Positions 1-64,000 of a stretch of 64,000 bases of DNA are shown here, in pieces. Positions within the stretch are counted from its first letter, which is position 1; the number at the start of each line of letters is the position of its first letter. This DNA is from a virus. Below the pieces are notes generated by a model, which was given only the letters and a program-made list of their open reading frames with translations, searched no databases and was not told where the DNA came from. A program made the position numbers and the translations under genes. Location of the stretch: positions 1 through 64,000 of IMG/VR virus record IMGVR_UViG_3300030004_000003; one strand, 5' to 3'.

Positions 1-1230
1 ACTCCGATCATGAAGAGGGTCGGTTCTGCGGCAGGCAAGATCGATAAATCGCTTCTTGATAACGAGGGTGCCGCTGGGTCCATTTATCGCGGTCTGTCGC
101 GTGCCGTGGAGACGGCATTTTCCAGTGGCGCGGGAGAAGAGGCTGCTGCGGCGGCGGCCACAAAGAAGGGTATCGGTTCTGTCATTGCGAGGTGGTTCAC
201 TTCGCTTCCTCGGGCGGTGGCTGGGAGTTTCACGGGCTGGGTAGCAGGTGCGACTGCGGTTGCAGCTTATGGTTCCGCTCTTTATAGCCAGTGGCAAAAT
301 CAGACTCATGAGCGTGAAACCGCTCGTGATGACTCGGTAGAGTGGGGTAATCAGTCATCGCTTCAGACAAGCAAAAATCTCAAGGATTCCCGCAGCGGTT
401 CCCCTGTGCTGACTGCGGCGGCCATGGCTGCTCAACAAGAACAAAATTCTGCTGAAGCAGAGGCAATCGCTACGAAGAAACAAGAGGTCGAAGAGGCTAA
501 GAAGAAGTACGCAGCGCATTGGCAGGGGCGAATTGGATCCGCGTCCCTCGATAAATTCGGCAATGAAACGCCATCGGGTATCGGCTTGGATGAGATTTTT
601 ACAGGACGCAGGGCTGACTACAACTCTCTCACCTACAAGCAGCAGCAGCTTGCCGAGATGCAGCAGCAGCACGGCAACTCGGTTAAGGCTCTCGATCTGA
701 TCGGCAAGCGGTCTTCCTCGCTGACGGGGACGTTGAATTCCCTCCAGAAAAACGCCATGGATTTCTCCCTCGACGGCATGGGTGCCCGGGATTCTCAGAC
801 AGCGGCCATTGTCAATACGCTGCGCGTGCAGCAGCACTTCGCTCCCGACACGAAAGCGCGTTTGGCCTTCAAAGGTCAGGCTGATGATCTGGAGGATAAA
901 ATGTCTCTCCGGAATCGGGCCATGGAGCTGACGAATCAGTTTGGCAAGGATCACGCGGCAGAAGCCTTCTCCATCGCCTCCGCAGAGGTTCAACGCTCTC
1001 GCATCATGACCAATGCGGAGCAAGCGGGAACTCCCCAGATGAGCAATCTTGCCCGGATGGGGGGCAGTGCCGGGTTTGCGGGGGTTGTGGGCGGACCTGA
1101 CTCCAAGGCGCTTGATCAGATCAGCAAGCTTAACGAAACGATTTCCTCTGATTTGAAGAGGCTGGTGAGTGAAATTCAGAACGCCAAAAAAGACAGTGAC
1201 CGAAACATGAAGGAGGCCATGAGAAAATGA
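1..1230 (+). CDS. Tail tape measure protein, C-terminal part (cut by window start)
   Basis: The reading frame is open to the first base of the window, so the true start probably lies upstream; the first visible Met is at base 10. The visible 406 residues from that Met hold an Ala-rich N-terminal part, a Gly/Ala-rich hydrophobic segment at about residues 56-92, a Lys/Glu/Gln helix at about 140-170 and a second Gln/Met-rich helix near 210-225. The end has a Gly-rich turn followed by an amphipathic helix (KLNETISSDLKRLVSEI). This layout is usual for the C-terminal end of siphophage tape measures, which set tail length inside the tube and are ejected on infection. It overlaps the next tail gene by ATGA. 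No domain motif proves the call; it rests on composition, size and position ahead of the tail-tip genes. Confidence 0.6.
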   Translation, partial: TPIMKRVGSAAGKIDKSLLDNEGAAGSIYRGLSRAVETAFSSGAGEEAAAAAATKKGIGSVIARWFTSLPRAVAGSFTGWVAGATAVAAYGSALYSQWQNQTHERETARDDSVEWGNQSSLQTSKNLKDSRSGSPVLTAAAMAAQQEQNSAEAEAIATKKQEVEEAKKKYAAHWQGRIGSASLDKFGNETPSGIGLDEIFTGRRADYNSLTYKQQQLAEMQQQHGNSVKALDLIGKRSSSLTGTLNSLQKNAMDFSLDGMGARDSQTAAIVNTLRVQQHFAPDTKARLAFKGQADDLEDKMSLRNRAMELTNQFGKDHAAEAFSIASAEVQRSRIMTNAEQAGTPQMSNLARMGGSAGFAGVVGGPDSKALDQISKLNETISSDLKRLVSEIQNAKKDSDRNMKEAMRK

Positions 1231-1997
1231 GCCTCCAAAGCCTGATCGATGACGACTCCACGCTCATCATGGTGGGGAGTTATGAGCAGAATCGCTACAC
1301 CTCCACGGCCACCGTAATAGCTCTCTACATGCTTGAAGATGACGATCTTCCGGTAGAAATGTCGTATGTCCCTCCTGCTCCGCAGTCAGGAATGACGCTC
1401 ACTGAAATCGATGCGCGTTTTGAAGATGGAGCCGCTCTCTACACCTGGTTTTATGAGGGATTAAACCAGATTTTCTTTAACTCAAACCTGACGACTCTCT
1501 CTCTGGAAGGATCGCTCAATCAAGATCCCATCACGCTCCATCCGGAAATCAATGCCTTCATCGCCAAGTATTCTAACGGGTGGTCTGGTGGGCGCATCAA
1601 CTGGCTTCGAGACGACCCTGATCAGGCGAGCGGTCGCACCGGTCTTTCATTTTCGGGTGCGGACACGGTGGCCAATATCAACCCGCTGTTGGGCGTGGAC
1701 AGTTACCGCTCCAATACGGCCACTTATTCCTACGATCAAATCTATACCAAGGATACCTTGCCGATGGATTTGGTGACAACACTCGGGACGATCTCTTCGG
1801 ATCCGCCGGATGTGACAGGGCAGCTTTCTCCCGGGAATGTTGCCAAGTTTGGTGTTCGCAACTGGCTTTATTCAGGAGTGAAGCTCTATCAGGTTGGTCC
1901 TGGATTTCTGGTCCGGAAATCATTCCTGCTCTCGGGTCTCGGCGGCTGGCTGGCGCAACTTTACGACCCTGCCAATGCGCTGCAATCATCATCTTAG
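1227..1997 (+). CDS. Tail protein, first of a tandem paralogous pair
   Basis: A 256-residue protein of no family I recognise. It starts in an ATGA overlap with the tape measure gene, so the two are probably translationally coupled. Residues about 95-195 line up with the next gene product: both share an HPxI..F...Y segment, a DP.....R.G block, NINPxxGVD, then LPxD...LGxI...PPD. The two genes therefore look like a tandem duplication of a distal tail or tail-tip subunit. There is no signal peptide or membrane segment. Position between tape measure and fibre genes suggests a distal-tail or baseplate-like role, which is inference from order only. Confidence 0.7.
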   Translation: MSLQSLIDDDSTLIMVGSYEQNRYTSTATVIALYMLEDDDLPVEMSYVPPAPQSGMTLTEIDARFEDGAALYTWFYEGLNQIFFNSNLTTLSLEGSLNQDPITLHPEINAFIAKYSNGWSGGRINWLRDDPDQASGRTGLSFSGADTVANINPLLGVDSYRSNTATYSYDQIYTKDTLPMDLVTTLGTISSDPPDVTGQLSPGNVAKFGVRNWLYSGVKLYQVGPGFLVRKSFLLSGLGGWLAQLYDPANALQSSS

Positions 1998-1999
1998 TC

Positions 2000-2782
2000 A
2001 TGCCGACTCCTCTTAAAGTCATCGGCACGCTGCCTGATCCCCGACTTGAGCGATTCTTCGTGCAGTTGCCCGGCAAGGCCACGCTGATCTTTGTGGCCGA
2101 GCGTATCGACGCTACCTCTGATGATATACCGGCGATTCCGCCGAGTGCGCAGACCGGATTGCTGACAGACTGGGTGCAGATCCGGCAGTGGGCGACGAAG
2201 CGGGATGGTTGGTATGAGATCCGATGGCTCTACGAGGCGGGTCTTCAGGAAATGCCCTATGCTCCCAATGACACGCGATCTGCTGCTGACCGTAATTTTC
2301 AGTATCGCATGGAGGCATCCCTCTATCAGGCACCGCTCACCTCTCACCCTAACATTAAGAACTTCCTCTGTACCTACGGTGGTTATATGGATCAGGGGCA
2401 GTTGGTGTTTCCGCCGTGGGATCCCACAGGAACAAGCGCGCGAGCGGGGTTTGATCAGCAGGGAAATTACTACGGCAACATCAATCCGTTTTATGGCGTG
2501 GATACCTTTCTTTCGCCACAGGCCACGCTTACCCGCACCTATATGACGGCAGGCAATGAGTTGCCAACCGATCAGCTTTACGGACTCGGGTACATCGACA
2601 CGCCTCCCGATCTGCCCTTTGTGGTGACGAATCCCGCCGCCAGCAAAACTGATAACTGGCTTAAATCGGAGGCTCCTGCCTATCAGCACGGAAATGATCT
2701 GGAAATCGATGAGGGATGGGAATCGGGCGGCATTGGTGGCTGGCAAAGGCTCATCTACGCACTCCCTGTTGCTAATTCTTAA
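2000..2782 (+). CDS. Tail protein, second of a tandem paralogous pair
   Basis: A 260-residue protein that begins two bases after the stop of its paralogue. The middle half carries the same ordered blocks (HPNIKNF, DPTG..ARAGF, NINPFYGVD, LPTDQLYGLGYI, TPPD) as the preceding product, while the N-terminus, rich in aromatic and charged residues, has diverged. Conserved spacing of the blocks argues for true paralogy and not chance similarity. It probably forms part of the tail tip; siphophage distal tail proteins occur at this point in the order, but I see no motif that identifies it as such. Confidence 0.7.
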   Translation: MPTPLKVIGTLPDPRLERFFVQLPGKATLIFVAERIDATSDDIPAIPPSAQTGLLTDWVQIRQWATKRDGWYEIRWLYEAGLQEMPYAPNDTRSAADRNFQYRMEASLYQAPLTSHPNIKNFLCTYGGYMDQGQLVFPPWDPTGTSARAGFDQQGNYYGNINPFYGVDTFLSPQATLTRTYMTAGNELPTDQLYGLGYIDTPPDLPFVVTNPAASKTDNWLKSEAPAYQHGNDLEIDEGWESGGIGGWQRLIYALPVANS

Positions 2783-2794
2783 ACGCGTACCGAG

Positions 2795-3358
2795 ATGTTC
2801 TTCACACCAATTCCTGTTGTTAGAAAGAAAAAGGTTTCTGTGGGTGGCGGGTTGTATTCGCAATCCACCCCTGGCTCCCTGGCTATCTATGCCGCCAAAG
2901 AGCCGCTTTTCCGGGGGGCATGGTATGTCTCGGGTGGCATTATTGGTCAGGGATCCAAGGCCATGATCACCGTCTGGATTGATCGCGGGTATGTGAACGG
3001 ATTGCAGCCAATGATTGGAAAGATCCTTATGAGTGGCGATGCGCAGAGTCCTCCTCCAGCCATCACTGTTCCTGCTAAATTCGATGCGGAGGGGAGGGCT
3101 TGGGTGGGAATCCTCATTAACATTGATCCTGCCACGGGGAATCTGAGGAATACGACACAGGCCAAACTGACGGAAAACGATCTCACAATTTCCATTCAGA
3201 CAACAACGATCATTCCTTCGGCGAATGGCTCTATCTTCTTTCATCCTATTGCAGTCATCAGGAAAAATCTTTCACCGATCCAGATCGCCTATTTTGATTA
3301 TCAGTGGGGGACTGTTCAGCAACACGGGATCTGGCGTCATTTTTTAATTCCAAGCTAA
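2795..3358 (+). CDS. Putative tail structural protein
   Basis: A 187-residue protein rich in Val, Ile, Gly and Thr with alternating hydrophobic residues, consistent with a beta-sandwich. It begins 12 bases after the preceding gene and ends 7 bases before the next. The stretch around KAMITVWIDRGYV and later TVPAKFDAEGRAWVGILI looks like paired beta strands. No family is recognised. Its place inside the tail run makes a structural role likely. Confidence 0.6.
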   Translation: MFFTPIPVVRKKKVSVGGGLYSQSTPGSLAIYAAKEPLFRGAWYVSGGIIGQGSKAMITVWIDRGYVNGLQPMIGKILMSGDAQSPPPAITVPAKFDAEGRAWVGILINIDPATGNLRNTTQAKLTENDLTISIQTTTIIPSANGSIFFHPIAVIRKNLSPIQIAYFDYQWGTVQQHGIWRHFLIPS

Positions 3359-3365
3359 CGCCGCG

Positions 3366-4280
3366 ATGAATCTGCTGCGCAATCAAAGCGGTGGCTCGGA
3401 GGTCTATTACCAGCCTCGCCAAAATCATGACCAGGCGCATCCATGGTCGGTAAGCATGAAATACAACTCGGGTTGGCAGGCAGTCATCACCCCGGGATTT
3501 GTCGATGGATCTGATCCTTATTATGCGCCGCTCTCGGCGGGATTGTGCGCCGAGCCAAACATTTCCCTTTCTGAAACTCAGGATGTAACTTCCATCCCTC
3601 CCTTCTTTGTAAATTTTGGAGCAGTGCCTCCTGCGCAGGATGCCTCCCTTCAGGCTGATGCCAACGGCAATTTGGCCCTGCTTGTGAATCAGCAAGCGGC
3701 CTCCGGGTGCTGTTCTGGCGGGGTTGGTCGGCTCTTAAAAAGCTGTGATATTTGGGTTGTTATCGCGCGCGCCTCCTATGCTGTGGCCGTGGATATGCCT
3801 GCTGATCTGGTGGTCGGCAATTTAGTGGACTACACAGTAACTTACAATACACAGACCTTGAGCCACTACGGCTCTCGCCCTCGACTGCAGACGGGACCTT
3901 CGATGCCATCCACTTCGTCGGCCACCCTTGCTGAACGGCTTGCTGGAGATTACAGCGATGATGGTCAGGACTATATGTTGGTTGCCACGGTTTATTTCCT
4001 TTCCCGCACCCAGGATAATCCTGACTTCAGTGCCAAGCTCGACGAGACATGGCTCCCGTATGTGCAGAATGCCTGTTTTTGGAATGTCTCCTACCGTGCC
4101 GCAAATATCCCTCCGGTGACGCTTCAGCAGAACTCGATTAGCCCCTTCCTGGCTTGGTATATCGGCCAATATACGCTGGCGGGTCAGGATGTGCTCGGGG
4201 CCATGTCTGCCGCTGAACAGAATATCTATAACTCGGTCTTCAACGCCAATGCCACCATGGGCACCTTTTACACCGCATGA
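3366..4280 (+). CDS. Putative tail structural protein
   Basis: A 304-residue, beta-rich protein without recognised family. The N-terminal half is hydrophilic (NQSGGSEVYYQPRQN); a Cys-containing turn CCSGGVGRLLKSCD lies near residues 117-130 and could hold a disulphide or metal. The C-terminal third is aromatic and helical (FLAWYIGQYTLAG). It overlaps the following Gly-rich gene by ATGA, so both belong to the tail operon. Function cannot be assigned from the sequence. Confidence 0.6.
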   Translation: MNLLRNQSGGSEVYYQPRQNHDQAHPWSVSMKYNSGWQAVITPGFVDGSDPYYAPLSAGLCAEPNISLSETQDVTSIPPFFVNFGAVPPAQDASLQADANGNLALLVNQQAASGCCSGGVGRLLKSCDIWVVIARASYAVAVDMPADLVVGNLVDYTVTYNTQTLSHYGSRPRLQTGPSMPSTSSATLAERLAGDYSDDGQDYMLVATVYFLSRTQDNPDFSAKLDETWLPYVQNACFWNVSYRAANIPPVTLQQNSISPFLAWYIGQYTLAGQDVLGAMSAAEQNIYNSVFNANATMGTFYTA

Positions 4281-4594
4281 GCACTCCAACGGCGAAAACC
4301 GATTCTTATGGGCTCAATAAGCTGTCCCGATTGCAGGGTGAGGATGCGGCAGCGCGTGCAGCGGCGGCCGCGACAGTGCTGGAGCCTGATTTTCCTTATA
4401 CCGCTCTCTCGATTGGCCTTCCTTTTTGGCAGCAATGTTTGACTGTGGGCCCGCTTGGTTTTTCTTCAGTAAGTTCTGGATCAGCCGGATCTGGCGGATC
4501 GGCGTCAGGATCGAGTGATTTGGGTGATTTGTCGGGAGGGTTTGTGGGCGGAGGAGGATCTTCCGGCGGGGGTGGGGCTGGCGGAGATTTTTAA
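4277..4594 (+). CDS. Small tail protein with Gly/Ser-rich C-terminus
   Basis: A 105-residue protein with an Ala-rich helix (residues 20-35), a short hydrophobic section (TALSIGLPFWQQCLTVG) and a final 40 residues made almost only of Gly and Ser. Poly-Gly/Ser tails of this sort are used as flexible linkers or adhesive surfaces in virion and cell-surface proteins. It overlaps its upstream neighbour by ATGA. The low-complexity end is encoded by GGN repeats and could vary in length by slippage. Confidence 0.55.
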   Translation: MSTPTAKTDSYGLNKLSRLQGEDAAARAAAAATVLEPDFPYTALSIGLPFWQQCLTVGPLGFSSVSSGSAGSGGSASGSSDLGDLSGGFVGGGGSSGGGGAGGDF

Positions 4595-4615
4595 GTTGAC
4601 TGATGGCCGCAGGGT

Positions 4616-6838
4616 ATGGCGGTTAATTCCCTGATCTATTGTGATCTCTATCGTGGTGTGGCGTGCAAAAGTTCTGCTGCCGACACGATGACGTTTCCTA
4701 CTTTCGTGGCGGGTGGAAAGATCACCTATGGTCTGCGCTTTCTGGAGTACCAAGGCAGTTATTTTACAGTCGATCAGACTCTTGCGTCGCTTCGAGTGGC
4801 GATGGGTTTGGTGGATGCTCGCCCGGCAACAGGAACCTATCAGTTGCAGGCGGCGTCGGGCATCTCCACAGCCGCCAATACCACGGCCATTTTACAGTGG
4901 AATGCCGTCGCGACGGAAATCACGACGGCATTGAATGCCCTCTCCATTGCCACCGGAAATCCATTCGTTGTCACGGATGTGCCTGGCGGCTATGTCGTGA
5001 ATCGAACAGATGGGAGCGCTATCTCCCTGTCTGTTATTTCCAATACGATGCGTCCCGTTTCTTTCGGACAGATCGAGGCTGCTCAAATCGGGACTGTGTG
5101 GCAATATGAGGTGAGGCTCTGTCAGGCTCCTCTTGCCTTTACGAATACGGCCGCTCGCGTTGTCCCTCCCGCTCCGGTTATCACGGAGATCCAGGCAGGT
5201 GGGGCCAGTATGGATGGTGTGACGAAGTGGAATGAAATCCAGTCCCTGTCGATTCTCCCATCCTTCCTGGGGACGTACCAACTCAGTCTCGGCCTTGCAA
5301 AGACCGAGTTGCTCGATGTCACTGATGGTGCTTCGCAGCTTCAGGATGCCTTGAACACGATGCTGGCACCTCAAGGTGCCTTCGTCACTGTGACCAATCC
5401 GACGACGAATGTTGCCAACATTGAGTTTGGTGGATCTCTTGCGGGAATGGGCGTTGGGCTTTTGCAGGTGTCGGTTTATTCGGCTCCTCCCGGTGATTGG
5501 ACGTTCTCGCTCGATCTTGGCACCTATGAAATGCTCACCGCTCTTTGGGCGGCCGGTGAAAGTCTGCAACTGGCCTTTGAGGCCGAGGCCGATATTTACC
5601 TTGATCCTACTGATTTCTCGGCTGGAACCGAGACGGTTAAGCTTTGGAGCACCACGGTTGCTGTAGCCCCGCCGCTCATTACTCCAAATCTGGAGTCTGT
5701 TCCTGAAATCGACTGGGTGCGGCCACCGGCGGATACCTATATTCCTGGCACGACAGATCAGATTCTTATCGGCAATCAAGAGGCTGTTTTGATTCCTACT
5801 ATTGGAGATGGAGTTTCCGATCATTTCCCGATTACTCACAATCTCAATTCTGTCGTTCCTACGGTCAAGGTGCGTCAGACGGCCGCTGGAGGCAAGCTGC
5901 TGAGCGATGAGGCATACACTGTGAATTATGACAGTGTAAATGCGCTCACTATTTATGGTTTGGAATCGTTGATAACGCCCGGCTCGCCTCCGGCCGTTGA
6001 TGAGTACACGGTGCTCATTGAGGCTACCGGGCCCGCCTCGGTGTTTCAGACTCATACGCACACCATCGCGCAGATCGTCGGATTGCAGACGCTTCTCGAT
6101 GGGTACGACTCCGCCATTTCTGCCTTACAATCCATCCTGCCCACGATCTCAGGCGCAGGAACAACGACGAGCGCCACGGGCATTCCGATTCCTCTCACTC
6201 TGAAGAGTGAGATCCTTGGTTGGCCAGCCTCCGCTGTGGTTCCGGCCGCATCCGCCACGACTGGTTACTCAAGCAGTCAGATGCTCAATAGGCCGCCGTC
6301 TCTCCTTCCTGTTGGATCAGGTGGCATCAACACAGATCGGGAATTATGGCGTGTGGCGATGAATCCGCAGCTTCTGGCGCTGGGTCGGACGCTACAAATT
6401 GACTGGGGTGTTGCCCTCCAGGTGCTTCGTCCAAACTGCGGGATGGAGTATCAGCTTGTGGTGGAGATCGGCACTTATGCGAGTGCTGGCAGTATGCTGA
6501 ACATTACTTGGGAGAGCGGGCCTGTCTTCTCACAGCCAATCGTTCTTACCGAGGAGCTGACGGTTCATAGTTTTGGTATCACGATTCCGCGCGGCATTGT
6601 CGGATCTACGGATACACTGCAACTCACGCAACAGCTTTATGGTATTTCCTCTGGGAATAATACTGCTGCACCCACGAGCGCTTCCTTTGCTATTCGCTGC
6701 CGTCTTATCGGATTGGAAACGGAGCCTTCAAGTGTGCAGCCAGACCCTCGCGGTTGGATCTACCTTGCCGTCGTTCCGAGTCTGACGGCAGCCACGGGAG
6801 TGACGATTGCTCAAGCCCTGGTCGCCACCCCGGCATAG
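4616..6838 (+). CDS. Large tail fibre / tail-tip protein with duplicated beta modules
   Basis: A 740-residue, beta-rich protein. The ATG at 4616 is chosen because the other nearby ATG at 4603 runs into a stop after seven codons. Two related modules occur in the N-terminal half: one near residues 75-175 (GTYQL, ALNAL, FVVTD) and one near 200-300 (GTYQL, ALNTM, FVTVT), each followed by a strand-rich section. Around residues 479-498 is HTHTIAQIVGLQTLLDGY, a motif typical of phage fibre trimerisation regions. The C-terminal part looks like a receptor-binding or fibre-shaft domain. It sits directly ahead of further fibre genes. Confidence 0.7.
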   Translation: MAVNSLIYCDLYRGVACKSSAADTMTFPTFVAGGKITYGLRFLEYQGSYFTVDQTLASLRVAMGLVDARPATGTYQLQAASGISTAANTTAILQWNAVATEITTALNALSIATGNPFVVTDVPGGYVVNRTDGSAISLSVISNTMRPVSFGQIEAAQIGTVWQYEVRLCQAPLAFTNTAARVVPPAPVITEIQAGGASMDGVTKWNEIQSLSILPSFLGTYQLSLGLAKTELLDVTDGASQLQDALNTMLAPQGAFVTVTNPTTNVANIEFGGSLAGMGVGLLQVSVYSAPPGDWTFSLDLGTYEMLTALWAAGESLQLAFEAEADIYLDPTDFSAGTETVKLWSTTVAVAPPLITPNLESVPEIDWVRPPADTYIPGTTDQILIGNQEAVLIPTIGDGVSDHFPITHNLNSVVPTVKVRQTAAGGKLLSDEAYTVNYDSVNALTIYGLESLITPGSPPAVDEYTVLIEATGPASVFQTHTHTIAQIVGLQTLLDGYDSAISALQSILPTISGAGTTTSATGIPIPLTLKSEILGWPASAVVPAASATTGYSSSQMLNRPPSLLPVGSGGINTDRELWRVAMNPQLLALGRTLQIDWGVALQVLRPNCGMEYQLVVEIGTYASAGSMLNITWESGPVFSQPIVLTEELTVHSFGITIPRGIVGSTDTLQLTQQLYGISSGNNTAAPTSASFAIRCRLIGLETEPSSVQPDPRGWIYLAVVPSLTAATGVTIAQALVATPA

Positions 6839-6839
6839 G

Positions 6840-8138
6840 ATGAACATTACCTCATCAAATGTGGTTGCCGGAACGGTTGGTGTGCCCCTTTCGTTTAATC
6901 TAACAGCGGTCACCACGTTCTCGGGGGAAACCTTTGAGGGGTGGAGTTTAACCAATTCCACAAACCCTCCTCCTTTTGACGGTGGAACCTTGGCAGTGGG
7001 GTCTGTGGCCGGGTTGCCCGCAGGGCTGTCATTTAATCACTCCACCGGCCTCCTTTCTGGAACTCCCACAAGCATTGGCGTTACTGCCTTGCATCAGTGG
7101 GCTTATGGCATCGAATCGGGCGGCACGAGTGGGGCGGGAACGGTATTGACAATAACTATCAATGGCGTAGCGCAAACGATCTCATCCTTTTCTGTTCCAA
7201 ATAAAAACTATGGTACGGGATGGAGTGGTAACTCTTTTGCTGTTACCACTCCAGCCGCATCTTCAGGTCTGACATCTGTCCTATCGGTGCTCTCTGGTCC
7301 TGCTACGATCTCTGGCACTACCGTCACGGTCACGGGACCCGGAACCGTGGTGCTCGCTGCTAATCAGCCGGGAAATTCCACCTATGCCGCCGCCCCGCAA
7401 GTTACAGCCAGCTTTACGGTTGTCACGGCCTCAATCTCTCTTTCAAATCTCACGCAAACAACGACTGGCTCACCGCTTCCAGTAACAGTAACCACCACTC
7501 CTCCAGGACTTGCCCATACGGTTACCTATACGGGAACTGGTTCGACTGTTTACGCAACCTCATCAACTCCCCCATCCGCCGCAGGCACCTACGCCGTCGT
7601 GGCGACCATCACTGACGGTTCCGCCCCGAGCATTGCCACCGCATCGACTGCATATACCATCATCTTGGCAATCACGGGCACCGCTCTGGTTATTCCAGCG
7701 TCGGTGATCAACATTGTCATGAGTACGCTCGCCGCCACGATTAGTCCCGCACCACTTGCGGCCGTCTATGGAGATGATTTCTTTCTTATTGTGAGATTTT
7801 TCGATGATTCCTCCACATCGCTCCAGCCTGTTTCAACTGCGCTTAGTCTCTCGCTAAGCGAGTTTCCGGGTGGTGAAATCCTGGCCGTCTCGGATTCCTG
7901 GTCGCTGGGTGTTGATACGTCTGGAGCTTCTTTCTATATCCTTCATGTTCCGCTTGCGGGCACCCCTCTTCTGGAGGCGCTCGCGGATGCCGCCAAAACT
8001 CCGCCTGGCAAGAGCGCCATGATTGCGCAACTGGCATGGACGCAGATCAATCCGTACCATTCATTATCAGTAGGACCCGCCACTATTTATCAGTCATTGC
8101 CGCCGATTGAATTTGATCTCTATCCCGCGCTCTTATGA
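6840..8138 (+). CDS. Tail protein with putative Ig (He_PIG-type) and repeat beta domains
   Basis: The start at 6840 follows the previous stop by one base; an upstream in-frame Met at 6807 lies inside that gene and is less likely. The 432-residue product has a putative Ig domain with the diagnostic LPAGLSFNHSTGLLSGTPT at about residues 59-77, then two Thr/Ser-rich beta domains resembling bacterial Ig or MBG-like repeats (TYAAAPQVTASFTV; AAGTYAVVATITDG). The last about 130 residues form a module that recurs as the whole of the next gene product (HVPLAGTPLLEALADAA). Such Ig-type domains are common on phage surfaces and bind carbohydrate weakly. It overlaps the next gene by ATGA. Confidence 0.75.
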   Translation: MNITSSNVVAGTVGVPLSFNLTAVTTFSGETFEGWSLTNSTNPPPFDGGTLAVGSVAGLPAGLSFNHSTGLLSGTPTSIGVTALHQWAYGIESGGTSGAGTVLTITINGVAQTISSFSVPNKNYGTGWSGNSFAVTTPAASSGLTSVLSVLSGPATISGTTVTVTGPGTVVLAANQPGNSTYAAAPQVTASFTVVTASISLSNLTQTTTGSPLPVTVTTTPPGLAHTVTYTGTGSTVYATSSTPPSAAGTYAVVATITDGSAPSIATASTAYTIILAITGTALVIPASVINIVMSTLAATISPAPLAAVYGDDFFLIVRFFDDSSTSLQPVSTALSLSLSEFPGGEILAVSDSWSLGVDTSGASFYILHVPLAGTPLLEALADAAKTPPGKSAMIAQLAWTQINPYHSLSVGPATIYQSLPPIEFDLYPALL

Positions 8139-8584
8139 TCTCCGGTCCTCGCCTCCAGTTTGATTTTGTTGCTCGCGGCGTTACTTGCCCGGCCTCGATC
8201 GTTGCTCCGACCTCTGGGGACCTTTTTGTTTTTCTGGTTTTTACGGGCGTTGATGACTCTGGCGCTCCGATTAATCCTAATCCAACGATTTCCAGTCCAT
8301 CACTTGTACTCAAAGAGTATGTCACGGGTTATCCCGTGGCTTCCTCGGACTCTTGCGCGTATGTGACGGGATCGTATGTTGCGGGAGTATCACCCGCTCA
8401 ATGGGTGTTCCATGTACCCATGACCGGTGCAACTCTTGCAGCAGCCCTTAAAGACGCCGCAATCGCCGCTCTGATTGGCGAGATTGAGTTCACGATGAAC
8501 AACCCTTTTTCAACCCATCTGGGTGGTTCTACACTTATTACGAGAAGCCTTCCATTTTCCTTCGAGTATAGTCTGACCTACTAA
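8135..8584 (+). CDS. Tail protein, single copy of the duplicated C-terminal module
   Basis: A 149-residue protein coupled by ATGA to its upstream neighbour. It aligns with that neighbour's C-terminal domain: both have F(H)VPxxGxxLxxALxDAA, a stretch of small residues, then NPYHS or NPFST, and a final strand-rich tail ending near SLPxxFxxY. This indicates a domain duplication that produced either a free-standing subunit or a partner for a fibre. No catalytic motif is visible. A fibre-base or adaptor role is inference from context. Confidence 0.65.
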   Translation: MISGPRLQFDFVARGVTCPASIVAPTSGDLFVFLVFTGVDDSGAPINPNPTISSPSLVLKEYVTGYPVASSDSCAYVTGSYVAGVSPAQWVFHVPMTGATLAAALKDAAIAALIGEIEFTMNNPFSTHLGGSTLITRSLPFSFEYSLTY

Positions 8585-8608
8585 TTGGCATGAGTTGACG
8601 GGTGGCGA

Positions 8609-11600
8609 ATGGTTGTGATCCTTACCGTTGATCTTGACTCTTTGGCGCTTTCCGCATCTTCGGTGCCTGTTTTAATAGCGGGAAAGGTCAATCCCATCTC
8701 GATTCGGTTTGTTAGGCACGGAAGATTTCAACAACTACCGGATGGTACGCCGGGGAATGTTTCCCTCACTCGTGGAGGAGTTCTTATTGCGGGTGGGCTT
8801 TCTTACTCCTGGGTAAAAAGCGAAGTTGGCACGACTGCCATCTACACTGTCACATTAGATTGTAACACCACGGAGATTGCGGCCATTTCATGGGGTTCCT
8901 CTCCTTCGTTTCCTTGTTTGCTAACGGTTGATTGGACTGTCGGTGACGCTCCCTTTGAAAGTCAACCACTGCTGCTCAATCTCCTTGCTTCAAATTTTGA
9001 GGGCGATGAATCTGCTCCAACTGCTCTACCGTCCCTAAAGGCGGATGTCTCGGCTGAGTGGGATCCCACTGATAATGTTTATTGGATTACCCAAGAGAAG
9101 GCTCAACAGGGAATTCGCCTAGCCGCCAACGCTCTCTTGCTCCGAGTCAGTGGCGGCTACATTCAGTGGCAGCACGCCGGTGATGCTTCCTGGAATGATC
9201 TTATTGCTGTTTCTTCCTTGGTGGGTGCGCCGGGATCAACCGGAGAGGATGGCACCAATGGCACAAACGGAACCAATGGTTTGTCCGTTAATCTTCAGGT
9301 CAGCGACGGCTGCATTCAATGGCAACACCCGGGAGATGCCTTCTGGAACAACCTTATTGAAGTTTCCTCTCTTGTTGGTGCAACCGGCCCCGCTGGTTCT
9401 TACAACCAGTCCCTCAACACGACTGATCCCTGTAGCTTTGTCTCGGGTACATTCGGAGGTATTCGAGTCAACACCACATCAAATGCGGATCATCCTCTGG
9501 TGTGGGACATGGGTGGAAGTGGCGAGCTTTCTATAAATATAGGGGGCACAAAACGAGCCGCTTTGTCTTTCGATGACGCATTCGGACAAGTGAACTACTA
9601 CAACGCTACGTCACTTGCATTAATGGCGCTGACGGACAGCGGAGAAGTTCTGCTAGGCCCCTACTATGGCAATAAAGTGATGGTGGATGGGTCTTCCACT
9701 CTTTCTGGTGGATCGTGGTCTATCCTTAATAGTGGCGTTGCAACCTTCATAGAAGGCTCTTTTGCCTATGGCTTGACTTACCTGTACAATGATGGCTCTG
9801 CCGACATTGCTGGGGGCGCAGCCCACATTGGATCTGATGGTTCTGCCCTCTTTACCTCGATCACCCTTCCTAATGCTACGGCGATCAAGATAGGGGCTTT
9901 TGATAACGGAACAGGTGGAGCTAACGGCCTCGGATTGATATGTTCGGTTGGATACGAACTCAACTGGCAGGGTGGAAGGCTTCGTTCCATATATCAGGGA
10001 GACAGCACAGGTACTCCTCAGATGCTCTTCCTTGACTCCCCGTTGTCGATTGGAGTTCAAGGGGACTACCCTGCTTTCATTTTCAACTTGGATGGCTCGG
10101 CCTCCCTATCAAATAGTCTCCTGACTTTCGGTGCTGATGGCTCCGTAGATGCCGCAGACGGACAGGCCACTATTGACGCTTACGGCAATGGTCTTTTCCG
10201 AAGCATGGGATTCCTTGGAGGCGGTAGCAACGCCCTCTATGACGATGGTGGTCTGCAATATGGCTCTCAAGCTGTGGCGATGGTCGGATCAAATGTTTCC
10301 AACTTTGTAAATGACATGGGGTATATTACCAGTTGGGGGTATGACCAATCGTTGAATACAGGGGATTCTCCCTCATTCGATAGACTAACCCTAAACGGTT
10401 CCTTAAATATCTATGCAGGGGGTATTGCTATTGGATGGTCTGGCTATGATCACTACGCAGAAATCGACGGCTCTGATGGTTCAGCGTACTTCGCCCACAA
10501 CAATTTCCTTATTGATGCCTCTGGAAACTTTGGCTCCTATGGTGGCCTTAGCTGGATCACAGCGGCGGGAAGCGCGGGGTTCGGTGCTGGTCTAGGTGTT
10601 GGCTTTGGGGGTAGTCAGGGTAATGAGGAGATTGGTTGGCAGTATAATGCAGCAATCCTGACGGATGGGTCGGCTCAGTTTGCCAATAATGTAGCAGGGG
10701 TCACGGCTGCGGGGCATCTCTACGGCGCAAACTTCTATTCGATGAATCAGGCAGTGGGAACAACCTCCTCTCCCACTTTTGCAGGAGTCTATTTAAGTGG
10801 AGGAAGTGAGCTTCATGATTCCAGTGGGCTAAAGTACGGAAGCTCCACGGTTGCAATGCAGGGTATTGGAGTTAGTCATTTTTCTAATGACGCTGGTTAT
10901 CTCACTACTGAATATAACTATTTCAATCAACTTCTCAATACAGGAAGCTCTCCAACTTTCGCTGGACTGACTGTCGGAGAGTTTACTGTTGATGCTTATG
11001 GTAACTTAACCTTGGGTACTGGCGGGTTGACACATCTCAATGCTGATGGATCAGCATTGTTTTCTAACAACTCAATCCTTATGGAGGCTGATGGAAACCT
11101 ATACACTGGTCAGAATCATTCGGGACCATTGAGTAGCCCCGCATTCATTAATCTGGGGAACAGTTATAACTCTGGAACCAGTGCACTAGGAAGTAAGCTA
11201 TTCTTCTATACGAATGGAACTGTTGGTAGTACTTTTGCGATAGGTGTTGGCCCAACGAGTGACATGCAGTATCACGCAGGATCATCGGGAAAGCATGATT
11301 TCTACTCTGACGGTACTCTCGTAGGTGAGTTCAGCATTTATGGCCTTAGTGTAGTAGGCAATACCCTTCATACAGATGGTTCAGCTTCATTTGCTAATGG
11401 TTGTGCCACAGTAGACATGGGAGGCAATGCTTCCTTTGCGGGCGGGATGGTGATCGCCAGTTATGATGATGGAGTCAATGTTGGAGATGGTGCAGCGCAG
11501 ATGCTGCCCTCTGGGTCGGTTTGCGGAAATGAGTTCCACACCAACAGTGGCAATATCCAACTGAATAACAATGGATCGGCCCTTTTCTCAGGTGGTCAAA

Positions 11601-12277
11601 CCCGCATGCAATCTGATGGTGGATTTTTAATTGGAAGTTATGGGATCTACGATGGGGATGCTCTCATCTACCTCAAGCCCGATGGTTCAGCGTGGTTTGC
11701 TAATAATGCCTTTAACATAGGAACTGATGGTACAGTTCAAATACAGTACGATGCCATCAGCTTGAACGGTTCGGATGGGTCAGCGTGGTTTGTAGGAGGA
11801 GGCATAGTAATCGGAAACGTTGTACCGCCCGATGATGACATTACGGTGACCAATGGCATCCAGCTTGGTAGTAGTTACATCTATGATGATGGTGGTTATC
11901 TACACCTCTACAGTGGTGCAGGATCGCAAGTATCAATGTCAGGCGGGGTTCTTTGGGGATCAAGTTACGCAGGGGCGCTAAATCCCGATGGGAGCGTAAT
12001 AGTAGATATTGGAGGTAATGGAACTCTTGGCCGTTCTGGTATCGGATCTTTTATATGGGCAGGACTACCTGGAGATGAGGCAGGCTCCTTGAACACCGAT
12101 GGGTCTGCTTCATTTGCAGGAGGACAATCTTTTATCGGGAATGACGGAGGCGCGGGGTTTGGCAATCTACAGATATTCTGGGATGGCTCGGTTAACCTTG
12201 GGGGTGGATCGTCTGGAGTAGGTGCTCTCACTTCCGATGGCACCCACCTCTACTGGATGGGGACCATGATCATCTAA
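8609..12277 (+). CDS. Long tail fibre with Gly/Asp-rich repeats, probable receptor-binding protein
   Basis: At 1,222 residues this is the largest tail gene in the window. The N-terminal about 160 residues form a beta domain like those of the preceding genes. Then come two copies of an IQWQHxGDAxW block (near residues 186 and 233) separated by a collagen-like EDGTNGTNGTNG linker. The rest is a long array of degenerate repeats with the core DGSAxF (for example ADGSALFSNN, TDGSASFANG, KPDGSAWFANN), mixed with LNTGxSPTFAGL units typical of fibre shafts. No intramolecular chaperone or lyase motif is evident at the C-terminus. It is probably the host-recognition fibre. Confidence 0.8.
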   Translation: MVVILTVDLDSLALSASSVPVLIAGKVNPISIRFVRHGRFQQLPDGTPGNVSLTRGGVLIAGGLSYSWVKSEVGTTAIYTVTLDCNTTEIAAISWGSSPSFPCLLTVDWTVGDAPFESQPLLLNLLASNFEGDESAPTALPSLKADVSAEWDPTDNVYWITQEKAQQGIRLAANALLLRVSGGYIQWQHAGDASWNDLIAVSSLVGAPGSTGEDGTNGTNGTNGLSVNLQVSDGCIQWQHPGDAFWNNLIEVSSLVGATGPAGSYNQSLNTTDPCSFVSGTFGGIRVNTTSNADHPLVWDMGGSGELSINIGGTKRAALSFDDAFGQVNYYNATSLALMALTDSGEVLLGPYYGNKVMVDGSSTLSGGSWSILNSGVATFIEGSFAYGLTYLYNDGSADIAGGAAHIGSDGSALFTSITLPNATAIKIGAFDNGTGGANGLGLICSVGYELNWQGGRLRSIYQGDSTGTPQMLFLDSPLSIGVQGDYPAFIFNLDGSASLSNSLLTFGADGSVDAADGQATIDAYGNGLFRSMGFLGGGSNALYDDGGLQYGSQAVAMVGSNVSNFVNDMGYITSWGYDQSLNTGDSPSFDRLTLNGSLNIYAGGIAIGWSGYDHYAEIDGSDGSAYFAHNNFLIDASGNFGSYGGLSWITAAGSAGFGAGLGVGFGGSQGNEEIGWQYNAAILTDGSAQFANNVAGVTAAGHLYGANFYSMNQAVGTTSSPTFAGVYLSGGSELHDSSGLKYGSSTVAMQGIGVSHFSNDAGYLTTEYNYFNQLLNTGSSPTFAGLTVGEFTVDAYGNLTLGTGGLTHLNADGSALFSNNSILMEADGNLYTGQNHSGPLSSPAFINLGNSYNSGTSALGSKLFFYTNGTVGSTFAIGVGPTSDMQYHAGSSGKHDFYSDGTLVGEFSIYGLSVVGNTLHTDGSASFANGCATVDMGGNASFAGGMVIASYDDGVNVGDGAAQMLPSGSVCGNEFHTNSGNIQLNNNGSALFSGGQTRMQSDGGFLIGSYGIYDGDALIYLKPDGSAWFANNAFNIGTDGTVQIQYDAISLNGSDGSAWFVGGGIVIGNVVPPDDDITVTNGIQLGSSYIYDDGGYLHLYSGAGSQVSMSGGVLWGSSYAGALNPDGSVIVDIGGNGTLGRSGIGSFIWAGLPGDEAGSLNTDGSASFAGGQSFIGNDGGAGFGNLQIFWDGSVNLGGGSSGVGALTSDGTHLYWMGTMII

Positions 12278-12282
12278 TTTCA

Positions 12283-12384
12283 ATGAAACTTTCGCTGAAT
12301 AAATCAACTCGACGCTCCCTGCTGCGCAGCAACGGAATGAAGAGAAATCTACCTCAGCGTAAAAAAACAGAAGGACAACTGTAA
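12283..12384 (+). CDS. Possible 33-residue basic peptide
   Basis: A short open frame in the 127-base gap after the long fibre gene, starting 5 bases after its stop. The product is Lys/Arg-rich (MKLSLNKSTRRSLLRSNG...) with no known relatives that I recognise. It has no clear ribosome binding site. It may be a real small peptide or only the leader of the following gene; the second is at least as likely. Confidence 0.2.
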   Translation: MKLSLNKSTRRSLLRSNGMKRNLPQRKKTEGQL

Positions 12385-12404
12385 ATCGCTCCAAAAACAA
12401 AGTT

Positions 12405-12713
12405 ATGGCTATTCAAATCCCATCCGCTACCAGGGCGGCAACCGTGGCAAACAACGTCGCCAGAGATGTCAGCAATGTTGCGACCCAGATCAACGGCTAC
12501 CTAACCAATGGTCAGGCCGCAAACCCACAGCAAAACATCCCTGGTGTTGCTGCCGCCGACATTATTCTGGCACTTGGAGGTGCAGGTAGCGCCGGTGTTC
12601 TGCAGCTTCAGCTTATTGTTGCTGTTGTGAACGCCTCTGATGCAACGCTGCTTGCCGCTGCGCTCGCTGCTGTGACTCCTGCCCCCACACCAACTCCAAC
12701 ACCAGCGGCCTAA
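12405..12713 (+). CDS. Small Ala-rich protein of the tail/lysis junction
   Basis: A 102-residue protein made largely of Ala, Val and Asn, with a helix containing ATVANNVARDVSNVATQ, a hydrophobic helix near residues 58-85 and a Pro/Thr tail (TPAPTPTPTPAA). The hydrophobic part could insert in a membrane but is weakly apolar. It lies between the fibre gene and the membrane/lysis genes, so either a minor structural or a lysis-accessory role is possible. No family is recognised. Confidence 0.5.
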   Translation: MAIQIPSATRAATVANNVARDVSNVATQINGYLTNGQAANPQQNIPGVAAADIILALGGAGSAGVLQLQLIVAVVNASDATLLAAALAAVTPAPTPTPTPAA

Positions 12714-12741
12714 ACCACCTTGATTTCCTGAGCCGTCAGAA

Positions 12742-13032
12742 ATGGCGGCTCAGGATCAAACAAATCCGACTATGAGCGAAGAAACCAAAATCATCAAAGA
12801 AAACGAACCGGTATTGCAAACGCTTGCTGCCATTCTTTCTCTGATTCGTTGGCTCGGCGGCGGCTCGCTTATAGCGCTCGTGAGCGTCGGAGTGATCCTG
12901 ATTTCGGATCATTACGACCATCTTCGTGTAGCAAAAGAGGCGGACTGGATCTACCCGCGCTTCTCGGAAGTTTGGTACGGACAGGGATATTCCAAGTCCG
13001 ACACGAAGGACAAAAATCAGGACAGTCAATAA
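12742..13032 (+). CDS. Small single-pass membrane protein
   Basis: A 96-residue protein with one transmembrane segment at about residues 40-56 (GGGSLIALVSVGVILIS) flanked by a charged N-terminus and a hydrophilic C-terminus rich in Asp, Lys and Gln. A second in-frame ATG at 12772 would remove ten N-terminal residues. Position just ahead of a lipoprotein, a holin candidate and the endolysin suggests part of the lysis cassette. It could be a spanin-like or antiholin-like protein, but there is no specific motif. Confidence 0.55.
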   Translation: MAAQDQTNPTMSEETKIIKENEPVLQTLAAILSLIRWLGGGSLIALVSVGVILISDHYDHLRVAKEADWIYPRFSEVWYGQGYSKSDTKDKNQDSQ

Positions 13033-13091
13033 TTGAGGCCATCAGGCCCAAACTTTAGATGACAAGCGGTGCAAGTTTGAACACTTCCACC

Positions 13092-13769
13092 ATGAATCAA
13101 AAATCCCGACTCTTATTTATCATTGGAGCTGCAGCCGCTTCCTTCCTTCTCAACTGTTTTGTTGGATGCGCGCCCGTTCAGCCCTCACTCCCGCTCGCTG
13201 CTTCCCATGTTGCCTTGGATCAATCTGTAGCAAATGCTCAGAGTGATCAGCACAGAGCGGTCGTCGAGGCTGCAAAACTCGCTGCCAGCGACAAGAACCC
13301 TGCTGATCATCAGGAGATAGTCGATCTTCAGTCCACTATTAATGACCTTGGTGGGAAGCTGAACGCCGTCACTGGTCAGGTTCAGTGGTACGAGGTTCAG
13401 TACGCCAAGACCTATAATGATGACTCTGATACTCATGTGAATCTCATCCATGCCATCGACTACGGAAATAATGAGCATAAGGCTCATGTGGCTGCCGACA
13501 AGCGAGCCGATGTGGTGATCTATGCGTTCGCTATCTGGGCCGCTTTCATTGCCGTTGGGCTCTGGGGGGAAACCGTTGGCAGGCTTCTGAAAAGCTGCCC
13601 TATTGGGCCTATCGCCGCCGTTGCCGTGGCTGCACCCGTCATTGTCTTTGTGGCTGCTTTTTCGGCCGCCTACGCCTTCGCCTACTATGTGCTGACGTGG
13701 TTGGGCCAGTTTCTTCCCGACTTCTCGGGAGCCATCCCGTCGATCGGGCACCTCTTTCATCGCTTATGA
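13092..13769 (+). CDS. Lipoprotein with coiled coil and C-terminal membrane segments
   Basis: I take the ATG at 13092 because it gives a compact signal sequence with basic start (MNQKSRLLF), hydrophobic core and lipobox CFVGC at residues 21-25; an in-frame ATG at 13059 adds 11 residues. After the lipidation Cys there is a Gln/Ala-rich helical region (about 60-120) and then two hydrophobic segments (VVIYAFAIWAAFIAVGLWG and IAAVAVAAPVIVFVAAFSAA). A lipoprotein that spans the envelope next to holin and endolysin genes recalls spanins, though the extra membrane helices are unusual for those. It overlaps the next gene by ATGA. Confidence 0.6.
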   Translation: MNQKSRLLFIIGAAAASFLLNCFVGCAPVQPSLPLAASHVALDQSVANAQSDQHRAVVEAAKLAASDKNPADHQEIVDLQSTINDLGGKLNAVTGQVQWYEVQYAKTYNDDSDTHVNLIHAIDYGNNEHKAHVAADKRADVVIYAFAIWAAFIAVGLWGETVGRLLKSCPIGPIAAVAVAAPVIVFVAAFSAAYAFAYYVLTWLGQFLPDFSGAIPSIGHLFHRL

Positions 13770-14050
13770 ATGCGCTGACGTACCTCAAGTCGATGTTCGC
13801 CACCCTCGATGGGCAGGGACCATCGTTTGTCCGCTGGCTGCTCTTTTTGGGTGTTGCTCCCTTCATGGCGATTGCATGGGAAGAGGTATTCTACTTTGCC
13901 GTTGCTCACAAGTTCGTTGCGATTGATGGCAATGTGGTCGCCCTTGCCACGGCGATAGGCGGCATCTTGAGCGTCAATTTCGGCTTTGCTCGTTATCAGG
14001 AGAGCAAGGAGATCCAGTCCAATCAATCCCCACAACCACCACAACAATGA
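13766..14050 (+). CDS. Holin candidate
   Basis: The start at 13766 overlaps the upstream stop by ATGA. The 94-residue product has two probable membrane helices (VRWLLFLGVAPFMAIAW and VVALATAIGGILSVNFGFA) and a charged, Gln/Pro-rich C-terminus. This size and topology, directly before an endolysin with which it overlaps by ATGA, fits a class II-type holin that forms the inner-membrane lesions releasing the lysozyme. Holins share little sequence, so the call depends on topology and position. Confidence 0.6.
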   Translation: MNALTYLKSMFATLDGQGPSFVRWLLFLGVAPFMAIAWEEVFYFAVAHKFVAIDGNVVALATAIGGILSVNFGFARYQESKEIQSNQSPQPPQQ

Positions 14051-14667
14051 TACCCGACCTCAAAGCCCTCTGGGACTCGTTCCTCATCACGGACCTTGAA
14101 CGCTTCAAGCAGCCCGTAGCGGCCATCCTTGCAGCCAGAGACCGGTATGCAGCCGTGGCTGAGACAACCGGGGTGCCCTGGCAGGTGATCGGCGTGATCC
14201 ACCAGCGCGAGTGCAGTGGTGATTTTAACTGCCACCTCCACAATGGGGATCCTCTCGCGGCTCGGACGGTTGATGAGCCTGCCGGTCGCCCTACGGCTGG
14301 CAATCCTCCTTTCACCTGGGATGTCTCCGCCGTGGATGCTCTGAGCTATGACGGCTTTCTGCATCTTGATCTTTGGAGTGATGTCCCAACGGCCCTCTAT
14401 CGCATTGAGCGATTCAATGGGCTTGGCTATCGCAGCCACAATCTTCTGTCTCCCTACATCTGGGCAGGGACCGACCGGTACACAAAAGGCAAGTACGGTT
14501 CGGATGGTCACTTTGATCCTGAGCTCGTGGATCAGCAGCCTGGATGTGCTGGTATGCTGAGGCTTCTCAGCTTCGGCGTGGTGCCTAATGCTGATCCAAC
14601 ACCTTCTGTCGCTCCAGGAGGGGTGGTAATTACTCCGGAATTTGGTGCTCAGGAGACAATTTCATGA
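14047..14667 (+). CDS. Endolysin, lysozyme-like muramidase
   Basis: A 206-residue protein containing VIHQRECSGDFNCHLHNGDP at about residues 50-69, a hallmark of a phage and cyanobacterial lysozyme-like family; Glu55 in HQRE is the likely catalytic acid. Further conserved blocks are PPFTWDVSAVDAL, LYRIERFNGLGYR and SPYIWAGTDRYTKGKY. It should cleave the glycan backbone of host peptidoglycan. There is no export signal, so it needs the holin encoded just upstream, with which it overlaps by ATGA. The last 30 residues are a Pro/Gly-rich tail. Confidence 0.85.
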   Translation: MIPDLKALWDSFLITDLERFKQPVAAILAARDRYAAVAETTGVPWQVIGVIHQRECSGDFNCHLHNGDPLAARTVDEPAGRPTAGNPPFTWDVSAVDALSYDGFLHLDLWSDVPTALYRIERFNGLGYRSHNLLSPYIWAGTDRYTKGKYGSDGHFDPELVDQQPGCAGMLRLLSFGVVPNADPTPSVAPGGVVITPEFGAQETIS

Positions 14668-14689
14668 GGTATCAATCTGCCATCTAGCC

Positions 14690-14929
14690 ATGTGCCAGGT
14701 GATCTATTGCATGACCGGCAAGAGGCGCGTGAGGGAAGGGGCGCATTGTCAGGAATGCAATGGATTTCATCATCCCCTCGATGCTGGCACGCCGCCGCTG
14801 ATTGCCAGCATCAGGACAGTCGCCCACATGCTTCATCATGACGAGATCTCGGCCCGTGATGCCGCTCTAACGCTCTTTCTGCTGACTGATCCGCGTTGCG
14901 ATGAGCCGGAACCTCGTCGGCATGATTGA
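14690..14929 (+). CDS. Small Cys-containing protein
   Basis: A 79-residue protein beginning at ATG 14690, with an alternative in-frame start at 14711. It has a CQEC pair in GAHCQECNGFHHP that could bind zinc with the nearby His residues, then an amphipathic helix (ASIRTVAHMLHHDEISARDAALTL). It follows the endolysin by 22 bases and overlaps the next frame. No family recognised. Confidence 0.45.
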   Translation: MCQVIYCMTGKRRVREGAHCQECNGFHHPLDAGTPPLIASIRTVAHMLHHDEISARDAALTLFLLTDPRCDEPEPRRHD

Positions 14930-14946
14930 CGAACGGAACTATTGAT

Positions 14947-15357
14947 ATGGCCCGCACAAAGCAAAAACTCATTTTGTTTTCGGAGGATGTGATTCCGGAA
15001 TTTCCAAGCATCAAGCTTGCTGTTTTGAGGGATACGCAAGAATGGGCGCTCGTGTTATACAGGAATGGAAAATGGCAATGCCATGGACGGCGCGTTCGTA
15101 TCAGGTGGTGGATCAATCTCTTTCTTCCGTATGACCTTCCAGGACTGAAAGGGCGCTTAGTATCCAAATCCGAATCTGAGCAAGCCCTCCAAGATATTTC
15201 TGATGCTTTCGCTGGCTATAATAAATATCTAGCCAGTTCTCAGCCTCATCAATCTTTTCGACGCAATAAGAAGGCATCTTCTGCTGCGGTGAAGCCAGAG
15301 CGCGGCGATACCGGCGTGTTGCCTCGGGATCGTTCTGTCCGCCACCATCGGAAATAA
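14947..15357 (+). CDS. Uncertain small protein, overlaps an opposite-strand gene
   Basis: The 136-residue frame starts at ATG 14947 (a TTG at 14926 is in frame). Its first half (KLILFSEDVIPEFPSIKLA, EWALVLYRNGKWQCHG) looks protein-like with predicted strands; its second half lies opposite the minus-strand gene ending at 15113 and is Ser/Arg-rich. Either the two genes overlap tail to tail or only one is real. The minus-strand gene belongs to a clear operon, so this frame is the weaker candidate. Confidence 0.35.
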   Translation: MARTKQKLILFSEDVIPEFPSIKLAVLRDTQEWALVLYRNGKWQCHGRRVRIRWWINLFLPYDLPGLKGRLVSKSESEQALQDISDAFAGYNKYLASSQPHQSFRRNKKASSAAVKPERGDTGVLPRDRSVRHHRK

Positions 15358-15394
15358 GTTTCTCAATGTCGCGAATTGATTCCTTGGCAGTCAT
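15113..15394 (-). CDS. Small helical protein of the lysogeny-side operon
   Basis: A 93-residue, highly charged and largely helical protein (EATRRYRRALASPQQ, KYLGGLAQIRIWILSALSVL). It lies 15 bases after the GYF-domain membrane protein in the same direction and so is probably the last gene of that short minus-strand operon. There is no recognised family. Its 3' half faces the end of a plus-strand frame. Confidence 0.5.
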   Translation of the reverse strand: MTAKESIRDIEKLISDGGGQNDPEATRRYRRALASPQQKMPSYCVEKIDEAENWLDIYYSQRKHQKYLGGLAQIRIWILSALSVLEGHTEERD

Positions 15395-15409
15395 TGGGTG
15401 AAATAGCCC

Positions 15410-16084
15410 TTATTGCCGATCCTGTTTGGGTACGAAGTATTTGTAGATCTGGCCGATGATTGGGATCCAGAGGATAACGCCAACGATAATCATGCCGAAG
15501 TGGGATCCGCTACCAGTGCCTACGGCCATGTTGTCATAAATTTTCCACATTCCATTCAAAATCAGAGCGAAGGAAATGATGCTCAGTATAATAGCGATTC
15601 CGAGTCCGTGCCTGTCTTGGTAGCCGTCGTTCTTTACGCCTCCAATGATCCTGTTCACGCGGTTTCTGAAGCTTGTGGGACCACTGCGAGAGTCAAATAG
15701 TGCAGCGGGGCTGGTAACAATGATGATCGGGCCAATAACCCATCCAATGACGGGTATGAACAGACAGATGATTCCGATTATGATGAGGCGGCCCATGGTT
15801 CCAAATCTATATGCCCAAGTGGCCTGTCCTTCGCCTTCCATGTAGGCTGCAATGTATTGGCGGTCAATGGCGGCTTGTTTGGAGCTCTGTTGGGCGTTCA
15901 GGGGAAGATCGTTCTTCTGAACCTCTTGATGTGGGTAGAGGACTTTTACCAACGTATCCCAGTTCGCGCAGTGCATGTTCTTCGCCTCGTCATTGAGCGT
16001 CACGCGTCCCTCGATCACCATGTCCTCCACGAACTCCTTTTCAAATGGCCCGTAGATCTCGTTGTTGCGACGGATGAGAATCAT
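15410..16084 (-). CDS. GYF-like domain membrane protein
   Basis: A 224-residue protein. The first about 50 residues (IRRNNEIYGPFEKEFVEDMV...) match the pattern of the bacterial GYF_2 domain, in which a YGPF turn and a trailing Trp form a small protein-binding module. A linker leads to a hydrophobic section with about four membrane helices (IIIGIICLFIPVIGWVIGPI; GIAIILSIISFALILNGMW; FGMIIVGVILWIPIIGQIY). It starts in an ATGA overlap with the ribbon-helix-helix gene upstream. As a gene expressed with the lysogeny regulator it may be a lysogenic-conversion membrane protein, which is inference. Confidence 0.7.
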   Translation of the reverse strand: MILIRRNNEIYGPFEKEFVEDMVIEGRVTLNDEAKNMHCANWDTLVKVLYPHQEVQKNDLPLNAQQSSKQAAIDRQYIAAYMEGEGQATWAYRFGTMGRLIIIGIICLFIPVIGWVIGPIIIVTSPAALFDSRSGPTSFRNRVNRIIGGVKNDGYQDRHGLGIAIILSIISFALILNGMWKIYDNMAVGTGSGSHFGMIIVGVILWIPIIGQIYKYFVPKQDRQ

Positions 16085-16335
16085 TGGTTTTTCGGCGGGA
16101 ATTTTTTACCAAGTTCAGGAGGGGCTTCCGCGAGTTGCGCGATGCTAATTTCTCGAACTAGTCGTTTGTGATGTTCGGGAAGAGTTGATTCCACGAAATC
16201 TAGATGTCGCTCTATCCCCTCCCTAATAAATTTCCGGACGGTTTCCTTGCCGGTTAATAGCGACAAGATTCTTGCGCGATCCCACATGGGTGCAGGAATG
16301 CTCACGCTTTGCATAGGCGGCTTTACTTCCTTCAT
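16081..16335 (-). CDS. Ribbon-helix-helix-like regulator
   Basis: An 84-residue protein. Residues 9-50 have the strand-helix-helix pattern of ribbon-helix-helix DNA-binding proteins: a short strand QSVSIPAP, helix MWDRARILSLL and helix KFIREGIERHLDFV. The remainder is a charged helix. It is transcribed away from a second protein of the same kind, with 101 AT-rich bases between them that contain palindromes. The pair recalls the Arc/Mnt type of phage switch. It heads the minus-strand operon that also encodes the GYF-domain membrane protein. Confidence 0.55.
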   Translation of the reverse strand: MKEVKPPMQSVSIPAPMWDRARILSLLTGKETVRKFIREGIERHLDFVESTLPEHHKRLVREISIAQLAEAPPELGKKFPPKNQ

Positions 16336-16352
16336 GGAATTACAATCTTAAC

Positions 16353-16373
16353 AAATTGTGAAATTGTCAATTT
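16353..16373. promoter_or_regulatory. Candidate operator: palindrome and tandem octamers
   Basis: Between two divergent ribbon-helix-helix genes lies AAATTGTG directly followed by AAATTGTC, and the second copy is part of the perfect palindrome AAATTGTCAATTT (16361-16373). A smaller palindrome ACAAATTGT overlaps at 16351-16359. Ribbon-helix-helix dimers bind cooperatively to tandem half-sites, so this is a plausible operator for one or both flanking regulators. Binding itself is inference. Confidence 0.5.
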
Positions 16374-16401
16374 ATAAAAAATATGAGAATGGAAAAAAGA
16401 T

Positions 16402-16430
16402 TTGACGCGATTTGAAAAAATGGATTTATT
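16402..16430 (+). promoter_or_regulatory. Candidate sigma-70-type promoter for a leaderless transcript
   Basis: TTGACG (16402-16407) and TTTATT (16425-16430) are separated by 17 bases, a good match to -35 and a moderate match to -10. Transcription would begin about six or seven bases downstream, at or next to the ATG at 16437. There is no Shine-Dalgarno sequence before this ATG, so a leaderless mRNA is expected if this promoter is real. Confidence 0.45.
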
Positions 16431-16436
16431 ACACGC

Positions 16437-16637
16437 ATGCCCGTTTCAAAAACCCCCCAAGGATCCAAGAAATCAAAGGTTGAAGCAGATGAGCAGCGCT
16501 CAAAGTCGAGTGGCGTTTCTCTCCCTCATGCGGTTTATAAAGCCGCTCGGAGCCGCGCCTTCCGCAGGGAGATGAGTTTCAGTGCCCACATTTGCGATCT
16601 CATTATGAAAGATCTCAAACTCGAATCTGCTCGGTAA
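16437..16637 (+). CDS. Ribbon-helix-helix-like regulator
   Basis: A 66-residue basic protein. After a Lys/Ser-rich N-terminal arm comes GVSLPHAVYKAARSRAFRR then SFSAHICDLIMKDLKLE, the strand-helix-turn-helix order of Arc/CopG-type DNA-binding proteins. It is divergent to another such gene across an AT-rich spacer, and a promoter-like sequence ends only six bases before its start. It may be the repressor or its antagonist in the lysis-lysogeny decision. Confidence 0.6.
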   Translation: MPVSKTPQGSKKSKVEADEQRSKSSGVSLPHAVYKAARSRAFRREMSFSAHICDLIMKDLKLESAR

Positions 16638-16661
16638 TTTTTTCTCTCAACTCTCCCCGTG

Positions 16662-16925
16662 ATGCCCACCACGCAAGCCCCCACCCAAGACGCCCCTCGC
16701 GTCCGTTCCAAAATCTCTCGACGCATGAAGGATACGCTCCTTCACCTCGGCCGGGAGCGTCCGATCATTGTCACTCTCGACATGAATGCCGGTACGGTTT
16801 CCGTCAGGCTCCTTGGCTGCCGTAATGCACGGCTCTACTTTGCGAGTGATCTTGCCCGGTTCCCGACTGCAACGCCGCAGCTTGGGCTTCCATTGTCATT
16901 CATTGGCGATGAGGAGGGGAAATGA
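16662..16925 (+). CDS. Small unrecognised protein
   Basis: An 87-residue protein with a basic N-terminal half (RVRSKISRRMKDTLLHLGRE) and a strand-rich second half (PIIVTLDMNAGTVSVRLLGC, RLYFASDL). It sits between a ribbon-helix-helix gene and an HTH gene, with which it overlaps by ATGA. This suggests a short regulatory operon transcribed toward the integrase gene. No family recognised. Confidence 0.5.
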   Translation: MPTTQAPTQDAPRVRSKISRRMKDTLLHLGRERPIIVTLDMNAGTVSVRLLGCRNARLYFASDLARFPTATPQLGLPLSFIGDEEGK

Positions 16926-17200
16926 GCGCCATTGAATTACTGAAAAAGGGGGAGCTTGCCAACGCCATGGGGGCCTCTCCTGGCTATGTCTCCGGTATGA
17001 TTAGGAAGGGGTACAAAATGGAATATGGCACCCGCACCACCCTGGAACATGCCCTGGCTTGGCGCGCCGCTAATCCAAATTTTCGACTGGTGGATGCTTA
17101 TCCCTCCATGGTCTCGAAACCTAAGACTTCAGGGCATCCGTGCAAGCGGTCAAATCGGAAGCCTTTAATCTCTGGTAAATCGCGTGGACCTGCTCACTAG
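16922..17200 (+). CDS. HTH protein, possible excisionase or regulator
   Basis: A 92-residue protein with a helix-turn-helix at about residues 10-30 (GELANAMGASPGYVSGMIRK) followed by HALAWRAANPNF. The same order, HTH then helix ending in a WRxAN motif, occurs in the N-terminus of the small terminase encoded at 41002, so the two may share ancestry. The last 80 bases overlap the 3' end of the convergent integrase gene. A small HTH protein beside an integrase is often a directionality factor (excisionase), but that is inference. Confidence 0.55.
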   Translation: MSAIELLKKGELANAMGASPGYVSGMIRKGYKMEYGTRTTLEHALAWRAANPNFRLVDAYPSMVSKPKTSGHPCKRSNRKPLISGKSRGPAH

Positions 17201-18149
17201 AATGACCAATAAACCTCATCGTCTGCTGCTCATTGATTCCGGCTCTTGCCAGTCTGGTGATTGCGCTCACGCGAGTGGAATGGAAGGTCATTCCCTCAAT
17301 ACCAAGATTTTTAAAAATCCGGCTCCAGTCTCTGGAGGCATTGCGGGTGAAGTTCCAAGTGACGGTCTTCTTCTTCCGTTTGAGGTTTTGAAGCAAGAGT
17401 TTGATAGTGGGATTCAGGGCGGTCGTATGCCTTTTGCCCCCCTTAAGCGTGAGGGTAACTGTGTTGTTCTTAAAATCGACATCGCGAAGCGGAAAGGAGG
17501 TCTCAGCGAGGCGGCATCCCTGGGCCCAGGCAATCCTCCAGGAGATCTGAGCCCACTCGGGGAGGGTGGGGAGCTTTCGCCAGATGATGGCAAGCTGCAC
17601 GTCGGAAAACTCCTGCTTCTGGTGTGGTGCGTCTTTTTTAAGGCCGAGTTTGGCGGCGGGATTGGTGACGATCCAAGTCATCGCGACGGCCTCGTTGAGA
17701 ATTTTCCGCAGGATCACCAGGTCATGAATGGCGGTATTGCGTCCGGCGCCCTCTCTGATCTTCACTCCGTTCTCAATGCCCTGCCGCCAGTTCAAATACT
17801 CGTGGCAGTGTTCCCTGCGGATCTGCTCTGCAGTGCGAATCCCCTTCAAGGTGAAAAACTCCAGCAGCCATTTCCAAGCGAGAGAATAGCTTTCAAGGGT
17901 CTGTTCTTGTTTGATGTAGGTGGAAGTAATCCATGGCTGCACCCATTTGGAGAGGTGGCGATCGTTTCTCTCGGAGGGAGCAGCATTGCGCTCAATTACC
18001 TCCTTTTCGGCCTTCTTCTTTCGAGCCTCTCGGGTCTCGGCCACGGATCTCCATTTCAAGCCGGTCGATTCTTGTTGCGTCGTTCCCGAGGAATCAATGT
18101 ATTTTATCCACCAGAACGGCGATCTGTCTCTTTTGTAAAGCGATGCCAT
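17121..18149 (-). CDS. int: Tyrosine recombinase / phage integrase
   Basis: The ATG at 18149 is chosen because it gives the usual N-terminal arm-binding region (MASLYKRDRSPFWWIKYID) and leaves out a hydrophobic extension. The 342-residue product has a central SAM-like core-binding domain (about 70-165) and a C-terminal catalytic domain. The expected active residues are visible: Arg213 in GCRLAET, Lys near 236-239, His290 and Arg293 in HSTR, His316 in GHSS and Tyr325 in IYQRL. It should integrate the phage at a host tRNA gene, since a tRNA-3'-end sequence lies about 100 bases upstream of its start. Tandem arm-type repeats abut the start codon, so the enzyme may repress its own expression. Confidence 0.92.
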   Translation of the reverse strand: MASLYKRDRSPFWWIKYIDSSGTTQQESTGLKWRSVAETREARKKKAEKEVIERNAAPSERNDRHLSKWVQPWITSTYIKQEQTLESYSLAWKWLLEFFTLKGIRTAEQIRREHCHEYLNWRQGIENGVKIREGAGRNTAIHDLVILRKILNEAVAMTWIVTNPAAKLGLKKDAPHQKQEFSDVQLAIIWRKLPTLPEWAQISWRIAWAQGCRLAETSFPLRDVDFKNNTVTLTLKGGKRHTTALNPTIKLLLQNLKRKKKTVTWNFTRNASRDWSRIFKNLGIEGMTFHSTRVSAITRLARAGINEQQTMRFIGHSSEQVHAIYQRLKASDLTACTDALKS

Positions 18150-18326
18150 AGTGTAGCTAGTGTAGCTAAAAAGCAAAAACCAGCAAGAAGCAACACTAAG
18201 AATACAGAGAAGCCAATAAGTTTCCAAAAGAGAAACCGTTATTCATGGTTCGAATCCATGCGGGGTAGCCACTACTTTGAAAGAGAGAATAGGTCATCTT
18301 TTGAGAGTGTAGCTTCGAGTGTAGCG
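18150..18326. other. attP: attP-like site: tRNA-derived core with flanking arm-type repeats
   Basis: The core at 18242-18271 contains CATGGTTCGAATCCATG, a perfect 5-bp T-stem with a 7-base T-loop, followed by seven acceptor-strand bases, a G discriminator and CCA. That is the 3' end of a tRNA gene without the rest of the tRNA. Four direct copies of AGTGTAGC(T/G) flank it: 18150-18158 and 18159-18167 on the integrase side, 18306-18314 and 18318-18326 on the other. Such a core plus arm sites is the expected layout of attP for a tyrosine integrase that targets a tRNA gene. Confidence 0.75.
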
Positions 18327-18361
18327 ATTTGCTCCTCGACTGTTGAAGGGGGGGTACTCTG

Positions 18362-19135
18362 ATGGAAGAGCCCCGTCCACGCGTTCCAGGGCTGAATATG
18401 GCTCTGACTGAGGAGGAAATCCTCCTTTCCGATGAGGAGCCTTCAGTTTTTGAAGAAAATTCTTCGGGTGTTGAATCTGATTATGAGGGGCATGTTGTTC
18501 GTCAAAATGCCCTGTATGCCCTCTCTTTTGAGGAGTTTGAGGCAGGGCTGACTCCCGAGGAGAGAGCGAAGCTTATCGCCAGTGGAGCAATGAGTCATGC
18601 CTCTCCCGATATTGAGGATTACAAGGCTTACGCCAAGAAGAAGGAGTTGCTCGGAGTGACGAAGGACGCCGCCGAGAGTTCTCTGGCTAGTTATTCCACG
18701 GATCTCGCAGGAGCCGTTGATAAGGTCGCGGATGAGTTGCTGGAGCTCGGGGTGCCTCGCGAGGTAGCCGTAAAGGTTGCTGTGTGGCATGAGGCCCGGC
18801 TTTCCCGTGAGGCAGAGGCCCGTAAGGCTGCCTTAATCGTCAAATTCGCCGGAGTTTTTCTCGGCTGCTCGAATGTGCGTCTGATGGCTGCCGCCCTGGC
18901 GTATTCCGCCGATCTGGCCCTGACCTATGGCATGGGGACGATGACGGAATGGGGTCGCCAACACGGTCTTTCCCGTTCGGCGGTGAGCAAGGTCTCGAAT
19001 TGGTGGAAGAGGGAACTTGGGCTGCCTGGAGGCAGTCACATGGAAGAGGAAAAAACCTGCCAAGCACTTAGCGAGGCACAAAAAAAGAAACATTGGAGGA
19101 AACAAAAATATGGAAATAAGTCTGTTGGGAAATGA
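18362..19135 (+). CDS. Acidic protein with C-terminal HTH, possible early regulator
   Basis: A 257-residue protein that opens the long plus-strand operon. A Gly-rich run ahead of ATG 18362 provides a ribosome binding site. The N-terminal 90 residues are very acidic; a long helical region follows. Residues about 195-225 (GTMTEWGRQHGLSRSAVSKV) look like a helix-turn-helix of the sigma-factor or MarR kind. The C-terminal 35 residues are Lys-rich. It could regulate the early operon or take part in replication initiation. No named family is recognised. Confidence 0.6.
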   Translation: MEEPRPRVPGLNMALTEEEILLSDEEPSVFEENSSGVESDYEGHVVRQNALYALSFEEFEAGLTPEERAKLIASGAMSHASPDIEDYKAYAKKKELLGVTKDAAESSLASYSTDLAGAVDKVADELLELGVPREVAVKVAVWHEARLSREAEARKAALIVKFAGVFLGCSNVRLMAAALAYSADLALTYGMGTMTEWGRQHGLSRSAVSKVSNWWKRELGLPGGSHMEEEKTCQALSEAQKKKHWRKQKYGNKSVGK

Positions 19136-19769
19136 AGCTCCCGCGCTGAAGTGGGAGGATAACGGGGTAACGATTCCCGAGGAGACGACGGTGACGGAGC
19201 TGGAGGCAGTCCTCCGGAACTTCGCCGCATGGCGCTCTGTGGAATCGGTGGCTCTCTCTGATATTCTCGCGTTTGCGGATCGCAAGGGGATGCTGGAGCA
19301 GCTTCACCCCGTTTTTGAGGAGTGTGATCTCTCACCTGTCGATGTGGGCAAGGCTCTCGCAATCTCCAATGTGCCTCGTGGTCTGCGTCACGAAAAGCTG
19401 ACTGCTGAACACTATCTTGTGGTCTCGCAGTTGCTCTACCCCGAACAGACCCGATGGCTCCAAGATGCCGTGCGGTACAAGCTGACCGGGCTGCAACTGA
19501 AGCGTTCGATCGAGGTAGGTCGTGTGCTTAAAAAAGATGAGATGGAGGAGCTCTCCGGGCGTGGCAGTGGCATCGCTAATTATCACGCTGCTGTGAGTCA
19601 GTGGCAGCGTTGGAAGACGCGTTTGGGTGGTGTGATGGCAATCATCGCTTGGCCTACCCCTATTCTGGAAAAATGGTTGGTTGAGGTTCAGGAGGTAGGC
19701 GCTGACATCATCGCCGCCGAGGCGGAACTCAAGAAGCGCAAGTCCCTTACTGAGGGAGGTGCAAAATGA
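19110..19769 (+). CDS. Unrecognised helical protein
   Basis: The start at 19110 has a clear GGAGGA nine bases upstream and overlaps the previous gene by 26 bases. The 219-residue product has an acidic N-terminal third and a helical middle (HEKLTAEHYLVVSQLLYPEQ, YKLTGLQLKRSIEVGRVL), then a Trp-containing region (QWQRWKTRLGG). The spacing of helices hints at a DNA-binding fold but there is no specific motif. It is coupled by ATGA to the next gene. Confidence 0.55.
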   Translation: MEISLLGNEAPALKWEDNGVTIPEETTVTELEAVLRNFAAWRSVESVALSDILAFADRKGMLEQLHPVFEECDLSPVDVGKALAISNVPRGLRHEKLTAEHYLVVSQLLYPEQTRWLQDAVRYKLTGLQLKRSIEVGRVLKKDEMEELSGRGSGIANYHAAVSQWQRWKTRLGGVMAIIAWPTPILEKWLVEVQEVGADIIAAEAELKKRKSLTEGGAK

Positions 19770-20137
19770 ATATCCCTGCTCCTGCTGGTCCATCTGCGGC
19801 CACGATGTTCACTCCCTATTGTTTTGCTACTGTTCCGGGTGGGATTCCTTGTAAGGGGCCTTCAATCAGAGGGTTTTTGGAAGGATTTAGGGGAGTTGTT
19901 GGTAGTGGCAAGCATCACCGTATCACTAAGACCGGTCCAATCGACATCGCCGGTCGGGAATACTCCGTCCAGGAGGATGGATCTCTCTTCAATGTCTCGC
20001 GCATCAAGAGCGGGCGGTATGCCCGTTCTGCAGAGCGGCGGTTTCGTCACCGTTTCGGCAAGAAGGCTCTCAAAGCCACGCTGCGTGAGCGGTTCGCTGA
20101 AGTTAGTAAGGAACTCAAGAAAGGAGGTGCGGCATGA
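19766..20137 (+). CDS. Small basic protein
   Basis: A 123-residue protein, strongly basic in the second half (SAERRFRHRFGKKALKATLRE). GGGAGGTG precedes its ATG and it overlaps both neighbours by ATGA. The middle part (TKTGPIDIAGREYSVQEDGS) looks strand-rich. A nucleic-acid-binding role is possible from charge only. Confidence 0.55.
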   Translation: MNIPAPAGPSAATMFTPYCFATVPGGIPCKGPSIRGFLEGFRGVVGSGKHHRITKTGPIDIAGREYSVQEDGSLFNVSRIKSGRYARSAERRFRHRFGKKALKATLRERFAEVSKELKKGGAA

Positions 20138-20697
20138 GTGAGGGGAATACCGATAAAGCTGAAACCGGAAAGCTGAAGGCTGAGTCAGAGGGCGAAGGGT
20201 TGAAAGCGAAGACTGCTGCGGATCGCACCAAGTCGATGCTGATGGCCAAAGCTGCTGCCTGCTACGCCTATGCTGCCGCGCGGCAGTTCCAGTATGGAGA
20301 TCGGTGTCTGGATGATGCACTTCCTCCCGAGGAATGGCCTTATGAGGCTGATTTGTGGACGATCGGGGTCACTGCTCACTACACGCTTGTGCAGGCAGGA
20401 AATTGGATTTTTCTCGCTGCGACTCATGATGATCCAGGCGGAGAGAAAATTCCCTCCGGGGATAAAGTGGATCTCAAGCCGCTCTCTGCTGCCGACGCGA
20501 GTGTGGATCCTGATCTTTTTCTCGCTCGAACTCGTCTGCTTAAGTTTGGAGATGTTCTGGCTGAGGGGGATTTTGTCAAACATTCCCGCCTTGGTGATTG
20601 GGTGCCGGTTCTGCCTGATCACTATGGGAAAATTATCCCTCGCTTCAACGGTTGGTACCGGCGTCCATTCGAAGGAATCGAAGGAGGTGAGAAGTAA
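20134..20697 (+). CDS. Unrecognised protein with low-complexity N-terminal insertion
   Basis: A 187-residue protein with AAAGGAGG before its ATG. Residues 7-28 (KAETGKLKAESEGEGLKAK) are a Lys/Glu/Gly low-complexity run coded by purine-rich AAGCTGAA/GAAGG repeats and look inserted. The main domain (about 35-185) is rich in Trp and Tyr (WPYEADLWTIGVTAHYTLV, DWVPVLPDHYGKIIPRFNGW). It overlaps the next gene by one base. Function unknown. Confidence 0.55.
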   Translation: MSEGNTDKAETGKLKAESEGEGLKAKTAADRTKSMLMAKAAACYAYAAARQFQYGDRCLDDALPPEEWPYEADLWTIGVTAHYTLVQAGNWIFLAATHDDPGGEKIPSGDKVDLKPLSAADASVDPDLFLARTRLLKFGDVLAEGDFVKHSRLGDWVPVLPDHYGKIIPRFNGWYRRPFEGIEGGEK

Positions 20698-21236
20698 TGA
20701 ACGCTATCACTCCTCAGCAGTTTATCGGCACACTCATCAGCGTTGTGGTCTGGTTGTTGGTCTGGCATTTCCTGCTGTTTCCTCTTGTGGAGTGGATCAG
20801 GAAAGTTGGTTCTCCTTTACGCTGGTGGATTGATCGGAGAGTTGAGGAGGAATACCCCGATCTGGTCGCTGAGTTGATCTATCTCCGGCGGGAGTCGGAG
20901 GTAAGCGCGGAGTGGCGCAGTGAATCAACAGGGCTTCGCGCTCAACTGCAGCTTGTTATGACGGAGAATCAGGCTCTCAAGCATGAAAATGGGATGCTGA
21001 GGGGAGCCTTAACTCTCCCGAAGTCAGCAATCAGCAGTCAGGAATCAGAGGGGGGCATCGCGAGTGGCTCAGTCTTTTTCAGGCAGTCGCTTGGAGAACC
21101 GTGGAAGGAAGAGCCGAAGTCGCGGCCTGGATTTCGGAGTTTCAGGGCTGGGGAATTGCCTGCCTCTGATGAGGAACTCGCCCGTCGTGAGTATCTCAAG
21201 AATCCCGACAGTCTTCTCGGTGAACACGGTCCCTAG
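20697..21236 (+). CDS. Membrane-anchored coiled-coil protein
   Basis: A 179-residue protein with one N-terminal membrane helix (LISVVVWLLVWHFLLFPLV, residues 13-31), a juxtamembrane Trp/Arg patch and a coiled coil (about 65-105). The region near residue 110 (AISSQESEGG) is coded by TCAGCAATCAGCAGTCAGG-type repeats and may be a later insertion. GGAGGTGAGAAG precedes the start. Its role is not clear; an inner-membrane-associated phage factor is likely. Confidence 0.55.
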   Translation: MNAITPQQFIGTLISVVVWLLVWHFLLFPLVEWIRKVGSPLRWWIDRRVEEEYPDLVAELIYLRRESEVSAEWRSESTGLRAQLQLVMTENQALKHENGMLRGALTLPKSAISSQESEGGIASGSVFFRQSLGEPWKEEPKSRPGFRSFRAGELPASDEELARREYLKNPDSLLGEHGP

Positions 21237-21319
21237 AGGCTATTTCCACTAAATTTTAATCAAACAAGTCAATCATCATAAAACAAAATCATTAATATAA
21301 CACAAAATCTCACATTGTC
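21237..21319 (+). promoter_or_regulatory. A/C-rich untranslated leader without Shine-Dalgarno sequence
   Basis: Eighty-three bases of A/T/C-rich DNA poor in G precede the glycosyltransferase ATG. It lacks any GGAG-like motif and is full of AATCA/AACA units. Similar shorter leaders occur before several other genes in the operon. A promoter may lie within it (AT-rich CATTAATATAAC), but no convincing -35 and -10 pair is visible. Confidence 0.4.
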
Positions 21320-22468
21320 ATGAATTCAACTCTTTCTTCTCGCGGCATGGCCGCAGGCACCCTTGGTGGTTCCCAAATTCACCCCTCTCATGCCCCTCAT
21401 TCAGTACCTGCGTTACAGGCGTTTCCTGATCATCTGCATGTGGTGACGGCTATTGCCAATCCCGCTCGCTACAAGTCGCGTTATCGCCTCTACAGGGCCT
21501 TTGCAAAACAGGTGGAAGATGCTGGTGCCATCCTAACCACAGTGGAATGTGCCTTTGGAGGCCGTCCCTTTGAGGTCACTGACGAGTGGAATCCCCGCCA
21601 TATCCAGGTCCGCTCTAATGACGAGCTCTGGTTCAAGGAAAACCTTCTTAATATCGGAATATCGCGGCTTCCATCGGATGCCAAATATGTAGCAGTCGTG
21701 GATGCGGACATCATGTTCTTCCGCCCAGATTGGGCGCAGGAGACCATCCAAAAGCTCCAGCATTATTCCGCAGTGCAGATGTTCTCCACGATCACTTATC
21801 TCGATCCTGTGAATGAACCGATTAATACGCGGGTTGGATTTGCCGAGCGGTGGATGAGAGGAGAGGTTTTTCACACGCTTGGAGGGGATGTTCAAAACCC
21901 CATTTTCCACCATCGTGCCACAGGGGTGCGTGGTCTCGCAGTCACGGATTCCTGCTGTTCATCCTACGATGAAGGAAGTGGGATGATGCCCTCGAATTCT
22001 AAGCCAAAGGATAGCTGGGGGCCTCCGGGTGGTGCATGGGCCTACCGTCGCGATGCCCTTGATGCCGCTGGTGGTCTGATTGATTTTTGTATTCTTGGAT
22101 CGGCAGACTGGTTTATGGCAGCAGCCAAGGCTGGATTCCTTGCCGCCGCACTTCCTAAATCCTATTCCCCGGGGTTTCGTGCGGCGCTTCAGGAATGGGG
22201 TGAGCGGGCGAGGGAGGCTTTCCGTAAAAACATCGGCGTGGTCTCGGGCGGAGCAGTGCATTACTGGCATGGGAAGATGGCCGAGAGGCGCTACGGCGAG
22301 AGGGAGGCAATCCTGCGTGATACCGCGTTCAACCCTTCTGTTCATCTCCGCAAAGATTCTCAAGGGCTCTACCGCCTTCGCGACGCCGGTGATGAGAATT
22401 TCATCAGACTCCGCGACGACATTCGGGCGTATTTCGCTGGGCGCAACGAAGACTCCATCGATGCCTGA
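21320..22468 (+). CDS. Glycosyltransferase, GT-A type
   Basis: A 382-residue protein with the GT-A pattern: an N-terminal nucleotide-sugar part (HLHVVTAIANPARYKSRY), then the metal-binding VVDADIMFFRPDW near residues 135-147 with the DxD equivalent DAD. Further on are WGPPGGAWAYRRDAL and GSADWFMAAAK, which resemble acceptor and metal-binding segments. Phage glycosyltransferases modify DNA, virion proteins or host surface glycans; the target here is unknown. The gene begins after a leader without Shine-Dalgarno sequence. Confidence 0.75.
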   Translation: MNSTLSSRGMAAGTLGGSQIHPSHAPHSVPALQAFPDHLHVVTAIANPARYKSRYRLYRAFAKQVEDAGAILTTVECAFGGRPFEVTDEWNPRHIQVRSNDELWFKENLLNIGISRLPSDAKYVAVVDADIMFFRPDWAQETIQKLQHYSAVQMFSTITYLDPVNEPINTRVGFAERWMRGEVFHTLGGDVQNPIFHHRATGVRGLAVTDSCCSSYDEGSGMMPSNSKPKDSWGPPGGAWAYRRDALDAAGGLIDFCILGSADWFMAAAKAGFLAAALPKSYSPGFRAALQEWGERAREAFRKNIGVVSGGAVHYWHGKMAERRYGEREAILRDTAFNPSVHLRKDSQGLYRLRDAGDENFIRLRDDIRAYFAGRNEDSIDA

Positions 22469-22500
22469 TTTACCAACGAACATTAACCAACTAATTTATC

Positions 22501-23472
22501 ATGAGTAATTTTTCAAAAAATGAATTAGCAGCGCGATTTCTCGAAGCCATGGTTTCCCGTCCAGGAAATAGGGAGCCGGGGTCAATACCCTCCTGGGTGG
22601 ATCTGGCTTTTGAATATGCTGAGACGTTTCTGAAGAAAGCGGAAACGGGAGAGGCGACGAAAATCGACGCACGCTCGGTAAGTGGCGGCAGCACTGGGTT
22701 TATCGGAAACCTTAACAATCCTCTCTATGTCCATCCGTTGCATCAAGACAGCCATAAGCCCGTCGAGCATAAGGTTCATGTTTGGGATGGAGGGAAGTAT
22801 GTCCAGGTGTGGCCTCCGCAGCCCGTGGAAAAAGCAATGGAGGGAGAGGGTCTCGCGCAGAGACGCCAAGCCGCAGAGACTGCTGATCAGAAGTGCGGCG
22901 AGGCGTTAAAGCGCGGTCTGGTTCGTCAAAAGGTCGGGGAGATCATCAAGATAGATGCTGATCACCCTGAGATTTACTGTTTCCCCTTTGGGGAGATTGC
23001 GGATTTGAAGGAGATCGCTCGGGATCTGGCCGTCGCCCTCTCTGCTCTCAAGATGAGCAAGGGTCAGCCTCTCGGGGTGATTGCCGAGGCTGTGGATGAC
23101 GCCCTCAATGCTTATGATGAGTGGAGTGAGAAGAGGGATGAGGATGTGGTCAAGGTTGCTGACAAGATCGTTGGGGAAACCGCCTTCAATCCTAATCCAG
23201 AAAACTGGGTCAAGGCACCCATTATCATCCCTGGTGATCTTTCCCGTAGCGGGCAAGACGAGATTGTCGGTCAAATTTTGTGCAAGTCGGTCGTTGCCGG
23301 GATGCTTGCTAATGGGATCAAGGCTCTCTCGCTGACTGTCCGATCCAAACCTGAGGGCAGCGAGCTTGTTAGTGCCTATCTGGTTTCTTCCGCGCCCCCA
23401 GCATGCCCTGGCGTCCCCGTCTCTCTGTCATCAGAAAATGAATCTCTTCACTCGGAGGGGCCCGTATCATGA
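22501..23472 (+). CDS. Unrecognised protein with embedded interspersed repeat
   Basis: A 323-residue protein. The N-terminal part is helical, followed by a His-rich stretch (LYVHPLHQDSHKPVEHKVHV). Residues about 117-126 (LAQRRQAAET) are coded by a copy of an interspersed repeat at 22851-22879. The C-terminal half is charged and mixed. The gene begins after an A/C-rich leader with no Shine-Dalgarno sequence and ends in an ATGA overlap. Function unknown. Confidence 0.55.
   Translation: MSNFSKNELAARFLEAMVSRPGNREPGSIPSWVDLAFEYAETFLKKAETGEATKIDARSVSGGSTGFIGNLNNPLYVHPLHQDSHKPVEHKVHVWDGGKYVQVWPPQPVEKAMEGEGLAQRRQAAETADQKCGEALKRGLVRQKVGEIIKIDADHPEIYCFPFGEIADLKEIARDLAVALSALKMSKGQPLGVIAEAVDDALNAYDEWSEKRDEDVVKVADKIVGETAFNPNPENWVKAPIIIPGDLSRSGQDEIVGQILCKSVVAGMLANGIKALSLTVRSKPEGSELVSAYLVSSAPPACPGVPVSLSSENESLHSEGPVS
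22851..22879 (+). repeat. Interspersed repeat, copy 1
   Basis: TCTCGCGCAGAGACGCCAAG and the following nine bases match two other copies in this window at 26344-26372 and 26673-26701. Here it is read as LAQRRQAAE. Confidence 0.65.
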
Positions 23473-23828
23473 GCGCTCCATTCGTTGTTGCGCCGGACAT
23501 GAAATCCCATGTTCGGGATACCGATCCAGCGACTTCCCGAGCCGCTGCCAAGCTTCCCAGAAATACGATCCGATGGGGATCTCAGAGGCATTCCCTCCTG
23601 ATCGCCTTTGGTTCCTCTACTGACATGACGGATGAGGAGGCCGGGAAGATGGCTGGGCTCTATGAGGTTCATAGCTGCTACTGGAAGCGCTGCGGGGAGC
23701 TTCGGCAGCTTGGATTGATCGAGGATACCGGCACTGTCCGAAAATCATCCTGTGGCTGCGATGTCATCGTCTCCCGCATTACCAAGCCGGGCAGGAAGTT
23801 TCTCTTTGAACTAGCAACAGGGAAATAA
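23469..23828 (+). CDS. Conserved phage winged-helix-like protein
   Basis: A 119-residue protein with the order RDTDPATSRAAA, GSQRHSLLIAF, MTDEEAGKMAGL, CYWKRCGELRQLGLIEDTG, which I know as a recurrent small phage protein. The middle and end fit a winged helix in which the CYWKRC helix would contact DNA. It overlaps its upstream gene by ATGA. Specific function is not known; a regulator or DNA-binding accessory of replication is likely. Confidence 0.65.
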   Translation: MSAPFVVAPDMKSHVRDTDPATSRAAAKLPRNTIRWGSQRHSLLIAFGSSTDMTDEEAGKMAGLYEVHSCYWKRCGELRQLGLIEDTGTVRKSSCGCDVIVSRITKPGRKFLFELATGK

Positions 23829-23870
23829 CCTGCCGCCCTTAATAAAACTAACAATCAAAAAACTTATAAA

Positions 23871-25511
23871 ATGAAAAACAAAAACAATTCCGAAAAAAAC
23901 AAATTAACAATAGTGAAGGGAAACCTGTTAACTATCGAGCGCGGTATCCTTGTCCATCAAGTGAATACGCTTGGTGTCATGGGGGGCGGTATCGCTCTCC
24001 AGATCCGGGAAAAGTGGCCGATCCTTTTTGAGCGATACGCCGCGAAATGCAAAAAAGGAGAGTTGAAGCTTGGTCAGGTTGATGTCTTTGAGATCTCGCC
24101 AGATCTTTACGTGGTCAATCTTGCTGGGCAGGAATCAACATCTTCACCCGACGGGGTGGACACAAATTATGCCTCCTATGAGGAGTCTCTTCCTGTGGTG
24201 CGGGCGCTGGGTGAGGAGAAGGGTCTCCCTGTCTATTTTCCGCATGGTATCGGCTGTGGGCTCGCGGGTGGGGATTGGAGTGTTATGGAGCCTCTTCTCC
24301 ATAAACATATCCCAGAAGCCACCCTCGTGCAATACACGCCGCCTCCCGTGTTCACGGATCCAGTGCTTGTGCTCCGTACTTGTGACAAAGACTTTAAGTC
24401 CTACGGTGGTTTTCAGTGGCCGCGCGAAGGATATGTGGAGGCACCTGACTTCCGTAACAACACAGAATGCGGTCATGGGCTTCATGGGTTGCTCGACGGT
24501 TGGGGTAATCTAGATCTCCTGGATTGGGGTATCGATGCTGTCGCTATGGTAGTGGAAACTGATCGCTCCCTTATCATTGACCTTGGGGACAAGGTTAAAT
24601 TTCCATGCGGCTACGTTAAAAAAACTGGCACTCTCGCTGCCCTGATTGGCGAATTTAGGTGCGATGCCGCGAAGATAAAAAAAGAAGTTGAGGATCTGGA
24701 GAAAACCGTTGGTACTGCATCGCACCTAAATTCGCAAAGTGCCTCCGGCGATGACAGCCAACTTTCGGCCTCCGGGTGGAACAGCCAACTTTCGGCCTCC
24801 GGGTGGAACAGCCAACTTTCGGCCTCCGGCGATGACAGCCAACTTTCGGCCTCCGGCGATGACAGCCAACTTTCGGCCTCCGGGTGGAACAGCCAACTTT
24901 CGGCCTCCGGAAATCGCAGCCAACTTTCGGCCTCCGGCGATGACAGCAAACTTTCGGCCTCCGGCGATGACAGCAAACTTTCGGCCTCCGGCGATGACAG
25001 CCAACTTTCGGCCTCCGGGTGGAACAGCCAACTTTCGGCCTCCGGAAATCGCAGCCAACTTTCGGCCTCCGGAAATCGCAGCAAACTTTCGGCCTCCGGC
25101 GATGACAGCCAACTTTCGGCCTCCGGCGATGACAGCCAACTTTCGGCCTCCGGCGATGACAGCCAACTTTCGGCCTCCGGGTGGAACAGCCAACTTTCGG
25201 CCTCCGGAAATCGCAGCAAACTTTCGGCCTCCGGAAATCGCAGCAAACTTTCGGCCTCCGGCGATGACAGCCAACTTTCGGCCTCCGGGTGGAACAGCCA
25301 ACTTTCGGCCTCCGGAAAATCATCTTTGGTGGTGGGTGCCTCGATTGGATGTGTCGTTAGCGCTGGTGAAAATGGAGCCTTGGTACTATCGCGCTGGGTT
25401 GAGGGCGAGAAACGCTATCGCGTCACGGTGGCCTATGTAGGAGAAAACGGCATCAAGGCTGATACGAACTATCGCCTCAATGAGGCTGGTGAATTTGAGG
25501 AGGTGGCGTAA
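23871..25511 (+). CDS. Macro-domain protein with nonapeptide repeat array
   Basis: A 546-residue fusion. Residues about 12-150 form a macro domain: IVKGNLLTI, then LVHQVNTLGVMGGGIALQI, the ADP-ribose binding loop of the ALC1/TARG1-like group, and GIGCGLAGGDW. A second domain (about 165-260: LRTCDKDFKSYGGFQWPREG, CGHGLHGLLDG) is a phage-associated module. A short coiled coil leads into 21 units of nine residues, SASGxxS(Q/K)L, at residues 290-478, and a beta-rich end (residues 485-546). Macro domains bind or remove ADP-ribose, so a role against ADP-ribosylating host defence is possible. The repeats probably form a beta-helix or fibrous stalk. The gene starts after a leader lacking a Shine-Dalgarno sequence. 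Confidence 0.8.
   Translation: MKNKNNSEKNKLTIVKGNLLTIERGILVHQVNTLGVMGGGIALQIREKWPILFERYAAKCKKGELKLGQVDVFEISPDLYVVNLAGQESTSSPDGVDTNYASYEESLPVVRALGEEKGLPVYFPHGIGCGLAGGDWSVMEPLLHKHIPEATLVQYTPPPVFTDPVLVLRTCDKDFKSYGGFQWPREGYVEAPDFRNNTECGHGLHGLLDGWGNLDLLDWGIDAVAMVVETDRSLIIDLGDKVKFPCGYVKKTGTLAALIGEFRCDAAKIKKEVEDLEKTVGTASHLNSQSASGDDSQLSASGWNSQLSASGWNSQLSASGDDSQLSASGDDSQLSASGWNSQLSASGNRSQLSASGDDSKLSASGDDSKLSASGDDSQLSASGWNSQLSASGNRSQLSASGNRSKLSASGDDSQLSASGDDSQLSASGDDSQLSASGWNSQLSASGNRSKLSASGNRSKLSASGDDSQLSASGWNSQLSASGKSSLVVGASIGCVVSAGENGALVLSRWVEGEKRYRVTVAYVGENGIKADTNYRLNEAGEFEEVA
24649..24735. repeat. Perfect 19-bp inverted repeat just before the repeat array
   Basis: GCGAATTTAGGTGCGATGC at 24649-24667 recurs exactly in reverse complement at 24717-24735, with 49 bases between. 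Both arms are inside the coding frame (read as EFRCDA and ASHLNS). The right arm ends two bases before the first 27-bp unit. The mRNA could form a long hairpin here, or the right arm may be a reverse-complement copy of the left. Confidence 0.85.
24738..25322 (+). repeat. 27-bp tandem repeat array with three interchangeable cassettes
   Basis: Twenty-one units in perfect 27-bp register plus a degenerate end. Each unit codes SASG, a two-residue cassette, then S(Q/K)L. The cassettes are DD, WN or NR, each with invariant codons. Their order is D W W D D W N D D D W N N D D D W N N D W, so units 8-13 and 14-19 repeat a six-unit, 162-bp block. The array has no stop codon in at least five of six frames. 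Confidence 0.95.
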
Positions 25512-25705
25512 TGGGACTCCTCAAAAAAGTTACAGATGAGAGAGATGCTCTCCTGGCTGAAAACCGTCGCCTACGGAGGGAGGCGGAGCTCCATCTTGCT
25601 GATCCTGATCAGAAATCTCTGAGCCGATTGAAGCGTGCTCTGGAAATACCAGCACCATCACATCTCTTCGTTGCCCGCAAGAAACCAACCTTTGCTAAGA
25701 AATGA
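25511..25705 (+). CDS. Small coiled-coil protein
   Basis: A 64-residue protein that overlaps the end of the macro-domain gene by one base and has GGAGGTGG just before its start. The N-terminal half is a charged heptad-like helix (VTDERDALLAENRRLRREAE), and the C-terminus is basic. It may assist or attach to the macro protein given the coupling. No family. Confidence 0.5.
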   Translation: MGLLKKVTDERDALLAENRRLRREAELHLADPDQKSLSRLKRALEIPAPSHLFVARKKPTFAKK

Positions 25706-26181
25706 GCGCTACTGACGAAGTAAAAGGTGAAAAAGTGGGAAGGTGCGAAGGAGCCGATACGGAGGCGCTGACTTATGGAGCCGCCATTGAGGCCCTGAAA
25801 ACGACCTCTCATGCGGATCGAATCCGATATGAACAGGCTATTCTCAGTAAGATCAATGCGCTTGCTGGGAGCATCACCGGCATGGATCGGCTGCCTGAAA
25901 AGGTCACGAGGTATGAACAGTGCGCCGCGCGTCTCGCTCAGGATCAGTTTCTGGATCGGGATCCCCTCAACAATGCCTCCAAGATCGCCGCACATTATTT
26001 GCGACTGAGTGGGCTGGCATTTAATTTGGCGTCGCTGGTGGAGATTTTTCGGTACTCGGAGTTACCCCTTACCGAGGATCAGTATGGTCTGATCGAATAT
26101 CTCGTCCGTGAGATCCAGCGGGGACAACTCGCTGATTTTGGCCGAGTGACTTTCTTTATGAAGAAGGAGGAGGGGAGATGA
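25702..26181 (+). CDS. Unrecognised helical protein
   Basis: A 159-residue protein overlapping both neighbours by ATGA. Residues 6-16 (VKGEKVGRCEG) are purine-coded low-complexity sequence like that near the start of two other genes in this operon. The remainder is helical (ADRIRYEQAILSKINALAGS; DQYGLIEYLVREIQRGQ). Function unknown. Confidence 0.55.
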   Translation: MSATDEVKGEKVGRCEGADTEALTYGAAIEALKTTSHADRIRYEQAILSKINALAGSITGMDRLPEKVTRYEQCAARLAQDQFLDRDPLNNASKIAAHYLRLSGLAFNLASLVEIFRYSELPLTEDQYGLIEYLVREIQRGQLADFGRVTFFMKKEEGR

Positions 26182-26396
26182 GCGGCTGCACGCATGATGC
26201 TTATCTTTCCCGCTACGCCGCCAAACATGCGGCTCGGCTGCGGCATGAGGAGTCAGGGATTCTCCGCTGCCCAGAGTGCGGACAGTGGAGGGTGCTGGCC
26301 GGTGAGGAGCTGGCCAAGGCCATCGAGGCTGCTGAGGGGCAGTTCTCGCGCAAAGACGCCAAGACGCAGAGAGGGGAGGAGGCTCATCATGAATAA
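26178..26396 (+). CDS. Small zinc-ribbon-like protein with interspersed repeat at its end
   Basis: A 72-residue protein with an N-terminal helix of His/Arg (YAAKHAARLRHEE), then LRCPECGQW, half of a zinc ribbon; Cys4 and the His residues could supply other ligands. Its C-terminal FSRKDAKTQRGEE is coded by an interspersed repeat at 26344-26372, so the last 17 residues may not belong to the original protein. It overlaps the next gene by eight bases. Confidence 0.55.
   Translation: MSGCTHDAYLSRYAAKHAARLRHEESGILRCPECGQWRVLAGEELAKAIEAAEGQFSRKDAKTQRGEEAHHE
26344..26372 (+). repeat. Interspersed repeat, copy 2
   Basis: TCTCGCGCAAAGACGCCAAG plus nine bases; differs from copy 3 mainly by one base in the middle. 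Here it is read in the frame giving SRKDAKTQR. Confidence 0.75.
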
Positions 26397-26898
26397 CCTT
26401 TCATTACACGGGTTGAAATTTGTTTTTGGGATGCCTGCTGAAGTAAAGGAGATCCGAAATCTTCCGTATCCGCAGCATCGGTTTCTCTTCTCACCGACGG
26501 AGTTTGCCCGTGTAGCCATCCGGCACAAAGGGCATGGCATGGCGGTCTTTCATCTGCTCGATCATGGGGATCACTACACGATCTGGACTTCGGGGGAACT
26601 GGTAGGAAATTTCCGTCTTCATGGATCGCTGACGGCGCGGGTGCGTGCTGGGCAAGTGGTAGAGAGGGGAGTTCTCGCGCAAAGACGCAAAGACGCAGAG
26701 GGAGAAAAAAAGGGCGGATCGGAAGACGGAGGGCAGAGGTCAATCGTTATCTGCAAGCATAGCACGACCGGTAAGTCGTGGCTGGCTTACCAAACCCCTG
26801 GAAGCCAAGCACCGATTGAAACTCATCCCGACATTGATCGGATCACCGCTCGGTATGGATCACATAAAACAATCAACACTGGAGGAATGAAATCATGA
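26389..26898 (+). CDS. Unrecognised protein with embedded interspersed repeat
   Basis: The ATG at 26389 has GGGGAGGAGG 9-18 bases upstream. The 169-residue product has a strand-rich N-terminal domain (LKFVFGMPAEVKEIRN, FHLLDHGDHYTIWTSGELVG) and a C-terminal section rich in Thr/Ser. Between them residues about 95-112 (VLAQRRKDAEGEKKGG) are coded by the third copy of the interspersed repeat and a purine-rich tail. The insertion lies in a linker between two plausible domains. Function unknown. Confidence 0.55.
   Translation: MNNLSLHGLKFVFGMPAEVKEIRNLPYPQHRFLFSPTEFARVAIRHKGHGMAVFHLLDHGDHYTIWTSGELVGNFRLHGSLTARVRAGQVVERGVLAQRRKDAEGEKKGGSEDGGQRSIVICKHSTTGKSWLAYQTPGSQAPIETHPDIDRITARYGSHKTINTGGMKS
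26673..26701 (+). repeat. Interspersed repeat, copy 3
   Basis: TCTCGCGCAAAGACGCAAAG plus nine bases. It is read as LAQRRKDAE, a different frame from copy 2. Confidence 0.75.
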
Positions 26899-27050
26899 AG
26901 GCGCTGCTCACTCGGATTCGCTATCGGTTGCGGTATTACTGGCGGCTTTTGCTTCAGCAGTATCTGAGGATCTGCCCTGATTGCTTCGACCGTCTCAATG
27001 TCACTTGGGCGGGTAAGGTTCACTGTCCTAACTGCGGGAGGGTTGTATGA
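26895..27050 (+). CDS. 51-residue zinc-ribbon protein
   Basis: A very short gene that overlaps the upstream stop by ATGA and the downstream start by ATGA, the same coupling used by its neighbours. GGAGG lies nine bases ahead of its ATG. The N-terminus is basic and aromatic (TRIRYRLRYYWRLLLQQYL), followed by CPDC and CPNC, a complete four-Cys zinc ribbon. A DNA- or RNA-contacting role is likely for such proteins but unproved. Confidence 0.7.
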   Translation: MKALLTRIRYRLRYYWRLLLQQYLRICPDCFDRLNVTWAGKVHCPNCGRVV

Positions 27051-27445
27051 GCGAGGATGCTGCCAAGTCGAAGGTCGAGGGTCGAAGGCTTAATGCTGAA
27101 ACCCTCAAAGCGCAGCAAGCGGCCCGGTGGCGCACACGGCTGGTCACGGCTCGGGATTACTGGGCTGTCCGGGCTCCGGAGGATATTCCCTCATGGTTTG
27201 AGCCTGTGATGGAGACTGAGCGTCCTGAAGAAAAGAGTGGTTTTAGGCACTCTGTTACAGGGGAATATCGCGCGGTTATTTACGACAATGAGTTTGAGTC
27301 CATGACGGAAGAGGAATCGAACTGCTGGGATAGTATTCCTATGTTGATACTGGAATGGGGCAGGAAGCGGCGTGAGGCGCTGCTGTCTCAATGGCCGTGG
27401 GCTTGGGCTGATCTGATGCTGAAGGCAGGGGAGGTTGTGCGATGA
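27047..27445 (+). CDS. Unrecognised protein
   Basis: A 132-residue protein overlapping both neighbours by ATGA. Residues 6-24 (AKSKVEGRRLNAETLKAQQ) are coded by GAAGGTCGAGGGTCGAAGG-type purine-rich sequence and look like inserted low-complexity DNA. The rest is rich in Trp and Glu (EDIPSWFEPVMETERPEE, SQWPWAWADLML). No family. Confidence 0.55.
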   Translation: MSEDAAKSKVEGRRLNAETLKAQQAARWRTRLVTARDYWAVRAPEDIPSWFEPVMETERPEEKSGFRHSVTGEYRAVIYDNEFESMTEEESNCWDSIPMLILEWGRKRREALLSQWPWAWADLMLKAGEVVR

Positions 27446-28311
27446 ATAAGGAGCGGCCTATTCTTTTCTCGGGCGATATGGTTCGCGCGCTCATGGCTGG
27501 GCAAAAGACTCAGACGAGGGGGATTGTGAAGCCGCAGCCTCTTAATGAGCGCGTTGGAATGGTCAACATGAGTTATTGCGGAGACTCAAATACATGGTGC
27601 GTTGGTGGCGCTGTTAGTGAATATACGGTTGCAAACCCTAGAAATCCACTCGCTCCAATGTTGCCGCCTAAATGGGCTTGCCCTTATGGCCGTCCAGGGG
27701 ATCGGCTTTGGGTGAAGGAGACTTTTGCCTATGTGCGCTGCTCCTCGGACTACGAAACCGGGTCGGAGACTAATTATTGGGAGTGGGATAAAGAGTTTAA
27801 TGGAGAAAAGCTCCCTGAAAATCTAAAGCTCAATCCTCGATATGGCAGTAATGCTGCGCATTTATGCTATCGGGCTGATGGAGAGGATGGAAATCCGTCA
27901 GAATTGTACCCGATGACCGACCTGGCAGGGAAGGTGGTCGCGAAGCAGGAAATCCCCTGGTCTTCATCCCTCTTTATGTGGCGCTGGGCGTCAAGAATCA
28001 CGCTGGATGTCTCCATGGTTCGTGTCGAACGGCTGAATGACATTAGCCGAGGTGATTGTATGGCCGAAGGATGCCCGTTTCCCAACATGGCGAAGGGGGC
28101 GGATCCCCGAGAATGGTATGCCAATCTCTGGGAATCCATCAATGGAAAGGGCTCTTGGGATCTGAATCCCTGGGTCTGGGTGATTCAATTTCCGCGCATG
28201 ATGCAGCGGGTCTGCCTGGAGTGTGGGAGTAGTTATGTGGGGCGTGCCATGCCGATTGATCTCAATAAGGTGAAGCTCTGTCCTGCCTGCAAGGAAAGGA
28301 GGGTGGCATGA
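27442..28311 (+). CDS. ASCH-domain-like phage protein with C-terminal zinc ribbon
   Basis: A 289-residue protein of a widespread phage family: RPILFSGDMVRALMAGQKTQ at the start, then CPYGRPGDRLWVKETF, a variable centre, MWRWASRITLDVSMVRVERL and LWESINGKGSWDLNPWVWVI. This is the ASCH-like beta barrel; family members are thought to bind modified bases or RNA. The C-terminus adds CLECG and CPACK, a zinc ribbon not always present in the family. It overlaps both neighbours by ATGA. Confidence 0.75.
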   Translation: MNKERPILFSGDMVRALMAGQKTQTRGIVKPQPLNERVGMVNMSYCGDSNTWCVGGAVSEYTVANPRNPLAPMLPPKWACPYGRPGDRLWVKETFAYVRCSSDYETGSETNYWEWDKEFNGEKLPENLKLNPRYGSNAAHLCYRADGEDGNPSELYPMTDLAGKVVAKQEIPWSSSLFMWRWASRITLDVSMVRVERLNDISRGDCMAEGCPFPNMAKGADPREWYANLWESINGKGSWDLNPWVWVIQFPRMMQRVCLECGSSYVGRAMPIDLNKVKLCPACKERRVA

Positions 28312-28880
28312 ATCTCCCGGTGCCTAATTCCCGAGTTCTCTTCATTGGGGGCGGCTCACATCTCGTGGAGGATAATGTTCCCGACGATGCGCGGTGGTGG
28401 AAGAGGATTGGCCTCCACTCCGCTCAGAATTTACCAGTAGCGGGAAGGCCTCAGCAGGAGGAGGCTCCTTTGCTGCCTGTGGATTGCTATCGCCTTGAGA
28501 GGACGCGTTTTCAGGTCGAGGATAAATACTCTTTCCGTGGTTATCGGTGGATCGAGATAGATTTTTTCTGCCTGGATTCTCTTGATCCTGATGATGCGAG
28601 TGAGATCGTCGTTCGGTTTTATCGAGACAGGTTCTTTAGACAGGTGCTCTCGGAGGAGCTCTCAAAGGAAAGGGAGAAGGTTGCAGCGTTAAAGGTGTCT
28701 CTTCTTGCTGCCGAGAATTTTCTCGCTGCAATAAAACGCCGTGGTGTGGCCGGAGAATTCGGATGGCATGTTCTCCCTCGCGTGGATTTTCTCGCAACGC
28801 TGAAGGCGCTTGGTTTGTGCCAGAGGCCAGAGTTCGCCTATCAAGATTTCAAAGGTGAGAAGGAAGGAGGGGAGCTATGA
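28308..28880 (+). CDS. Unrecognised protein
   Basis: A 190-residue protein in the coupled operon. It opens with a strand and Gly turn (RVLFIGGGSHLVED), then a region with YRLERTRF and YRWIEIDFFCLD, and a helical segment (LSKEREKVAALKVSLLAAEN). The short N-terminal VLFIGGGSHL resembles a phosphate-binding turn but is too degenerate to assign. Function unknown. Confidence 0.5.
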   Translation: MNLPVPNSRVLFIGGGSHLVEDNVPDDARWWKRIGLHSAQNLPVAGRPQQEEAPLLPVDCYRLERTRFQVEDKYSFRGYRWIEIDFFCLDSLDPDDASEIVVRFYRDRFFRQVLSEELSKEREKVAALKVSLLAAENFLAAIKRRGVAGEFGWHVLPRVDFLATLKALGLCQRPEFAYQDFKGEKEGGEL

Positions 28881-29062
28881 TCAAGGTTCTTTCAACAGGC
28901 GAATTTCAGGCAACGGATGGTTCTGTTCGCGCCCGGTTTGATTCGAAGCCAGCGGCTGTCCTCTGGCTCTATGGAACGATTGGCTTCGACATCGCCTATC
29001 CTCATCTCCGGGGGAATTATCCGAATTGTGCTCCGATCTCCAAAAAAGGAGGTTCCCGATGA
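28877..29062 (+). CDS. Small protein ahead of primase
   Basis: A 61-residue protein with ATGA overlaps on both sides. It has GEFQATDGSVRARFDS and a short hydrophobic segment (AVLWLYGTIGFDI). Its 3' end carries the AAAAAAGGAGG ribosome binding site of the primase gene. No family. Confidence 0.5.
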   Translation: MIKVLSTGEFQATDGSVRARFDSKPAAVLWLYGTIGFDIAYPHLRGNYPNCAPISKKGGSR

Positions 29063-30342
29063 TCTCGATTGCCGAAGCAAAGGCCGCCACTCCTCTTCGT
29101 GTTCTCATGGAACGGGATGGGATGGTCTTCCGAAATGTCGCTGGGCAACTGAAGGCGCATTGTGTCTTTCACGAGGAGAGCACTCCCTCGCTTGTGCTGC
29201 ATGATGAGCCGGATGGTGGGTGGTTTAAGTGCTTCGGATGTGATGCCAAGGGCGATGCGATCAATTATCTGGAGCAGCGCCATGGGCTCTCCCGAAAGGA
29301 GGCGGTCGTGCGTCTCTCTGGTGGATCCCGAGGGGAGGTTTATGATCGGGCCAAGGCTCTCCCTGCCCCCAGCAAGCCAATCGAGCCGGAGAAGGTCATA
29401 GAGCCGCTGGATGCCGAGATGCTGGCCGACTGGGAAGCCTGCTGTGCTGATCTCTACACTGATCCCTCGGAGATCGCGCGCTGGGCCTCCTGGCGCGGTC
29501 TGCGTCCCGCTGTGATCGAGTGGGCGGCTCGCCAACTGCTCTGCGGGAAGGTGATCTATAATGGGCAGTATCGGGAGGCATTTGCCATCCGTCGGGCTGA
29601 CTCCGCAATGCTCTCGGCTCATATCCGTCTCGCTCCGAATTCTCGGGGTAATGAGCATCCGAAAGCCTCCTGGCGCTATAAGCCTGCTGGGGTGGGGGCG
29701 TGGCCTTTTGCCGTGGTGCCTACCACGGGAATTGATTTTGTGAAGTATGTTTTTGTCTGTGAGGGGCAGTGGGATGCTCTCGCTCTCATTGATGTGATGG
29801 GCTGGGAGGTCGGGATGCCTGATTCTGTCGCGGTCTTTGGGATGCGCGGAGCCACCTCCTTCAAGTCGCTCCTGGAGTATCGTTTCAGTGATCGTGCGTC
29901 TTTCTTCCTGATCGCCGATCGGGATGCGGCCGGTGCGAAGTGGTTCTGTAACAGGTCGTCGAGTGGCGATGCCATTGAGGATTCCTTCTCGATGCGCCTG
30001 GAGGCTCTTGGGTTCCGTGTCTGGTCGTTCTGGCCCACGAAAGCCAAGGATCTCAATGATGCCGTCAAGGTGATGGATGAGGCCGCCAGGGATGCCTTCC
30101 GTGATCTGCTGCGATCGAAGATCCCGACCAAGCAGCGCCCTGCCCGACCTACTTTCCGCCAGTGGCTCGCTCATCAGAAGAATCGTCCTGATGAGGTTGG
30201 GGCACTGGGTCTCAAGATTGTGAAGGGAGGCAAGTATCCCCCTGCTCGCGCTCCGCTCTGGAAGTGGCGCACTTATGCCCGTGAGGTCGGCTGGGATCTC
30301 AACCACCTGCAATCCGCCTGGGAGGAATGGGAGAAGCTCTAA
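29059..30342 (+). CDS. DNA primase, CHC2 zinc finger and TOPRIM
   Basis: The start at 29059 has GGAGG six bases upstream and overlaps the preceding stop by ATGA; an in-frame Met at 29026 is less likely. The 427-residue product has a CHC2 zinc-binding domain with Cys35, His38, Cys58 and Cys61 (HCVFHEE, FKCFGCDAKGDA). A TOPRIM catalytic fold follows, with the Glu in VFVCEGQWDAL near residue 234 and the Asp pair in LIADRDAAG near 285. It should synthesise RNA primers at the phage fork. There is no fused helicase; the ATPase at 39282 may supply that activity. Confidence 0.88.
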   Translation: MISIAEAKAATPLRVLMERDGMVFRNVAGQLKAHCVFHEESTPSLVLHDEPDGGWFKCFGCDAKGDAINYLEQRHGLSRKEAVVRLSGGSRGEVYDRAKALPAPSKPIEPEKVIEPLDAEMLADWEACCADLYTDPSEIARWASWRGLRPAVIEWAARQLLCGKVIYNGQYREAFAIRRADSAMLSAHIRLAPNSRGNEHPKASWRYKPAGVGAWPFAVVPTTGIDFVKYVFVCEGQWDALALIDVMGWEVGMPDSVAVFGMRGATSFKSLLEYRFSDRASFFLIADRDAAGAKWFCNRSSSGDAIEDSFSMRLEALGFRVWSFWPTKAKDLNDAVKVMDEAARDAFRDLLRSKIPTKQRPARPTFRQWLAHQKNRPDEVGALGLKIVKGGKYPPARAPLWKWRTYAREVGWDLNHLQSAWEEWEKL

Positions 30343-30366
30343 TCACAGATCTAATCACTAAAATTT

Positions 30367-31257
30367 ATGAAGGAACATTACATCTCTAAAAAATTCGGAT
30401 CTCCAGCACTGGATCTCATCGAGACTATCAATGAGATTCTCGATGATTACCGCGAGCAGGGATATGACCTGTCGCTGCGTCAGCTCTACTATCAGCTTGT
30501 CAGTAAGAACATCGTTCCTAATACGGAGCGGAGTTATAAAAATGTCGGTTCCCTGGTCGCCGATGCCCGTCTCGCTGGGATGATCGACTGGAATATGATC
30601 AAGGATCGCGGCAGGGAGACGATCGGCAACTCTCACTGGAATAGCCCTAAAGAGATCCTGGAGTCGGCGGCTTATGGCTTCCGTCTCGATCGATGGGATA
30701 ATCAACCCAACTATGTCGAGGTGATGGTAGAGAAGCAGGCCCTGGAGGGCGTCCTCCTTCCTGTCTGCGAGAAGATGGATGTGCGCTTCACGGCCAACAA
30801 GGGATACTCCTCTGCCTCGGCTCTCTACGAGACGGCAAACCGGTTCCTGGATCATCTCGGGGAGGGGCGAGGTCTCCATATTATTTATCTCGGGGATCAT
30901 GATCCCTCCGGCATCGATATGACGCGCGACATCGAGGATCGGATGGCCCTCTTCCTCCGGGATGACGCTCACCACCTCTCCGTCCACCGAATCGCCCTGA
31001 ATATGGATCAGGTGCGGAAGTTCAAACCGCCCGAGAATCCGGCCAAGACCACGGACTCGCGCGCGGAGAATTATATTCAGAAGTTTGGTCGATCAAGCTG
31101 GGAGCTCGACGCTCTGGAGCCGAGCGTGCTGGCTCGTCTTGTCGAGGGAGCGATCGAGAATCTAATTGATGATGTTGCCTGGGAAGTAATGGTCGACAAG
31201 GAAGATGGATATAAGGGCGATCTGAGGATCATGGCCTCCAGGTACGCCGATGAGTGA
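30367..31257 (+). CDS. Topoisomerase VI A/Spo11-like TOPRIM protein
   Basis: A 296-residue protein of a phage and bacterial family related to topoisomerase VI subunit A. Conserved blocks are LSLRQLYYQLVSKNIVPN, YVEVMVEKQALEGVL (with the TOPRIM Glu), YLGDHDPSGIDMTRDI (with the metal-binding Asp pair near residues 176-179) and RIALNMDQV. A catalytic Tyr could be in the LRQLYYQL helix. It may act as a nicking or strand-passing nuclease in replication or recombination. It lies just after the primase with a 24-base leader lacking a Shine-Dalgarno sequence. Confidence 0.75.
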   Translation: MKEHYISKKFGSPALDLIETINEILDDYREQGYDLSLRQLYYQLVSKNIVPNTERSYKNVGSLVADARLAGMIDWNMIKDRGRETIGNSHWNSPKEILESAAYGFRLDRWDNQPNYVEVMVEKQALEGVLLPVCEKMDVRFTANKGYSSASALYETANRFLDHLGEGRGLHIIYLGDHDPSGIDMTRDIEDRMALFLRDDAHHLSVHRIALNMDQVRKFKPPENPAKTTDSRAENYIQKFGRSSWELDALEPSVLARLVEGAIENLIDDVAWEVMVDKEDGYKGDLRIMASRYADE

Positions 31258-31792
31258 AGCCAACGCTGCTTCTGTGCCCAATGATCACCATCCTTCCACT
31301 CCTGAAGGGCTCTCCGGCCCTGAGTCCGGTCTTAATCAGGTGCTCTCAGGCAAGCTTGGGAAGCGCTATGGCGCTCTCCCTGTCGTCGCTCAACCGCAGG
31401 AAAATGAACTGCTCATAGGATTTATCGTGACTCTCGCCTTCCATCTCAAAGGAAAAGGTCTCTATCGCCGCGATCGCGTGATCATGGTGCCGGATCTGGA
31501 GGCCAAGCGTCTCCTGCCAATGACCGCAAAGTGGTTCTGCTCGTGGTCACAACGGCATGTCGTGACCTCCAAGGAGAAGAAGACGCGTGATGGCGATGTC
31601 TATGAGGTGATGAAGGATATGCCTACCGAAGCCGCCGAAAAGGTGCTGGAGAGTCATGAGTTCATCGTTCCTATCCCACGGATCGACGAGGTGCATGGCG
31701 TCCCTCTTCCCAAGCTCGTGGAGGGCTCTCCAGTCGTGCTGATGACGGAGGGGTACGACGAGGAGCTTCGGGTCTGGAGTTTTAATTTATGA
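31250..31792 (+). CDS. Unrecognised protein
   Basis: A 180-residue protein that overlaps the TOPRIM gene by eight bases and the next by ATGA. It has a Pro/Ser-rich N-terminus, then a mixed domain (ELLIGFIVTLAFHLKGKGLY, WFCSWSQRHVVTSKEKK). The linkage to primase and TOPRIM genes suggests a replication accessory, but no motif supports this. Confidence 0.5.
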   Translation: MSEANAASVPNDHHPSTPEGLSGPESGLNQVLSGKLGKRYGALPVVAQPQENELLIGFIVTLAFHLKGKGLYRRDRVIMVPDLEAKRLLPMTAKWFCSWSQRHVVTSKEKKTRDGDVYEVMKDMPTEAAEKVLESHEFIVPIPRIDEVHGVPLPKLVEGSPVVLMTEGYDEELRVWSFNL

Positions 31793-32145
31793 GTGCGCTT
31801 TACGACTCTCTGCTTCTGGCATCTGTCGCCTGTTTTTTGCTGGCGATCGTCGGACGACTCTTTGCCATCTATGGGTTCCCTCACGCTTTTCTGGGCCGTT
31901 GTAAAAACTGGTTCCGCAATCGCTGGTATCGCCTCACGCGATGCCGCCTCGGTTGCCGGACTTCTGATCTTACGACTCAGCGCCTGGAGAAGCACTCCGC
32001 CGAAGTGCCGATCGTTTATTTCACCATGGAGGGTCAGCAGTCAGGAACAGCCCTCTGCACAAGGCATGACCGTAGGGTGCGCTGCCAATTCTGCGGTCGC
32101 CTACATTATCACGCCACCAAAATCTACTCACCAATCAACAACTAA
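31789..32145 (+). CDS. Membrane-anchored zinc-ribbon-like protein
   Basis: A 118-residue protein beginning in an ATGA overlap. One membrane helix spans about residues 7-27 (LLLASVACFLLAIVGRLFAI). The remainder is basic with Cys/His pairs (CRLGC, CTRH, CQFCGRLHYH) that could bind zinc on the cytoplasmic side. No family. Confidence 0.5.
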   Translation: MSALYDSLLLASVACFLLAIVGRLFAIYGFPHAFLGRCKNWFRNRWYRLTRCRLGCRTSDLTTQRLEKHSAEVPIVYFTMEGQQSGTALCTRHDRRVRCQFCGRLHYHATKIYSPINN

Positions 32146-32149
32146 CCCA

Positions 32150-32455
32150 ATGCTAACAATGAAATCAGGAATAGAACTCATTGCCGAGGAACGCCTCCGG
32201 CAAATCTCTCAAGAGAGATACACGCCGGAGCATGATGACAGCCATGCCGACGATGAACTCGTTTTTGCCGCAATAGCCTACCTCGAAGTTGCTTCCGGTG
32301 AATTTCCTTCTGTAGCAGTGCTCCAGTGGCCGTGGGATACGACGAGTTTTAAGCCGGATCAATTTGGGACGAAAAATTTGGCGAAGGCTGGTGCCTTGAT
32401 CGCTTCGGAGATTGATCGTCGGCGGCGTTTGCAGGTGAAGGAGGTGGCGTCATGA
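32150..32455 (+). CDS. Conserved phage protein (ERxRQI...YTPEHDD family)
   Basis: A 101-residue protein; a second in-frame ATG at 32159 is also possible. It starts after an A/C-rich leader without a Shine-Dalgarno sequence. The motif AEERLRQISQERYTPEHDD then SHADDELVFAAIAYL and LAKAGALIASEIDR is shared by a common family of small phage proteins of unknown function, seen in many tailed phages. It overlaps the next gene by ATGA. Confidence 0.65.
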   Translation: MLTMKSGIELIAEERLRQISQERYTPEHDDSHADDELVFAAIAYLEVASGEFPSVAVLQWPWDTTSFKPDQFGTKNLAKAGALIASEIDRRRRLQVKEVAS

Positions 32456-32778
32456 GTCTAAAAACTGTCACTTTCAAGGCGTCGATCAGCGCCTCCACTT
32501 ATGATCACTACACTGCCCGTGTGCTGGTCGCTGCCGAACTCCGCCATATCGCCGATCAAATCGAGGAGGGGTCGTGCGTGGGTGAATCCGGCACTGCCGC
32601 CGTCGCTGATCATCTCTCGTGGGAGATCAATGATCCATGGGAGGGGATGGTCTCCATCGTGGAGCGCCGCAAGAAGATGGCTCCTCATAACCCGCACAGC
32701 ATCCCTGTCTCTCGCAGGAATCTGGATTGTATCGGCGGTGAGGGTGGTAAGGCTGCTACGGAGGTAATCAAGCCATGA
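32452..32778 (+). CDS. Unrecognised small protein
   Basis: A 108-residue protein with a strand-rich N-terminus (KTVTFKASISASTYDHYTA) and a helix (VLVAAELRHIADQIEEG). GGAGGTGGCG precedes its start. It overlaps both neighbours by ATGA. Function unknown. Confidence 0.5.
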   Translation: MSLKTVTFKASISASTYDHYTARVLVAAELRHIADQIEEGSCVGESGTAAVADHLSWEINDPWEGMVSIVERRKKMAPHNPHSIPVSRRNLDCIGGEGGKAATEVIKP

Positions 32779-33032
32779 GTGATCTCATTATGGTTGGTTG
32801 GACGGATGGGGGTACGGGGATCACCAACTTCGACCCAAAGGAGCTGCCTCTCTATGAGGCGGCTCTGGAGGAGACCAAGGATGAAGATCTGATCCTGGTT
32901 TCAAGGCCCTTTGGCCGGTTCTGCATTCCCTCCGATTACTCTCTTCATTTCAAAAGGGGCAGAGAGAAAGACCTCTCTGATTTCTGGAAAGTTTTCGATC
33001 GGATCCAACAGCAAAAACTAACAACTAAATAA
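32775..33032 (+). CDS. Unrecognised small protein
   Basis: An 85-residue protein coupled by ATGA to its predecessor. It holds LIMVGWTDGGTGITNFD and LYEAALEETKDEDLILVSRP, which look like alternating strands and helices. Followed by an A/C-rich leader of the next gene. Function unknown. Confidence 0.45.
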   Translation: MSDLIMVGWTDGGTGITNFDPKELPLYEAALEETKDEDLILVSRPFGRFCIPSDYSLHFKRGREKDLSDFWKVFDRIQQQKLTTK

Positions 33033-33040
33033 CTATCATT

Positions 33041-33634
33041 ATGAAATCAATAACACCAGCGGCACTCGTAGCCGCCGCCATCGGCGATTTCGGAAACTTC
33101 ATGGTAGCCTCCACGCCGGGAGGTATCGAGACCCAGGAGCGAAGCGGGCAAATTGAGCAGTCTTTCAAGGAAACTCTGCCTGTGGATATGGGGGAGCACC
33201 GAACGCAATTTGAGGCTCTCGGGTTCGTCTTTGGAGAATCTGAAGGTATCTTTATTGAGGCTAAGTTTCCGAAGGGATGGAGGAAAAAGCCGACTGAGCA
33301 CTCGATGTGGACTGATATTGTGGATGATCAGGGTCGCAAGCGGGGAGGTATCTTCTATAAAGCGGCCTTCTACGATTGCCGATCTGCCGCTCATCTTGAA
33401 ACCCGATTCAGCGTTAGGGATAACTATGGAAATCAGGAAAGAGTGGTCTCTGTCGTCGATGTCAGTGGCAAGGTGGAGAAGAAAATTACCGGGCTGCTGG
33501 CACCGGACTGGGATGATCATGCGGAAGGGCTTCGGCGCGTCGAGAAGTGCGAACAGGCGCGCCGGGAGCTGACGGCATGGCTGGACGAGAATTATCCGGA
33601 GTGGCGGTCGCCGCTCGCGTACTGGGAGGAGTAA
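33041..33634 (+). CDS. Conserved phage protein
   Basis: A 197-residue protein. It contains FMVASTPGGIETQERSGQ, FPKGWRKKPTEHSMWTDIVD and KRGGIFYKAAFYD, an order I recognise from a family of uncharacterised phage proteins. The start lies after AACTAACAACTAAATAAC, a leader without Shine-Dalgarno sequence. The C-terminal third is a charged helix (LRRVEKCEQARRELTAWLDE). Function unknown. Confidence 0.6.
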   Translation: MKSITPAALVAAAIGDFGNFMVASTPGGIETQERSGQIEQSFKETLPVDMGEHRTQFEALGFVFGESEGIFIEAKFPKGWRKKPTEHSMWTDIVDDQGRKRGGIFYKAAFYDCRSAAHLETRFSVRDNYGNQERVVSVVDVSGKVEKKITGLLAPDWDDHAEGLRRVEKCEQARRELTAWLDENYPEWRSPLAYWEE

Positions 33635-33657
33635 AGAAGCAATCTAATAATATCATT

Positions 33658-33798
33658 ATGAAACTACTGCTGCTCAAAATTCTCAATTCAAAGGCTGCTT
33701 CGATTCTCTGGGTCTGTTTTGCCGTCTTAATCATCGCTCTCGTTGCCGCATGTGAGGTGATCAAGACTATCGCTTTTTGGAAATACCTCACTCACTGA
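33658..33798 (+). CDS. 46-residue membrane protein
   Basis: A short gene with one membrane helix (ILWVCFAVLIIALVAACEVI) and short basic flanks. It begins after CAATCTAATAATATCATT, a leader without Shine-Dalgarno sequence similar to those of neighbouring genes. Small single-pass proteins like this may target host membrane enzymes. Confidence rests on the clear helix and the recurrent leader. Confidence 0.5.
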   Translation: MKLLLLKILNSKAASILWVCFAVLIIALVAACEVIKTIAFWKYLTH

Positions 33799-33812
33799 CT
33801 AATAACATTACT

Positions 33813-34517
33813 ATGAGCGAGCCAAATAAGCAATGGTATGTCGGATCACAGAATGATGCACTTTTCATCATTAATACCCCTCCACGCCCCTCAAATGATG
33901 ATGCGCGGCATGATCGCCCCGATGGTCCCACGGTAGTCCTGTCTGTACATGGGTTGGATCCGGAGAAGGTACAACAGATCGTCGATGCCCATAACGATGG
34001 TGTGCAAGAGCTTTTACTGCAACTGGATCAGCATTCCAGGGTTATCAAGTCTCAGTCAGATCGCCTCAATCATATTGCCGAGCTTCTGAAGGATGTGGAG
34101 CCCATGGATGGCTTCCCTCTCAGTATCGGGAGTAAGATAAATTTGTTGTTTCTGCGGTTGGCGGATGAGCAACGGAAGGTAAGGGAGGTCGAGCGCAGTG
34201 AGGCTGATGTACGCCAGATCCTGACAATCACTTCTGATGAGTTATCACTGACTGGGAAGGCGCTCGCTAGTGAGGGGGAGAAGGTGAAGGAACTTGAAGG
34301 TAGCCGAGATAAAGCGGTCAAGTCCGTCCTTGATCTGATTGGCGCGATCGAGACAATCCGGATGGATCGCACACACTCCGCTGACGGGGATGTCTATGTC
34401 CTGCAGACTCAGGAATGGGGCGAGTGGATTCTGGGAGAGGCGAAGGCTGCTCGCCTGATCGTTGCCCCTCTTCAATCCATGGCTGTCCTGAAGGTTGAAA
34501 AGGAGGTGCAGGAATGA
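33813..34517 (+). CDS. Coiled-coil protein
   Basis: A 234-residue protein starting after CTAATAACATTACT. The N-terminal 60 residues are polar; then a long helical stretch (VQQIVDAHNDGVQELLLQLD, FLRLADEQRKVREVERSEAD, LASEGEKVKELEGSRD) has heptad-like spacing. It overlaps the next gene by ATGA. Function unknown. Confidence 0.55.
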   Translation: MSEPNKQWYVGSQNDALFIINTPPRPSNDDARHDRPDGPTVVLSVHGLDPEKVQQIVDAHNDGVQELLLQLDQHSRVIKSQSDRLNHIAELLKDVEPMDGFPLSIGSKINLLFLRLADEQRKVREVERSEADVRQILTITSDELSLTGKALASEGEKVKELEGSRDKAVKSVLDLIGAIETIRMDRTHSADGDVYVLQTQEWGEWILGEAKAARLIVAPLQSMAVLKVEKEVQE

Positions 34518-34867
34518 ACGCGGAATCCATTCAAGAGATCAACCGCGCCATTGCCGAGGCGTGCGGGTGGCGACCATCAAGAAGTAGATTCCAAGGATTT
34601 CCACCAAACAAACCCGACTCAACTCTGCTTTATGATGCAGAGTATTACCCAGGATATTGGGAAAACCTACACGCATGCTGCGAGTTTGAATCAAAGAACC
34701 CATTTCTTTATTCAACAGCCTTGAGGGAAATTCTGGAAAATCATGTTGGGAAAACTGAGTGGGATGGAGGAAATAAAAAGGCCTTTTATTTCATCACAGC
34801 AACAGCCCCTCAACGCTGCGAGGCTTTCTTGAAAACCCTCGGGCTCTGGAGGGAGGAATGGAAATGA
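34514..34867 (+). CDS. Small ABA-sandwich-like phage protein
   Basis: A 117-residue protein. EINRAIAEACGWR at the start, AEYYPGYWENLHACCEFE in the centre and a closing ITATAPQRCEAFLKTLGLW match the outline of the phage ABA-sandwich family of small proteins with unknown function. AAAAGGAGG lies before the start, and it overlaps both neighbours. Confidence 0.55.
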   Translation: MNAESIQEINRAIAEACGWRPSRSRFQGFPPNKPDSTLLYDAEYYPGYWENLHACCEFESKNPFLYSTALREILENHVGKTEWDGGNKKAFYFITATAPQRCEAFLKTLGLWREEWK

Positions 34868-35094
34868 CCCTCCTTCTTACCATCCTCCTCCTAGCCGCGC
34901 CTTCGCCAAAGGTAAAACCGACCGCTACGCCGAAGCAAAGCCACTCGGTAAAAATCCCAACTCCTATTCCTACGCCCGTTCCGACTCCCACACCGAAGCC
35001 AACTCCAACTCCTAAAAACATCTTAATTGAGCAAGTCTGCCCTCCGGGAAATCCTACGCCTGCCACGAGTCGGCTTACTCCATTTTCTGCTTAA
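34864..35094 (+). CDS. Secreted or membrane-tethered Pro/Thr-rich peptide
   Basis: A 76-residue protein from ATG 34864, overlapping the previous stop by ATGA; an in-frame ATG at 34858 is also possible. The first about 12 residues are a hydrophobic signal-like segment (MTLLLTILLLAAPSP). A run of PT and KPT repeats (PTPIPTPVPTPTPKPTPTPK) follows. Such Pro/Thr stretches form stiff spacers in envelope proteins. The single Cys near the end is followed by more Pro/Thr. Confidence 0.45.
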   Translation: MTLLLTILLLAAPSPKVKPTATPKQSHSVKIPTPIPTPVPTPTPKPTPTPKNILIEQVCPPGNPTPATSRLTPFSA

Positions 35095-35113
35095 TAACTA
35101 ACAATCCGCTAAA

Positions 35114-35509
35114 ATGATAAAGTGTAACTACTGTGGTAAATATAAACCATCTCATGGCGGAGAGTATATTTCCGTTTTTCATCCTAAGTGCCATTGTCGA
35201 ATCGTTGAGGTTGCGGCGGATTCAGCATCAGACAACAGCTTCTTGATTAATGCGATAGTGGCTACAGAAATAGCTCAACTCCAAACTGATACCTCATGTA
35301 TTCACACTGATTCCGAAATCGGGATGACAATGGGAGATGCGACCTTAAAGCAGCTTCCAGATGGCACCTGGGAGGCTACGGCTCCTATTGGATCGATCTT
35401 CGGCTCTGAGGTGCAGGGAGAATGCCGTGGTCAAGGCGCTACCCAAGAGGATGCTCTGGCTGAACTGGCCAGAGATAGGAAGAACCTGAATGATTCTCTC
35501 TGGTTTTAA
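35114..35509 (+). CDS. Small protein with N-terminal zinc finger
   Basis: A 131-residue protein starting after TAATAACTAACAATCCGC. CNYCGKYKPSHGG and FHPKCHCRI form a likely zinc site in the first 30 residues. The C-terminal half (TLKQLPDGTWEATAPIGSIF, ECRGQGATQEDALAELARDR) resembles a small double-stranded-RNA-binding-like or related alpha-beta fold, but I would not assign it. Function unknown. Confidence 0.5.
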   Translation: MIKCNYCGKYKPSHGGEYISVFHPKCHCRIVEVAADSASDNSFLINAIVATEIAQLQTDTSCIHTDSEIGMTMGDATLKQLPDGTWEATAPIGSIFGSEVQGECRGQGATQEDALAELARDRKNLNDSLWF

Positions 35510-35599
35510 TTCAATAATTCTATGCCACTTAAAACCCATTGGATGCCGCTACAAGATTTCAACCCTCCACTCAATACAAGCACCTAACAACAAAATAAA
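35510..35599 (+). promoter_or_regulatory. A/C-rich leader region
   Basis: Ninety bases between two genes, ending in CACCTAACAACAAAATAAA before the next ATG. It has no Shine-Dalgarno sequence. A 21-codon open frame at 35522-35587 lies in it but has no supporting features. Confidence 0.35.
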
Positions 35600-35941
35600 A
35601 TGCAACAATACAATACAAACATCCGTAACAATGTCCTTCAGTGGACTAAGGAAGAGAAGGCTATCTCGGAAGCGCATGAACTCGTCGAGCATATGGGAGC
35701 GTCTGGCCATCTGACCAATGCTTCTATCCTGCTCATGGCGGCTCGTCAGGCTGTCGCCCATCACATTATGGATCAGCCGGATGTGAGTGTGGGTCATCAA
35801 GGGAAGCCGAGGGATATTTACGAGGTGAAGTTCGGCGACATCTACAAAAACGGGGAGTTTTTTTCCGAGTTCCACGAGGACAGTCATGGAGTAGAAATCA
35901 CTTGCGACGAACTCAACCGTCTAGCGGGAGGTGAGGGATGA
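35600..35941 (+). CDS. Unrecognised small protein
   Basis: A 113-residue protein with a helical first half (EEKAISEAHELVEHMGASGH, SILLMAARQAVAHHIMDQ) and a strand-rich second half (DIYEVKFGDIYKNGEFFSEF). It overlaps the next gene by ATGA. Function unknown. Confidence 0.5.
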   Translation: MQQYNTNIRNNVLQWTKEEKAISEAHELVEHMGASGHLTNASILLMAARQAVAHHIMDQPDVSVGHQGKPRDIYEVKFGDIYKNGEFFSEFHEDSHGVEITCDELNRLAGGEG

Positions 35942-36378
35942 GCGGGGAAGCCGTTAAAATTGACGAGCGCTTAATCGATCGGATCGGTGTGCGTGAATGG
36001 GGACTCCCTTCAATCTGCATGCCTGGGAAAATGTGGCGCAGTGAGATTAACGGAACGATTTCCTGCATGGTGCCGCACGAGGATGCCAGCAAGGTTAAGA
36101 TCGAGACGCGGCCGCTCGTGATAATTCCGGCTGGATGCGAGATGAGCTGGCTTCCTGACTCGTGGAGGGCTGCGCTATGGGAGTATGTCAAGGCGTGGCC
36201 TAACTCCGGGTGCGGCTATGGCCCGTTCCTGGCGATCACTGAAGAAGAGCGCTGTGACTTTATCCGCAAATGGGCAAAGGAGTTGGTGGAGTCGGATAAT
36301 ATCGGCTGCCTAGGAACAGCAAACGACATCGGAGAGTTCGCTGCGTATGGCTATGAGCTTGCTGGAGGTTCCCGATGA
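35938..36378 (+). CDS. Unrecognised protein
   Basis: A 146-residue protein with several Cys residues spread along it and no compact zinc motif. Segments LVIIPAGCEMSWLPDSW and ITEEERCDFIRKWAKELVES stand out. It overlaps both neighbours by ATGA. Function unknown. Confidence 0.5.
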   Translation: MSGEAVKIDERLIDRIGVREWGLPSICMPGKMWRSEINGTISCMVPHEDASKVKIETRPLVIIPAGCEMSWLPDSWRAALWEYVKAWPNSGCGYGPFLAITEEERCDFIRKWAKELVESDNIGCLGTANDIGEFAAYGYELAGGSR

Positions 36379-36749
36379 AGTCCTCTCATCTCCATATTCT
36401 CCAACACAGTCTTGGAGTCGATCAGTACGGCCGTGGACCGCAATACCGCAATCACTTTGTCACGGGAGGCAGATGTGAGGACTTCCTGTTATGCAAGGAG
36501 CTTGTGGAAATGGGTTTGATGGTCGAGCAGGGGGTTGCTGTCATCCCTGAAGCAGATCACTGTTTTATTGTCACTTATGACGGAAAAAAGGCCATGGCTG
36601 ATGGCTCTCCGCCTGCTCCTAAGCTCTCACGCTCTGCGCTCCGGTATCGTGAGTTCCTCAGTGAAGATTCCGGAATGTCCTTCGGGGAATGGCTGCGGGC
36701 TCAGAAGCACTGGAAGCGCTATTTGAAAGATCGGGAAGCGATGGCATGA
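36375..36749 (+). CDS. Conserved small phage protein
   Basis: A 124-residue protein beginning HLHILQHSLGVDQYGRGP, then YRNHFVTGGRCEDFLLCKEL and VTYDGKKAMADG. This order of motifs is shared by an uncharacterised family common in phages and prophages. The C-terminal region (RSALRYREFLSEDSGMSFGE) is basic and helical. Overlaps both neighbours by ATGA. Confidence 0.6.
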   Translation: MKSSHLHILQHSLGVDQYGRGPQYRNHFVTGGRCEDFLLCKELVEMGLMVEQGVAVIPEADHCFIVTYDGKKAMADGSPPAPKLSRSALRYREFLSEDSGMSFGEWLRAQKHWKRYLKDREAMA

Positions 36750-37087
36750 GTGACAATTACCCTCAATTCTGTCCTCTCTGTGGTTCTCGTCGGAAGGATC
36801 TGCCTGTCCCCGTCTATGAGTGTGGCTCGCATGATGATCCTCAATATATGCGTGTCGTGGTGACGGAGGAGTGTCAGCGGCGACAAGATCTCCTTGAGAT
36901 GGCGATTGTGTCGGCTGCATTCGAGCAGTTTCGTTATTTCGCTACTCAGTATTTCGCCCAACGCGGCGCTGTCCGCACCCGAGGGTGGCCTGAAACTCCT
37001 TTTCCGGATGTGGGCTTCTATGCAGTCGATGTGGACGCTCCCACTGCTCACTTTCCAATTCTCCGTTATATCAATCAACCCAAGTAA
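36746..37087 (+). CDS. Small protein with N-terminal Cys pair
   Basis: The start at 36746 overlaps the preceding stop by ATGA. The 113-residue product opens FCPLCGSRRKDLPVP, and a further Cys follows in VYECGSHDD and VTEECQRR, so a zinc ribbon is possible. The second half is helical and aromatic. Function unknown. Confidence 0.5.
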   Translation: MSDNYPQFCPLCGSRRKDLPVPVYECGSHDDPQYMRVVVTEECQRRQDLLEMAIVSAAFEQFRYFATQYFAQRGAVRTRGWPETPFPDVGFYAVDVDAPTAHFPILRYINQPK

Positions 37088-37120
37088 GTCGTTAGTCAAA
37101 ACCCAACCAAATCAACTATT

Positions 37121-37429
37121 ATGAATGTAATAACCGAAGGTCACAAATACAAGCTCGCCCAGTTTGAAGGATCCGATCCTCAAACTCTCCAGTTCATCGA
37201 GAAGGCTCCGATCGCTGTGGGTGCCACTGAGTTCTTCACGGTCAATGATGGTACTACCAATGAGGAGGTTTTGGCGGTCTTAATTGACCGTCTGAATTAT
37301 CTGCAAAGGAAGTTCCCTTGCCGTGAAAATACCATCGTGATCACGAAACTGGAGGAGTCGCTGATGTGGCTGAATAAGCGCACTTCCGACCGTCTCGCCC
37401 GCAATGTCGAAGGTAAGCAACTGGCCTGA
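37121..37429 (+). CDS. Acb2/Tad1 hairpin-like protein, candidate anti-CBASS or anti-Thoeris sponge
   Basis: A 102-residue protein. Its C-terminal half holds TTNEEVLAVLIDRLNYLQRK, FPCRENTIVITKLEESLMWL and KRTSDRLARNVEGK, the two-helix hairpin that I associate with the Acb2/Tad1 family. Characterised members form oligomers that bind cyclic nucleotide or cyclic ADP-ribose signals and so block CBASS and Thoeris immunity. The N-terminal half (HKYKLAQFEGSDPQTLQFIE) is an extra segment common in phage homologues. The family match is by eye; ligand binding is inference. It starts after an A/C-rich leader and overlaps the next gene by one base. Confidence 0.65.
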   Translation: MNVITEGHKYKLAQFEGSDPQTLQFIEKAPIAVGATEFFTVNDGTTNEEVLAVLIDRLNYLQRKFPCRENTIVITKLEESLMWLNKRTSDRLARNVEGKQLA

Positions 37430-37851
37430 TGAACTTTATTTATCAACGTGTCTCCGAACACTGCTGCTCTCCCTGGTGGATGGAGTCGTGCTATCACGAT
37501 TATGCCACCAGGGAGAATGTCATGGTCGCCTGGCCGCTCGGGATCTTCGTGAAGCTGACTTATGGCCTGTGGCTTGCCCTACAGATTGGCGGCCGTAAGA
37601 AGACTTGGATCGATCGGATGCTGGAGGATCGCTATCGCCGAGATTATGAGGAGCTTGAGAATCTCCGGAGCCGATGCCGTAGTTCATGGATGGCTGATAA
37701 TGCCATCCTGGCGCTGGAGGGGCAACTGAAGCGGGCTGTCGCCGTTGCTGAGGAGTTGAAAGAGATTGGGTTGCCTCTCTCTGATCGCTGCTTAGAATGG
37801 AGTGCAGAACTCGAAAAGCTCAGTCAATTAAAGAAGGAGGCAGGGTTATGA
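37429..37851 (+). CDS. Protein with hydrophobic segment and coiled coil
   Basis: A 140-residue protein. The first 30 residues hold several Cys and His (EHCCSPWWMESCYHDYATRE); a hydrophobic segment (VAWPLGIFVKLTYGLWLALQ) follows and may enter the membrane. The rest is a charged coiled coil (RRDYEELENLRSRC, LKRAVAVAEELKEIG). It begins one base inside the Acb2/Tad1-like gene's stop, so the two are coupled. Function unknown. Confidence 0.5.
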   Translation: MNFIYQRVSEHCCSPWWMESCYHDYATRENVMVAWPLGIFVKLTYGLWLALQIGGRKKTWIDRMLEDRYRRDYEELENLRSRCRSSWMADNAILALEGQLKRAVAVAEELKEIGLPLSDRCLEWSAELEKLSQLKKEAGL

Positions 37852-38072
37852 GCGGGCAATTCGTACTTTGGGGGCGCTCCGCTGGGAAGTCTCTCTCTAG
37901 GGAGGATCTAGAGAAGATGCTCTCGGTACTGATCGTCAGAACCGAATGTGCTCCACCTGACACGATCATTATCAGTGATCAATACTCTCCCGAGGAGAAG
38001 CAGAAGATTCTAATTCACGCTCAGGAGCTCGGCATGACTATTAATCAACCAAAAAAAGGAGGAGGGAGATGA
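37848..38072 (+). CDS. Unrecognised small protein
   Basis: A 74-residue protein with AAGGAGG before its ATG, overlapping both neighbours by ATGA. It shows LSREDLEKMLSVLIVRTE and PDTIIISDQYSPEEKQKILI, an alternation of helix and strand. Function unknown. Confidence 0.5.
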   Translation: MSGQFVLWGRSAGKSLSREDLEKMLSVLIVRTECAPPDTIIISDQYSPEEKQKILIHAQELGMTINQPKKGGGR

Positions 38073-38920
38073 TCACTATCACTTATAAGGATCTCGAAAA
38101 AGCAGTTCGTGATTGCAGGGATAAAATCACTTCGGATGGTGGAAATCCTCCAGATGGATATGATCCGACGGACGAGAGGGTATTCAAGGTTGCGGACGCC
38201 TGCTGGTTCGACGGCATGGATCGCATGGGCCGTGCCATCCTGTCGTGGGCAGAAGATCAACCTGATTGGATGCAACACTTAAAAGATGAAGCTGGTGTAT
38301 GCCAGTTTCAGTTCTCGCGGGTCATGGCAGGCGATAGTTTCAGGAGGCTGAATGACGGGGATCGGGAGATTCTGGTTAAAATATTCGATTGGATTTGCTC
38401 CCTGAATGCGCAGTCCGCCGCACCTGCAGTTTCACTCCCTGAAGGGATGCAGCCCGGGCCGTTCTCTCATGAGGTCGCTCATGTCGATGGGCTGGCTGAG
38501 GTGCTAGAGCAAAATCAGGAGATCGACTGGATGTATGGGGATATTGCGGTTGCTGCTCGTGATATTCATCTGGCGAGCTCGTTAGTGGGGGAGCCGGTAG
38601 TACAGAAGGGAGGGTTTCTGAGGATTCTGGGTCCATCTTTGGTGTATGAAAAACCTTACCTTGCCAGAGTGCTGCTCGATGAGCCTACTCTGTATAATTT
38701 TGCTGTAAATCGCGAGGATTTGCGCCCTTTGCCATCTCGTCGCTATACTTGCGTGTGCTGTGGTCAGAGGTGTTGGCGGTCTAATTCCCTTGAAGATCGG
38801 TTACTCGCTCCTTGCTGTCCTGCGTGTGAGGATCTTGCGGGTAATATAGAGCGCCATGAGGCACTAGCCGCAGAGGGTCGCGCTGTTCGCGAAAAGCTCA
38901 ACTCTCTGTCTTCTCTCTGA
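38069..38920 (+). CDS. Protein with C-terminal zinc finger
   Basis: A 283-residue protein. The N-terminal 130 residues are helical and acidic; a central part follows (GPSLVYEKPYLARVLLDEP). Near residues 230-255 CVCCGQRCW and CCPACE provide at least four Cys for zinc. GGAGGAGGG precedes the start. A nucleic-acid-binding role is possible. No family recognised. Confidence 0.5.
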   Translation: MITITYKDLEKAVRDCRDKITSDGGNPPDGYDPTDERVFKVADACWFDGMDRMGRAILSWAEDQPDWMQHLKDEAGVCQFQFSRVMAGDSFRRLNDGDREILVKIFDWICSLNAQSAAPAVSLPEGMQPGPFSHEVAHVDGLAEVLEQNQEIDWMYGDIAVAARDIHLASSLVGEPVVQKGGFLRILGPSLVYEKPYLARVLLDEPTLYNFAVNREDLRPLPSRRYTCVCCGQRCWRSNSLEDRLLAPCCPACEDLAGNIERHEALAAEGRAVREKLNSLSSL

Positions 38921-38929
38921 TTTCTTAAG

Positions 38930-39175
38930 ATGAAAATACCTAAATTTGTCAGTGTAGAAACCGAGATCGAGGTGGATATCTGCGCGGCGATCATCGCATC
39001 CATTCTGGCTGAGGAGCCTGTCGGATCCCGTCAGGGCGTCGTGTGTATCAATAACTTCGCCGCTGTTCTCAAGGGATTCTCTCCGGAGATGATCGATCAG
39101 ATTGGCCTTCCTGCCAGGAAGGTGATCGCTGATTTTTTCAGAGAGCAGGCGATCCGATTCTCTCCAGACGGGTGA
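38930..39175 (+). CDS. Small acidic protein
   Basis: An 81-residue protein with VSVETEIEVDICAAIIASIL and INNFAAVLKGFSPEMIDQIG. It is the last gene of the tightly coupled block before a 106-base spacer. Function unknown. Confidence 0.5.
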   Translation: MKIPKFVSVETEIEVDICAAIIASILAEEPVGSRQGVVCINNFAAVLKGFSPEMIDQIGLPARKVIADFFREQAIRFSPDG

Positions 39176-39281
39176 GTCGCCTTGTGCGGCCGCTTGCGGC
39201 GTACTTGCGGTTTATCTGTATTACTTTGTCCTTCACTAATCTGTTTTCCTTTCACCTTTTGTTTGTCTCTTCGATTTTTTT
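39176..39281 (+). promoter_or_regulatory. Pyrimidine-rich spacer ahead of the ATPase gene
   Basis: One hundred and six bases without a gene. The first part is GC-rich (CGGCCGCTTGCGG) and the rest is strongly pyrimidine-rich, ending in CTTCGATTTTTTT directly before the ATG. There is no Shine-Dalgarno sequence and no clear promoter or terminator hairpin. Confidence 0.35.
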
Positions 39282-40433
39282 ATGATCACTTGCCCTTATC
39301 ACGAGTGGGATCTTCCCGCCTCAACTCTCTATCTCCGCCGCTTGCTATCAGAGTTTCCCTTCGCCGATCGCAAGGAGGATGGTACTTCCCGGTCGATGGC
39401 GGTCCAGGTGGCCGCAATGCTGTCGCAGTTCTGTGTCTCGATGTTCCCAGCCGGTGCCTCCCGTATGGGCATTATTTATAATGCCAATTCTCAACGCTCT
39501 GGTAAGTCTCTCCTGGCCAAGATCGCCATTACGCCAATTCACGGGATTTTTATGCCCTCGACCTGGAAGGGGAATGAGGAGGAACTCAATAAGGTGATCG
39601 ACTCGGCCGCGCTCTCGGGCTGTACCTATATTTGCTTCGATAATGTGCGAGGCTATCTTGCCTCGCAGACGCTGGAGGCGATCATGACCGCTCCCTCGTG
39701 GACTGGGCGTATTCTCGGAAAGACGGAGATGTTCACCGCTCCCAATCGGATGACGCTCTTTGTCACTGGCAATGACTGCACTCTATCACCCGATCTGGAA
39801 CACCGCACGCTGCGCTGTGATCTGTTTGTTCCAGAGGGTGATGTTCAGGAACGGTCGCCTTCGTTCGTGATCGATGATACTTGGCTGATCGAGCGGGAGA
39901 ATCGCGTCGATATTCTCTCTGCTCTTTGGGGTGTGGTTCGGGCGTGGGATGCAGCGGGTCGTCCGGATGCCTCGTCGCTGGGGATCAAGCCAAGGCTGGG
40001 ATTTGAGCGATGGGGTGAGTTGTTGGGGGGTATTGTGTCGTTTGCAGGCTTCGGGAATTGTCTCGAACATGCCCCTTCTGACACGGCCGGAGGCTCTGAG
40101 ATGCGCAATATCCGCAATCTGATCACGGCTCTCTGTGAGCTTGCGATCCATGATCACCAGGAGTTCACGTTTCAGTCTGTCGTGAACGCTGCCAATGACA
40201 ATGATGTGTTCGAGTATATGATGGACGGCCGGAGGTCTGATGGGGATTTCGTACTCACGGCCAAGGCTCGCAGCCGCTTCGGCCTTACCCTGGGGCGCTA
40301 TGCGCCGAATATAGATGTTACTGGCGTACCACGAAGCTATGTAATAAACGGCAAGAAGGTGATGTTCGGAACGACTAAACAGGGGAAAAACAAGCGGTAT
40401 TTTATCACGCAAGAGGCTGGCACCTGCGAGTAG
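39282..40433 (+). CDS. P-loop ATPase, probable replicative helicase-like protein
   Basis: A 383-residue protein. NANSQRSGKSLLAKIAI near residues 66-82 is a Walker A variant in which the first Gly is not present; CTYICFDNVRG near 113-123 is Walker B; LFVTGNDCTLSPDLEHRT near 155-172 resembles sensor 1 of viral and plasmid primase-helicase ATPases. The C-terminal section has a winged-helix look (VLTAKARSRFGLTLG). The missing helicase partner of the stand-alone primase at 29059 could be this protein. Assignment to a named family is uncertain. Confidence 0.65.
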   Translation: MITCPYHEWDLPASTLYLRRLLSEFPFADRKEDGTSRSMAVQVAAMLSQFCVSMFPAGASRMGIIYNANSQRSGKSLLAKIAITPIHGIFMPSTWKGNEEELNKVIDSAALSGCTYICFDNVRGYLASQTLEAIMTAPSWTGRILGKTEMFTAPNRMTLFVTGNDCTLSPDLEHRTLRCDLFVPEGDVQERSPSFVIDDTWLIERENRVDILSALWGVVRAWDAAGRPDASSLGIKPRLGFERWGELLGGIVSFAGFGNCLEHAPSDTAGGSEMRNIRNLITALCELAIHDHQEFTFQSVVNAANDNDVFEYMMDGRRSDGDFVLTAKARSRFGLTLGRYAPNIDVTGVPRSYVINGKKVMFGTTKQGKNKRYFITQEAGTCE

Positions 40434-41001
40434 TCTGGTTGGTTCATTTTGAAATGAAAATATGGGTTGTAGGGTCGATTTCCCTGCAACCCATTGGTTT
40501 TTGGTCGCTTTTTTTAGGTAATTCGCCTTTTTGCTCTAAGATAAGTCAATGGATGCGAGGATTTTGCGCAATCGGAATGGGTCATCGGGGGTACGATTAC
40601 GAGAAACGGGCAACCTTGTCCTTTGCAATTCGTTGGTTTTGCGCCTCTTGTGATTGCTCTGGATTGGTCATTAGGGGTCATCGGGGGTTAAACGGTGCAT
40701 ATAAAAAAATCCAAAGAAATGAATTTAAGGGCAAAATAATATACAGTCGCTCATTTAACCCATGATGACCCATGCTACCATGTCGAGACACCAACCAAGG
40801 CGGTGATCTCCATCGCTTTGCAACGAGGAGGGGTTATGGGAAGGGTGTGATTTGAACCTCGTCGCGTGTCACCAAATAGAAATGTTACCACCACGGTGGT
40901 TAAAGGAATCTCTTTTTTACAGGTTTTTAAGAGGTTTCCCGAAGGGTACATTCATGTTCTCCTGTAAGTTTCCAATAAGTTGACAGGTTACACATGGGTG
41001 T
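40434..41001. other. Non-coding region with repeats, candidate cos/pac or replication site
   Basis: A 568-base stretch without a convincing gene directly upstream of the small terminase gene. GGGTCATCGGGGGT occurs at 40579-40592 and again at 40675-40688. The second copy, extended to 18 bases (to 40692), recurs inverted at 40754-40771 with 16 of 18 matches. A palindrome ACCACCACGGTGGT is at 40887-40900. In lambda the cos site with its terminase-binding R repeats has exactly this position, so a packaging site is the best guess; an origin is the alternative. Confidence 0.5.
40579..40771. repeat. Two direct and one inverted copy of a GGGTCATC repeat
   Basis: Direct copies are at 40579-40592 and 40675-40688 (identical over 14 bases, 96 bases apart). 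The inverted copy is at 40754-40771. A half-site GGTCAT lies at 40666-40671 next to the second copy. Confidence 0.8.
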
Positions 41002-41670
41002 GTGGACACTGGAATCGTCAATCAGATCGCGGCTGCCTGGGGAACTTCCCGAGCCTACGTCTATAAATTGGGAAAAAAGGGCTGTCCGATCCAGATCCCC
41101 GAAGACTCCTCTGTTGAGGAGCTGATTAAGACCGCAACAGAGTGGCGCATCGCCAACTCCCGTCATGGAGTCGGATACCGGTCAAAAAAATCGAACAATC
41201 CACCCACTGAGGGTGCCGGGACAGAGAACGAGGAAATACAACCGTCTGGACCAGTGTGGCCGCCACCTAAAGCCAGAAAGAAGGTTAAGGTTGATACGAT
41301 TGAGCGAAGTCTCGACCAGGCGATTGCGATCGAACGCCAGTGTGCTGAGGAGGTTGAGCGCCTGAGTAACGATCCTGGCAAGCTTGTCACCGCTATCAAT
41401 GCCTACAACAAGGCTCAAAACAACCGCATGGACACTGAAAAGCGTGTTCTGGAGCTTCTTGAGAAGCGCGGCCAACTCATTTCTCTCCCCGCTGCCCAAC
41501 AAATCATTACCCGTGTCTGGGTTCCTTTCCTGATGCGACTCCGCGCGTGCCCACGCAATGCTGCCCAAAAAGCCAACCCTCAAGACGATGTTCTCGCCGA
41601 AGAGGCTATAAGGTTGGAAATAGAGGCTGCCATTGAAGAAGGGCAGAAGGAGTATGCCAAGGCAATGTGA
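41002..41670 (+). CDS. Terminase small subunit
   Basis: The start is GTG at 41002; the frame closes 18 bases further upstream and no ATG is available. The 222-residue product has an N-terminal HTH (VNQIAAAWGTSRAYVYKLGK) followed by a WRIAN motif, a Pro/Lys-rich linker and a long helical region (EEVERLSNDPGKLVTAINAY, NNRMDTEKRVLELLEKRGQL) ending in an acidic tail. This is the usual layout of a small terminase that binds the packaging site and contacts the large subunit through its C-terminus. It overlaps the large terminase gene. Confidence 0.75.
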   Translation: MDTGIVNQIAAAWGTSRAYVYKLGKKGCPIQIPEDSSVEELIKTATEWRIANSRHGVGYRSKKSNNPPTEGAGTENEEIQPSGPVWPPPKARKKVKVDTIERSLDQAIAIERQCAEEVERLSNDPGKLVTAINAYNKAQNNRMDTEKRVLELLEKRGQLISLPAAQQIITRVWVPFLMRLRACPRNAAQKANPQDDVLAEEAIRLEIEAAIEEGQKEYAKAM

Positions 41671-43501
41671 CGCGCCAGAGGCGCTCCAGGCCGTTGAAAA
41701 GGCCATGTGGCATGTCTTGGCTCCTACGCCGAGTCGGCCTGTATGGCAGTTCTTGGAGGATCATGCCTACCTGACCGAGACGCAAAGTTCCTCGCCGGGG
41801 CAGTTTAGGACGACTTCGCGGCCCTACATGAGGGAACCGCTTGATTGCTTCCGGGATAAACGCATTACGGATCTGGCGCTCTGTTTTGGTACTCAGACAG
41901 GGAAAACCACAATCGTGATCGGTGGGGCGGCCTGGAAACTCTGTAACGATCCCATGAACGCGCTGTGGGTGATGCCAAACACTGACCTGGCATCGTCGTT
42001 TTCTAAATCCCGCTGGATCCCCTTCATTGATTCGATTGATCCGCTTCAGAAGCAGAAATCAACCGATCGGAAGCTTTTTGCCACACTGGAGCAACATTTT
42101 TCCCGAGCGATCCTGAATTTTGTTGGATCCAACTCCCCGGCCAACGTGTCCTCCCGTCCCGCAGGGCTGCTTCTAGTCGATGAAACTGACAAACTGGGGC
42201 AGAAGACGGAAAAGGAGGCAGGGGCACTCCAGAACGCCGAAGAGCGCTCTAAAACCTTCCCCTACCCACTTAGGGTTAAGACCAGTACGCCCACCACGGT
42301 TCATGGCGATATTTGGCAGGAATTTCTCCGGGGGGATCAGCGGTACTTCTTCGTCCCCTGTCCTCATCCTAACTGCGGAAAGAAAATTCAACTCAAGTGG
42401 GGTCAGGTAAGGTGGTGGGAGCACGATGCCTCGGAGAGTAAAACAAACGGGGACTGGGATGAGGAGAAGGTGCGTAAAAATACCTACTACCGCTGCCAGG
42501 AGTGCGAAGGGAAGATCTACGACCATCAAAAGGAAATGTTGTTGGCTGGTGGTGAATGGATCCCGACGAATCCTAACTCACTTATTGGCCGCAGGAGCTA
42601 CCATTTGAACAGTCTCTACGCGCCGCTGAAGGAGTGTAACTGGGGTCTATTGGCCGTGAAGTGGATCCAGAGCAAAACGAGCCTCACTCGGCGGCAGGCG
42701 TTCATTAACTCAACACTGGCGGAGCCTTACGACGACGAGCGTTCTGTCGATGACGATCCGATTAATACGGTGATCTACACTACCTCAGATCTTCCCACTG
42801 ATCGGATTCCGATCATGACGGTCGATGTGCAGGAGAATCATTTTTGGACCATCATCCGCGACTGGAGCAATCCGAAGCTTCCAGGTGGTCAGCAGAGTTG
42901 GCTGATGCATGAGGGGCGCATCGAGACTCCTGAGGAATTGGAAGCTCTCCAGGCCAAGTATGGCGTGGAGGCGAAGCGTGTAGGTCTCGACATGGCTCAC
43001 CGTCCAAACAAGGTCGGGGCGCTTCTGGTAAAAAACGGATGGCGTGGACTCTGGGGTAGCGACAAGGCGGGATTTATTCACTCCCTTGGAAATGGGAACA
43101 AGGTTATCAAAGAATACTCACCGGTCCAATACCGTGATCCTCACTTGGGAACGGTTCATCAGAGCGAACAGAACAACAAGGCGATGTTCGTCTATTGGGC
43201 AAACGATCGGATCAAGGATCGTCTGGAAGTGCTTCGATACGAAGATCCGCCGCGCTGGCATGTGCATAACAACATCTCGAAGGATTACGTCCATCAGATG
43301 AATAGTGAGCGGCGGGAGGTGAAGACCTATCGCATGACTGGCCGCAAGGCGTATTACTGGAAGCGGATTCGGAAGGCGAATCACCTCTTTGACTGCGAAT
43401 CAATGCAGATTGTGATGGGGCTGATCGGGGGTGTTATTCATGACGACGCGGATCACGCCGCCTCCCAACAGGCATTCAAGCTGGACGATCAGAAGGCATG
43501 A
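41654..43501 (+). CDS. Terminase large subunit, lambda gpA-like
   Basis: I take ATG 41654; an in-frame TTG at 41633 is possible. The 615-residue product has Walker A GTQTGKTT near residues 79-86 and Walker B LLLVDETDK near 172-180. A GpA-type zinc-binding insertion follows (CPHPNCGKK, YRCQECEGKI). The C-terminal nuclease domain includes ITVDVQENHFW and VGLDMAHRP, with Asp residues for metals. It translocates and cuts DNA during packaging. Its 3' end meets the end of the opposite-strand island, with 26 bases of overlap. Confidence 0.92.
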   Translation: MPRQCDAPEALQAVEKAMWHVLAPTPSRPVWQFLEDHAYLTETQSSSPGQFRTTSRPYMREPLDCFRDKRITDLALCFGTQTGKTTIVIGGAAWKLCNDPMNALWVMPNTDLASSFSKSRWIPFIDSIDPLQKQKSTDRKLFATLEQHFSRAILNFVGSNSPANVSSRPAGLLLVDETDKLGQKTEKEAGALQNAEERSKTFPYPLRVKTSTPTTVHGDIWQEFLRGDQRYFFVPCPHPNCGKKIQLKWGQVRWWEHDASESKTNGDWDEEKVRKNTYYRCQECEGKIYDHQKEMLLAGGEWIPTNPNSLIGRRSYHLNSLYAPLKECNWGLLAVKWIQSKTSLTRRQAFINSTLAEPYDDERSVDDDPINTVIYTTSDLPTDRIPIMTVDVQENHFWTIIRDWSNPKLPGGQQSWLMHEGRIETPEELEALQAKYGVEAKRVGLDMAHRPNKVGALLVKNGWRGLWGSDKAGFIHSLGNGNKVIKEYSPVQYRDPHLGTVHQSEQNNKAMFVYWANDRIKDRLEVLRYEDPPRWHVHNNISKDYVHQMNSERREVKTYRMTGRKAYYWKRIRKANHLFDCESMQIVMGLIGGVIHDDADHAASQQAFKLDDQKA

Positions 43502-43706
43502 TTTTTTTGATAAGAGCGGTGTGATCGTCGAATCCGGACCCCTTAACCCATGCGATTTTTCCTCTCGTGCTGCGTGGGAGAAGGATGATGCGCTCTGGTG
43601 AGATGAGCTTTTTTATCAGTGCTTTCTGTGCCGGGCTTGCCTTTGGGATAAAAAATGTCCCGGTTGGTTTCATGGGCTGATCGCACCAATCAGAGATCTC
43701 ACTCAT
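43476..43706 (-). CDS. Last gene of the inverted island, small basic protein
   Basis: A 76-residue Lys/Ile/Pro-rich protein (ASPAQKALIKKLISPERIIL). It starts in an ATGA overlap with the upstream island gene and its end overlaps the end of the large terminase gene tail to tail. Function unknown. Confidence 0.5.
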   Translation of the reverse strand: MSEISDWCDQPMKPTGTFFIPKASPAQKALIKKLISPERIILLPRSTRGKIAWVKGSGFDDHTALIKKIMPSDRPA

Positions 43707-43900
43707 GGTTTTTGCGTGAAGGGAATATAGGGTTTATCACAGCAGCAGCCTGGGGCGTCTCGGTATGCTGATCCGCACCCGCAGAGGCCAAGTTTTAGCC
43801 ATTCGGTGTAAGTCATAATAATAGGATTTCCCTTATTCTCTTCATTGAATTTTCGGAGCTTCGCCTGATGCTCTATATGTTTTTCAAGTTCGGTGCTCAT
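43703..43900 (-). CDS. Small Cys-rich protein
   Basis: A 65-residue protein: a charged helix (KHIEHQAKLRKFNEENKG) followed by LCGCGSAYRDAPGCCCDKP, which has five Cys and may bind metal. ATGA overlaps on both sides. Function unknown. Confidence 0.5.
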   Translation of the reverse strand: MSTELEKHIEHQAKLRKFNEENKGNPIIMTYTEWLKLGLCGCGSAYRDAPGCCCDKPYIPFTQKP

Positions 43901-44139
43901 GCCTTTGGTGTGGATGGGAAAAAGTGCTCACCGAGGTGATAGACTCCCTCGATGAACATCTCGCCGAAATGGCGGTATCCGACCATGCCGAGCGGGATAG
44001 CTGTGGTGACCAAGGTGGCACCGAGGAAGAGGAGTTTATTATCTCCCTTGGGTGGTAGCACCACGGTATCCACGGCAACAGTGACGGCGCGGGGCTTGGA
44101 TTTTGTGTGTCGGGGTTTTCGAGGGGTGGTTGTTTTCAT
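43897..44139 (-). CDS. Small protein with hydrophobic segment
   Basis: An 80-residue protein with a basic N-terminus (TTTPRKPRHTKSKPRAVTVA), then KLLFLGATLVTTAIPLGMVG, one possible membrane helix. ATGA overlaps on both sides. Function unknown. Confidence 0.5.
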   Translation of the reverse strand: MKTTTPRKPRHTKSKPRAVTVAVDTVVLPPKGDNKLLFLGATLVTTAIPLGMVGYRHFGEMFIEGVYHLGEHFFPSTPKA

Positions 44140-44324
44140 TTTTGATGGGGCTGATTGGCGAGATGGGTCTCGGCTAGGGAAATCTCATCCATGGCCCTGT
44201 TAAGAGCCTCGCGTGTTTTGGGATCGAGATTGCGCGCCTGATCGGTGATGGAGGAAATAGCTTCCTTTGCTCTGTCGATCTGGTGGTTCGCGGCAATTCG
44301 ATCTAGTCTGGATATGGGTATCAT
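44136..44324 (-). CDS. 62-residue helical protein
   Basis: The ATG at 44324 is chosen because it forms an ATGA overlap with the gene upstream; a longer frame to 44390 lies inside that gene. The product is nearly all helix (HQIDRAKEAISSITDQARNL, TREALNRAMDEISLAETHLA). Function unknown. Confidence 0.5.
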   Translation of the reverse strand: MIPISRLDRIAANHQIDRAKEAISSITDQARNLDPKTREALNRAMDEISLAETHLANQPHQK

Positions 44325-44929
44325 TGTTCGGGCGGGTAGTAGCAGAAGCCGGTGCGGATGGCGGCGAGCTCGGGGTAGTATTTCCAGCACTTACCTTCGG
44401 CGATAATGAAGTGAGTGGCGGCGATGGTGTCTGGAGACGCGCCGTTGTATTTGGCGACCTCGCCTTCCATCCAGCTTACGATCTCGGGATGGAGCGGGAG
44501 CTTTCCATCTGCGATCGCCTCGCTAAGGGCGTCTTTTACGGAAAAAGGTATCGCAACCTCAGTGATCTCCTTTGGAGCCTCTCCGGCCAATCTTGGAGCC
44601 GGATCATTGCTTAGAATAGATCGTTCCAGATCTCGGCTGATCGCCTCTGGAGATTTATTGGTCTTGCCGGTGAGTTCATCCAGGATGATTCCGGATTCGA
44701 GTTCGGCGGGGGATTGCTCGGGAGGGTGTTCGTCGTTGGGCATGGAGGGCGGTGGCGTCCATCCTAGCGCGATGAGGGCGTTTCTAACAGCCTGATCCTT
44801 GGCGGTGCAATAGTGTTTCATGAACTTCTCTCCTGCTCGTCCTTCGAGGATCTCAATCTCGCCCTTTTCGCGGTCGATTGTTGTGTGGAAGATGATTTTT
44901 GGGAGGAAGGGTGTTTGGGGTTGGTTCAT
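44321..44929 (-). CDS. Unrecognised island protein
   Basis: A 202-residue protein. A strand-rich N-terminus (KIIFHTTIDREKGEIEILEG) is followed by a Pro/Glu-rich linker and a helical C-terminal domain (FSVKDALSEAIADGKLPLHP, IVSWMEGEVAKYNGASPDTI). ATGA overlaps on both sides. Function unknown. Confidence 0.55.
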   Translation of the reverse strand: MNQPQTPFLPKIIFHTTIDREKGEIEILEGRAGEKFMKHYCTAKDQAVRNALIALGWTPPPSMPNDEHPPEQSPAELESGIILDELTGKTNKSPEAISRDLERSILSNDPAPRLAGEAPKEITEVAIPFSVKDALSEAIADGKLPLHPEIVSWMEGEVAKYNGASPDTIAATHFIIAEGKCWKYYPELAAIRTGFCYYPPEQ

Positions 44930-45180
44930 GAGTGAGTGAAGGTGGTGGTCTTCTTTTTAGTTTCGTATGCGATTCCGGAGCACATCAGCAGTATCTGAGC
45001 GCCGAGTTTTTTATCTGCCTTGTTCTTGCCATTCAGGGCCATTTCCTTTGCTTGAAGCACTAGGTCTCCCCAAGCTCCGTGACGCTCTGAAAAGGAGGGA
45101 ATTTGATCACAGGCGCGCCGTGCCGTTTGTTCGACGCTGGTGCGATCTTCGATAAAATCGTCGATGGAGAACGAGTTCAT
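44926..45180 (-). CDS. Small acidic/basic helical protein
   Basis: An 84-residue protein (FSIDDFIEDRTSVEQTARRA, LVLQAKEMALNGKNKADKKL). Its start is preceded by one copy of the 22-bp repeated island element at 45192-45213, only eleven bases from the ATG. This suggests an internal promoter or regulatory point. Function unknown. Confidence 0.5.
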   Translation of the reverse strand: MNSFSIDDFIEDRTSVEQTARRACDQIPSFSERHGAWGDLVLQAKEMALNGKNKADKKLGAQILLMCSGIAYETKKKTTTFTHS

Positions 45181-45191
45181 TTCAAAGATAG

Positions 45192-45213
45192 GGGAATAAG
45201 GCGTAAGAGATTC
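45192..45213. promoter_or_regulatory. Island element, copy C
   Basis: Twenty-two bases matching copies at 52847-52868 and 52914-52935 except for two positions (CC changed to GG). It lies in the short gap upstream of the island gene starting at 45180, on the promoter side for minus-strand transcription. Confidence 0.6.
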
Positions 45214-45216
45214 GAT

Positions 45217-45540
45217 TTAAGGAATCTGAAATCCATCATCATCCAAGTTCCCATCTGGGAAAGCCCAAGTTCCCTCGCAATCGATTCGAAGATAGCGGAG
45301 ACCTTGTTCTTTCATGGCGCGATGGAGGGATATGAAATACTCGCTGAATCCCGCTACTTTGAGTTCCTTGATGAAATTTTCAAACTCTTCATCCTCATGC
45401 TTTTGATAAATCAGGTATCCGTATTCGGATCTAAAGAGGCAATTTCCTTCTTCTTTATCAAGGAGGAGGGCGTCATTTTTGGTGATGTCTCCCGTGGAAC
45501 ATTCTCCGATCGTGTCGATTTGGGCGATGGTGGCTTTCAT
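45217..45540 (-). CDS. Unrecognised island protein
   Basis: The start at 45540 makes an ATGA overlap with the upstream gene. The 107-residue product is acidic with SEYGYLIYQKHEDEEFENFI and LRYLRIDCEGTWAFPDG, consistent with a small alpha-beta fold. Function unknown. Confidence 0.5.
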   Translation of the reverse strand: MKATIAQIDTIGECSTGDITKNDALLLDKEEGNCLFRSEYGYLIYQKHEDEEFENFIKELKVAGFSEYFISLHRAMKEQGLRYLRIDCEGTWAFPDGNLDDDGFQIP

Positions 45541-45842
45541 GATCGAGCACTCCATATTGTTCCTTCGTCTTCTGTGGTAATGGATCCATCGGGGTGGATG
45601 TCGCACGCGGCAACCCATTCTTCGAGTTCAAAATTCAGTTCATCGAACTGGCGATCTCCATCGAGAAACTCTTGCAAATGGGCAATGTGATCGGTGATCA
45701 ATGCAAGCTGCGCTTCCTTCTCGGTGTCAAAGGTTCTGGGGATGGATTTCTTCCCTTGAAGACTCATCCAAGAGGATTTTACACCTCTCTCGGTGCGTTC
45801 AAGAATGATCCAAGTGTGGATCACGGGTCTTTCTGGATTCAT
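45537..45842 (-). CDS. Unrecognised island protein
   Basis: A 101-residue protein with VIHTWIILERTERGVKSSW, TFDTEKEAQLALITDHIAHL and an acidic tail. It is followed by ATGA coupling to the next island gene and preceded by a 39-base gap. Function unknown. Confidence 0.5.
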   Translation of the reverse strand: MNPERPVIHTWIILERTERGVKSSWMSLQGKKSIPRTFDTEKEAQLALITDHIAHLQEFLDGDRQFDELNFELEEWVAACDIHPDGSITTEDEGTIWSARS

Positions 45843-45881
45843 TGTGTGTTGAGGGTTGGCAGAATAGGGGCGAATTATTTT

Positions 45882-46562
45882 TTAGTTTTCGATGGTCAGC
45901 AAGATGGTGCCAATGCCGGTGCCTTCGGATTGGAATTCCCCGGCCGGGATGGTCTCCCAGTGCGAGGAGAGGGGTTTGAGTTGCTCAAGCCGGTGGCGGG
46001 TGTCCATGCAGAGGGCTGCCAGGCGTCCACCTGGGCGGAGGAACTTGCGGGCATGGAGGATGTGGGCAATGTCGCTGCGCATGTGGAACGGGGGGTTCAT
46101 GGCGATACAATCAAAGGTTTCAATGTCATCCTGGCTCATCGTTAGAAAGTTGCGCTGTTTAATGATGACGCCAGTGCGGTTCTGAACAAAGAGTTCCCCG
46201 GCGCACCGTGGTGCGATTTCGACCGCAGTGACTTCCGATGGCTTGTAGGGTGCGATGGCATCGAGAATCCGGCCAAGGCCCGCTGACGGCTCCAGAATAC
46301 GCTCTCCGCCTGCGAGTCCGAGAAGGGCAACAAGTCGTGCGGCCAGTGAGATGGGCGTCTGGAAAAGCTGATAGGTGGAAACTGCCCTGGGGGCGGTGCC
46401 GTTCTCATGCCGGTTCCGGATCGTGTCGAAGCGACCGCGCAACTCCTCCTGCTCGTAACGGGCGGCGTCATTCTCCATCCGGAGTTCATGGAGGCGATGG
46501 AAAGGCGCGTCGAAGTGCGGCTTATTCATGATAGGCGAAGGCCGATCGTCGGTGATGATCAT
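45882..46562 (-). CDS. DNA methyltransferase, N6-adenine type by NPPF motif
   Basis: A 226-residue protein with S-adenosylmethionine-binding motif I ILEPSAGLGRIL at about 89-100, an acidic residue in VTAVEIAP (motif II), DCIAMNPPFHM at about 151-161 (motif IV with NPPF) and HILHARKFLRPGGRLA. NPPF/NPPY methyltransferases mostly modify adenine N6; some members act on RNA or protein. It has no visible specificity domain. It overlaps the DUF3560 gene by ATGA, so the two are probably co-expressed. It may protect phage DNA from restriction. Confidence 0.8.
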   Translation of the reverse strand: MIITDDRPSPIMNKPHFDAPFHRLHELRMENDAARYEQEELRGRFDTIRNRHENGTAPRAVSTYQLFQTPISLAARLVALLGLAGGERILEPSAGLGRILDAIAPYKPSEVTAVEIAPRCAGELFVQNRTGVIIKQRNFLTMSQDDIETFDCIAMNPPFHMRSDIAHILHARKFLRPGGRLAALCMDTRHRLEQLKPLSSHWETIPAGEFQSEGTGIGTILLTIEN

Positions 46563-48202
46563 GCGGTGACGAGTTGAAGTGATGGTGTTTTGACCGCATC
46601 CCAGACGGCGGAGTGGAGTGGCTTTTGAGGCTTGTCGGTGAGGATGATGACGCGGGAGGGAACATGGTAGTGTCCATCGCCGCCGTCTCCACGGGTTCGG
46701 CGGACTTGGCAGACTTCTTGGCCATACTTGCTGCGGCCTTTATCGAGGGAGGTGTAGTGTAGTCCGCACTCATGTCCTCCTGGGAAGACTTGCCGGGTTC
46801 CTGCTGCACAATAAGAGCCTTTGGAGTTGGCGGAATAGGTCGCCTGGGTGGTTCGCAGGATGGTGGAAGGTTTGAATTCTCCGTCGCATCTTCCATGTCG
46901 CCGAATTTCACTTTCTTCCCATTCCTCTTTTTCGTGGGAATTCCAGAGAGACTGGAGGCGTTGGGCGTCCTCGTCGGTCGGGTTGATGAGAGGAATGGTT
47001 TCCGCTTTGGGTGCGGCGGCTTTTGCGGCTTTCCGCTTGGCAAGGAACTCGGCGAGTTCCTCCTCAGTCGGCGGCCGATAGACATCGGCCGCCAGGCGCT
47101 CGACTTCGATGGTATGGGAAAGAATCCTGCCGATGCCGTCGGGGAAGGGATTTCCATAGTGGTTGGTGAAGGATGGCTTGTTATCCTGCACGAGCACGGA
47201 GACAACGCGTCCGGTTTTGCTCGACTTATTGACCTTCTGGATCTGGCGACTTCCCAGGAATCCTCCCGGGATCATCTCCAGATTACCGGCGCGGCCGCCT
47301 TGGGCTTCGAGCATCTGATTCTCGTAGGCGATCCTCAATTTAAGATGGCGGATCGTGGTTGAAATACTGGTTGTTTCCCAGCCTTCGGAATCTGGCGCGT
47401 GATGCGTGCTCAAATAGTGGGCGGCATAGTCGGCGAGGGAAGGCGGGTTTTCTCCCTTTTGATGCTCAAAGTAGTAGGCGTGGGGAGCTTCGGGGTTACA
47501 CGGATGGGCGTGTTTTCCATAACCAGCGATGATGTCGATGAGGTCTTTCTTGGCGCGATTTGCGTCTCCTCCGTAGGCGCGTGTGGCTGCGATGGCCGTG
47601 ATAGCTCCTTCGGGATCTGCTGCAATTTCCTGCACTCTGAGAAAATGAGAAGCGTATTGCTCCTGGGTCTTTTCGGCTGCCCGCAGATCGGATTCCAGAA
47701 CCTTGATGCGGCCCATGCGGACATCGGGTCGGGATTTGTAGAGGGCGTGGCTGATGACGGCCGCTGTACGGCGCGTCCAGTATTCGGCCTTGTCCCAAGC
47801 GTCGGTGGCGCGGGTTCCAATTCGGTCATGACGGGCCGCCGCTTTCTCTGCGCGCTTCTCGCTCTGGAAGCCGTGAGCGGTCGGTTGGCTTTCGTAGCGA
47901 TCAGCGTGACCGATTGCCTCGTCCTGCCGCTTGTCGCGGTATCCTGCGAAGCGCTCGGCACGATCGGCGGCGCGTTCCTCCGGACCCATGTCCTCATCGT
48001 AGATAATGTCGGAGTAGGTCAGAGCGGTGTTCCTTCGTTCTGGTGTCCAAGTTGCGACAAAATCACCTCCTCCAGCTTCGCGTTGCTTGAAGAGGGCTTT
48101 CCATCCTTGGGATTTGAGTTTGAGGTACTCGTCGCGAGGAACCCGACCGATGTAGAGCCGGAGCTTATTATCCTCGGGTGAATAGGTGGCGTATTGTTCC
48201 AT
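46559..48202 (-). CDS. DUF3560-domain protein
   Basis: A 547-residue protein, the largest in the island. Its N-terminal 60 residues (TYSPEDNKLRLYIGR) are followed by the DUF3560 signature: RADRAERFAGYRDKR analogue, HGFQSEKRAEKAAARHDRIG, DKAEYWTRRTAAVISHALYK and RPDVRMGRIKVLE. The central section includes NPFPDGIGRILSHTIEVERL. The final 150 residues contain His/Cys-rich parts (AGTRQVFPGGHECGLHYTSL). DUF3560 proteins occur on phages, plasmids and islands and their role is unknown. Coupling to a methyltransferase suggests a DNA modification or anti-restriction context. Confidence 0.8.
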   Translation of the reverse strand: MEQYATYSPEDNKLRLYIGRVPRDEYLKLKSQGWKALFKQREAGGGDFVATWTPERRNTALTYSDIIYDEDMGPEERAADRAERFAGYRDKRQDEAIGHADRYESQPTAHGFQSEKRAEKAAARHDRIGTRATDAWDKAEYWTRRTAAVISHALYKSRPDVRMGRIKVLESDLRAAEKTQEQYASHFLRVQEIAADPEGAITAIAATRAYGGDANRAKKDLIDIIAGYGKHAHPCNPEAPHAYYFEHQKGENPPSLADYAAHYLSTHHAPDSEGWETTSISTTIRHLKLRIAYENQMLEAQGGRAGNLEMIPGGFLGSRQIQKVNKSSKTGRVVSVLVQDNKPSFTNHYGNPFPDGIGRILSHTIEVERLAADVYRPPTEEELAEFLAKRKAAKAAAPKAETIPLINPTDEDAQRLQSLWNSHEKEEWEESEIRRHGRCDGEFKPSTILRTTQATYSANSKGSYCAAGTRQVFPGGHECGLHYTSLDKGRSKYGQEVCQVRRTRGDGGDGHYHVPSRVIILTDKPQKPLHSAVWDAVKTPSLQLVTA

Positions 48203-48269
48203 AAAGTGGGAAGGTAAAATGTGGGAAAGTGGAAAGGTCGAAGGTCAAAAGACGATGGACGAAGGGGTG
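48203..48269. repeat. Purine-rich spacer with GGAAAG/GTCGAAGGTC units
   Basis: Sixty-seven bases between two island genes, made of repeats such as GTGGGAAAGTGGAAAGGTCG. Similar short runs occur at about 49558-49588 and 53078-53100 and inside the starts of genes at 20134, 25702 and 27047. Confidence 0.4.
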
Positions 48270-48506
48270 TTAATCTTTGGCTTCCGGGAGCGCGTCGAAG
48301 CGCTTCCGGGATTTGATGGGTTGGGTGGTGATGCGGTCGAGGTGATCGCCGTCGAGGGTGAGGTGGCAGCCGAGCTTGTTGGCTCGTGCTGTGATCTGGC
48401 GCACCGGGAAGGATTCATTGATCGGCTTCACGGGAATGTGCAGGTAGCACGGAATGACGCGGTACTTGATGGGCATAAAAGGTGCGTGGGAACGCGGCTT
48501 AGTCAT
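48270..48506 (-). CDS. Unrecognised small island protein
   Basis: A 78-residue protein from ATG 48506. It contains YRVIPCYLHIPVKPINESFP and ITARANKLGCHLTLDGDHLD, a plausible small alpha-beta fold. A minus-strand terminator lies upstream, so it may need its own promoter in the 70 bases between. Function unknown. Confidence 0.45.
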   Translation of the reverse strand: MTKPRSHAPFMPIKYRVIPCYLHIPVKPINESFPVRQITARANKLGCHLTLDGDHLDRITTQPIKSRKRFDALPEAKD

Positions 48507-48575
48507 TCTCGCCACGGGCGAGAAGTCCGAGCGTCAACAGATGATCGGATGACTGATCCGGGAGGATCGGCAGAC

Positions 48576-48599
48576 AAAAAAACCGCTCCGAAGAGCGGC
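48576..48599 (-). terminator. Intrinsic terminator (minus strand)
   Basis: Read on the minus strand, CCGCTC-TTCG-GAGCGG forms a six-base-pair stem with a stable UUCG loop, directly followed by seven T residues. It lies 30 bases after the end of the 108-residue island gene and would separate two transcription units of the island. Confidence 0.85.
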
Positions 48600-48628
48600 T
48601 GTAAAAGGGGGTAGGGTGAAAGGTGGCG

Positions 48629-48955
48629 TTAGAGAGTCATGGGGATGAGTGGGGTGATGCTGACTTCTTCCATCACGGTGTCGCCTTCCAGGTCTTCTGT
48701 GAGGCGGTTGAGCAACAGAATGTGATTGTCCTTCACTTCGACGGTTTGATTGAGTCGTTCATCAAAGTCGTAAATCAGGTTGGATTCCGTGTGGTCGGGA
48801 TCGTCTGGATCTGGCGTCACCACATTCAGAAAAACATGCCCGTCCTCGCCGGTCTCGTTTTCGGTATGGTGATAACGGACATAAGTTCCATCGACTTCGA
48901 CGGCTGCTGCGCCAAAAAGGATCTCGATGGCGGCGGAGAGGGTGATGGTTTTCAT
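48629..48955 (-). CDS. Unrecognised acidic island protein
   Basis: A 108-residue protein from ATG 48955. It has a short hydrophobic start (LSAAIEILFGAAAVEVDG), then YVRYHHTENETGEDGHVFLN and an acidic DPDDPDH run. It is the last gene before the terminator. Function unknown. Confidence 0.5.
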   Translation of the reverse strand: MKTITLSAAIEILFGAAAVEVDGTYVRYHHTENETGEDGHVFLNVVTPDPDDPDHTESNLIYDFDERLNQTVEVKDNHILLLNRLTEDLEGDTVMEEVSITPLIPMTL

Positions 48956-48959
48956 GGTC

Positions 48960-49550
48960 TTACAATTTCGAGGCTGGGATGAGTGAACAGTCGGTGCATT
49001 TGTTGTCCTTGTGGAGCTGTTCGTCGGATTTTCCGCAGTCGATGCACTCGACTCCGTGTGCAAGGTAACTGTTGATGGCTGTGGTGAGTTCAATGCTGGC
49101 CTCGTCGGAGAGGTCGAGTTCCGACAGGATGGATTCCCTCATGGAGTCGTCATCAAGTGCAACGCGCGCAATCTCGGCAAGCTGTACGGACTGCTCGTCG
49201 TTGAAGGGTGAGTGGGCGAAGCCGTCGGATTTCTGTTCTGCGGTGACGCTGGCTCTCTCGATGATTTCTAAAATAGCTTCACAGTCTTCGGATGGGATAT
49301 TTTCGCTCTCGCCTATGTAGTCCTCGATCTCATCGAGGGCGGTTCTGGAAAACCCAGAGGCCGATGTGACGCTGGCGCTTTTAACGGTGCAGAACTGGTC
49401 GAGTTGATGAGAGAATCCCATGTCCTCAGCGGCCTCTAGGGCCCGCTGGATGGCATCCTCGGCGGCGGTTTTCAAATCTGCATCCGTGAAAGGCATTTGC
49501 TCTGGATCATCGGGCGTGATCTCGATCTCAACGGGAATGATGAATTTCAT
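48960..49550 (-). CDS. Acidic island protein with C-terminal zinc ribbon
   Basis: A 196-residue protein, very acidic. It opens with IPVEIEITPDDPEQMPFTDA, followed by helices, and ends with CIDCGKSDEQLHKDNKCTDC, a four-Cys zinc ribbon. It lies four bases upstream of the next island gene. Function unknown. Confidence 0.55.
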   Translation of the reverse strand: MKFIIPVEIEITPDDPEQMPFTDADLKTAAEDAIQRALEAAEDMGFSHQLDQFCTVKSASVTSASGFSRTALDEIEDYIGESENIPSEDCEAILEIIERASVTAEQKSDGFAHSPFNDEQSVQLAEIARVALDDDSMRESILSELDLSDEASIELTTAINSYLAHGVECIDCGKSDEQLHKDNKCTDCSLIPASKL

Positions 49551-49583
49551 GGATGACGGGGTAAAAAGTGGGAAAGTAAAAGG

Positions 49584-50255
49584 TCAGACAACAAATCGCT
49601 CGCCGTCCTCGGTGAATTCGTAGTCGTTGCACCTGATCGACTCGTCTATTTGTTCGTCGGCGTTATGGTATTCATACTCTTTTTCAAGGGTGCGATAGAG
49701 CCAGTCCATAAGATCCCAAAGGGCCTGTTGTGCCAGTTTGAATGCCGCCTCTTGGGCTGGCCACAAAGCTTCATTCTCCGCCAGATTGTTATCTTCGTTA
49801 TCAAAGCATCGCTCCTCCATATTCACGGATTTTGCGAAGTAGTATCGGTAGTTATGGGTGATCTCGATGCTTAGGAAGGGCTGATCTTTCGCAGCTTTTT
49901 CGATTGCCTCGGCGATCCGGTGGAGATCCTCATCGAGGGGTGCAAATTCCCTCAGTTTTCCGGGCTGGACGGCACTCGCTCTCCATGTCCCCTCAAAGCA
50001 GGCTCCATCTCCCTGAGACCAAAATCCGCTCCACCAGATGCTCGGTTCCTGTCGGGTTTTTCCGTTACCAAGCCGGACTGAGTGAAAGGCGATGTCGATG
50101 CCTAGCAGTGGGGCGATCTGGCAGAGATCTTCAGTGACACTTTCGGAATAAAAGGTATCTCCCTCGCTGGATTTTCTCCACCAGTTCCGGGCGGTTTCCT
50201 TGGCGGCATCGGTGAGTTCATCAAACTCATAAACTTGGATTTCTACGGTTTTCAT
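49584..50255 (-). CDS. Conserved phage protein (VYEFDELTDAAKE family)
   Basis: A 223-residue acidic protein. VYEFDELTDAAKETARNWWR at residues 8-27 followed by SVTEDLCQIAPLLGID and IWWSGFWSQGDGACFEG is the signature of a phage family of unknown function that is sometimes labelled antitoxin-like. ITHNYRYYFAKSVNM and a helical C-terminal region complete it. ATGA coupling to its upstream neighbour. Confidence 0.65.
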   Translation of the reverse strand: MKTVEIQVYEFDELTDAAKETARNWWRKSSEGDTFYSESVTEDLCQIAPLLGIDIAFHSVRLGNGKTRQEPSIWWSGFWSQGDGACFEGTWRASAVQPGKLREFAPLDEDLHRIAEAIEKAAKDQPFLSIEITHNYRYYFAKSVNMEERCFDNEDNNLAENEALWPAQEAAFKLAQQALWDLMDWLYRTLEKEYEYHNADEQIDESIRCNDYEFTEDGERFVV

Positions 50256-50851
50256 ACGGGTTGTTCCTCCGGGGTGAACCAGCCGTGGTTTGCGGCTTCA
50301 TAGACGCAGGGGGTGCCCTCAATGGTCTCGGTCAGTTCGTCCTCCAGGATGTCGAATTGCGTCAGATAGGTGATCAGGAGAGTCTCAAGCTGGTTGTGGT
50401 CCCAGTCGCGCACGGGCTTCTGCCAGAGCGGATCGTCCAGATCATTGGAGTAGAAGGAACAGAATCCGCTCCGGTGCGAGTGGCGGTCGAATATGACCGA
50501 GCGGAGGGTTTCCTCCTTGATGTTTTCAGCAATCCGTTCGATCTGCTCTACAGGGATCAGGACAAAGCAGATGTCAGTGGAAAAATTGTAAAACTTCGGG
50601 CTTTTCAGACTCTCCAGTTCCATCGGAATGCCGGTTTCACTGGAGAAAGCGGAGACCCATCCTTTGGTGATGGCCTCGGCGGCAAGTAACCAGGAGAAGC
50701 GTTTATCGACATCGCTCCAGTCCTGGCCGGTGGATTCCATCTCAGACTCGATTTCCTGATCCATCAGGCCATCCAGATAGGAATTGTAGAAGCCTGGGAA
50801 CCAAGGGAGGACAACGAGGAGCTTGTCGGGATCTTTAGAAAGGTTGCTCAT
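50252..50851 (-). CDS. Conserved phage protein (LPWFPGFYNSYLD family)
   Basis: The start at 50851 gives an ATGA overlap. The 199-residue product has VVLPWFPGFYNSYLDGLMDQ near its N-terminus, SPKFYNFSTDICFVLIP in the centre and an acidic C-terminal half. I recognise the first motif from uncharacterised phage proteins that often neighbour the preceding family. It may act together with its two neighbours. Function unknown. Confidence 0.6.
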   Translation of the reverse strand: MSNLSKDPDKLLVVLPWFPGFYNSYLDGLMDQEIESEMESTGQDWSDVDKRFSWLLAAEAITKGWVSAFSSETGIPMELESLKSPKFYNFSTDICFVLIPVEQIERIAENIKEETLRSVIFDRHSHRSGFCSFYSNDLDDPLWQKPVRDWDHNQLETLLITYLTQFDILEDELTETIEGTPCVYEAANHGWFTPEEQPV

Positions 50852-51381
50852 GCCACTCCTCCTTCGCAGACGCTGATGGCTGATTTTTCGAGGGCGTTGT
50901 AAAATGCTTCGGTGCAAGCCTCTTCCCATGCGGTACAGATCTCCTCCTGAAGATCCTGAACATCTTCGTCTTCGAGTTCCGTTTCGGTGAAGAGTTTTGC
51001 CATTAGTGATTGTGGAGTTTCATCACCAGCCCATTCCCCGCTGAGATTAGGGAGTTTGAAGGCATCTATTACCACAGGATCGCCGTCGCGGTAGCCATCA
51101 AGAAATTTCCTCGCAGCTTCCTTTTCTCCACGGGTGGCGCGACCTCCCCAGAGATCCTGAATATGCCATTCGGCGGCATTGACTCCGGCGGTGATTCCGT
51201 CATTTCTGGCCAAAATAAGCACGTCATTGGTGCGCGACTCGATTTTGGACGCTACCCAGTCATCGTATCCCAGCCGGGTGTCGTCGTTGGCTATTTCGTA
51301 GCGCCAGTCCAACTTTGGGAAGCTGGGATGCTCTTCAGTATCGGAGTAGTGAGGAATAGTGGGTGCGTCGGCGTAGCTCAT
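50848..51381 (-). CDS. Conserved phage protein (LDWRYEIANDDTRLGYDDW family)
   Basis: A 177-residue acidic protein. KLDWRYEIANDDTRLGYDDW near residues 22-41 is a motif seen in small phage proteins of unknown function. It is followed by LILARNDGITAGVNAAEWHI, and the C-terminus is helical (EEICTAWEEACTEAFYNALE). ATGA coupling on both sides. Confidence 0.6.
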   Translation of the reverse strand: MSYADAPTIPHYSDTEEHPSFPKLDWRYEIANDDTRLGYDDWVASKIESRTNDVLILARNDGITAGVNAAEWHIQDLWGGRATRGEKEAARKFLDGYRDGDPVVIDAFKLPNLSGEWAGDETPQSLMAKLFTETELEDEDVQDLQEEICTAWEEACTEAFYNALEKSAISVCEGGVA

Positions 51382-51482
51382 GGTGTAGGGTGGTAGAGGG
51401 TGACGATTCGGACGGTTAGGGCCGTCAGGATGAATCCGAGCGCGCAAAGGAGTCGGATGAGGGCGTAGTGACGTTGAGTCAT
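51378..51482 (-). CDS. 34-residue membrane peptide
   Basis: A very short gene that overlaps both the upstream and downstream genes by ATGA. It encodes one membrane helix (LIRLLCALGFILTALTVRIV) with an Arg/His-rich front. Both overlaps match the coupling used throughout the island, which is the main reason to accept it. Function unknown. Confidence 0.55.
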   Translation of the reverse strand: MTQRHYALIRLLCALGFILTALTVRIVTLYHPTP

Positions 51483-51706
51483 CGGATTTTCACCAGTTGG
51501 CCCATCTGAATGCTCCAGTAGTGGGAGAGATGGCCTCTGAGGGAATCAAGGGTGCGCTGGTTGCCGAGCGGCTTTCCAAGGCGCATTCCGTGAATGTCTC
51601 GCCAATACCGGTGCTCCTCTTTCGGACGGCTGAAATGCAGTGTGCCGAGACACCCTAGTCGGGCGAGGCGGTAGAGACGGTGGAAGGTTTCCCGTGAAAG
51701 GTTCAT
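51479..51706 (-). CDS. Small basic island protein
   Basis: A 75-residue Arg/Leu/His-rich protein (ETFHRLYRLARLGCLGTLHF, GKPLGNQRTLDSLRGHLSHY). It overlaps the 34-residue membrane peptide gene by ATGA. A nucleic-acid-binding role is possible from charge. Function unknown. Confidence 0.5.
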   Translation of the reverse strand: MNLSRETFHRLYRLARLGCLGTLHFSRPKEEHRYWRDIHGMRLGKPLGNQRTLDSLRGHLSHYWSIQMGQLVKIR

Positions 51707-51746
51707 GGGTGGGCAATAAGTCGGGGATTACTTCTTTGCTGATGAG

Positions 51747-51905
51747 TCAACGGCTCCGCTTTTTCCGTCTGAGAAACCTGGCGGCACGGCGTTCTAGTTT
51801 GATCTGGTAGTCGTCGCGATCTCCCCAGGGCTCACACTCCTCCTTGGCGGAGTCCATGAGGTGCAAGGAAGGGTTCTGAATGGGTCTGATGGATGGCATA
51901 TACAT
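51747..51905 (-). CDS. 52-residue basic protein
   Basis: I take ATG 51905, since an earlier in-frame start at 51962 would lie inside a terminator hairpin. The product is Pro/Ser at the front and ends in LERRAARFLRRKKRSR. No Shine-Dalgarno sequence is evident. First gene of this island transcription unit. Function unknown. Confidence 0.45.
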   Translation of the reverse strand: MYMPSIRPIQNPSLHLMDSAKEECEPWGDRDDYQIKLERRAARFLRRKKRSR

Positions 51906-51939
51906 GGTAAAAAAATGTCGGATGGTTTGATCTAGGCAC

Positions 51940-51976
51940 AAAAAAGCCGGGAGGATTTTCACCCTCCCGGCTTTTT
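51940..51976. terminator. Bidirectional intrinsic terminator
   Basis: GCCGGGAGG at 51946-51954 pairs perfectly with CCTCCCGGC at 51963-51971 around an 8-base loop. The stem is flanked by six A residues on the left and five T residues on the right, so it can terminate both strands. It ends the transcript of the 257-residue gene at 52767 and separates it from the rest of the island. Confidence 0.9.
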
Positions 51977-51993
51977 CTTCTCCGGTGGAATTT

Positions 51994-52767
51994 TTAGGCT
52001 AGAGCGGTCATTGAATTTTTCAGGGAAGCGGACAGGGAAACGCTTTCCCCTATCTGGAGATATTCCCGGAGCGTTTGATATTGAACCCGGCGCGCTCCTT
52101 CCTCCAGTGGCTGCCTTGTGAGGATGGAAAGGGGATTTTTTCCGGCTGCGATATTTCGCACAATCTTTAGTTTCTCCTTCAGATTAAAGGATGCTTTCCG
52201 GCTTTGATCGTGCTTCGCTGATTGAAAAATTGCGCTTCGAAGTGTGCGCAATTGATCGGCCAGGCGAAGCCGTTCCGCTTGCCTCTTCTCCTCGTGATCG
52301 TGTGGAATGATGAGCTTGTGAGGGTGGAACTGTTGCACTTCGTCCAGGTTGTTTTCTCGTGAAACATCATGGTTGCCGCCGTTCATTCTTAGAAGGTCGC
52401 GCACTGCTCGGAAAATCTGGGCGATTCCTTCAGGCTGCTTGTGAATGCCTTGCGCCACCATAGCAAAGACGGTTTGCGCTGCGTCCTGTTTGTCCTGAAG
52501 GGAAAGGACGCGCTCGGGTCTCTGGTTTAATGACCGCTTGCGCGTGAATTTGCTCGCCTGCTGCTTCCCCTCTGGGAATTCGATTCGATGGATCACGGCG
52601 CTTGCCAGTCGAGCGCTTTCTTCGTCGGGCGCGTGAAGGTAGGAAGGGAGCGTTTCCGTGATTTCCTCCTCTTCTCTGTTTTTCAATCCGTCCACCTTGC
52701 GCTTTTTATGCGTCAAATTAGTGAATTGAATATGCGTTTTTACTGTGTTTGATTTAGTGCCTTTCAT
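51994..52767 (-). CDS. Unrecognised basic protein, possible island regulator
   Basis: A 257-residue protein set apart in its own transcription unit at the head of the island. It is rich in Lys, Arg and Gln (HIQFTNLTHKKRKVDGL, HDHEEKRQAERLRLADQLRT, NLKEKLKIVRNIAAGKNPLS). A section near its C-terminus (VQYQTLREYLQIGESVSLSA) could be a DNA-binding helix pair. No Shine-Dalgarno sequence is visible. Its isolated position next to repeated elements suggests a regulator, which is inference. Confidence 0.5.
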   Translation of the reverse strand: MKGTKSNTVKTHIQFTNLTHKKRKVDGLKNREEEEITETLPSYLHAPDEESARLASAVIHRIEFPEGKQQASKFTRKRSLNQRPERVLSLQDKQDAAQTVFAMVAQGIHKQPEGIAQIFRAVRDLLRMNGGNHDVSRENNLDEVQQFHPHKLIIPHDHEEKRQAERLRLADQLRTLRSAIFQSAKHDQSRKASFNLKEKLKIVRNIAAGKNPLSILTRQPLEEGARRVQYQTLREYLQIGESVSLSASLKNSMTALA

Positions 52768-52846
52768 AGGGTTAAAGACTAAGGTTTATCTCTCACTTTA
52801 TCAAGATCAAAAGATCATTATTCGATCACTTTCTCTCTATTATTAA

Positions 52847-52868
52847 GGGAATAACCCGTAAGAGATTC
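52847..52868. repeat. Island element, copy A
   Basis: A 22-base unit beginning GGGAATAACCCGTAAGAG, identical to copy B 67 bases away. Similarity to copy B extends to the left over about 16 more bases (TTTCTCTCTAT). Copy C is near 45192. Confidence 0.85.
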
Positions 52869-52913
52869 GACTCTTTCACTCTCTTTCATTCAATAATTTT
52901 TCTCTATAGATAG

Positions 52914-52935
52914 GGGAATAACCCGTAAGAGATTC
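52914..52935. repeat. Island element, copy B
   Basis: Identical over 22 bases to copy A. Together with copy C it shares the longer left flank GATAGGGGAATAA. Confidence 0.85.
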
Positions 52936-53194
52936 TCGGTCTAGCAACGTCTAACAATGCAATCTTACAAGCAAACAATAAACATACTTATACATAATTA
53001 TGTTTATGCGGTCGTCCGTTGTAATTAGGTGATCCTTTGATAAAACTAACCATGTTATTTTTATGCAGAGGAAGCTAAAGGGGAAGGCTGAAATCTAAAG
53101 GAGGATCGGCCATCGGCGATCTGATTCAGCTTTCAGCTTTCAGGTTTCATCCCTTATCGAATTCATCGGTTCGGTTGACTCCTGCCGTGTGGGT

Positions 53195-53440
53195 ATGGCG
53201 AGCAACGAATGGATGGAAATCTACCGGTCTTACTCCGGGATTGAGTTGGCGAATGAAATAACTCTGCTGAAGAAGCAGGCCACGCTCTACACCGCCCAGA
53301 CGCTCGGGGACAAGTCGCACACCAAGGATCTCCAACTCGTCACGAACCGCCTCCACGCCGCCACGCGCGTTCGCAATGAGGTTCGCTTCCGGGGTGCTCC
53401 TAATTTCGCCGCCCCTGATTTCAGCAACGGCATCGGTTGA
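53195..53440 (+). CDS. Head-tail joining protein, gpW-like
   Basis: An 81-residue protein from ATG 53195 (GTG at 53189 is in frame). A helix (NEWMEIYRSYSGIELANEITLL is the start region), a turn and a second helix (KDLQLVTNRLHAATRVRNEV) match the size and layout of gpW, which closes the head vertex. In lambda W lies between the large terminase and portal genes; here the same order holds except for the inserted island. Confidence 0.6.
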   Translation: MASNEWMEIYRSYSGIELANEITLLKKQATLYTAQTLGDKSHTKDLQLVTNRLHAATRVRNEVRFRGAPNFAAPDFSNGIG

Positions 53441-53464
53441 GGCATCCGACCCCTTTTTGAGCTT

Positions 53465-55192
53465 ATGAACTTCTTAGACCGCGCCATCGCTGCCGTTAAT
53501 CCAGAAGCCGGTTTTCGCCGGGCGGCCTATCGGGAGCGCATGAAAATGTTCAGCTATGACGCCGCTTCTCCTGGGAGGAAACGCGGCTCCTCCGGGGGTG
53601 CCTCCAAGAACGGTTCCTCTGAGAATTTTCGCGCGGCCCGGGATCGTATCGACATCATGTGGGACTCGCGGGATGTGGTCAGGAATTTTGGCATCCTGAA
53701 AGGGATTGTCGCCAGGATCGTTCAATACACGGTCGATCAGGTTCAATATAATTCCCAGACCGGTGACGATCAGGTCGATGGCCAGTATCAAGATTTCTTA
53801 ACAGAGTGGAGTGAGTCGGCCGACATCACTGGTCGCCACAGCCTGGCTGAACTCACCTGGATGGCCTTTTGGAGTGAATTGGTCGATGGAGACCACGGGT
53901 GGAACATGCTTGCCATGGATGGGGGTGATCCTCGCGCGATGCGAATCCAGCCGATCGAGGCGGACCGTATCGGCAATGTTCGCAACCCGGCTGAGACCAA
54001 CATGGGTAATAAGGTTGGCGGTATCACGGTGGACGACAAGGGGAGCCCTCTCTCCTATGACATCTACAAGCGTGATCGGCTCACGACTCAATACAGCTTT
54101 GATCAGGCCGTTCCTGCCCTGCAATTCCTTCACTTCTTTGATCCGCAGCGTGTCGATCAGTATCGGGGGGTTTCTGCGCTGGCGACAGCGATCGCTCCTG
54201 CCCGGGATCTCTATGAGATCTATGAGTTTGAGAAGCAGGCTGCCAAATGGCAGATCGGCCATGCCGGATTTATCGAACAGGCTGATCCCTACAATCCCAA
54301 CGATCCGAATGCTTGGAACGGTACGGCTCGTGGTGGTCGTGGAACTCCCGATACTACAGCGGGTGCTGGCCCTGGCATTATCGATATGGTGGCCGCAAAG
54401 GTCATCCGCCTCAACCAGGGGGACAAGGTGCAGTTTGCGCCTGGCACCAACCGGCCTAGCGGTGCTTTTATTTCGTTGGTTCAGACCATGATCAGGGAGA
54501 TCTGTTCCGGTACGCAAAATGGCTACCCTTACGGCTTCCTTTATGACATTTCGGAGCTCGGTGGCCATGGAAGCCGCGTCGAGGTGGCTCAAGCCATGCG
54601 CGGTATCACGCGGAACCAGGCGCGGATTACCCGTCAGGGGCTCAATCATGTGCGCGACATCGTGTTGGGTGGTGCTATTGCTGCCGGACTTCTTCCTGCT
54701 CATCCTCTCTGGCGTTCCGGTCGCTGGTCGTTTGGCGGTACGCTAACGGGTGACTTTGGCAACGACACAACCGCCAAGATCGCAGAACTGAATGCCGGGA
54801 TCGTCAATCTCTCGGATCTGATTTCCGACAAGGGCGGCAACTTCGAGCGCACGGTGCGCAAATCAGCCAGTGAAATCACCTACATGCAAAAGGTGGCTGC
54901 CGATACAGGGGTGCCTATCGAGCTCCTGACGGCGCGCCTTCCTGGTGCCTCGCAACTCCTTGCCGCCATGAATCAGCCGCCTCCTCCGCCTCCTGCGGGG
55001 CTTGTCGAGGCTGATATTGATGCCAAGCCGCTCCTGGAAATCCTGAAACAGGTAGGAGATGGCAAAATGGATCGGGAGAGTGGTGTCGCCGCGATCATCC
55101 AACTCTACGGAATCGCTCGATCTGAGGTGGAGAAAATGGTGCCTGACGCCGCACCCGCTTCAACTGCCACTCCAGTTCCTCCTAAAAAATGA
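53465..55192 (+). CDS. Portal protein, lambda gpB family
   Basis: A 575-residue protein of the lambda portal family. NFLDRAIAAVNPEAGFRRAA at the start, DSRDVVRNFGILKGIVARIV, FWSELVDGDHGWNMLAMDGG, LHFFDPQRVDQYRGVSALAT and QNGYPYGFLYDISELGGHGS are typical. It forms the dodecameric ring through which DNA passes. The C-terminus is Pro-rich (PPPPPPAGLVEADIDAKPLL). It overlaps the next gene by ATGA. Confidence 0.9.
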   Translation: MNFLDRAIAAVNPEAGFRRAAYRERMKMFSYDAASPGRKRGSSGGASKNGSSENFRAARDRIDIMWDSRDVVRNFGILKGIVARIVQYTVDQVQYNSQTGDDQVDGQYQDFLTEWSESADITGRHSLAELTWMAFWSELVDGDHGWNMLAMDGGDPRAMRIQPIEADRIGNVRNPAETNMGNKVGGITVDDKGSPLSYDIYKRDRLTTQYSFDQAVPALQFLHFFDPQRVDQYRGVSALATAIAPARDLYEIYEFEKQAAKWQIGHAGFIEQADPYNPNDPNAWNGTARGGRGTPDTTAGAGPGIIDMVAAKVIRLNQGDKVQFAPGTNRPSGAFISLVQTMIREICSGTQNGYPYGFLYDISELGGHGSRVEVAQAMRGITRNQARITRQGLNHVRDIVLGGAIAAGLLPAHPLWRSGRWSFGGTLTGDFGNDTTAKIAELNAGIVNLSDLISDKGGNFERTVRKSASEITYMQKVAADTGVPIELLTARLPGASQLLAAMNQPPPPPPAGLVEADIDAKPLLEILKQVGDGKMDRESGVAAIIQLYGIARSEVEKMVPDAAPASTATPVPPKK

Positions 55193-58100
55193 AGCCGTCG
55201 CCTGCTCAGATCGAAGCCGGGAACTATGCAAAGAAGCATCTTCGGATCTGCGGGCTCGACCTCTCGATTGAAAACCGAAAAGGGAGTGTCCGGAGTGGTA
55301 AAGGCAAGGATGGCAAAGAATGGCGTATTAAAATGCCGGTCGATTATGGATACATCAAGGGAACGCTTGGCCCTGATGGCGACCATGTGGACGTTTTTGT
55401 CGGCCCTGATCGGGATCTCACGAATGAATCCCCTGTCTGGGTGGTGAATCAGAAAAAGGATGATGGGAAGACCTTCGATGAGCACAAAGTTCTCCTGGGA
55501 TTTCCTGACATTGGGAGTGCCGTGGCGGCCTATCGGAATTCCTACGACATTCCGATGTTTGGCAATCTGGTGAAGATGTCGCTCCGGATGCTGAAGCTTC
55601 AGTTGCGCAATGGCAGACTGTGGCGACCGTTGAAAGAATTTGCAGGATTGCTTCCCAAAGGGTATTCCTTGCCAGAAGTCATTCATGAAAAACCCGCTGG
55701 TCCAACAATAGGACTCTATGAATATCCTAAGAAAACTCCTCGCTCGCCTGAATACAGTTCCTCAACCGGTTCTCAAGGCAATAACGACCTTTCCAAAGGA
55801 AAGTCCAATCGGGCAGCACCTCGAAAAAGAGAGGCAGGAGTTATCACCATCCCAAGGGAAGGATATTTTGCAGGGCAACTCCAGACCGGCGATGTCCCGG
55901 ATGGTGAACTTCGAGTATTAGCTCACAATGCTCGTCGCGGAGTTCTCAAGCATGAGATTGTCCACAGCATTTTAGATCAGAAAAGGGGCGGCGTTCCCGA
56001 CAGCGTGGCGGGATTTGCCAAAGAGGAGTTGGCTGCCCATAGCAAGCAATTCTTGGGAAAGAAATCCCCGCTTCTCGACAGGCCATTATCCAAACGGCTT
56101 GCCTCAGTAATCAGGGGCACTATTGCCAGCACGAAATTAGGAGTCAAAGCAAACGGGATTAAGAAATGGTTTGCGGATCCGTTGACGCGGGATCGAGTGG
56201 GTATGGCTCTGAAGACTTTCTCCGACCGAACTCCCTACTGCGATCCTCGGCAGTTTCCTGGTGAATCCGCTGCCCCTGTCTCTTCTGAGCGCCGCGATCT
56301 CCTCAAGAGCGGCATTATTGCTACGGGTGTCGCTGGTGGTGCCGGGCTTGCTGGGCTTGCTATGCGAGGATCTGTGAACAAGGCTCAAAAGGCAGATCTC
56401 CTCCGTGACGCTGTGAATAAGATCGTTGCTGCCCGCAAGGGGGCTAAGACCGCCGCACAAGCTGGCGCTGTCGCATCAGCCAAGGGTGCGCAGGATGCTT
56501 CCATTGAGGCTCAAAAGCTCCGCGTCTCCAGGATTCAGGGAGTCAAAAAAACAGATGCGCGTCTCGGTAAAGTGGGAAAATCCCTGGTCAAAAACGGGGC
56601 GCTCACTCCAGGCGAGGCCGCGACGGCTAAAACTGGATTTCGTTCTTCTCATGCTCGTTTGACCGGGTTCTCAGCCCGACTTCATCTTTTCGACGCCGCC
56701 GTGATCCGTGAGAAGCGTGACGGCCTCTCCAAGGCCAAGGATGCCGCTGTGCTGGCTGGTGGTCTCGGGGTGCTTGGTGCCTCCGCTTACGCTGGAATCA
56801 AGGCCCATGGAATCTCCAAGCTTGTGAAAGGGGAGATTCCCAAGGTATCCCGCGCGATCCGTCGCGCCGTGCCGCCAGTTGCCAAGAAAGCAAACGATCT
56901 TTTGGATGCCGGTAAGGCTGCTGCCGGTCAACTCCAAACCACGGCCAAGGAAGCCAATGAATCGGTTGGTCACTCCACGGCTGTCTATTCCGACATCGGA
57001 AAACTCTACAAACAGGCAAAAGGTGGCGTCTATAATCTTCTGCATCCGGTGAATACCGTCCGGGAGGTCAAATCGGCCTTCCGGGCGGGGTTGCGTGGCG
57101 AGGAAACCTACCCTACCAAGCCGCGCCCCAAGTGGGCGCTCTCCGCCAAGATAAAGACTCGTCTCAAGGAATTTGCTGATCGTTTGGAGACTTCCGAAGA
57201 GGGCGTTCCTTTAAATGGTCGGGTTGCGCACGATCGGTTTATCAAGCAGATCCATGAGGGTGATCTGGATCGTCGGGACCGCAATATCTCTCATGCTGGC
57301 GTTGCTGGTGCTCTGACTGGAGCGCTGGTGGCCAAGCCCGGCAAGCGTCTGATCGGCGCGGGTGCTGGTGCCGCTCTTGGTGGTGCCGGTGTGCTGGCAA
57401 TCCGTGCCATCACGGATCGTCATCGCGACATCTACGGTGATCGTCCCCGGTGGGCGAAGGATGCTGAAACTCTTCCTGCTGTGGCAGGTGCTGGTGCTGC
57501 GTTGGGGATTATTGGAAAGCGGGTACTCGCGGGCAAGCGTCTGAGTCGCGTCATTCGCCTAAAAACCTTTGATCTTCCCGATGATGATCAGCCTCCGATG
57601 AACCCCGCGTTGAAAGCCGGGCTTACGGGTGCTGTCGCCGGGGGGGTGATGGGATCTCTTCCTGCGTTCAAAGTGGGATCCAAGCTCGCTCCTTCACTGG
57701 GATGGATTGGGGCTGGTGCGGCCGGGATGGGTGCGCTTGTCGGTGGTGGCACCTACATTGGCGATAAAATCCTCGGGCCTGCGAAGCCGAATGAAGGCGC
57801 TCCTTTTACCAAGCGTGCCGCCATTGGTGGTGCATTGCTTGGAACGGCGGCAGGTGCGGGTGCAGTCCTTGCTGCCAAGAAGATTCCCGCAGTCTCAAAG
57901 TTTATTGATGGCTACGCTGATTTTCGTCCTGTGAATTTCATCAAAAATGCCTCCCTGCCTGCTGCCACGGCGGCTGGTGCCGGGGTTGGTGCTCTAGTGG
58001 GTGCTGATAAGGCTGGTGATGAAGGACAGCAGGTTGATGCGCTCAATTCGATTCAGAATCAGAAAAAGACTTTTGGGCGGCAGGTGAGGGGATTGCTCAA

Positions 58101-58938
58101 AGAGTTTGGCTACTCTGATCAGAGCCGCCGTCAGGATGGGAAATTTCGCAATCCTGTGGCTGGTGCCTTCGGTGTGGATGATGACAACGGGGATGTCTCT
58201 GTGCGGCAGGTCGCGGGAGCATTTTACCGCAAAGGTCAAACCATTCACCGATGGACAGGGCGAGGCACCGGGGTTGTCTCCGATGCCGGAAGCGTGCTCT
58301 CAGGCCAGCCTCGTGATCGTGATGCCTCCGGGCGTCCGCGCAAGCGCGAGTGGGAGAAGGCATGGTTTAAGAATGCCCTCGGATCCGCTGCCGCCGGGGG
58401 TGCCCTCTTGGCTGGTGCCCATGTGACTAAGAACACCGCCTGGGGTCGCCGTGTGGTGCAGCCCAAACTCCGTGCTGCCAGCAACTGGGCGGCAGGGAAA
58501 GGCGTGAATCTTCTCTCGGCAAAAATGAAACCTGAATCACTCCATCTGCTCACTCGTCTTCATCTCCTTGACGAATGGGCTGAATATCATGGCTGGGATG
58601 TGCGCGATCCGCGTGGCCGTTCCGCTCGTGTCTTTGCTCCAGGATCTCGCCCTCGTACTCGTCGCGAGAAGGAATGGCACGAAAAGAAGGATAACCGCGA
58701 GGCGCTCCTCAAGGGTGCCGTCGTAGGTGCTGCCGCGCTCGGTGTGGCTGGAGGCTATGCCGGAACCCGGCTTGCTGGTGGCAAGTCGCTGATCCCATCT
58801 GCGGTCAAAGGGCTGTTAAAATCGAAGCCGCTAAGTGTCGCTGAAGCGGAGGCTCATCTTGCGGCTGCAAAATCTCGCGAACAAAAAGTCGTCAATGGTC
58901 CATGGCGGGGAACCAAACCGTTGACTCCGGAACAGTAA
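55189..58938 (+). CDS. Giant virion protein: pyrophosphatase-like domain, HExxH motif, Gly-rich membrane segments
   Basis: A 1,249-residue protein coupled to the portal gene by ATGA. Residues about 10-130 match the inorganic-pyrophosphatase-like domain of phage polyvalent proteins (GNYAKKHLRICGLDLSIENR, MPVDYGYIKGTLGPDGDHVD, DEHKVLLGFPD). Near residue 253 LKHEIVHSIL is an HExxH zinc metalloprotease motif in a compact region (about 220-290). The rest contains at least six Ala/Gly-rich hydrophobic stretches (ATGVAGGAGLAGLAMRG; AGAGAALGGAGVLAIRA; GAVAGGVMGSLPAF), as in ejected internal virion proteins. It takes the place of lambda's C/Nu3 neighbourhood. It probably enters the cell with the DNA. 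Confidence 0.7.
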   Translation: MKPSPAQIEAGNYAKKHLRICGLDLSIENRKGSVRSGKGKDGKEWRIKMPVDYGYIKGTLGPDGDHVDVFVGPDRDLTNESPVWVVNQKKDDGKTFDEHKVLLGFPDIGSAVAAYRNSYDIPMFGNLVKMSLRMLKLQLRNGRLWRPLKEFAGLLPKGYSLPEVIHEKPAGPTIGLYEYPKKTPRSPEYSSSTGSQGNNDLSKGKSNRAAPRKREAGVITIPREGYFAGQLQTGDVPDGELRVLAHNARRGVLKHEIVHSILDQKRGGVPDSVAGFAKEELAAHSKQFLGKKSPLLDRPLSKRLASVIRGTIASTKLGVKANGIKKWFADPLTRDRVGMALKTFSDRTPYCDPRQFPGESAAPVSSERRDLLKSGIIATGVAGGAGLAGLAMRGSVNKAQKADLLRDAVNKIVAARKGAKTAAQAGAVASAKGAQDASIEAQKLRVSRIQGVKKTDARLGKVGKSLVKNGALTPGEAATAKTGFRSSHARLTGFSARLHLFDAAVIREKRDGLSKAKDAAVLAGGLGVLGASAYAGIKAHGISKLVKGEIPKVSRAIRRAVPPVAKKANDLLDAGKAAAGQLQTTAKEANESVGHSTAVYSDIGKLYKQAKGGVYNLLHPVNTVREVKSAFRAGLRGEETYPTKPRPKWALSAKIKTRLKEFADRLETSEEGVPLNGRVAHDRFIKQIHEGDLDRRDRNISHAGVAGALTGALVAKPGKRLIGAGAGAALGGAGVLAIRAITDRHRDIYGDRPRWAKDAETLPAVAGAGAALGIIGKRVLAGKRLSRVIRLKTFDLPDDDQPPMNPALKAGLTGAVAGGVMGSLPAFKVGSKLAPSLGWIGAGAAGMGALVGGGTYIGDKILGPAKPNEGAPFTKRAAIGGALLGTAAGAGAVLAAKKIPAVSKFIDGYADFRPVNFIKNASLPAATAAGAGVGALVGADKAGDEGQQVDALNSIQNQKKTFGRQVRGLLKEFGYSDQSRRQDGKFRNPVAGAFGVDDDNGDVSVRQVAGAFYRKGQTIHRWTGRGTGVVSDAGSVLSGQPRDRDASGRPRKREWEKAWFKNALGSAAAGGALLAGAHVTKNTAWGRRVVQPKLRAASNWAAGKGVNLLSAKMKPESLHLLTRLHLLDEWAEYHGWDVRDPRGRSARVFAPGSRPRTRREKEWHEKKDNREALLKGAVVGAAALGVAGGYAGTRLAGGKSLIPSAVKGLLKSKPLSVAEAEAHLAAAKSREQKVVNGPWRGTKPLTPEQ

Positions 58939-58948
58939 CAAACACTCT

Positions 58949-59491
58949 ATGAAAACATCCGCACCACTCCGTCGCCTCGTTGAGCTCTCGTCCCGCTGTG
59001 TCGGAAAAGAGCTTAATGTAAAAGTCGCACCAAAAACCGCCGTCGTCGCGCCAGGCGGACGCATCGCGATCAAAACTTTCCAGTCTCGCCATCGTCTTCG
59101 GGAACTCTCGCGCAAGATCGAGCTTGGGTTTTTCAGCCCTACCAAGCAAGTTTCTGTCCAAGGTCAGAATGGCCAGTTCCAGGGCACCCAGACAGAGGCC
59201 AATCCATCAGGGATCGCTGCTGATACCGCCGTCGTGGGTGCAGGTGCTGTGGGTGCCGGAGCGCTCCACAATGCGGTCATGAACAATTACGGAACTGGAA
59301 GCAAGGTTCCTGGTGAGACGACGGCAGCGAATGCTTACGGCAACGCCGCGCGCAATCTGCTTCCTCCTGCAATTTCTGATTCCGTGGTCCCGGCTGCGTC
59401 CAAAGTCGGGGGGCTTGTGGATACGGCTGGGGCCACCGGAATCGGATCCAAAATCGGAAATCTCCTTAAGAGCCTGCGCGCGGCTGCTTAA
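58949..59491 (+). CDS. Putative minor virion protein
   Basis: A 180-residue protein. A basic N-terminal half (PLRRLVELSSRCVGKELNVK, SRHRLRELSRKIELGFFSPT) is followed by GQNGQFQGTQTEANP, a motif that recurs in modified form in neighbouring products. A Gly/Ala-rich hydrophobic run (ADTAVVGAGAVGAGALHNAV) resembles those of the giant protein upstream. It may be a second internal or ejected protein. No family. Confidence 0.5.
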   Translation: MKTSAPLRRLVELSSRCVGKELNVKVAPKTAVVAPGGRIAIKTFQSRHRLRELSRKIELGFFSPTKQVSVQGQNGQFQGTQTEANPSGIAADTAVVGAGAVGAGALHNAVMNNYGTGSKVPGETTAANAYGNAARNLLPPAISDSVVPAASKVGGLVDTAGATGIGSKIGNLLKSLRAAA

Positions 59492-59524
59492 TCACACCAA
59501 CTCACCTCGAACCAACCCATCATC

Positions 59525-59791
59525 ATGTCACTACTCACTATTACCGAATCTTCCTGGACCAAAATCAAGGAAGTCCTTGCCAGCGTCCCTCATGAACTCG
59601 CTGCTGATCTCGAACATATCGAGACGGTGCTTGGGTTGAAGGCGAAGGTTGCTACAGAGGTCGAAAGCCTGGAGACGAAGGTCGAAGGCGATTTGAAAGC
59701 TGAAGCAGAACTTCCTGCTGGCGGAGCAGCTTCCGCTCCAGAAGTTGCCGCCAAAGCGCTTGAAGAGGCTTCAGAGGCAACGGGACTGTGA
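59525..59791 (+). CDS. Small acidic coiled-coil protein
   Basis: An 88-residue protein with VPHELAADLEHIETVLGLKA and KVATEVESLETKVEGDLKAE, a heptad-like acidic helix, and an Ala-rich end. It starts after CCAACTCACCTCGAACCAAC, a leader without Shine-Dalgarno sequence. It may aid assembly. Function unknown. Confidence 0.5.
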   Translation: MSLLTITESSWTKIKEVLASVPHELAADLEHIETVLGLKAKVATEVESLETKVEGDLKAEAELPAGGAASAPEVAAKALEEASEATGL

Positions 59792-59808
59792 GCTGAATAA
59801 AATTTCAT

Positions 59809-59883
59809 GTCAGGGTGGACAAACGGTAAGTCGCCGGGCTCATAACCCGGAGATTGAAGGTTCGATTCCTTCCCCTGCTACCA
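59809..59883 (+). tRNA. tRNA-Met (CAT), initiator-like
   Basis: A 75-base cloverleaf with encoded CCA. Acceptor strands GTCAGGG and CCCTGCT pair at five positions plus a G-U at 1-72 and a mismatch at 2-71. The D-stem is GAC/GTC, the anticodon stem is CCGGG/CCCGG with loop CTCATAA (anticodon CAT), and the T-arm is GAAGG-TTCGATT-CCTTC. Three consecutive G-C pairs at the bottom of the anticodon stem and A11-U24 in the D-stem are features of initiator tRNA. It lies between two small head-region genes. Confidence 0.85.
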
Positions 59884-59909
59884 ACTTCACCATTTTTTAC
59901 CCGATCACC

Positions 59910-60188
59910 ATGGATCCGCGTCCACGAAATACCGAAGGGCAGTTCTCTCCTGAAACCGGTGGAGGACTTGATCCGTCCACGATGCAGGCTGCCTACAATC
60001 CTCAGATTATTAATCAGCGGCAGAGTTCCCCTGTGATGGATGCGATCCGCCGTCGTTCAGGGAAAAATCCACCGGTTGAGGAAACGGTACCAAGCGGAGC
60101 GAGCGATACGGTGTTGGAGGCCAAGTTTGTAAATCCGCGCACCTATCTTCTGAAGCGGCTGATCGCCTTCTCCCGATCCCGGAAATAA
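59910..60188 (+). CDS. Small head-region protein
   Basis: A 92-residue protein from ATG 59910. It opens PRPRNTEGQFSPETGGG, similar in kind to short motifs in the two preceding large products. The middle is Gln/Ser/Arg-rich, and the end is basic (RTYLLKRLIAFSRSRK). Longer in-frame starts would read through the tRNA and are rejected. Function unknown. Confidence 0.5.
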   Translation: MDPRPRNTEGQFSPETGGGLDPSTMQAAYNPQIINQRQSSPVMDAIRRRSGKNPPVEETVPSGASDTVLEAKFVNPRTYLLKRLIAFSRSRK

Positions 60189-60241
60189 TCCCATATCCGA
60201 TGATCTGCCTTGCGTGATGGTTGACGGATGCCCGAAGGGGC

Positions 60242-61525
60242 ATGGAACCATCCGAAAAATTCTTCGAACAACTCAGCGGCCGTGTTGATTCCGTCAATGG
60301 GGTAATCCACGGAGTCTCGATCATCACAGGGGGCGTGACGGCAAGGGGTCACGATTTGGAGGTTGATATGAAGACCGTGACGCAGCTTTTCGGCTGCGCT
60401 CACAAGATGGGCAAGGTGCCCGTCAAATGGAACCACAAGAGCGGGGCGGATGCCGTGGCCGGGTATCTCGAAAACTTCCGCATTGATGGGCAGAAGCTTC
60501 TCGGAGACTGGCATCTGCTCAAGTTCCACGAGAAGTACGATCAGGCCCTGGAGCTTGCACAACGTATGCCTGAGTGCATCGGCCTCTCCGCCGCATTTCT
60601 CGGCGAAGATGAAAAGAGGGCTGATGGGAAGACGGCTGCTCGGTGTGAGGAGCTTGTTTCCGTGGATGTCGTTGCCAATCCGGCCGCCAATCCGAACGGG
60701 TTTTTCGAGGCGCTTTTCCCCACCGGCGTTGACACGCCGAACAAGAACGAAACGCTTATGCAAACTCAAACTAATCCACAGCAACAGGCGGAGCCAACCC
60801 TCAAGGATGTGCTCGCTGCCGTCACCGCCCTTACCTCGCAAGTCACACAGCAGGGTGAGACCATCGCAGCCCTCCAGGGTGCCTCTCAGGGCAACCAGCA
60901 GGAGCAGGAACTCTCCATTGAGGATCTTCTGACGCTCACTCCCCAGCAGATCGCGCAGTTTGTTCAGGAAGGTCACATCACGGATGAGGATGCCGCAGGC
61001 ATCCATGGACTCCAGGCTGAAGCTCTCGCCGGTGGCGAGGGTGGTCAAGAAGGTGGTCACGGAAACGGTGGCGAAGGTGCCGCTGCTGCTGTTGGCGCTA
61101 CCGCTGGTGGTGCCGAGTTTGCCAGCCTGCGCAAGCAGGTTCGGGAACTCTCCGCTCGTTTCGAGCGTGAAGATGCCGCGCGGGAAAATGCCGCAATCGA
61201 GCATTATTTCGGTCAGATCGAGACGAAGCTCACGGAGCTTTCGACTCAGAACCAGAAACTTTCCGACAGCAACAAGGAGTTGCAGGTCCGCTGTGATGCT
61301 CAGGCTCAGGCTCTGCGCACCGGCATTCGTCCGGTCGCATTCTCCGCAGAGGGTGCCGCTCTTCATTCCTCGGATGGGAAGCTTCACGAGTTCGAAGAGC
61401 TTGTGAAGAAACACCGGGATGCCGGAAAGACGCCTGCTCAGGCGATCCGCCTCGCGCAAAAGGAAAACCCAGCCGCTCACCGGGATTATTACCTCGGAGA
61501 TGCGCGGACTACCCGCTCGCTCTAA
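60242..61525 (+). CDS. Prohead protease fused to scaffold
   Basis: From ATG 60242, with AAGGGG upstream, the product has 427 residues. The first about 155 residues resemble a phage prohead serine protease: KVPVKWNHKSGADAVAGYLE with a candidate catalytic His near residue 63, ECIGLSAAFLGED with a candidate Ser near 114, and LVSVDVVANPAANPNGFFEA. The rest is a Gln/Glu/Ala-rich helical scaffold (EFASLRKQVRELSARFERED, KLTELSTQNQKLSDSNKELQ). In lambda C and Nu3 the protease and scaffold are likewise encoded in one frame. Confidence 0.75.
   Translation: MEPSEKFFEQLSGRVDSVNGVIHGVSIITGGVTARGHDLEVDMKTVTQLFGCAHKMGKVPVKWNHKSGADAVAGYLENFRIDGQKLLGDWHLLKFHEKYDQALELAQRMPECIGLSAAFLGEDEKRADGKTAARCEELVSVDVVANPAANPNGFFEALFPTGVDTPNKNETLMQTQTNPQQQAEPTLKDVLAAVTALTSQVTQQGETIAALQGASQGNQQEQELSIEDLLTLTPQQIAQFVQEGHITDEDAAGIHGLQAEALAGGEGGQEGGHGNGGEGAAAAVGATAGGAEFASLRKQVRELSARFEREDAARENAAIEHYFGQIETKLTELSTQNQKLSDSNKELQVRCDAQAQALRTGIRPVAFSAEGAALHSSDGKLHEFEELVKKHRDAGKTPAQAIRLAQKENPAAHRDYYLGDARTTRSL
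60758..61525 (+). CDS. Possible nested scaffold protein from an internal start
   Basis: An internal ATG at 60758, residue 173 of the protease-scaffold frame, lies exactly at the domain boundary. The 20 bases before it (CAAGAACGAAACGCTT) are A/C-rich like other leaders in this genome that lack a Shine-Dalgarno sequence. It would give a 255-residue free scaffold (MQTQTNPQQQAEPTLKD...), as Nu3 arises within lambda C. No direct evidence for use of this start. Confidence 0.35.
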   Translation: MQTQTNPQQQAEPTLKDVLAAVTALTSQVTQQGETIAALQGASQGNQQEQELSIEDLLTLTPQQIAQFVQEGHITDEDAAGIHGLQAEALAGGEGGQEGGHGNGGEGAAAAVGATAGGAEFASLRKQVRELSARFEREDAARENAAIEHYFGQIETKLTELSTQNQKLSDSNKELQVRCDAQAQALRTGIRPVAFSAEGAALHSSDGKLHEFEELVKKHRDAGKTPAQAIRLAQKENPAAHRDYYLGDARTTRSL

Positions 61526-61567
61526 CAGGCCGCTCTCAAGACTCACTTCAACCAAGGAACAAAATCC

Positions 61568-62158
61568 ATGAACTTTAACACTGTTGTTTCCGCCATTGCG
61601 GCCACCGACCTTTCCGGCCTTGAAAATCTCGCCGTCACGCTGACCGCTGAAGGCGTTCAGGTTGCCAATGCTGCTGACCGCGCCATTGGAATCATTGTGC
61701 GTGGCTGCGGCCCTGGAGAGGCTGCTGGCATTTTTCTCACGGCAGCAAACGGCCTTTCCTATGTCGGCGTAGCCGATAACAACGCCATTAACATTGGTGA
61801 CGAACTGGAGCGCGTCGATGCTGGCATCTATCAGAAGAAATTTGCCCGTGCCATCACGGGGGCTTCTGCCACCGGGATCTTCACCAGTGAGGAGCATGAG
61901 CTTCCCGCTGGAGTGAAAGTATCGCTCTCGGGGCTGACCGGCGGTTCCGATCTCAACCCGCTTCCCACCATCTACTACACGCTTCCGATCGACGCGAACA
62001 CTTTCAAGTTGTCGCTCACGAAGGGAGGCGCGCCGGTCGCTCTGGGTTCCGATGTCACCGCTGGAACGCTCACCCGTTCGGATTCGGAGGTGATTCTGGC
62101 TTGGGAGGCAGCACCTGCTGGCAGCCAAGGCGGCTTCATCCGGGCGCTCCTTTTCTAA
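61568..62158 (+). CDS. Head decoration / capsid cement protein
   Basis: A 196-residue beta-rich protein. VQVANAADRAIGIIVRGCGP, LSYVGVADNNAINIGDELER and KKFARAITGASATGIF resemble the DUF2190-type capsid cement proteins that stabilise expanded heads. A second part (LPTIYYTLPIDANTFKLSLT) is an extra strand-rich domain. It stands between protease/scaffold and major capsid genes, as gpD does in lambda. Confidence 0.65.
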   Translation: MNFNTVVSAIAATDLSGLENLAVTLTAEGVQVANAADRAIGIIVRGCGPGEAAGIFLTAANGLSYVGVADNNAINIGDELERVDAGIYQKKFARAITGASATGIFTSEEHELPAGVKVSLSGLTGGSDLNPLPTIYYTLPIDANTFKLSLTKGGAPVALGSDVTAGTLTRSDSEVILAWEAAPAGSQGGFIRALLF

Positions 62159-62200
62159 CCCTGAACGCTCTCAAGAACATCAACCAAGGAAAATACGACC

Positions 62201-63157
62201 ATGTATAACACGACCGACAGCGTTCCACGTCAGGACATCAGCACGCTTCTCATGGAAGCGGTGCATCAGAAAGAGCACTACATCGGCCAGATCCTCCTGC
62301 CTGTCTATGACAGCCCGAAGGAAGTGGGCCGCTATCCCAAGTTTCGCATCGCCAAAGGGGAGCTCCTGAAGCGTGAGAGTCAGAAGCGCAATGCCACGGG
62401 CACCTACAACGAGAGCGACGAGAGCTTCGAGTGGGACAGCTACTCGACCGAGGAATACGGTCACGAGAAGCGCGTGGACGACAAGGTGAAGAAGGAGATG
62501 AAAGACTTCTTCGACGCCGAGATGGTCACGGCTGATTTTTGCATGAACAAAGTCATGCTGGATTACGAGCTTGCCGCTGCCTCTGCGATCATGGACAGCA
62601 CTCAGTTCGGAGTGGATGTCGGTTCGGAGCCCTACACCGAGGCCAACCTTGCCATCATGGATGTGCCTCATGACATCAACGCGTCGCTGGAAGCTCTCTC
62701 CGACCTCGGGGAAACTCCCAACACGCTTGTCATCTCCCTGGCGCTCTTCAATCGCATCAAGCGGTCACAAAAGCTCCAGACTTATCTGTATGGCTTCCTG
62801 AACACCACTCAGGGTGGATCCAACATCACCTCCAAGGTGATCGGAGACGCTTTCGGTATCCCGAACGTGGTGATCGCTCGCAAGACCTACGACAGCGCCA
62901 TCAAGGGCAAGACGAACATCGTTCCCGTCTGGGGCAACAACTACATGTTCCTTGGCGATGTCCAAGGAGGCGATTTCATGGCTGGCGGTGTCGGTCGCTC
63001 GATCATCTGGGAGGCAGACAGCGAAGGCGGTCTCTTCACCACAGATCAGTACCGTGACGAGCCTCGTCGTGGTGACAAAATCCGCGTGCGTAGCAACCGC
63101 GTGATCAAGATCATCAACCCGAATGCGGGTCGTCTCATCGGAACTCAGTGGGAGTAG
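62201..63157 (+). CDS. Major capsid protein
   Basis: A 318-residue protein. The N-terminal arm is followed by VGRYPKFRIAKGELLKRESQ, a probable E-loop; SYSTEEYGHEKRVDDKVKKE; a spine-helix-like stretch (CMNKVMLDYELAAASAIMDS); then P-domain and A-domain-like parts (INASLEALSDLGETPNTLVI, FGIPNVVIARKTY) and a C-terminal strand (IRVRSNRVIKIINPNAGRLI). The fold should be HK97-like. It is followed by a strong terminator. Confidence 0.85.
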   Translation: MYNTTDSVPRQDISTLLMEAVHQKEHYIGQILLPVYDSPKEVGRYPKFRIAKGELLKRESQKRNATGTYNESDESFEWDSYSTEEYGHEKRVDDKVKKEMKDFFDAEMVTADFCMNKVMLDYELAAASAIMDSTQFGVDVGSEPYTEANLAIMDVPHDINASLEALSDLGETPNTLVISLALFNRIKRSQKLQTYLYGFLNTTQGGSNITSKVIGDAFGIPNVVIARKTYDSAIKGKTNIVPVWGNNYMFLGDVQGGDFMAGGVGRSIIWEADSEGGLFTTDQYRDEPRRGDKIRVRSNRVIKIINPNAGRLIGTQWE

Positions 63158-63252
63158 GCCGAGAAGCCGAAAGGCTTACATCATTCAAAAGAACCGAAAC
63201 CCGAGAGGGGAGTAGGTTTTGAATGAATCAAATTTGCGTTGGGCACGCTAAG

Positions 63253-63294
63253 CTCCCCTGATCGGTTACTCATGGCCGGTCGGGGGAGTTTTTT
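63253..63294 (+). terminator. Intrinsic terminator after major capsid gene
   Basis: CTCCCCTGATCGG and CCGGTCGGGGGAG pair over 13 positions including two G-U, around a 10-base loop, followed by six T residues. It allows high capsid expression to be separated from the tail-joining genes downstream. Confidence 0.85.
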
Positions 63295-63325
63295 GTTTGG
63301 GGTGTTGACGGGGAGAACATGAGGT

Positions 63326-63679
63326 ATGAATCCGTTTGATGAAGCTATGGCGCTCGCTGATGAGGATGTCTTTGAAGATGTCTCCGAGCCAATCATTCTG
63401 GGGGGAATCTGCATTCTGGCGTCCGTAGGGCCTCTATCAAGTGGTGAAACGACTGATTCTTATGGTGGCCGTGCTCGCGTCGAATCGCTCAGGATTGATG
63501 TGCGCAAGTGTGTGCTCGCGGAGGCATTGATTTTTTCCGTGCCGGTTGGAACCGGCGTGACGGTTGATCCTGATGCTCCGGTGCCGCGCCAATACCGTTT
63601 TGTTTTTCAACGCGATCTCGGGAGCTCGCTCGCCCTCTTTTGTGAATCCACGGCAGGTACTGGAAAAGCAGAATTTTAA
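63326..63679 (+). CDS. Putative head-tail connector protein
   Basis: A 117-residue, mostly acidic protein starting after the terminator. PFDEAMALADEDVFEDVSEP at the front is acidic and helical; the middle is strand-rich (ARVESLRIDVRKCVLAEALI). Position after the capsid gene fits a connector such as gpFII, but no motif proves it. Confidence 0.5.
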   Translation: MNPFDEAMALADEDVFEDVSEPIILGGICILASVGPLSSGETTDSYGGRARVESLRIDVRKCVLAEALIFSVPVGTGVTVDPDAPVPRQYRFVFQRDLGSSLALFCESTAGTGKAEF

Positions 63680-63680
63680 G

Positions 63681-63758
63681 ATGATCAAATTCATAAAACT
63701 CACTTTTGGCCTCGTGCTCTGGAGTGCCCTTGAATGGCTGGATCCTGGGGTTCGCTAA
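63681..63758 (+). CDS. Possible 25-residue hydrophobic peptide
   Basis: A short frame (MIKFIKLTFGLVLWSALEWL...) two bases after the preceding stop. It could be a membrane-active peptide or chance. There is no ribosome binding site of note. Confidence 0.3.
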   Translation: MIKFIKLTFGLVLWSALEWLDPGVR

Positions 63759-63762
63759 TTTT

Positions 63763-64000
63763 ATGAAAGATGTACGCGCTGCCCTTGAAACCGAGCTTAC
63801 CGCCCTCCTCACGAGTGCGGCCATCCTGGATTGCCCTGTGCTTCCCGGTGCCTCTGATGTACCTGCTCCTGACCGCTACGTGCGCGTGGTGGCCACGGGT
63901 GCGGAGCCGCGCGGTTCGGCGAGTCTGGTGACGGTGGAATATCGGATTGTGGCACCCATCGACGGCTATCCGGTGATCTGGAGTCAGGAAACTCTGGCCA
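63763..64000 (+). CDS. Head-tail completion/minor tail protein, cut by window end
   Basis: Seventy-nine codons from ATG 63763 are open to the edge. KDVRAALETELTALLTSAAI is an N-terminal helix often found in phage tail-completion proteins; SLVTVEYRIVAPIDGYPVIW is strand-rich. The gene presumably continues into the tail module outside the window. Confidence 0.55.
   Translation, partial: MKDVRAALETELTALLTSAAILDCPVLPGASDVPAPDRYVRVVATGAEPRGSASLVTVEYRIVAPIDGYPVIWSQETLA

Follow-up and report, generated by a model that had tools for sequence, protein, structure and literature searches.

The 64,000-nucleotide stretch of viral DNA analysed here (the window) carries, between the large terminase gene terL and gpW, a block of 19 minus-strand open reading frames (i19 to i01, positions 43476-52767) that probably forms the early/accessory module of a temperate tailed phage, a non-structural unit transcribed leftward with an orphan DNA methyltransferase (MTase) and a DUF3560 protein as cargo. 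Comparison with related phages shows that the block is not peculiar to the window phage and represents the local version of a recurrent non-structural module, and its earlier reading as an independently regulated accessory cassette is largely supported. The source record, of which the window covers the greater part, is 66,892 bp long and has an exact repeat of 127 bp at its ends, which makes a complete genome, circular in its assembled form, probable. Contigs L002, L032, L085 and L087, from other samples, carry the block with 100% identity, so it is not a misassembly.

On one side of the block terS and terL are oriented rightward, terL ending at 43501, and on the other the head genes run rightward from gpW (start 53189) and the portal gene (start 53465) on. 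A preliminary description of this DNA had reported a 9.3-kb block of 20 opposite-strand genes chained by ATGA overlaps; the block and the chains are confirmed, with 4-nt stop/start overlaps at 9 of the 18 junctions, whereas the gene count is corrected to 19. At their 3' ends i01 and terL overlap tail to tail over 26 nt. Family matches (MTase, DUF3560, DUF5983 and the adjacent PHROGs 5162, 37559 and 11556) and leftward homologues in relatives support coding on the minus strand.

All on the minus strand, the genes begin with i19 (51994-52767), homologues of which stand first or near-first in seven relatives, and continue with i18 (51747-51905), a small protein that G002 and G005 also have, and i17 (51479-51706), which is without a family match. 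The three adjacent conserved families noted previously are borne out as i16 (50848-51381; PHROG 11556), i15 (50252-50851; PHROG 37559, with homologues in the blocks of G002, G005 and G010) and i14 (49584-50255; PHROG 5162, members of which sit under terminal-repeat features in several Caulobacter giant phages). Next come i13 (48960-49550), with a Cys4 zinc-ribbon-like C terminus judged by eye, and i12 (48629-48955), without a family match, and between i12 and i11 (48270-48506; a small protein with a homologue in the G004 block) lies a strong leftward intrinsic-terminator-like hairpin (48600-48581, minus strand). The DUF3560 protein i10 (46559-48202, 547 aa) and the class I SAM MTase i09 (45882-46562), joined by a 4-nt overlap, are followed by i08 (45537-45842; no family match), the DUF5983 protein i07 (45217-45540), i06 (44926-45180), i05 (44321-44929) and the four small overlapping genes i04 to i01 (43476-44324), among which i03 is shared with G002. 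Family matches in the window's own block comprise only MTase, DUF and PHROG families, with no mobility or satellite gene among them; replication-type genes belong to the relatives' blocks. Some features had been overstated: instead of several zinc ribbons, zinc-ribbon-like Cys motifs were seen by eye in one or two proteins (i13, i02); instead of several tiny membrane proteins, one small protein (i03) looks membrane-like by eye; and terminator-like sites, 15 against 13.8 in shuffles, do not exceed chance in number, though the leftward hairpin between i12 and i11 is a strong one.

TerL relatives were taken from viral contigs, and the records behind 14 were read. A block, mostly leftward, occupies the terL-gpW place in 12 relatives, and what had been pictured as an island inside the packaging/head module of this phage is thus a feature that nearly all close relatives have in this position. 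In the genomes that show both of its ends (G000, G002-G005, G008-G010 and G012) the block spans 9.7-27.3 kb, the intervals of 11.9-27.3 kb in G002-G005, G008-G010 and G012 being mainly leftward, and in G006, G007 and G013 the leftward genes run off the contig end after at least 16-25.6 kb. The block comparison used a leftward-only gene call, which imposes strand; in an unbiased call, the 11.5-kb interval of G011 is of mixed strand, as is that of G012, while G007, 97% of whose block genes are shared with G012, is cleanly leftward. In the TerL tree, the L106/L107/L112 lineage is the exception inside the block-bearing clade: terL lies 1.2-2.2 kb from gpW with a ligase-like gene between, and small minus-strand ORFs also occur in this interval in L106 and L107. 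Intervals from terL to gpW or portal are likewise short in more distant contigs, except for L127-like contigs (~5.3 kb), and in phages P8625 and Moulinsart, where the portal gene follows within about 1.2 kb of terL and no leftward block is present. Set against the block-bearing relatives, the L106 lineage and these outgroups show that terL followed by gpW/portal is the usual order, as the preliminary description had stated for lambda-like phages, and that the block is a clade trait, which one lineage has lost, reduced or never acquired.

The place of the block among relatives is fixed, but most of its genes are not, in agreement with the accessory nature proposed earlier. In the nearest relative, G002, homologues were found for 20 of 28 late genes, for 4 of 18 block genes (5 of 19 in another count), and for 2 of 29 genes in the other non-structural region of the window phage; the low sharing in both regions indicates that the block is not uniquely labile and that both non-structural regions turn over. 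The ends are steadier. Homologues of i19 occur in eight blocks, first or near-first on the gpW side, and those of i05, the most widely kept block gene, in 11 of 13 blocks near terL; homologues of block genes in general are almost confined to blocks. The larger blocks of relatives encode an SNF2 helicase, a sliding clamp, a ligase domain, AAA ATPases and ParB, together with a LuxR-type HTH family, PRTRC ParB and ThiF, Prok-E2_D and DUF1281, and those of G002, G005 and G010 consist mostly of small unknown proteins; few recognisable replication genes are present in the blocks nearest the window's. Given the replication-type genes of the larger relatives, together with the fixed place and end genes, the block reads as a leftward early/accessory module, for which we infer early timing. 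An integrase family match in 7 of 9 genomes suggests that the phage is temperate, and expression from the prophage would also be possible; in the window phage the integrase lies at 17.2 kb, outside the block. The 17.2-kb integrase frame sits under a longer plus-strand ORF.

New here is the conserved control region (52768-53188) from which i19 and gpW diverge; its repeats and palindrome support the independent regulation that had been suggested for the block. The palindrome ATAAACATAATTATGTATAAGTATGTTTAT (52978-53007; folding z-score -5.15), built around STTATnYATAASTATGTWTA, occurs once per genome at the same junction in 8 of 8 related genomes and is absent from shuffles. It also stands beside gpW in seven further loci (L092, L093, L096, L097, L099, L105 and L113), some of which are closely related to one another or to G012. 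The direct repeat, reported earlier as repeated elements and here found in three minus-strand copies against none in 100 shuffles, lies at 52897-52935 (copy 1, with a promoter-like GAA-N16-CCC-AT-rich layout) and 52830-52868 (copy 2), both upstream of i19, and at 45186-45213 (copy 3, just upstream of the start codon of i06, the first gene behind it). A phage-specific tandem repeat of 2-4 copies is present at the same place in 8 of 8 i19-bearing genomes, with a spacing that varies from 48 to 89 nt between phages, and G003, like the window, has a single copy inside its block (20190-20221). The repeat sequence differs from phage to phage, and in 7 of 8 repeat types it follows the layout GAA-N16-CCC and then AT-rich (the G009 repeat is without CCC), a pattern defined after inspection of the repeats and present in 0.56% of random 44-mers.

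Neither palindrome nor repeats were found in the block-less L106, L107 and L112. A distant pair, L175/L171, has the palindrome with a leftward unit upstream of terS, the first gene of which weakly matches the i19 profile (E 7e-5, seven-sequence search). Since tandem repeats precede a first gene not recognisably i19 in L105 and L121, and L093, L096 and L097 have the palindrome without the repeats, repeats, palindrome and i19 do not always go together. A scan of viral contigs with the palindrome also returned several unrelated, chance-like sites.

Sigma-70-type sites are no more frequent than chance, which implies another type for any promoter. The repeat copies keep their spacer within a phage, which is unusual for plain sigma promoters and is also expected of iterons or operators. 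N4-type hairpin promoters were considered and rejected, as the repeats fold no better than shuffles, and a search for a T7-like RNA polymerase gave no PF00940 match in the genome, with the control set silent too. The i19 product has no detectable family or fold by Pfam, PDB profile search or Foldseek, is predicted to be all-helical (low-confidence model), and is too diverged in alignment to serve a contig scan. An ECF-like sigma factor, prompted by eye by a DKQDVAQ-VF stretch, was rejected: neither Pfam, run on eight members, nor a PDB profile search, nor Foldseek with the low-confidence model gave a match to sigma regions 2 or 4. As a candidate, i19 could be the cognate regulator of the control region. 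For i05, a moderate-quality model gave no structural match, and its profile A2 found no match in other contigs in a search run without a positive control.

The DUF3560/MTase pair (i10 and i09), also confirmed from the preliminary description, matches in the same order a pair on the E. coli plasmid CP051820 (38% identity for i09, 34% for i10), an F-like plasmid in which it lies near ssb, ParB, psiB and psiA and shares its stretch with DUF1281. At least 5000 plasmid records match i09 and at least 5000 match i10. By sequence, i09 has motif I and an NPPF motif IV, as in orphan DNA N6-adenine MTases. No DUF3560 homologue was found in annotated phages or in the eight relatives searched, and the MTase has homology among relatives in G008 only; counter-restriction would therefore be cargo of the window phage and not the core of the module. 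The leading region is the part of a conjugative plasmid that enters first. Orphan MTases and anti-defence genes are described as abundant in such regions (PMC11541004); the accessible portion of that text does not name DUF3560. The pair would most likely protect phage DNA from restriction as it enters, at an early stage of infection, by modifying or shielding it. Of the DNA modification and counter-defence proposed earlier, the match to the leading-region pair stands, whereas the activity is one that we infer and most block genes are of unknown function.

That most block genes disarm host defences, making the block a dedicated anti-restriction island as in plasmid leading regions, is a tentative possibility. 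The F-like plasmid pair, the plasmid-type families in relatives' blocks (DUF1281, ParB, PRTRC) and the many small, fast-changing genes are what such an island would contain, but PADLOC matches the MTase alone, the relatives carry replication-type genes, and most block genes have no known function. The clamp, helicase, ligase and ParB genes of the relatives' blocks, with phage-specific direct repeats beside one fast-evolving gene, would instead fit a replication module in which the repeats are iterons, the palindrome is part of an origin and i19 is the initiator. We consider this unlikely in view of the repeat spacing, which varies between phages, the lone copies inside the blocks of the window and G003, the promoter-like layout, and the lack of a GC-skew switch near 53 kb. 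Insertion of a foreign satellite or transposable island would account for the break in the terL-gpW-portal order kept by P8625, Moulinsart and distant contigs, yet it is very improbable, given that the block holds this place in several diverged lineages, that no mobility or satellite gene is among its family matches, and that the integrase lies elsewhere.

As a leftward early/accessory module, the block would work as follows. The late genes point rightward, and the leftward module would start at the control region, head-to-head with gpW. From the tandem phage-specific repeats, as promoters or as start sites that depend on an activator, i19 and the genes that follow it may be transcribed, the third copy serving the distal genes i06-i01, and the palindrome, bound by a dimeric regulator, would probably set the balance between the leftward unit and the rightward transcription of gpW. 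Cargo would turn over by recombination between the steadier ends, i19 near gpW and i05 near terL, and in the window phage would include the orphan MTase and DUF3560 pair, shielding DNA early. It is conceivable, though doubtful, that the region is an undescribed transcription switch, in which i19 or another block protein would be a new phage-specific factor reading the tandem sites, so that each leftward module is privately controlled; the recognition part of the sites would diverge with each phage while the GAA...CCC/AT-rich frame and the palindrome stay fixed.

Our results define a recurrent site at which a clade of uncultivated phages houses a changing set of non-structural genes, and a control element with which modules of this kind can be located and compared. 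They also tie the DUF3560 and MTase pair of plasmid leading regions to a phage, so that a role for DUF3560 in entry protection, common to two kinds of mobile element, can be put to the test. TerL matches include P8625 and the Akkermansia phage Moulinsart, both of which have verrucomicrobial isolates as hosts, and a genome scan for the host gave one partial portal match, to a Spartobacteria MAG on a contig that looks mixed; together they point weakly to a host in the Verrucomicrobiota.

Among known systems, P8625 and Moulinsart have a homologous large terminase and differ in the portal gene about 1.2 kb after terL, with no leftward block. Phage orphan DNA methyltransferases likewise have an NPPF-type domain without a restriction partner, whereas i09 is short (226 aa), has no target-recognition domain that we could see, and is paired with DUF3560. 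Leftward early operons of temperate phages of the lambda PL type are non-structural and diverge from rightward transcription. The window block is similarly a leftward operon diverging from rightward transcription, with its own control region and variable accessory genes, but it sits within the packaging/head module, flanked by terL and gpW, and has no recognised N, repressor or antiterminator; the non-structural/DNA-metabolism genes of such operons are found in relatives' blocks, the window's own having the MTase and DUFs only. The leading region of F-like plasmids (PMC11541004) differs in that the phage is not conjugative, its block lying among head/packaging genes and not in an oriT context, that most cargo is unrelated, and that, unlike Frpo, the phage control repeats are tandem, phage-specific and fold no better than shuffles; what the two share is an orphan MTase next to DUF3560 in the same order and, in the relatives' blocks, the plasmid-type families DUF1281 and ParB.

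The control regions of the i19 genomes (the eight that carry a homologue of i19, the gene at the gpW end of the leftward block) contain on their gpW side, close to gpW, one to several ACGGACGG-like repeats, which possibly serve rightward transcription. The palindrome type, found beside gpW once in each of these genomes, occurs twice in a single unrelated contig (L168, 7895-7914; L177, 1168-1187), and a Dam-like methyltransferase ORF lies downstream of each of these sites.

In the head-gene region of the window, portal is followed immediately on its 3' side by a gene of 1249 aa (55189-58938), the product of which is possibly a multidomain protein of the polyvalent type; the gene is rich in Ala/Gly and its conservation among relatives is uneven. 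A tRNA-Met (CAT) gene is located within the same region at 59809-59883. Four other contig loci (L093, L094, L096 and L097) harbor an extra 6-7 kb between gpW and portal, an interval that the window lacks.

A Phage integrase family match on the minus strand of the window (17163-17561, in an open frame of 373 aa) is masked by a longer plus-strand ORF; such a match is present in seven of the nine genomes searched. The stretch holding a 546-aa ORF with matches to a macro domain, DUF7666 and DUF3060 (23871-25508) contains exact direct repeats of up to 89 nt.

In L164, a contig from a Spartobacteria MAG, a portal fragment at 71% and homologues of i05 and of the i03 family are adjoined by restriction-modification-like genes; the contig is possibly mixed, or else this is possibly a remnant. 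Lastly, alignment A6 revealed PRTRC ParB and PRTRC ThiF family matches as well as Prok-E2_D in the blocks of four related genomes (G004, G008, G009 and G012), which are parts of a plasmid-type PRTRC set within a phage module.
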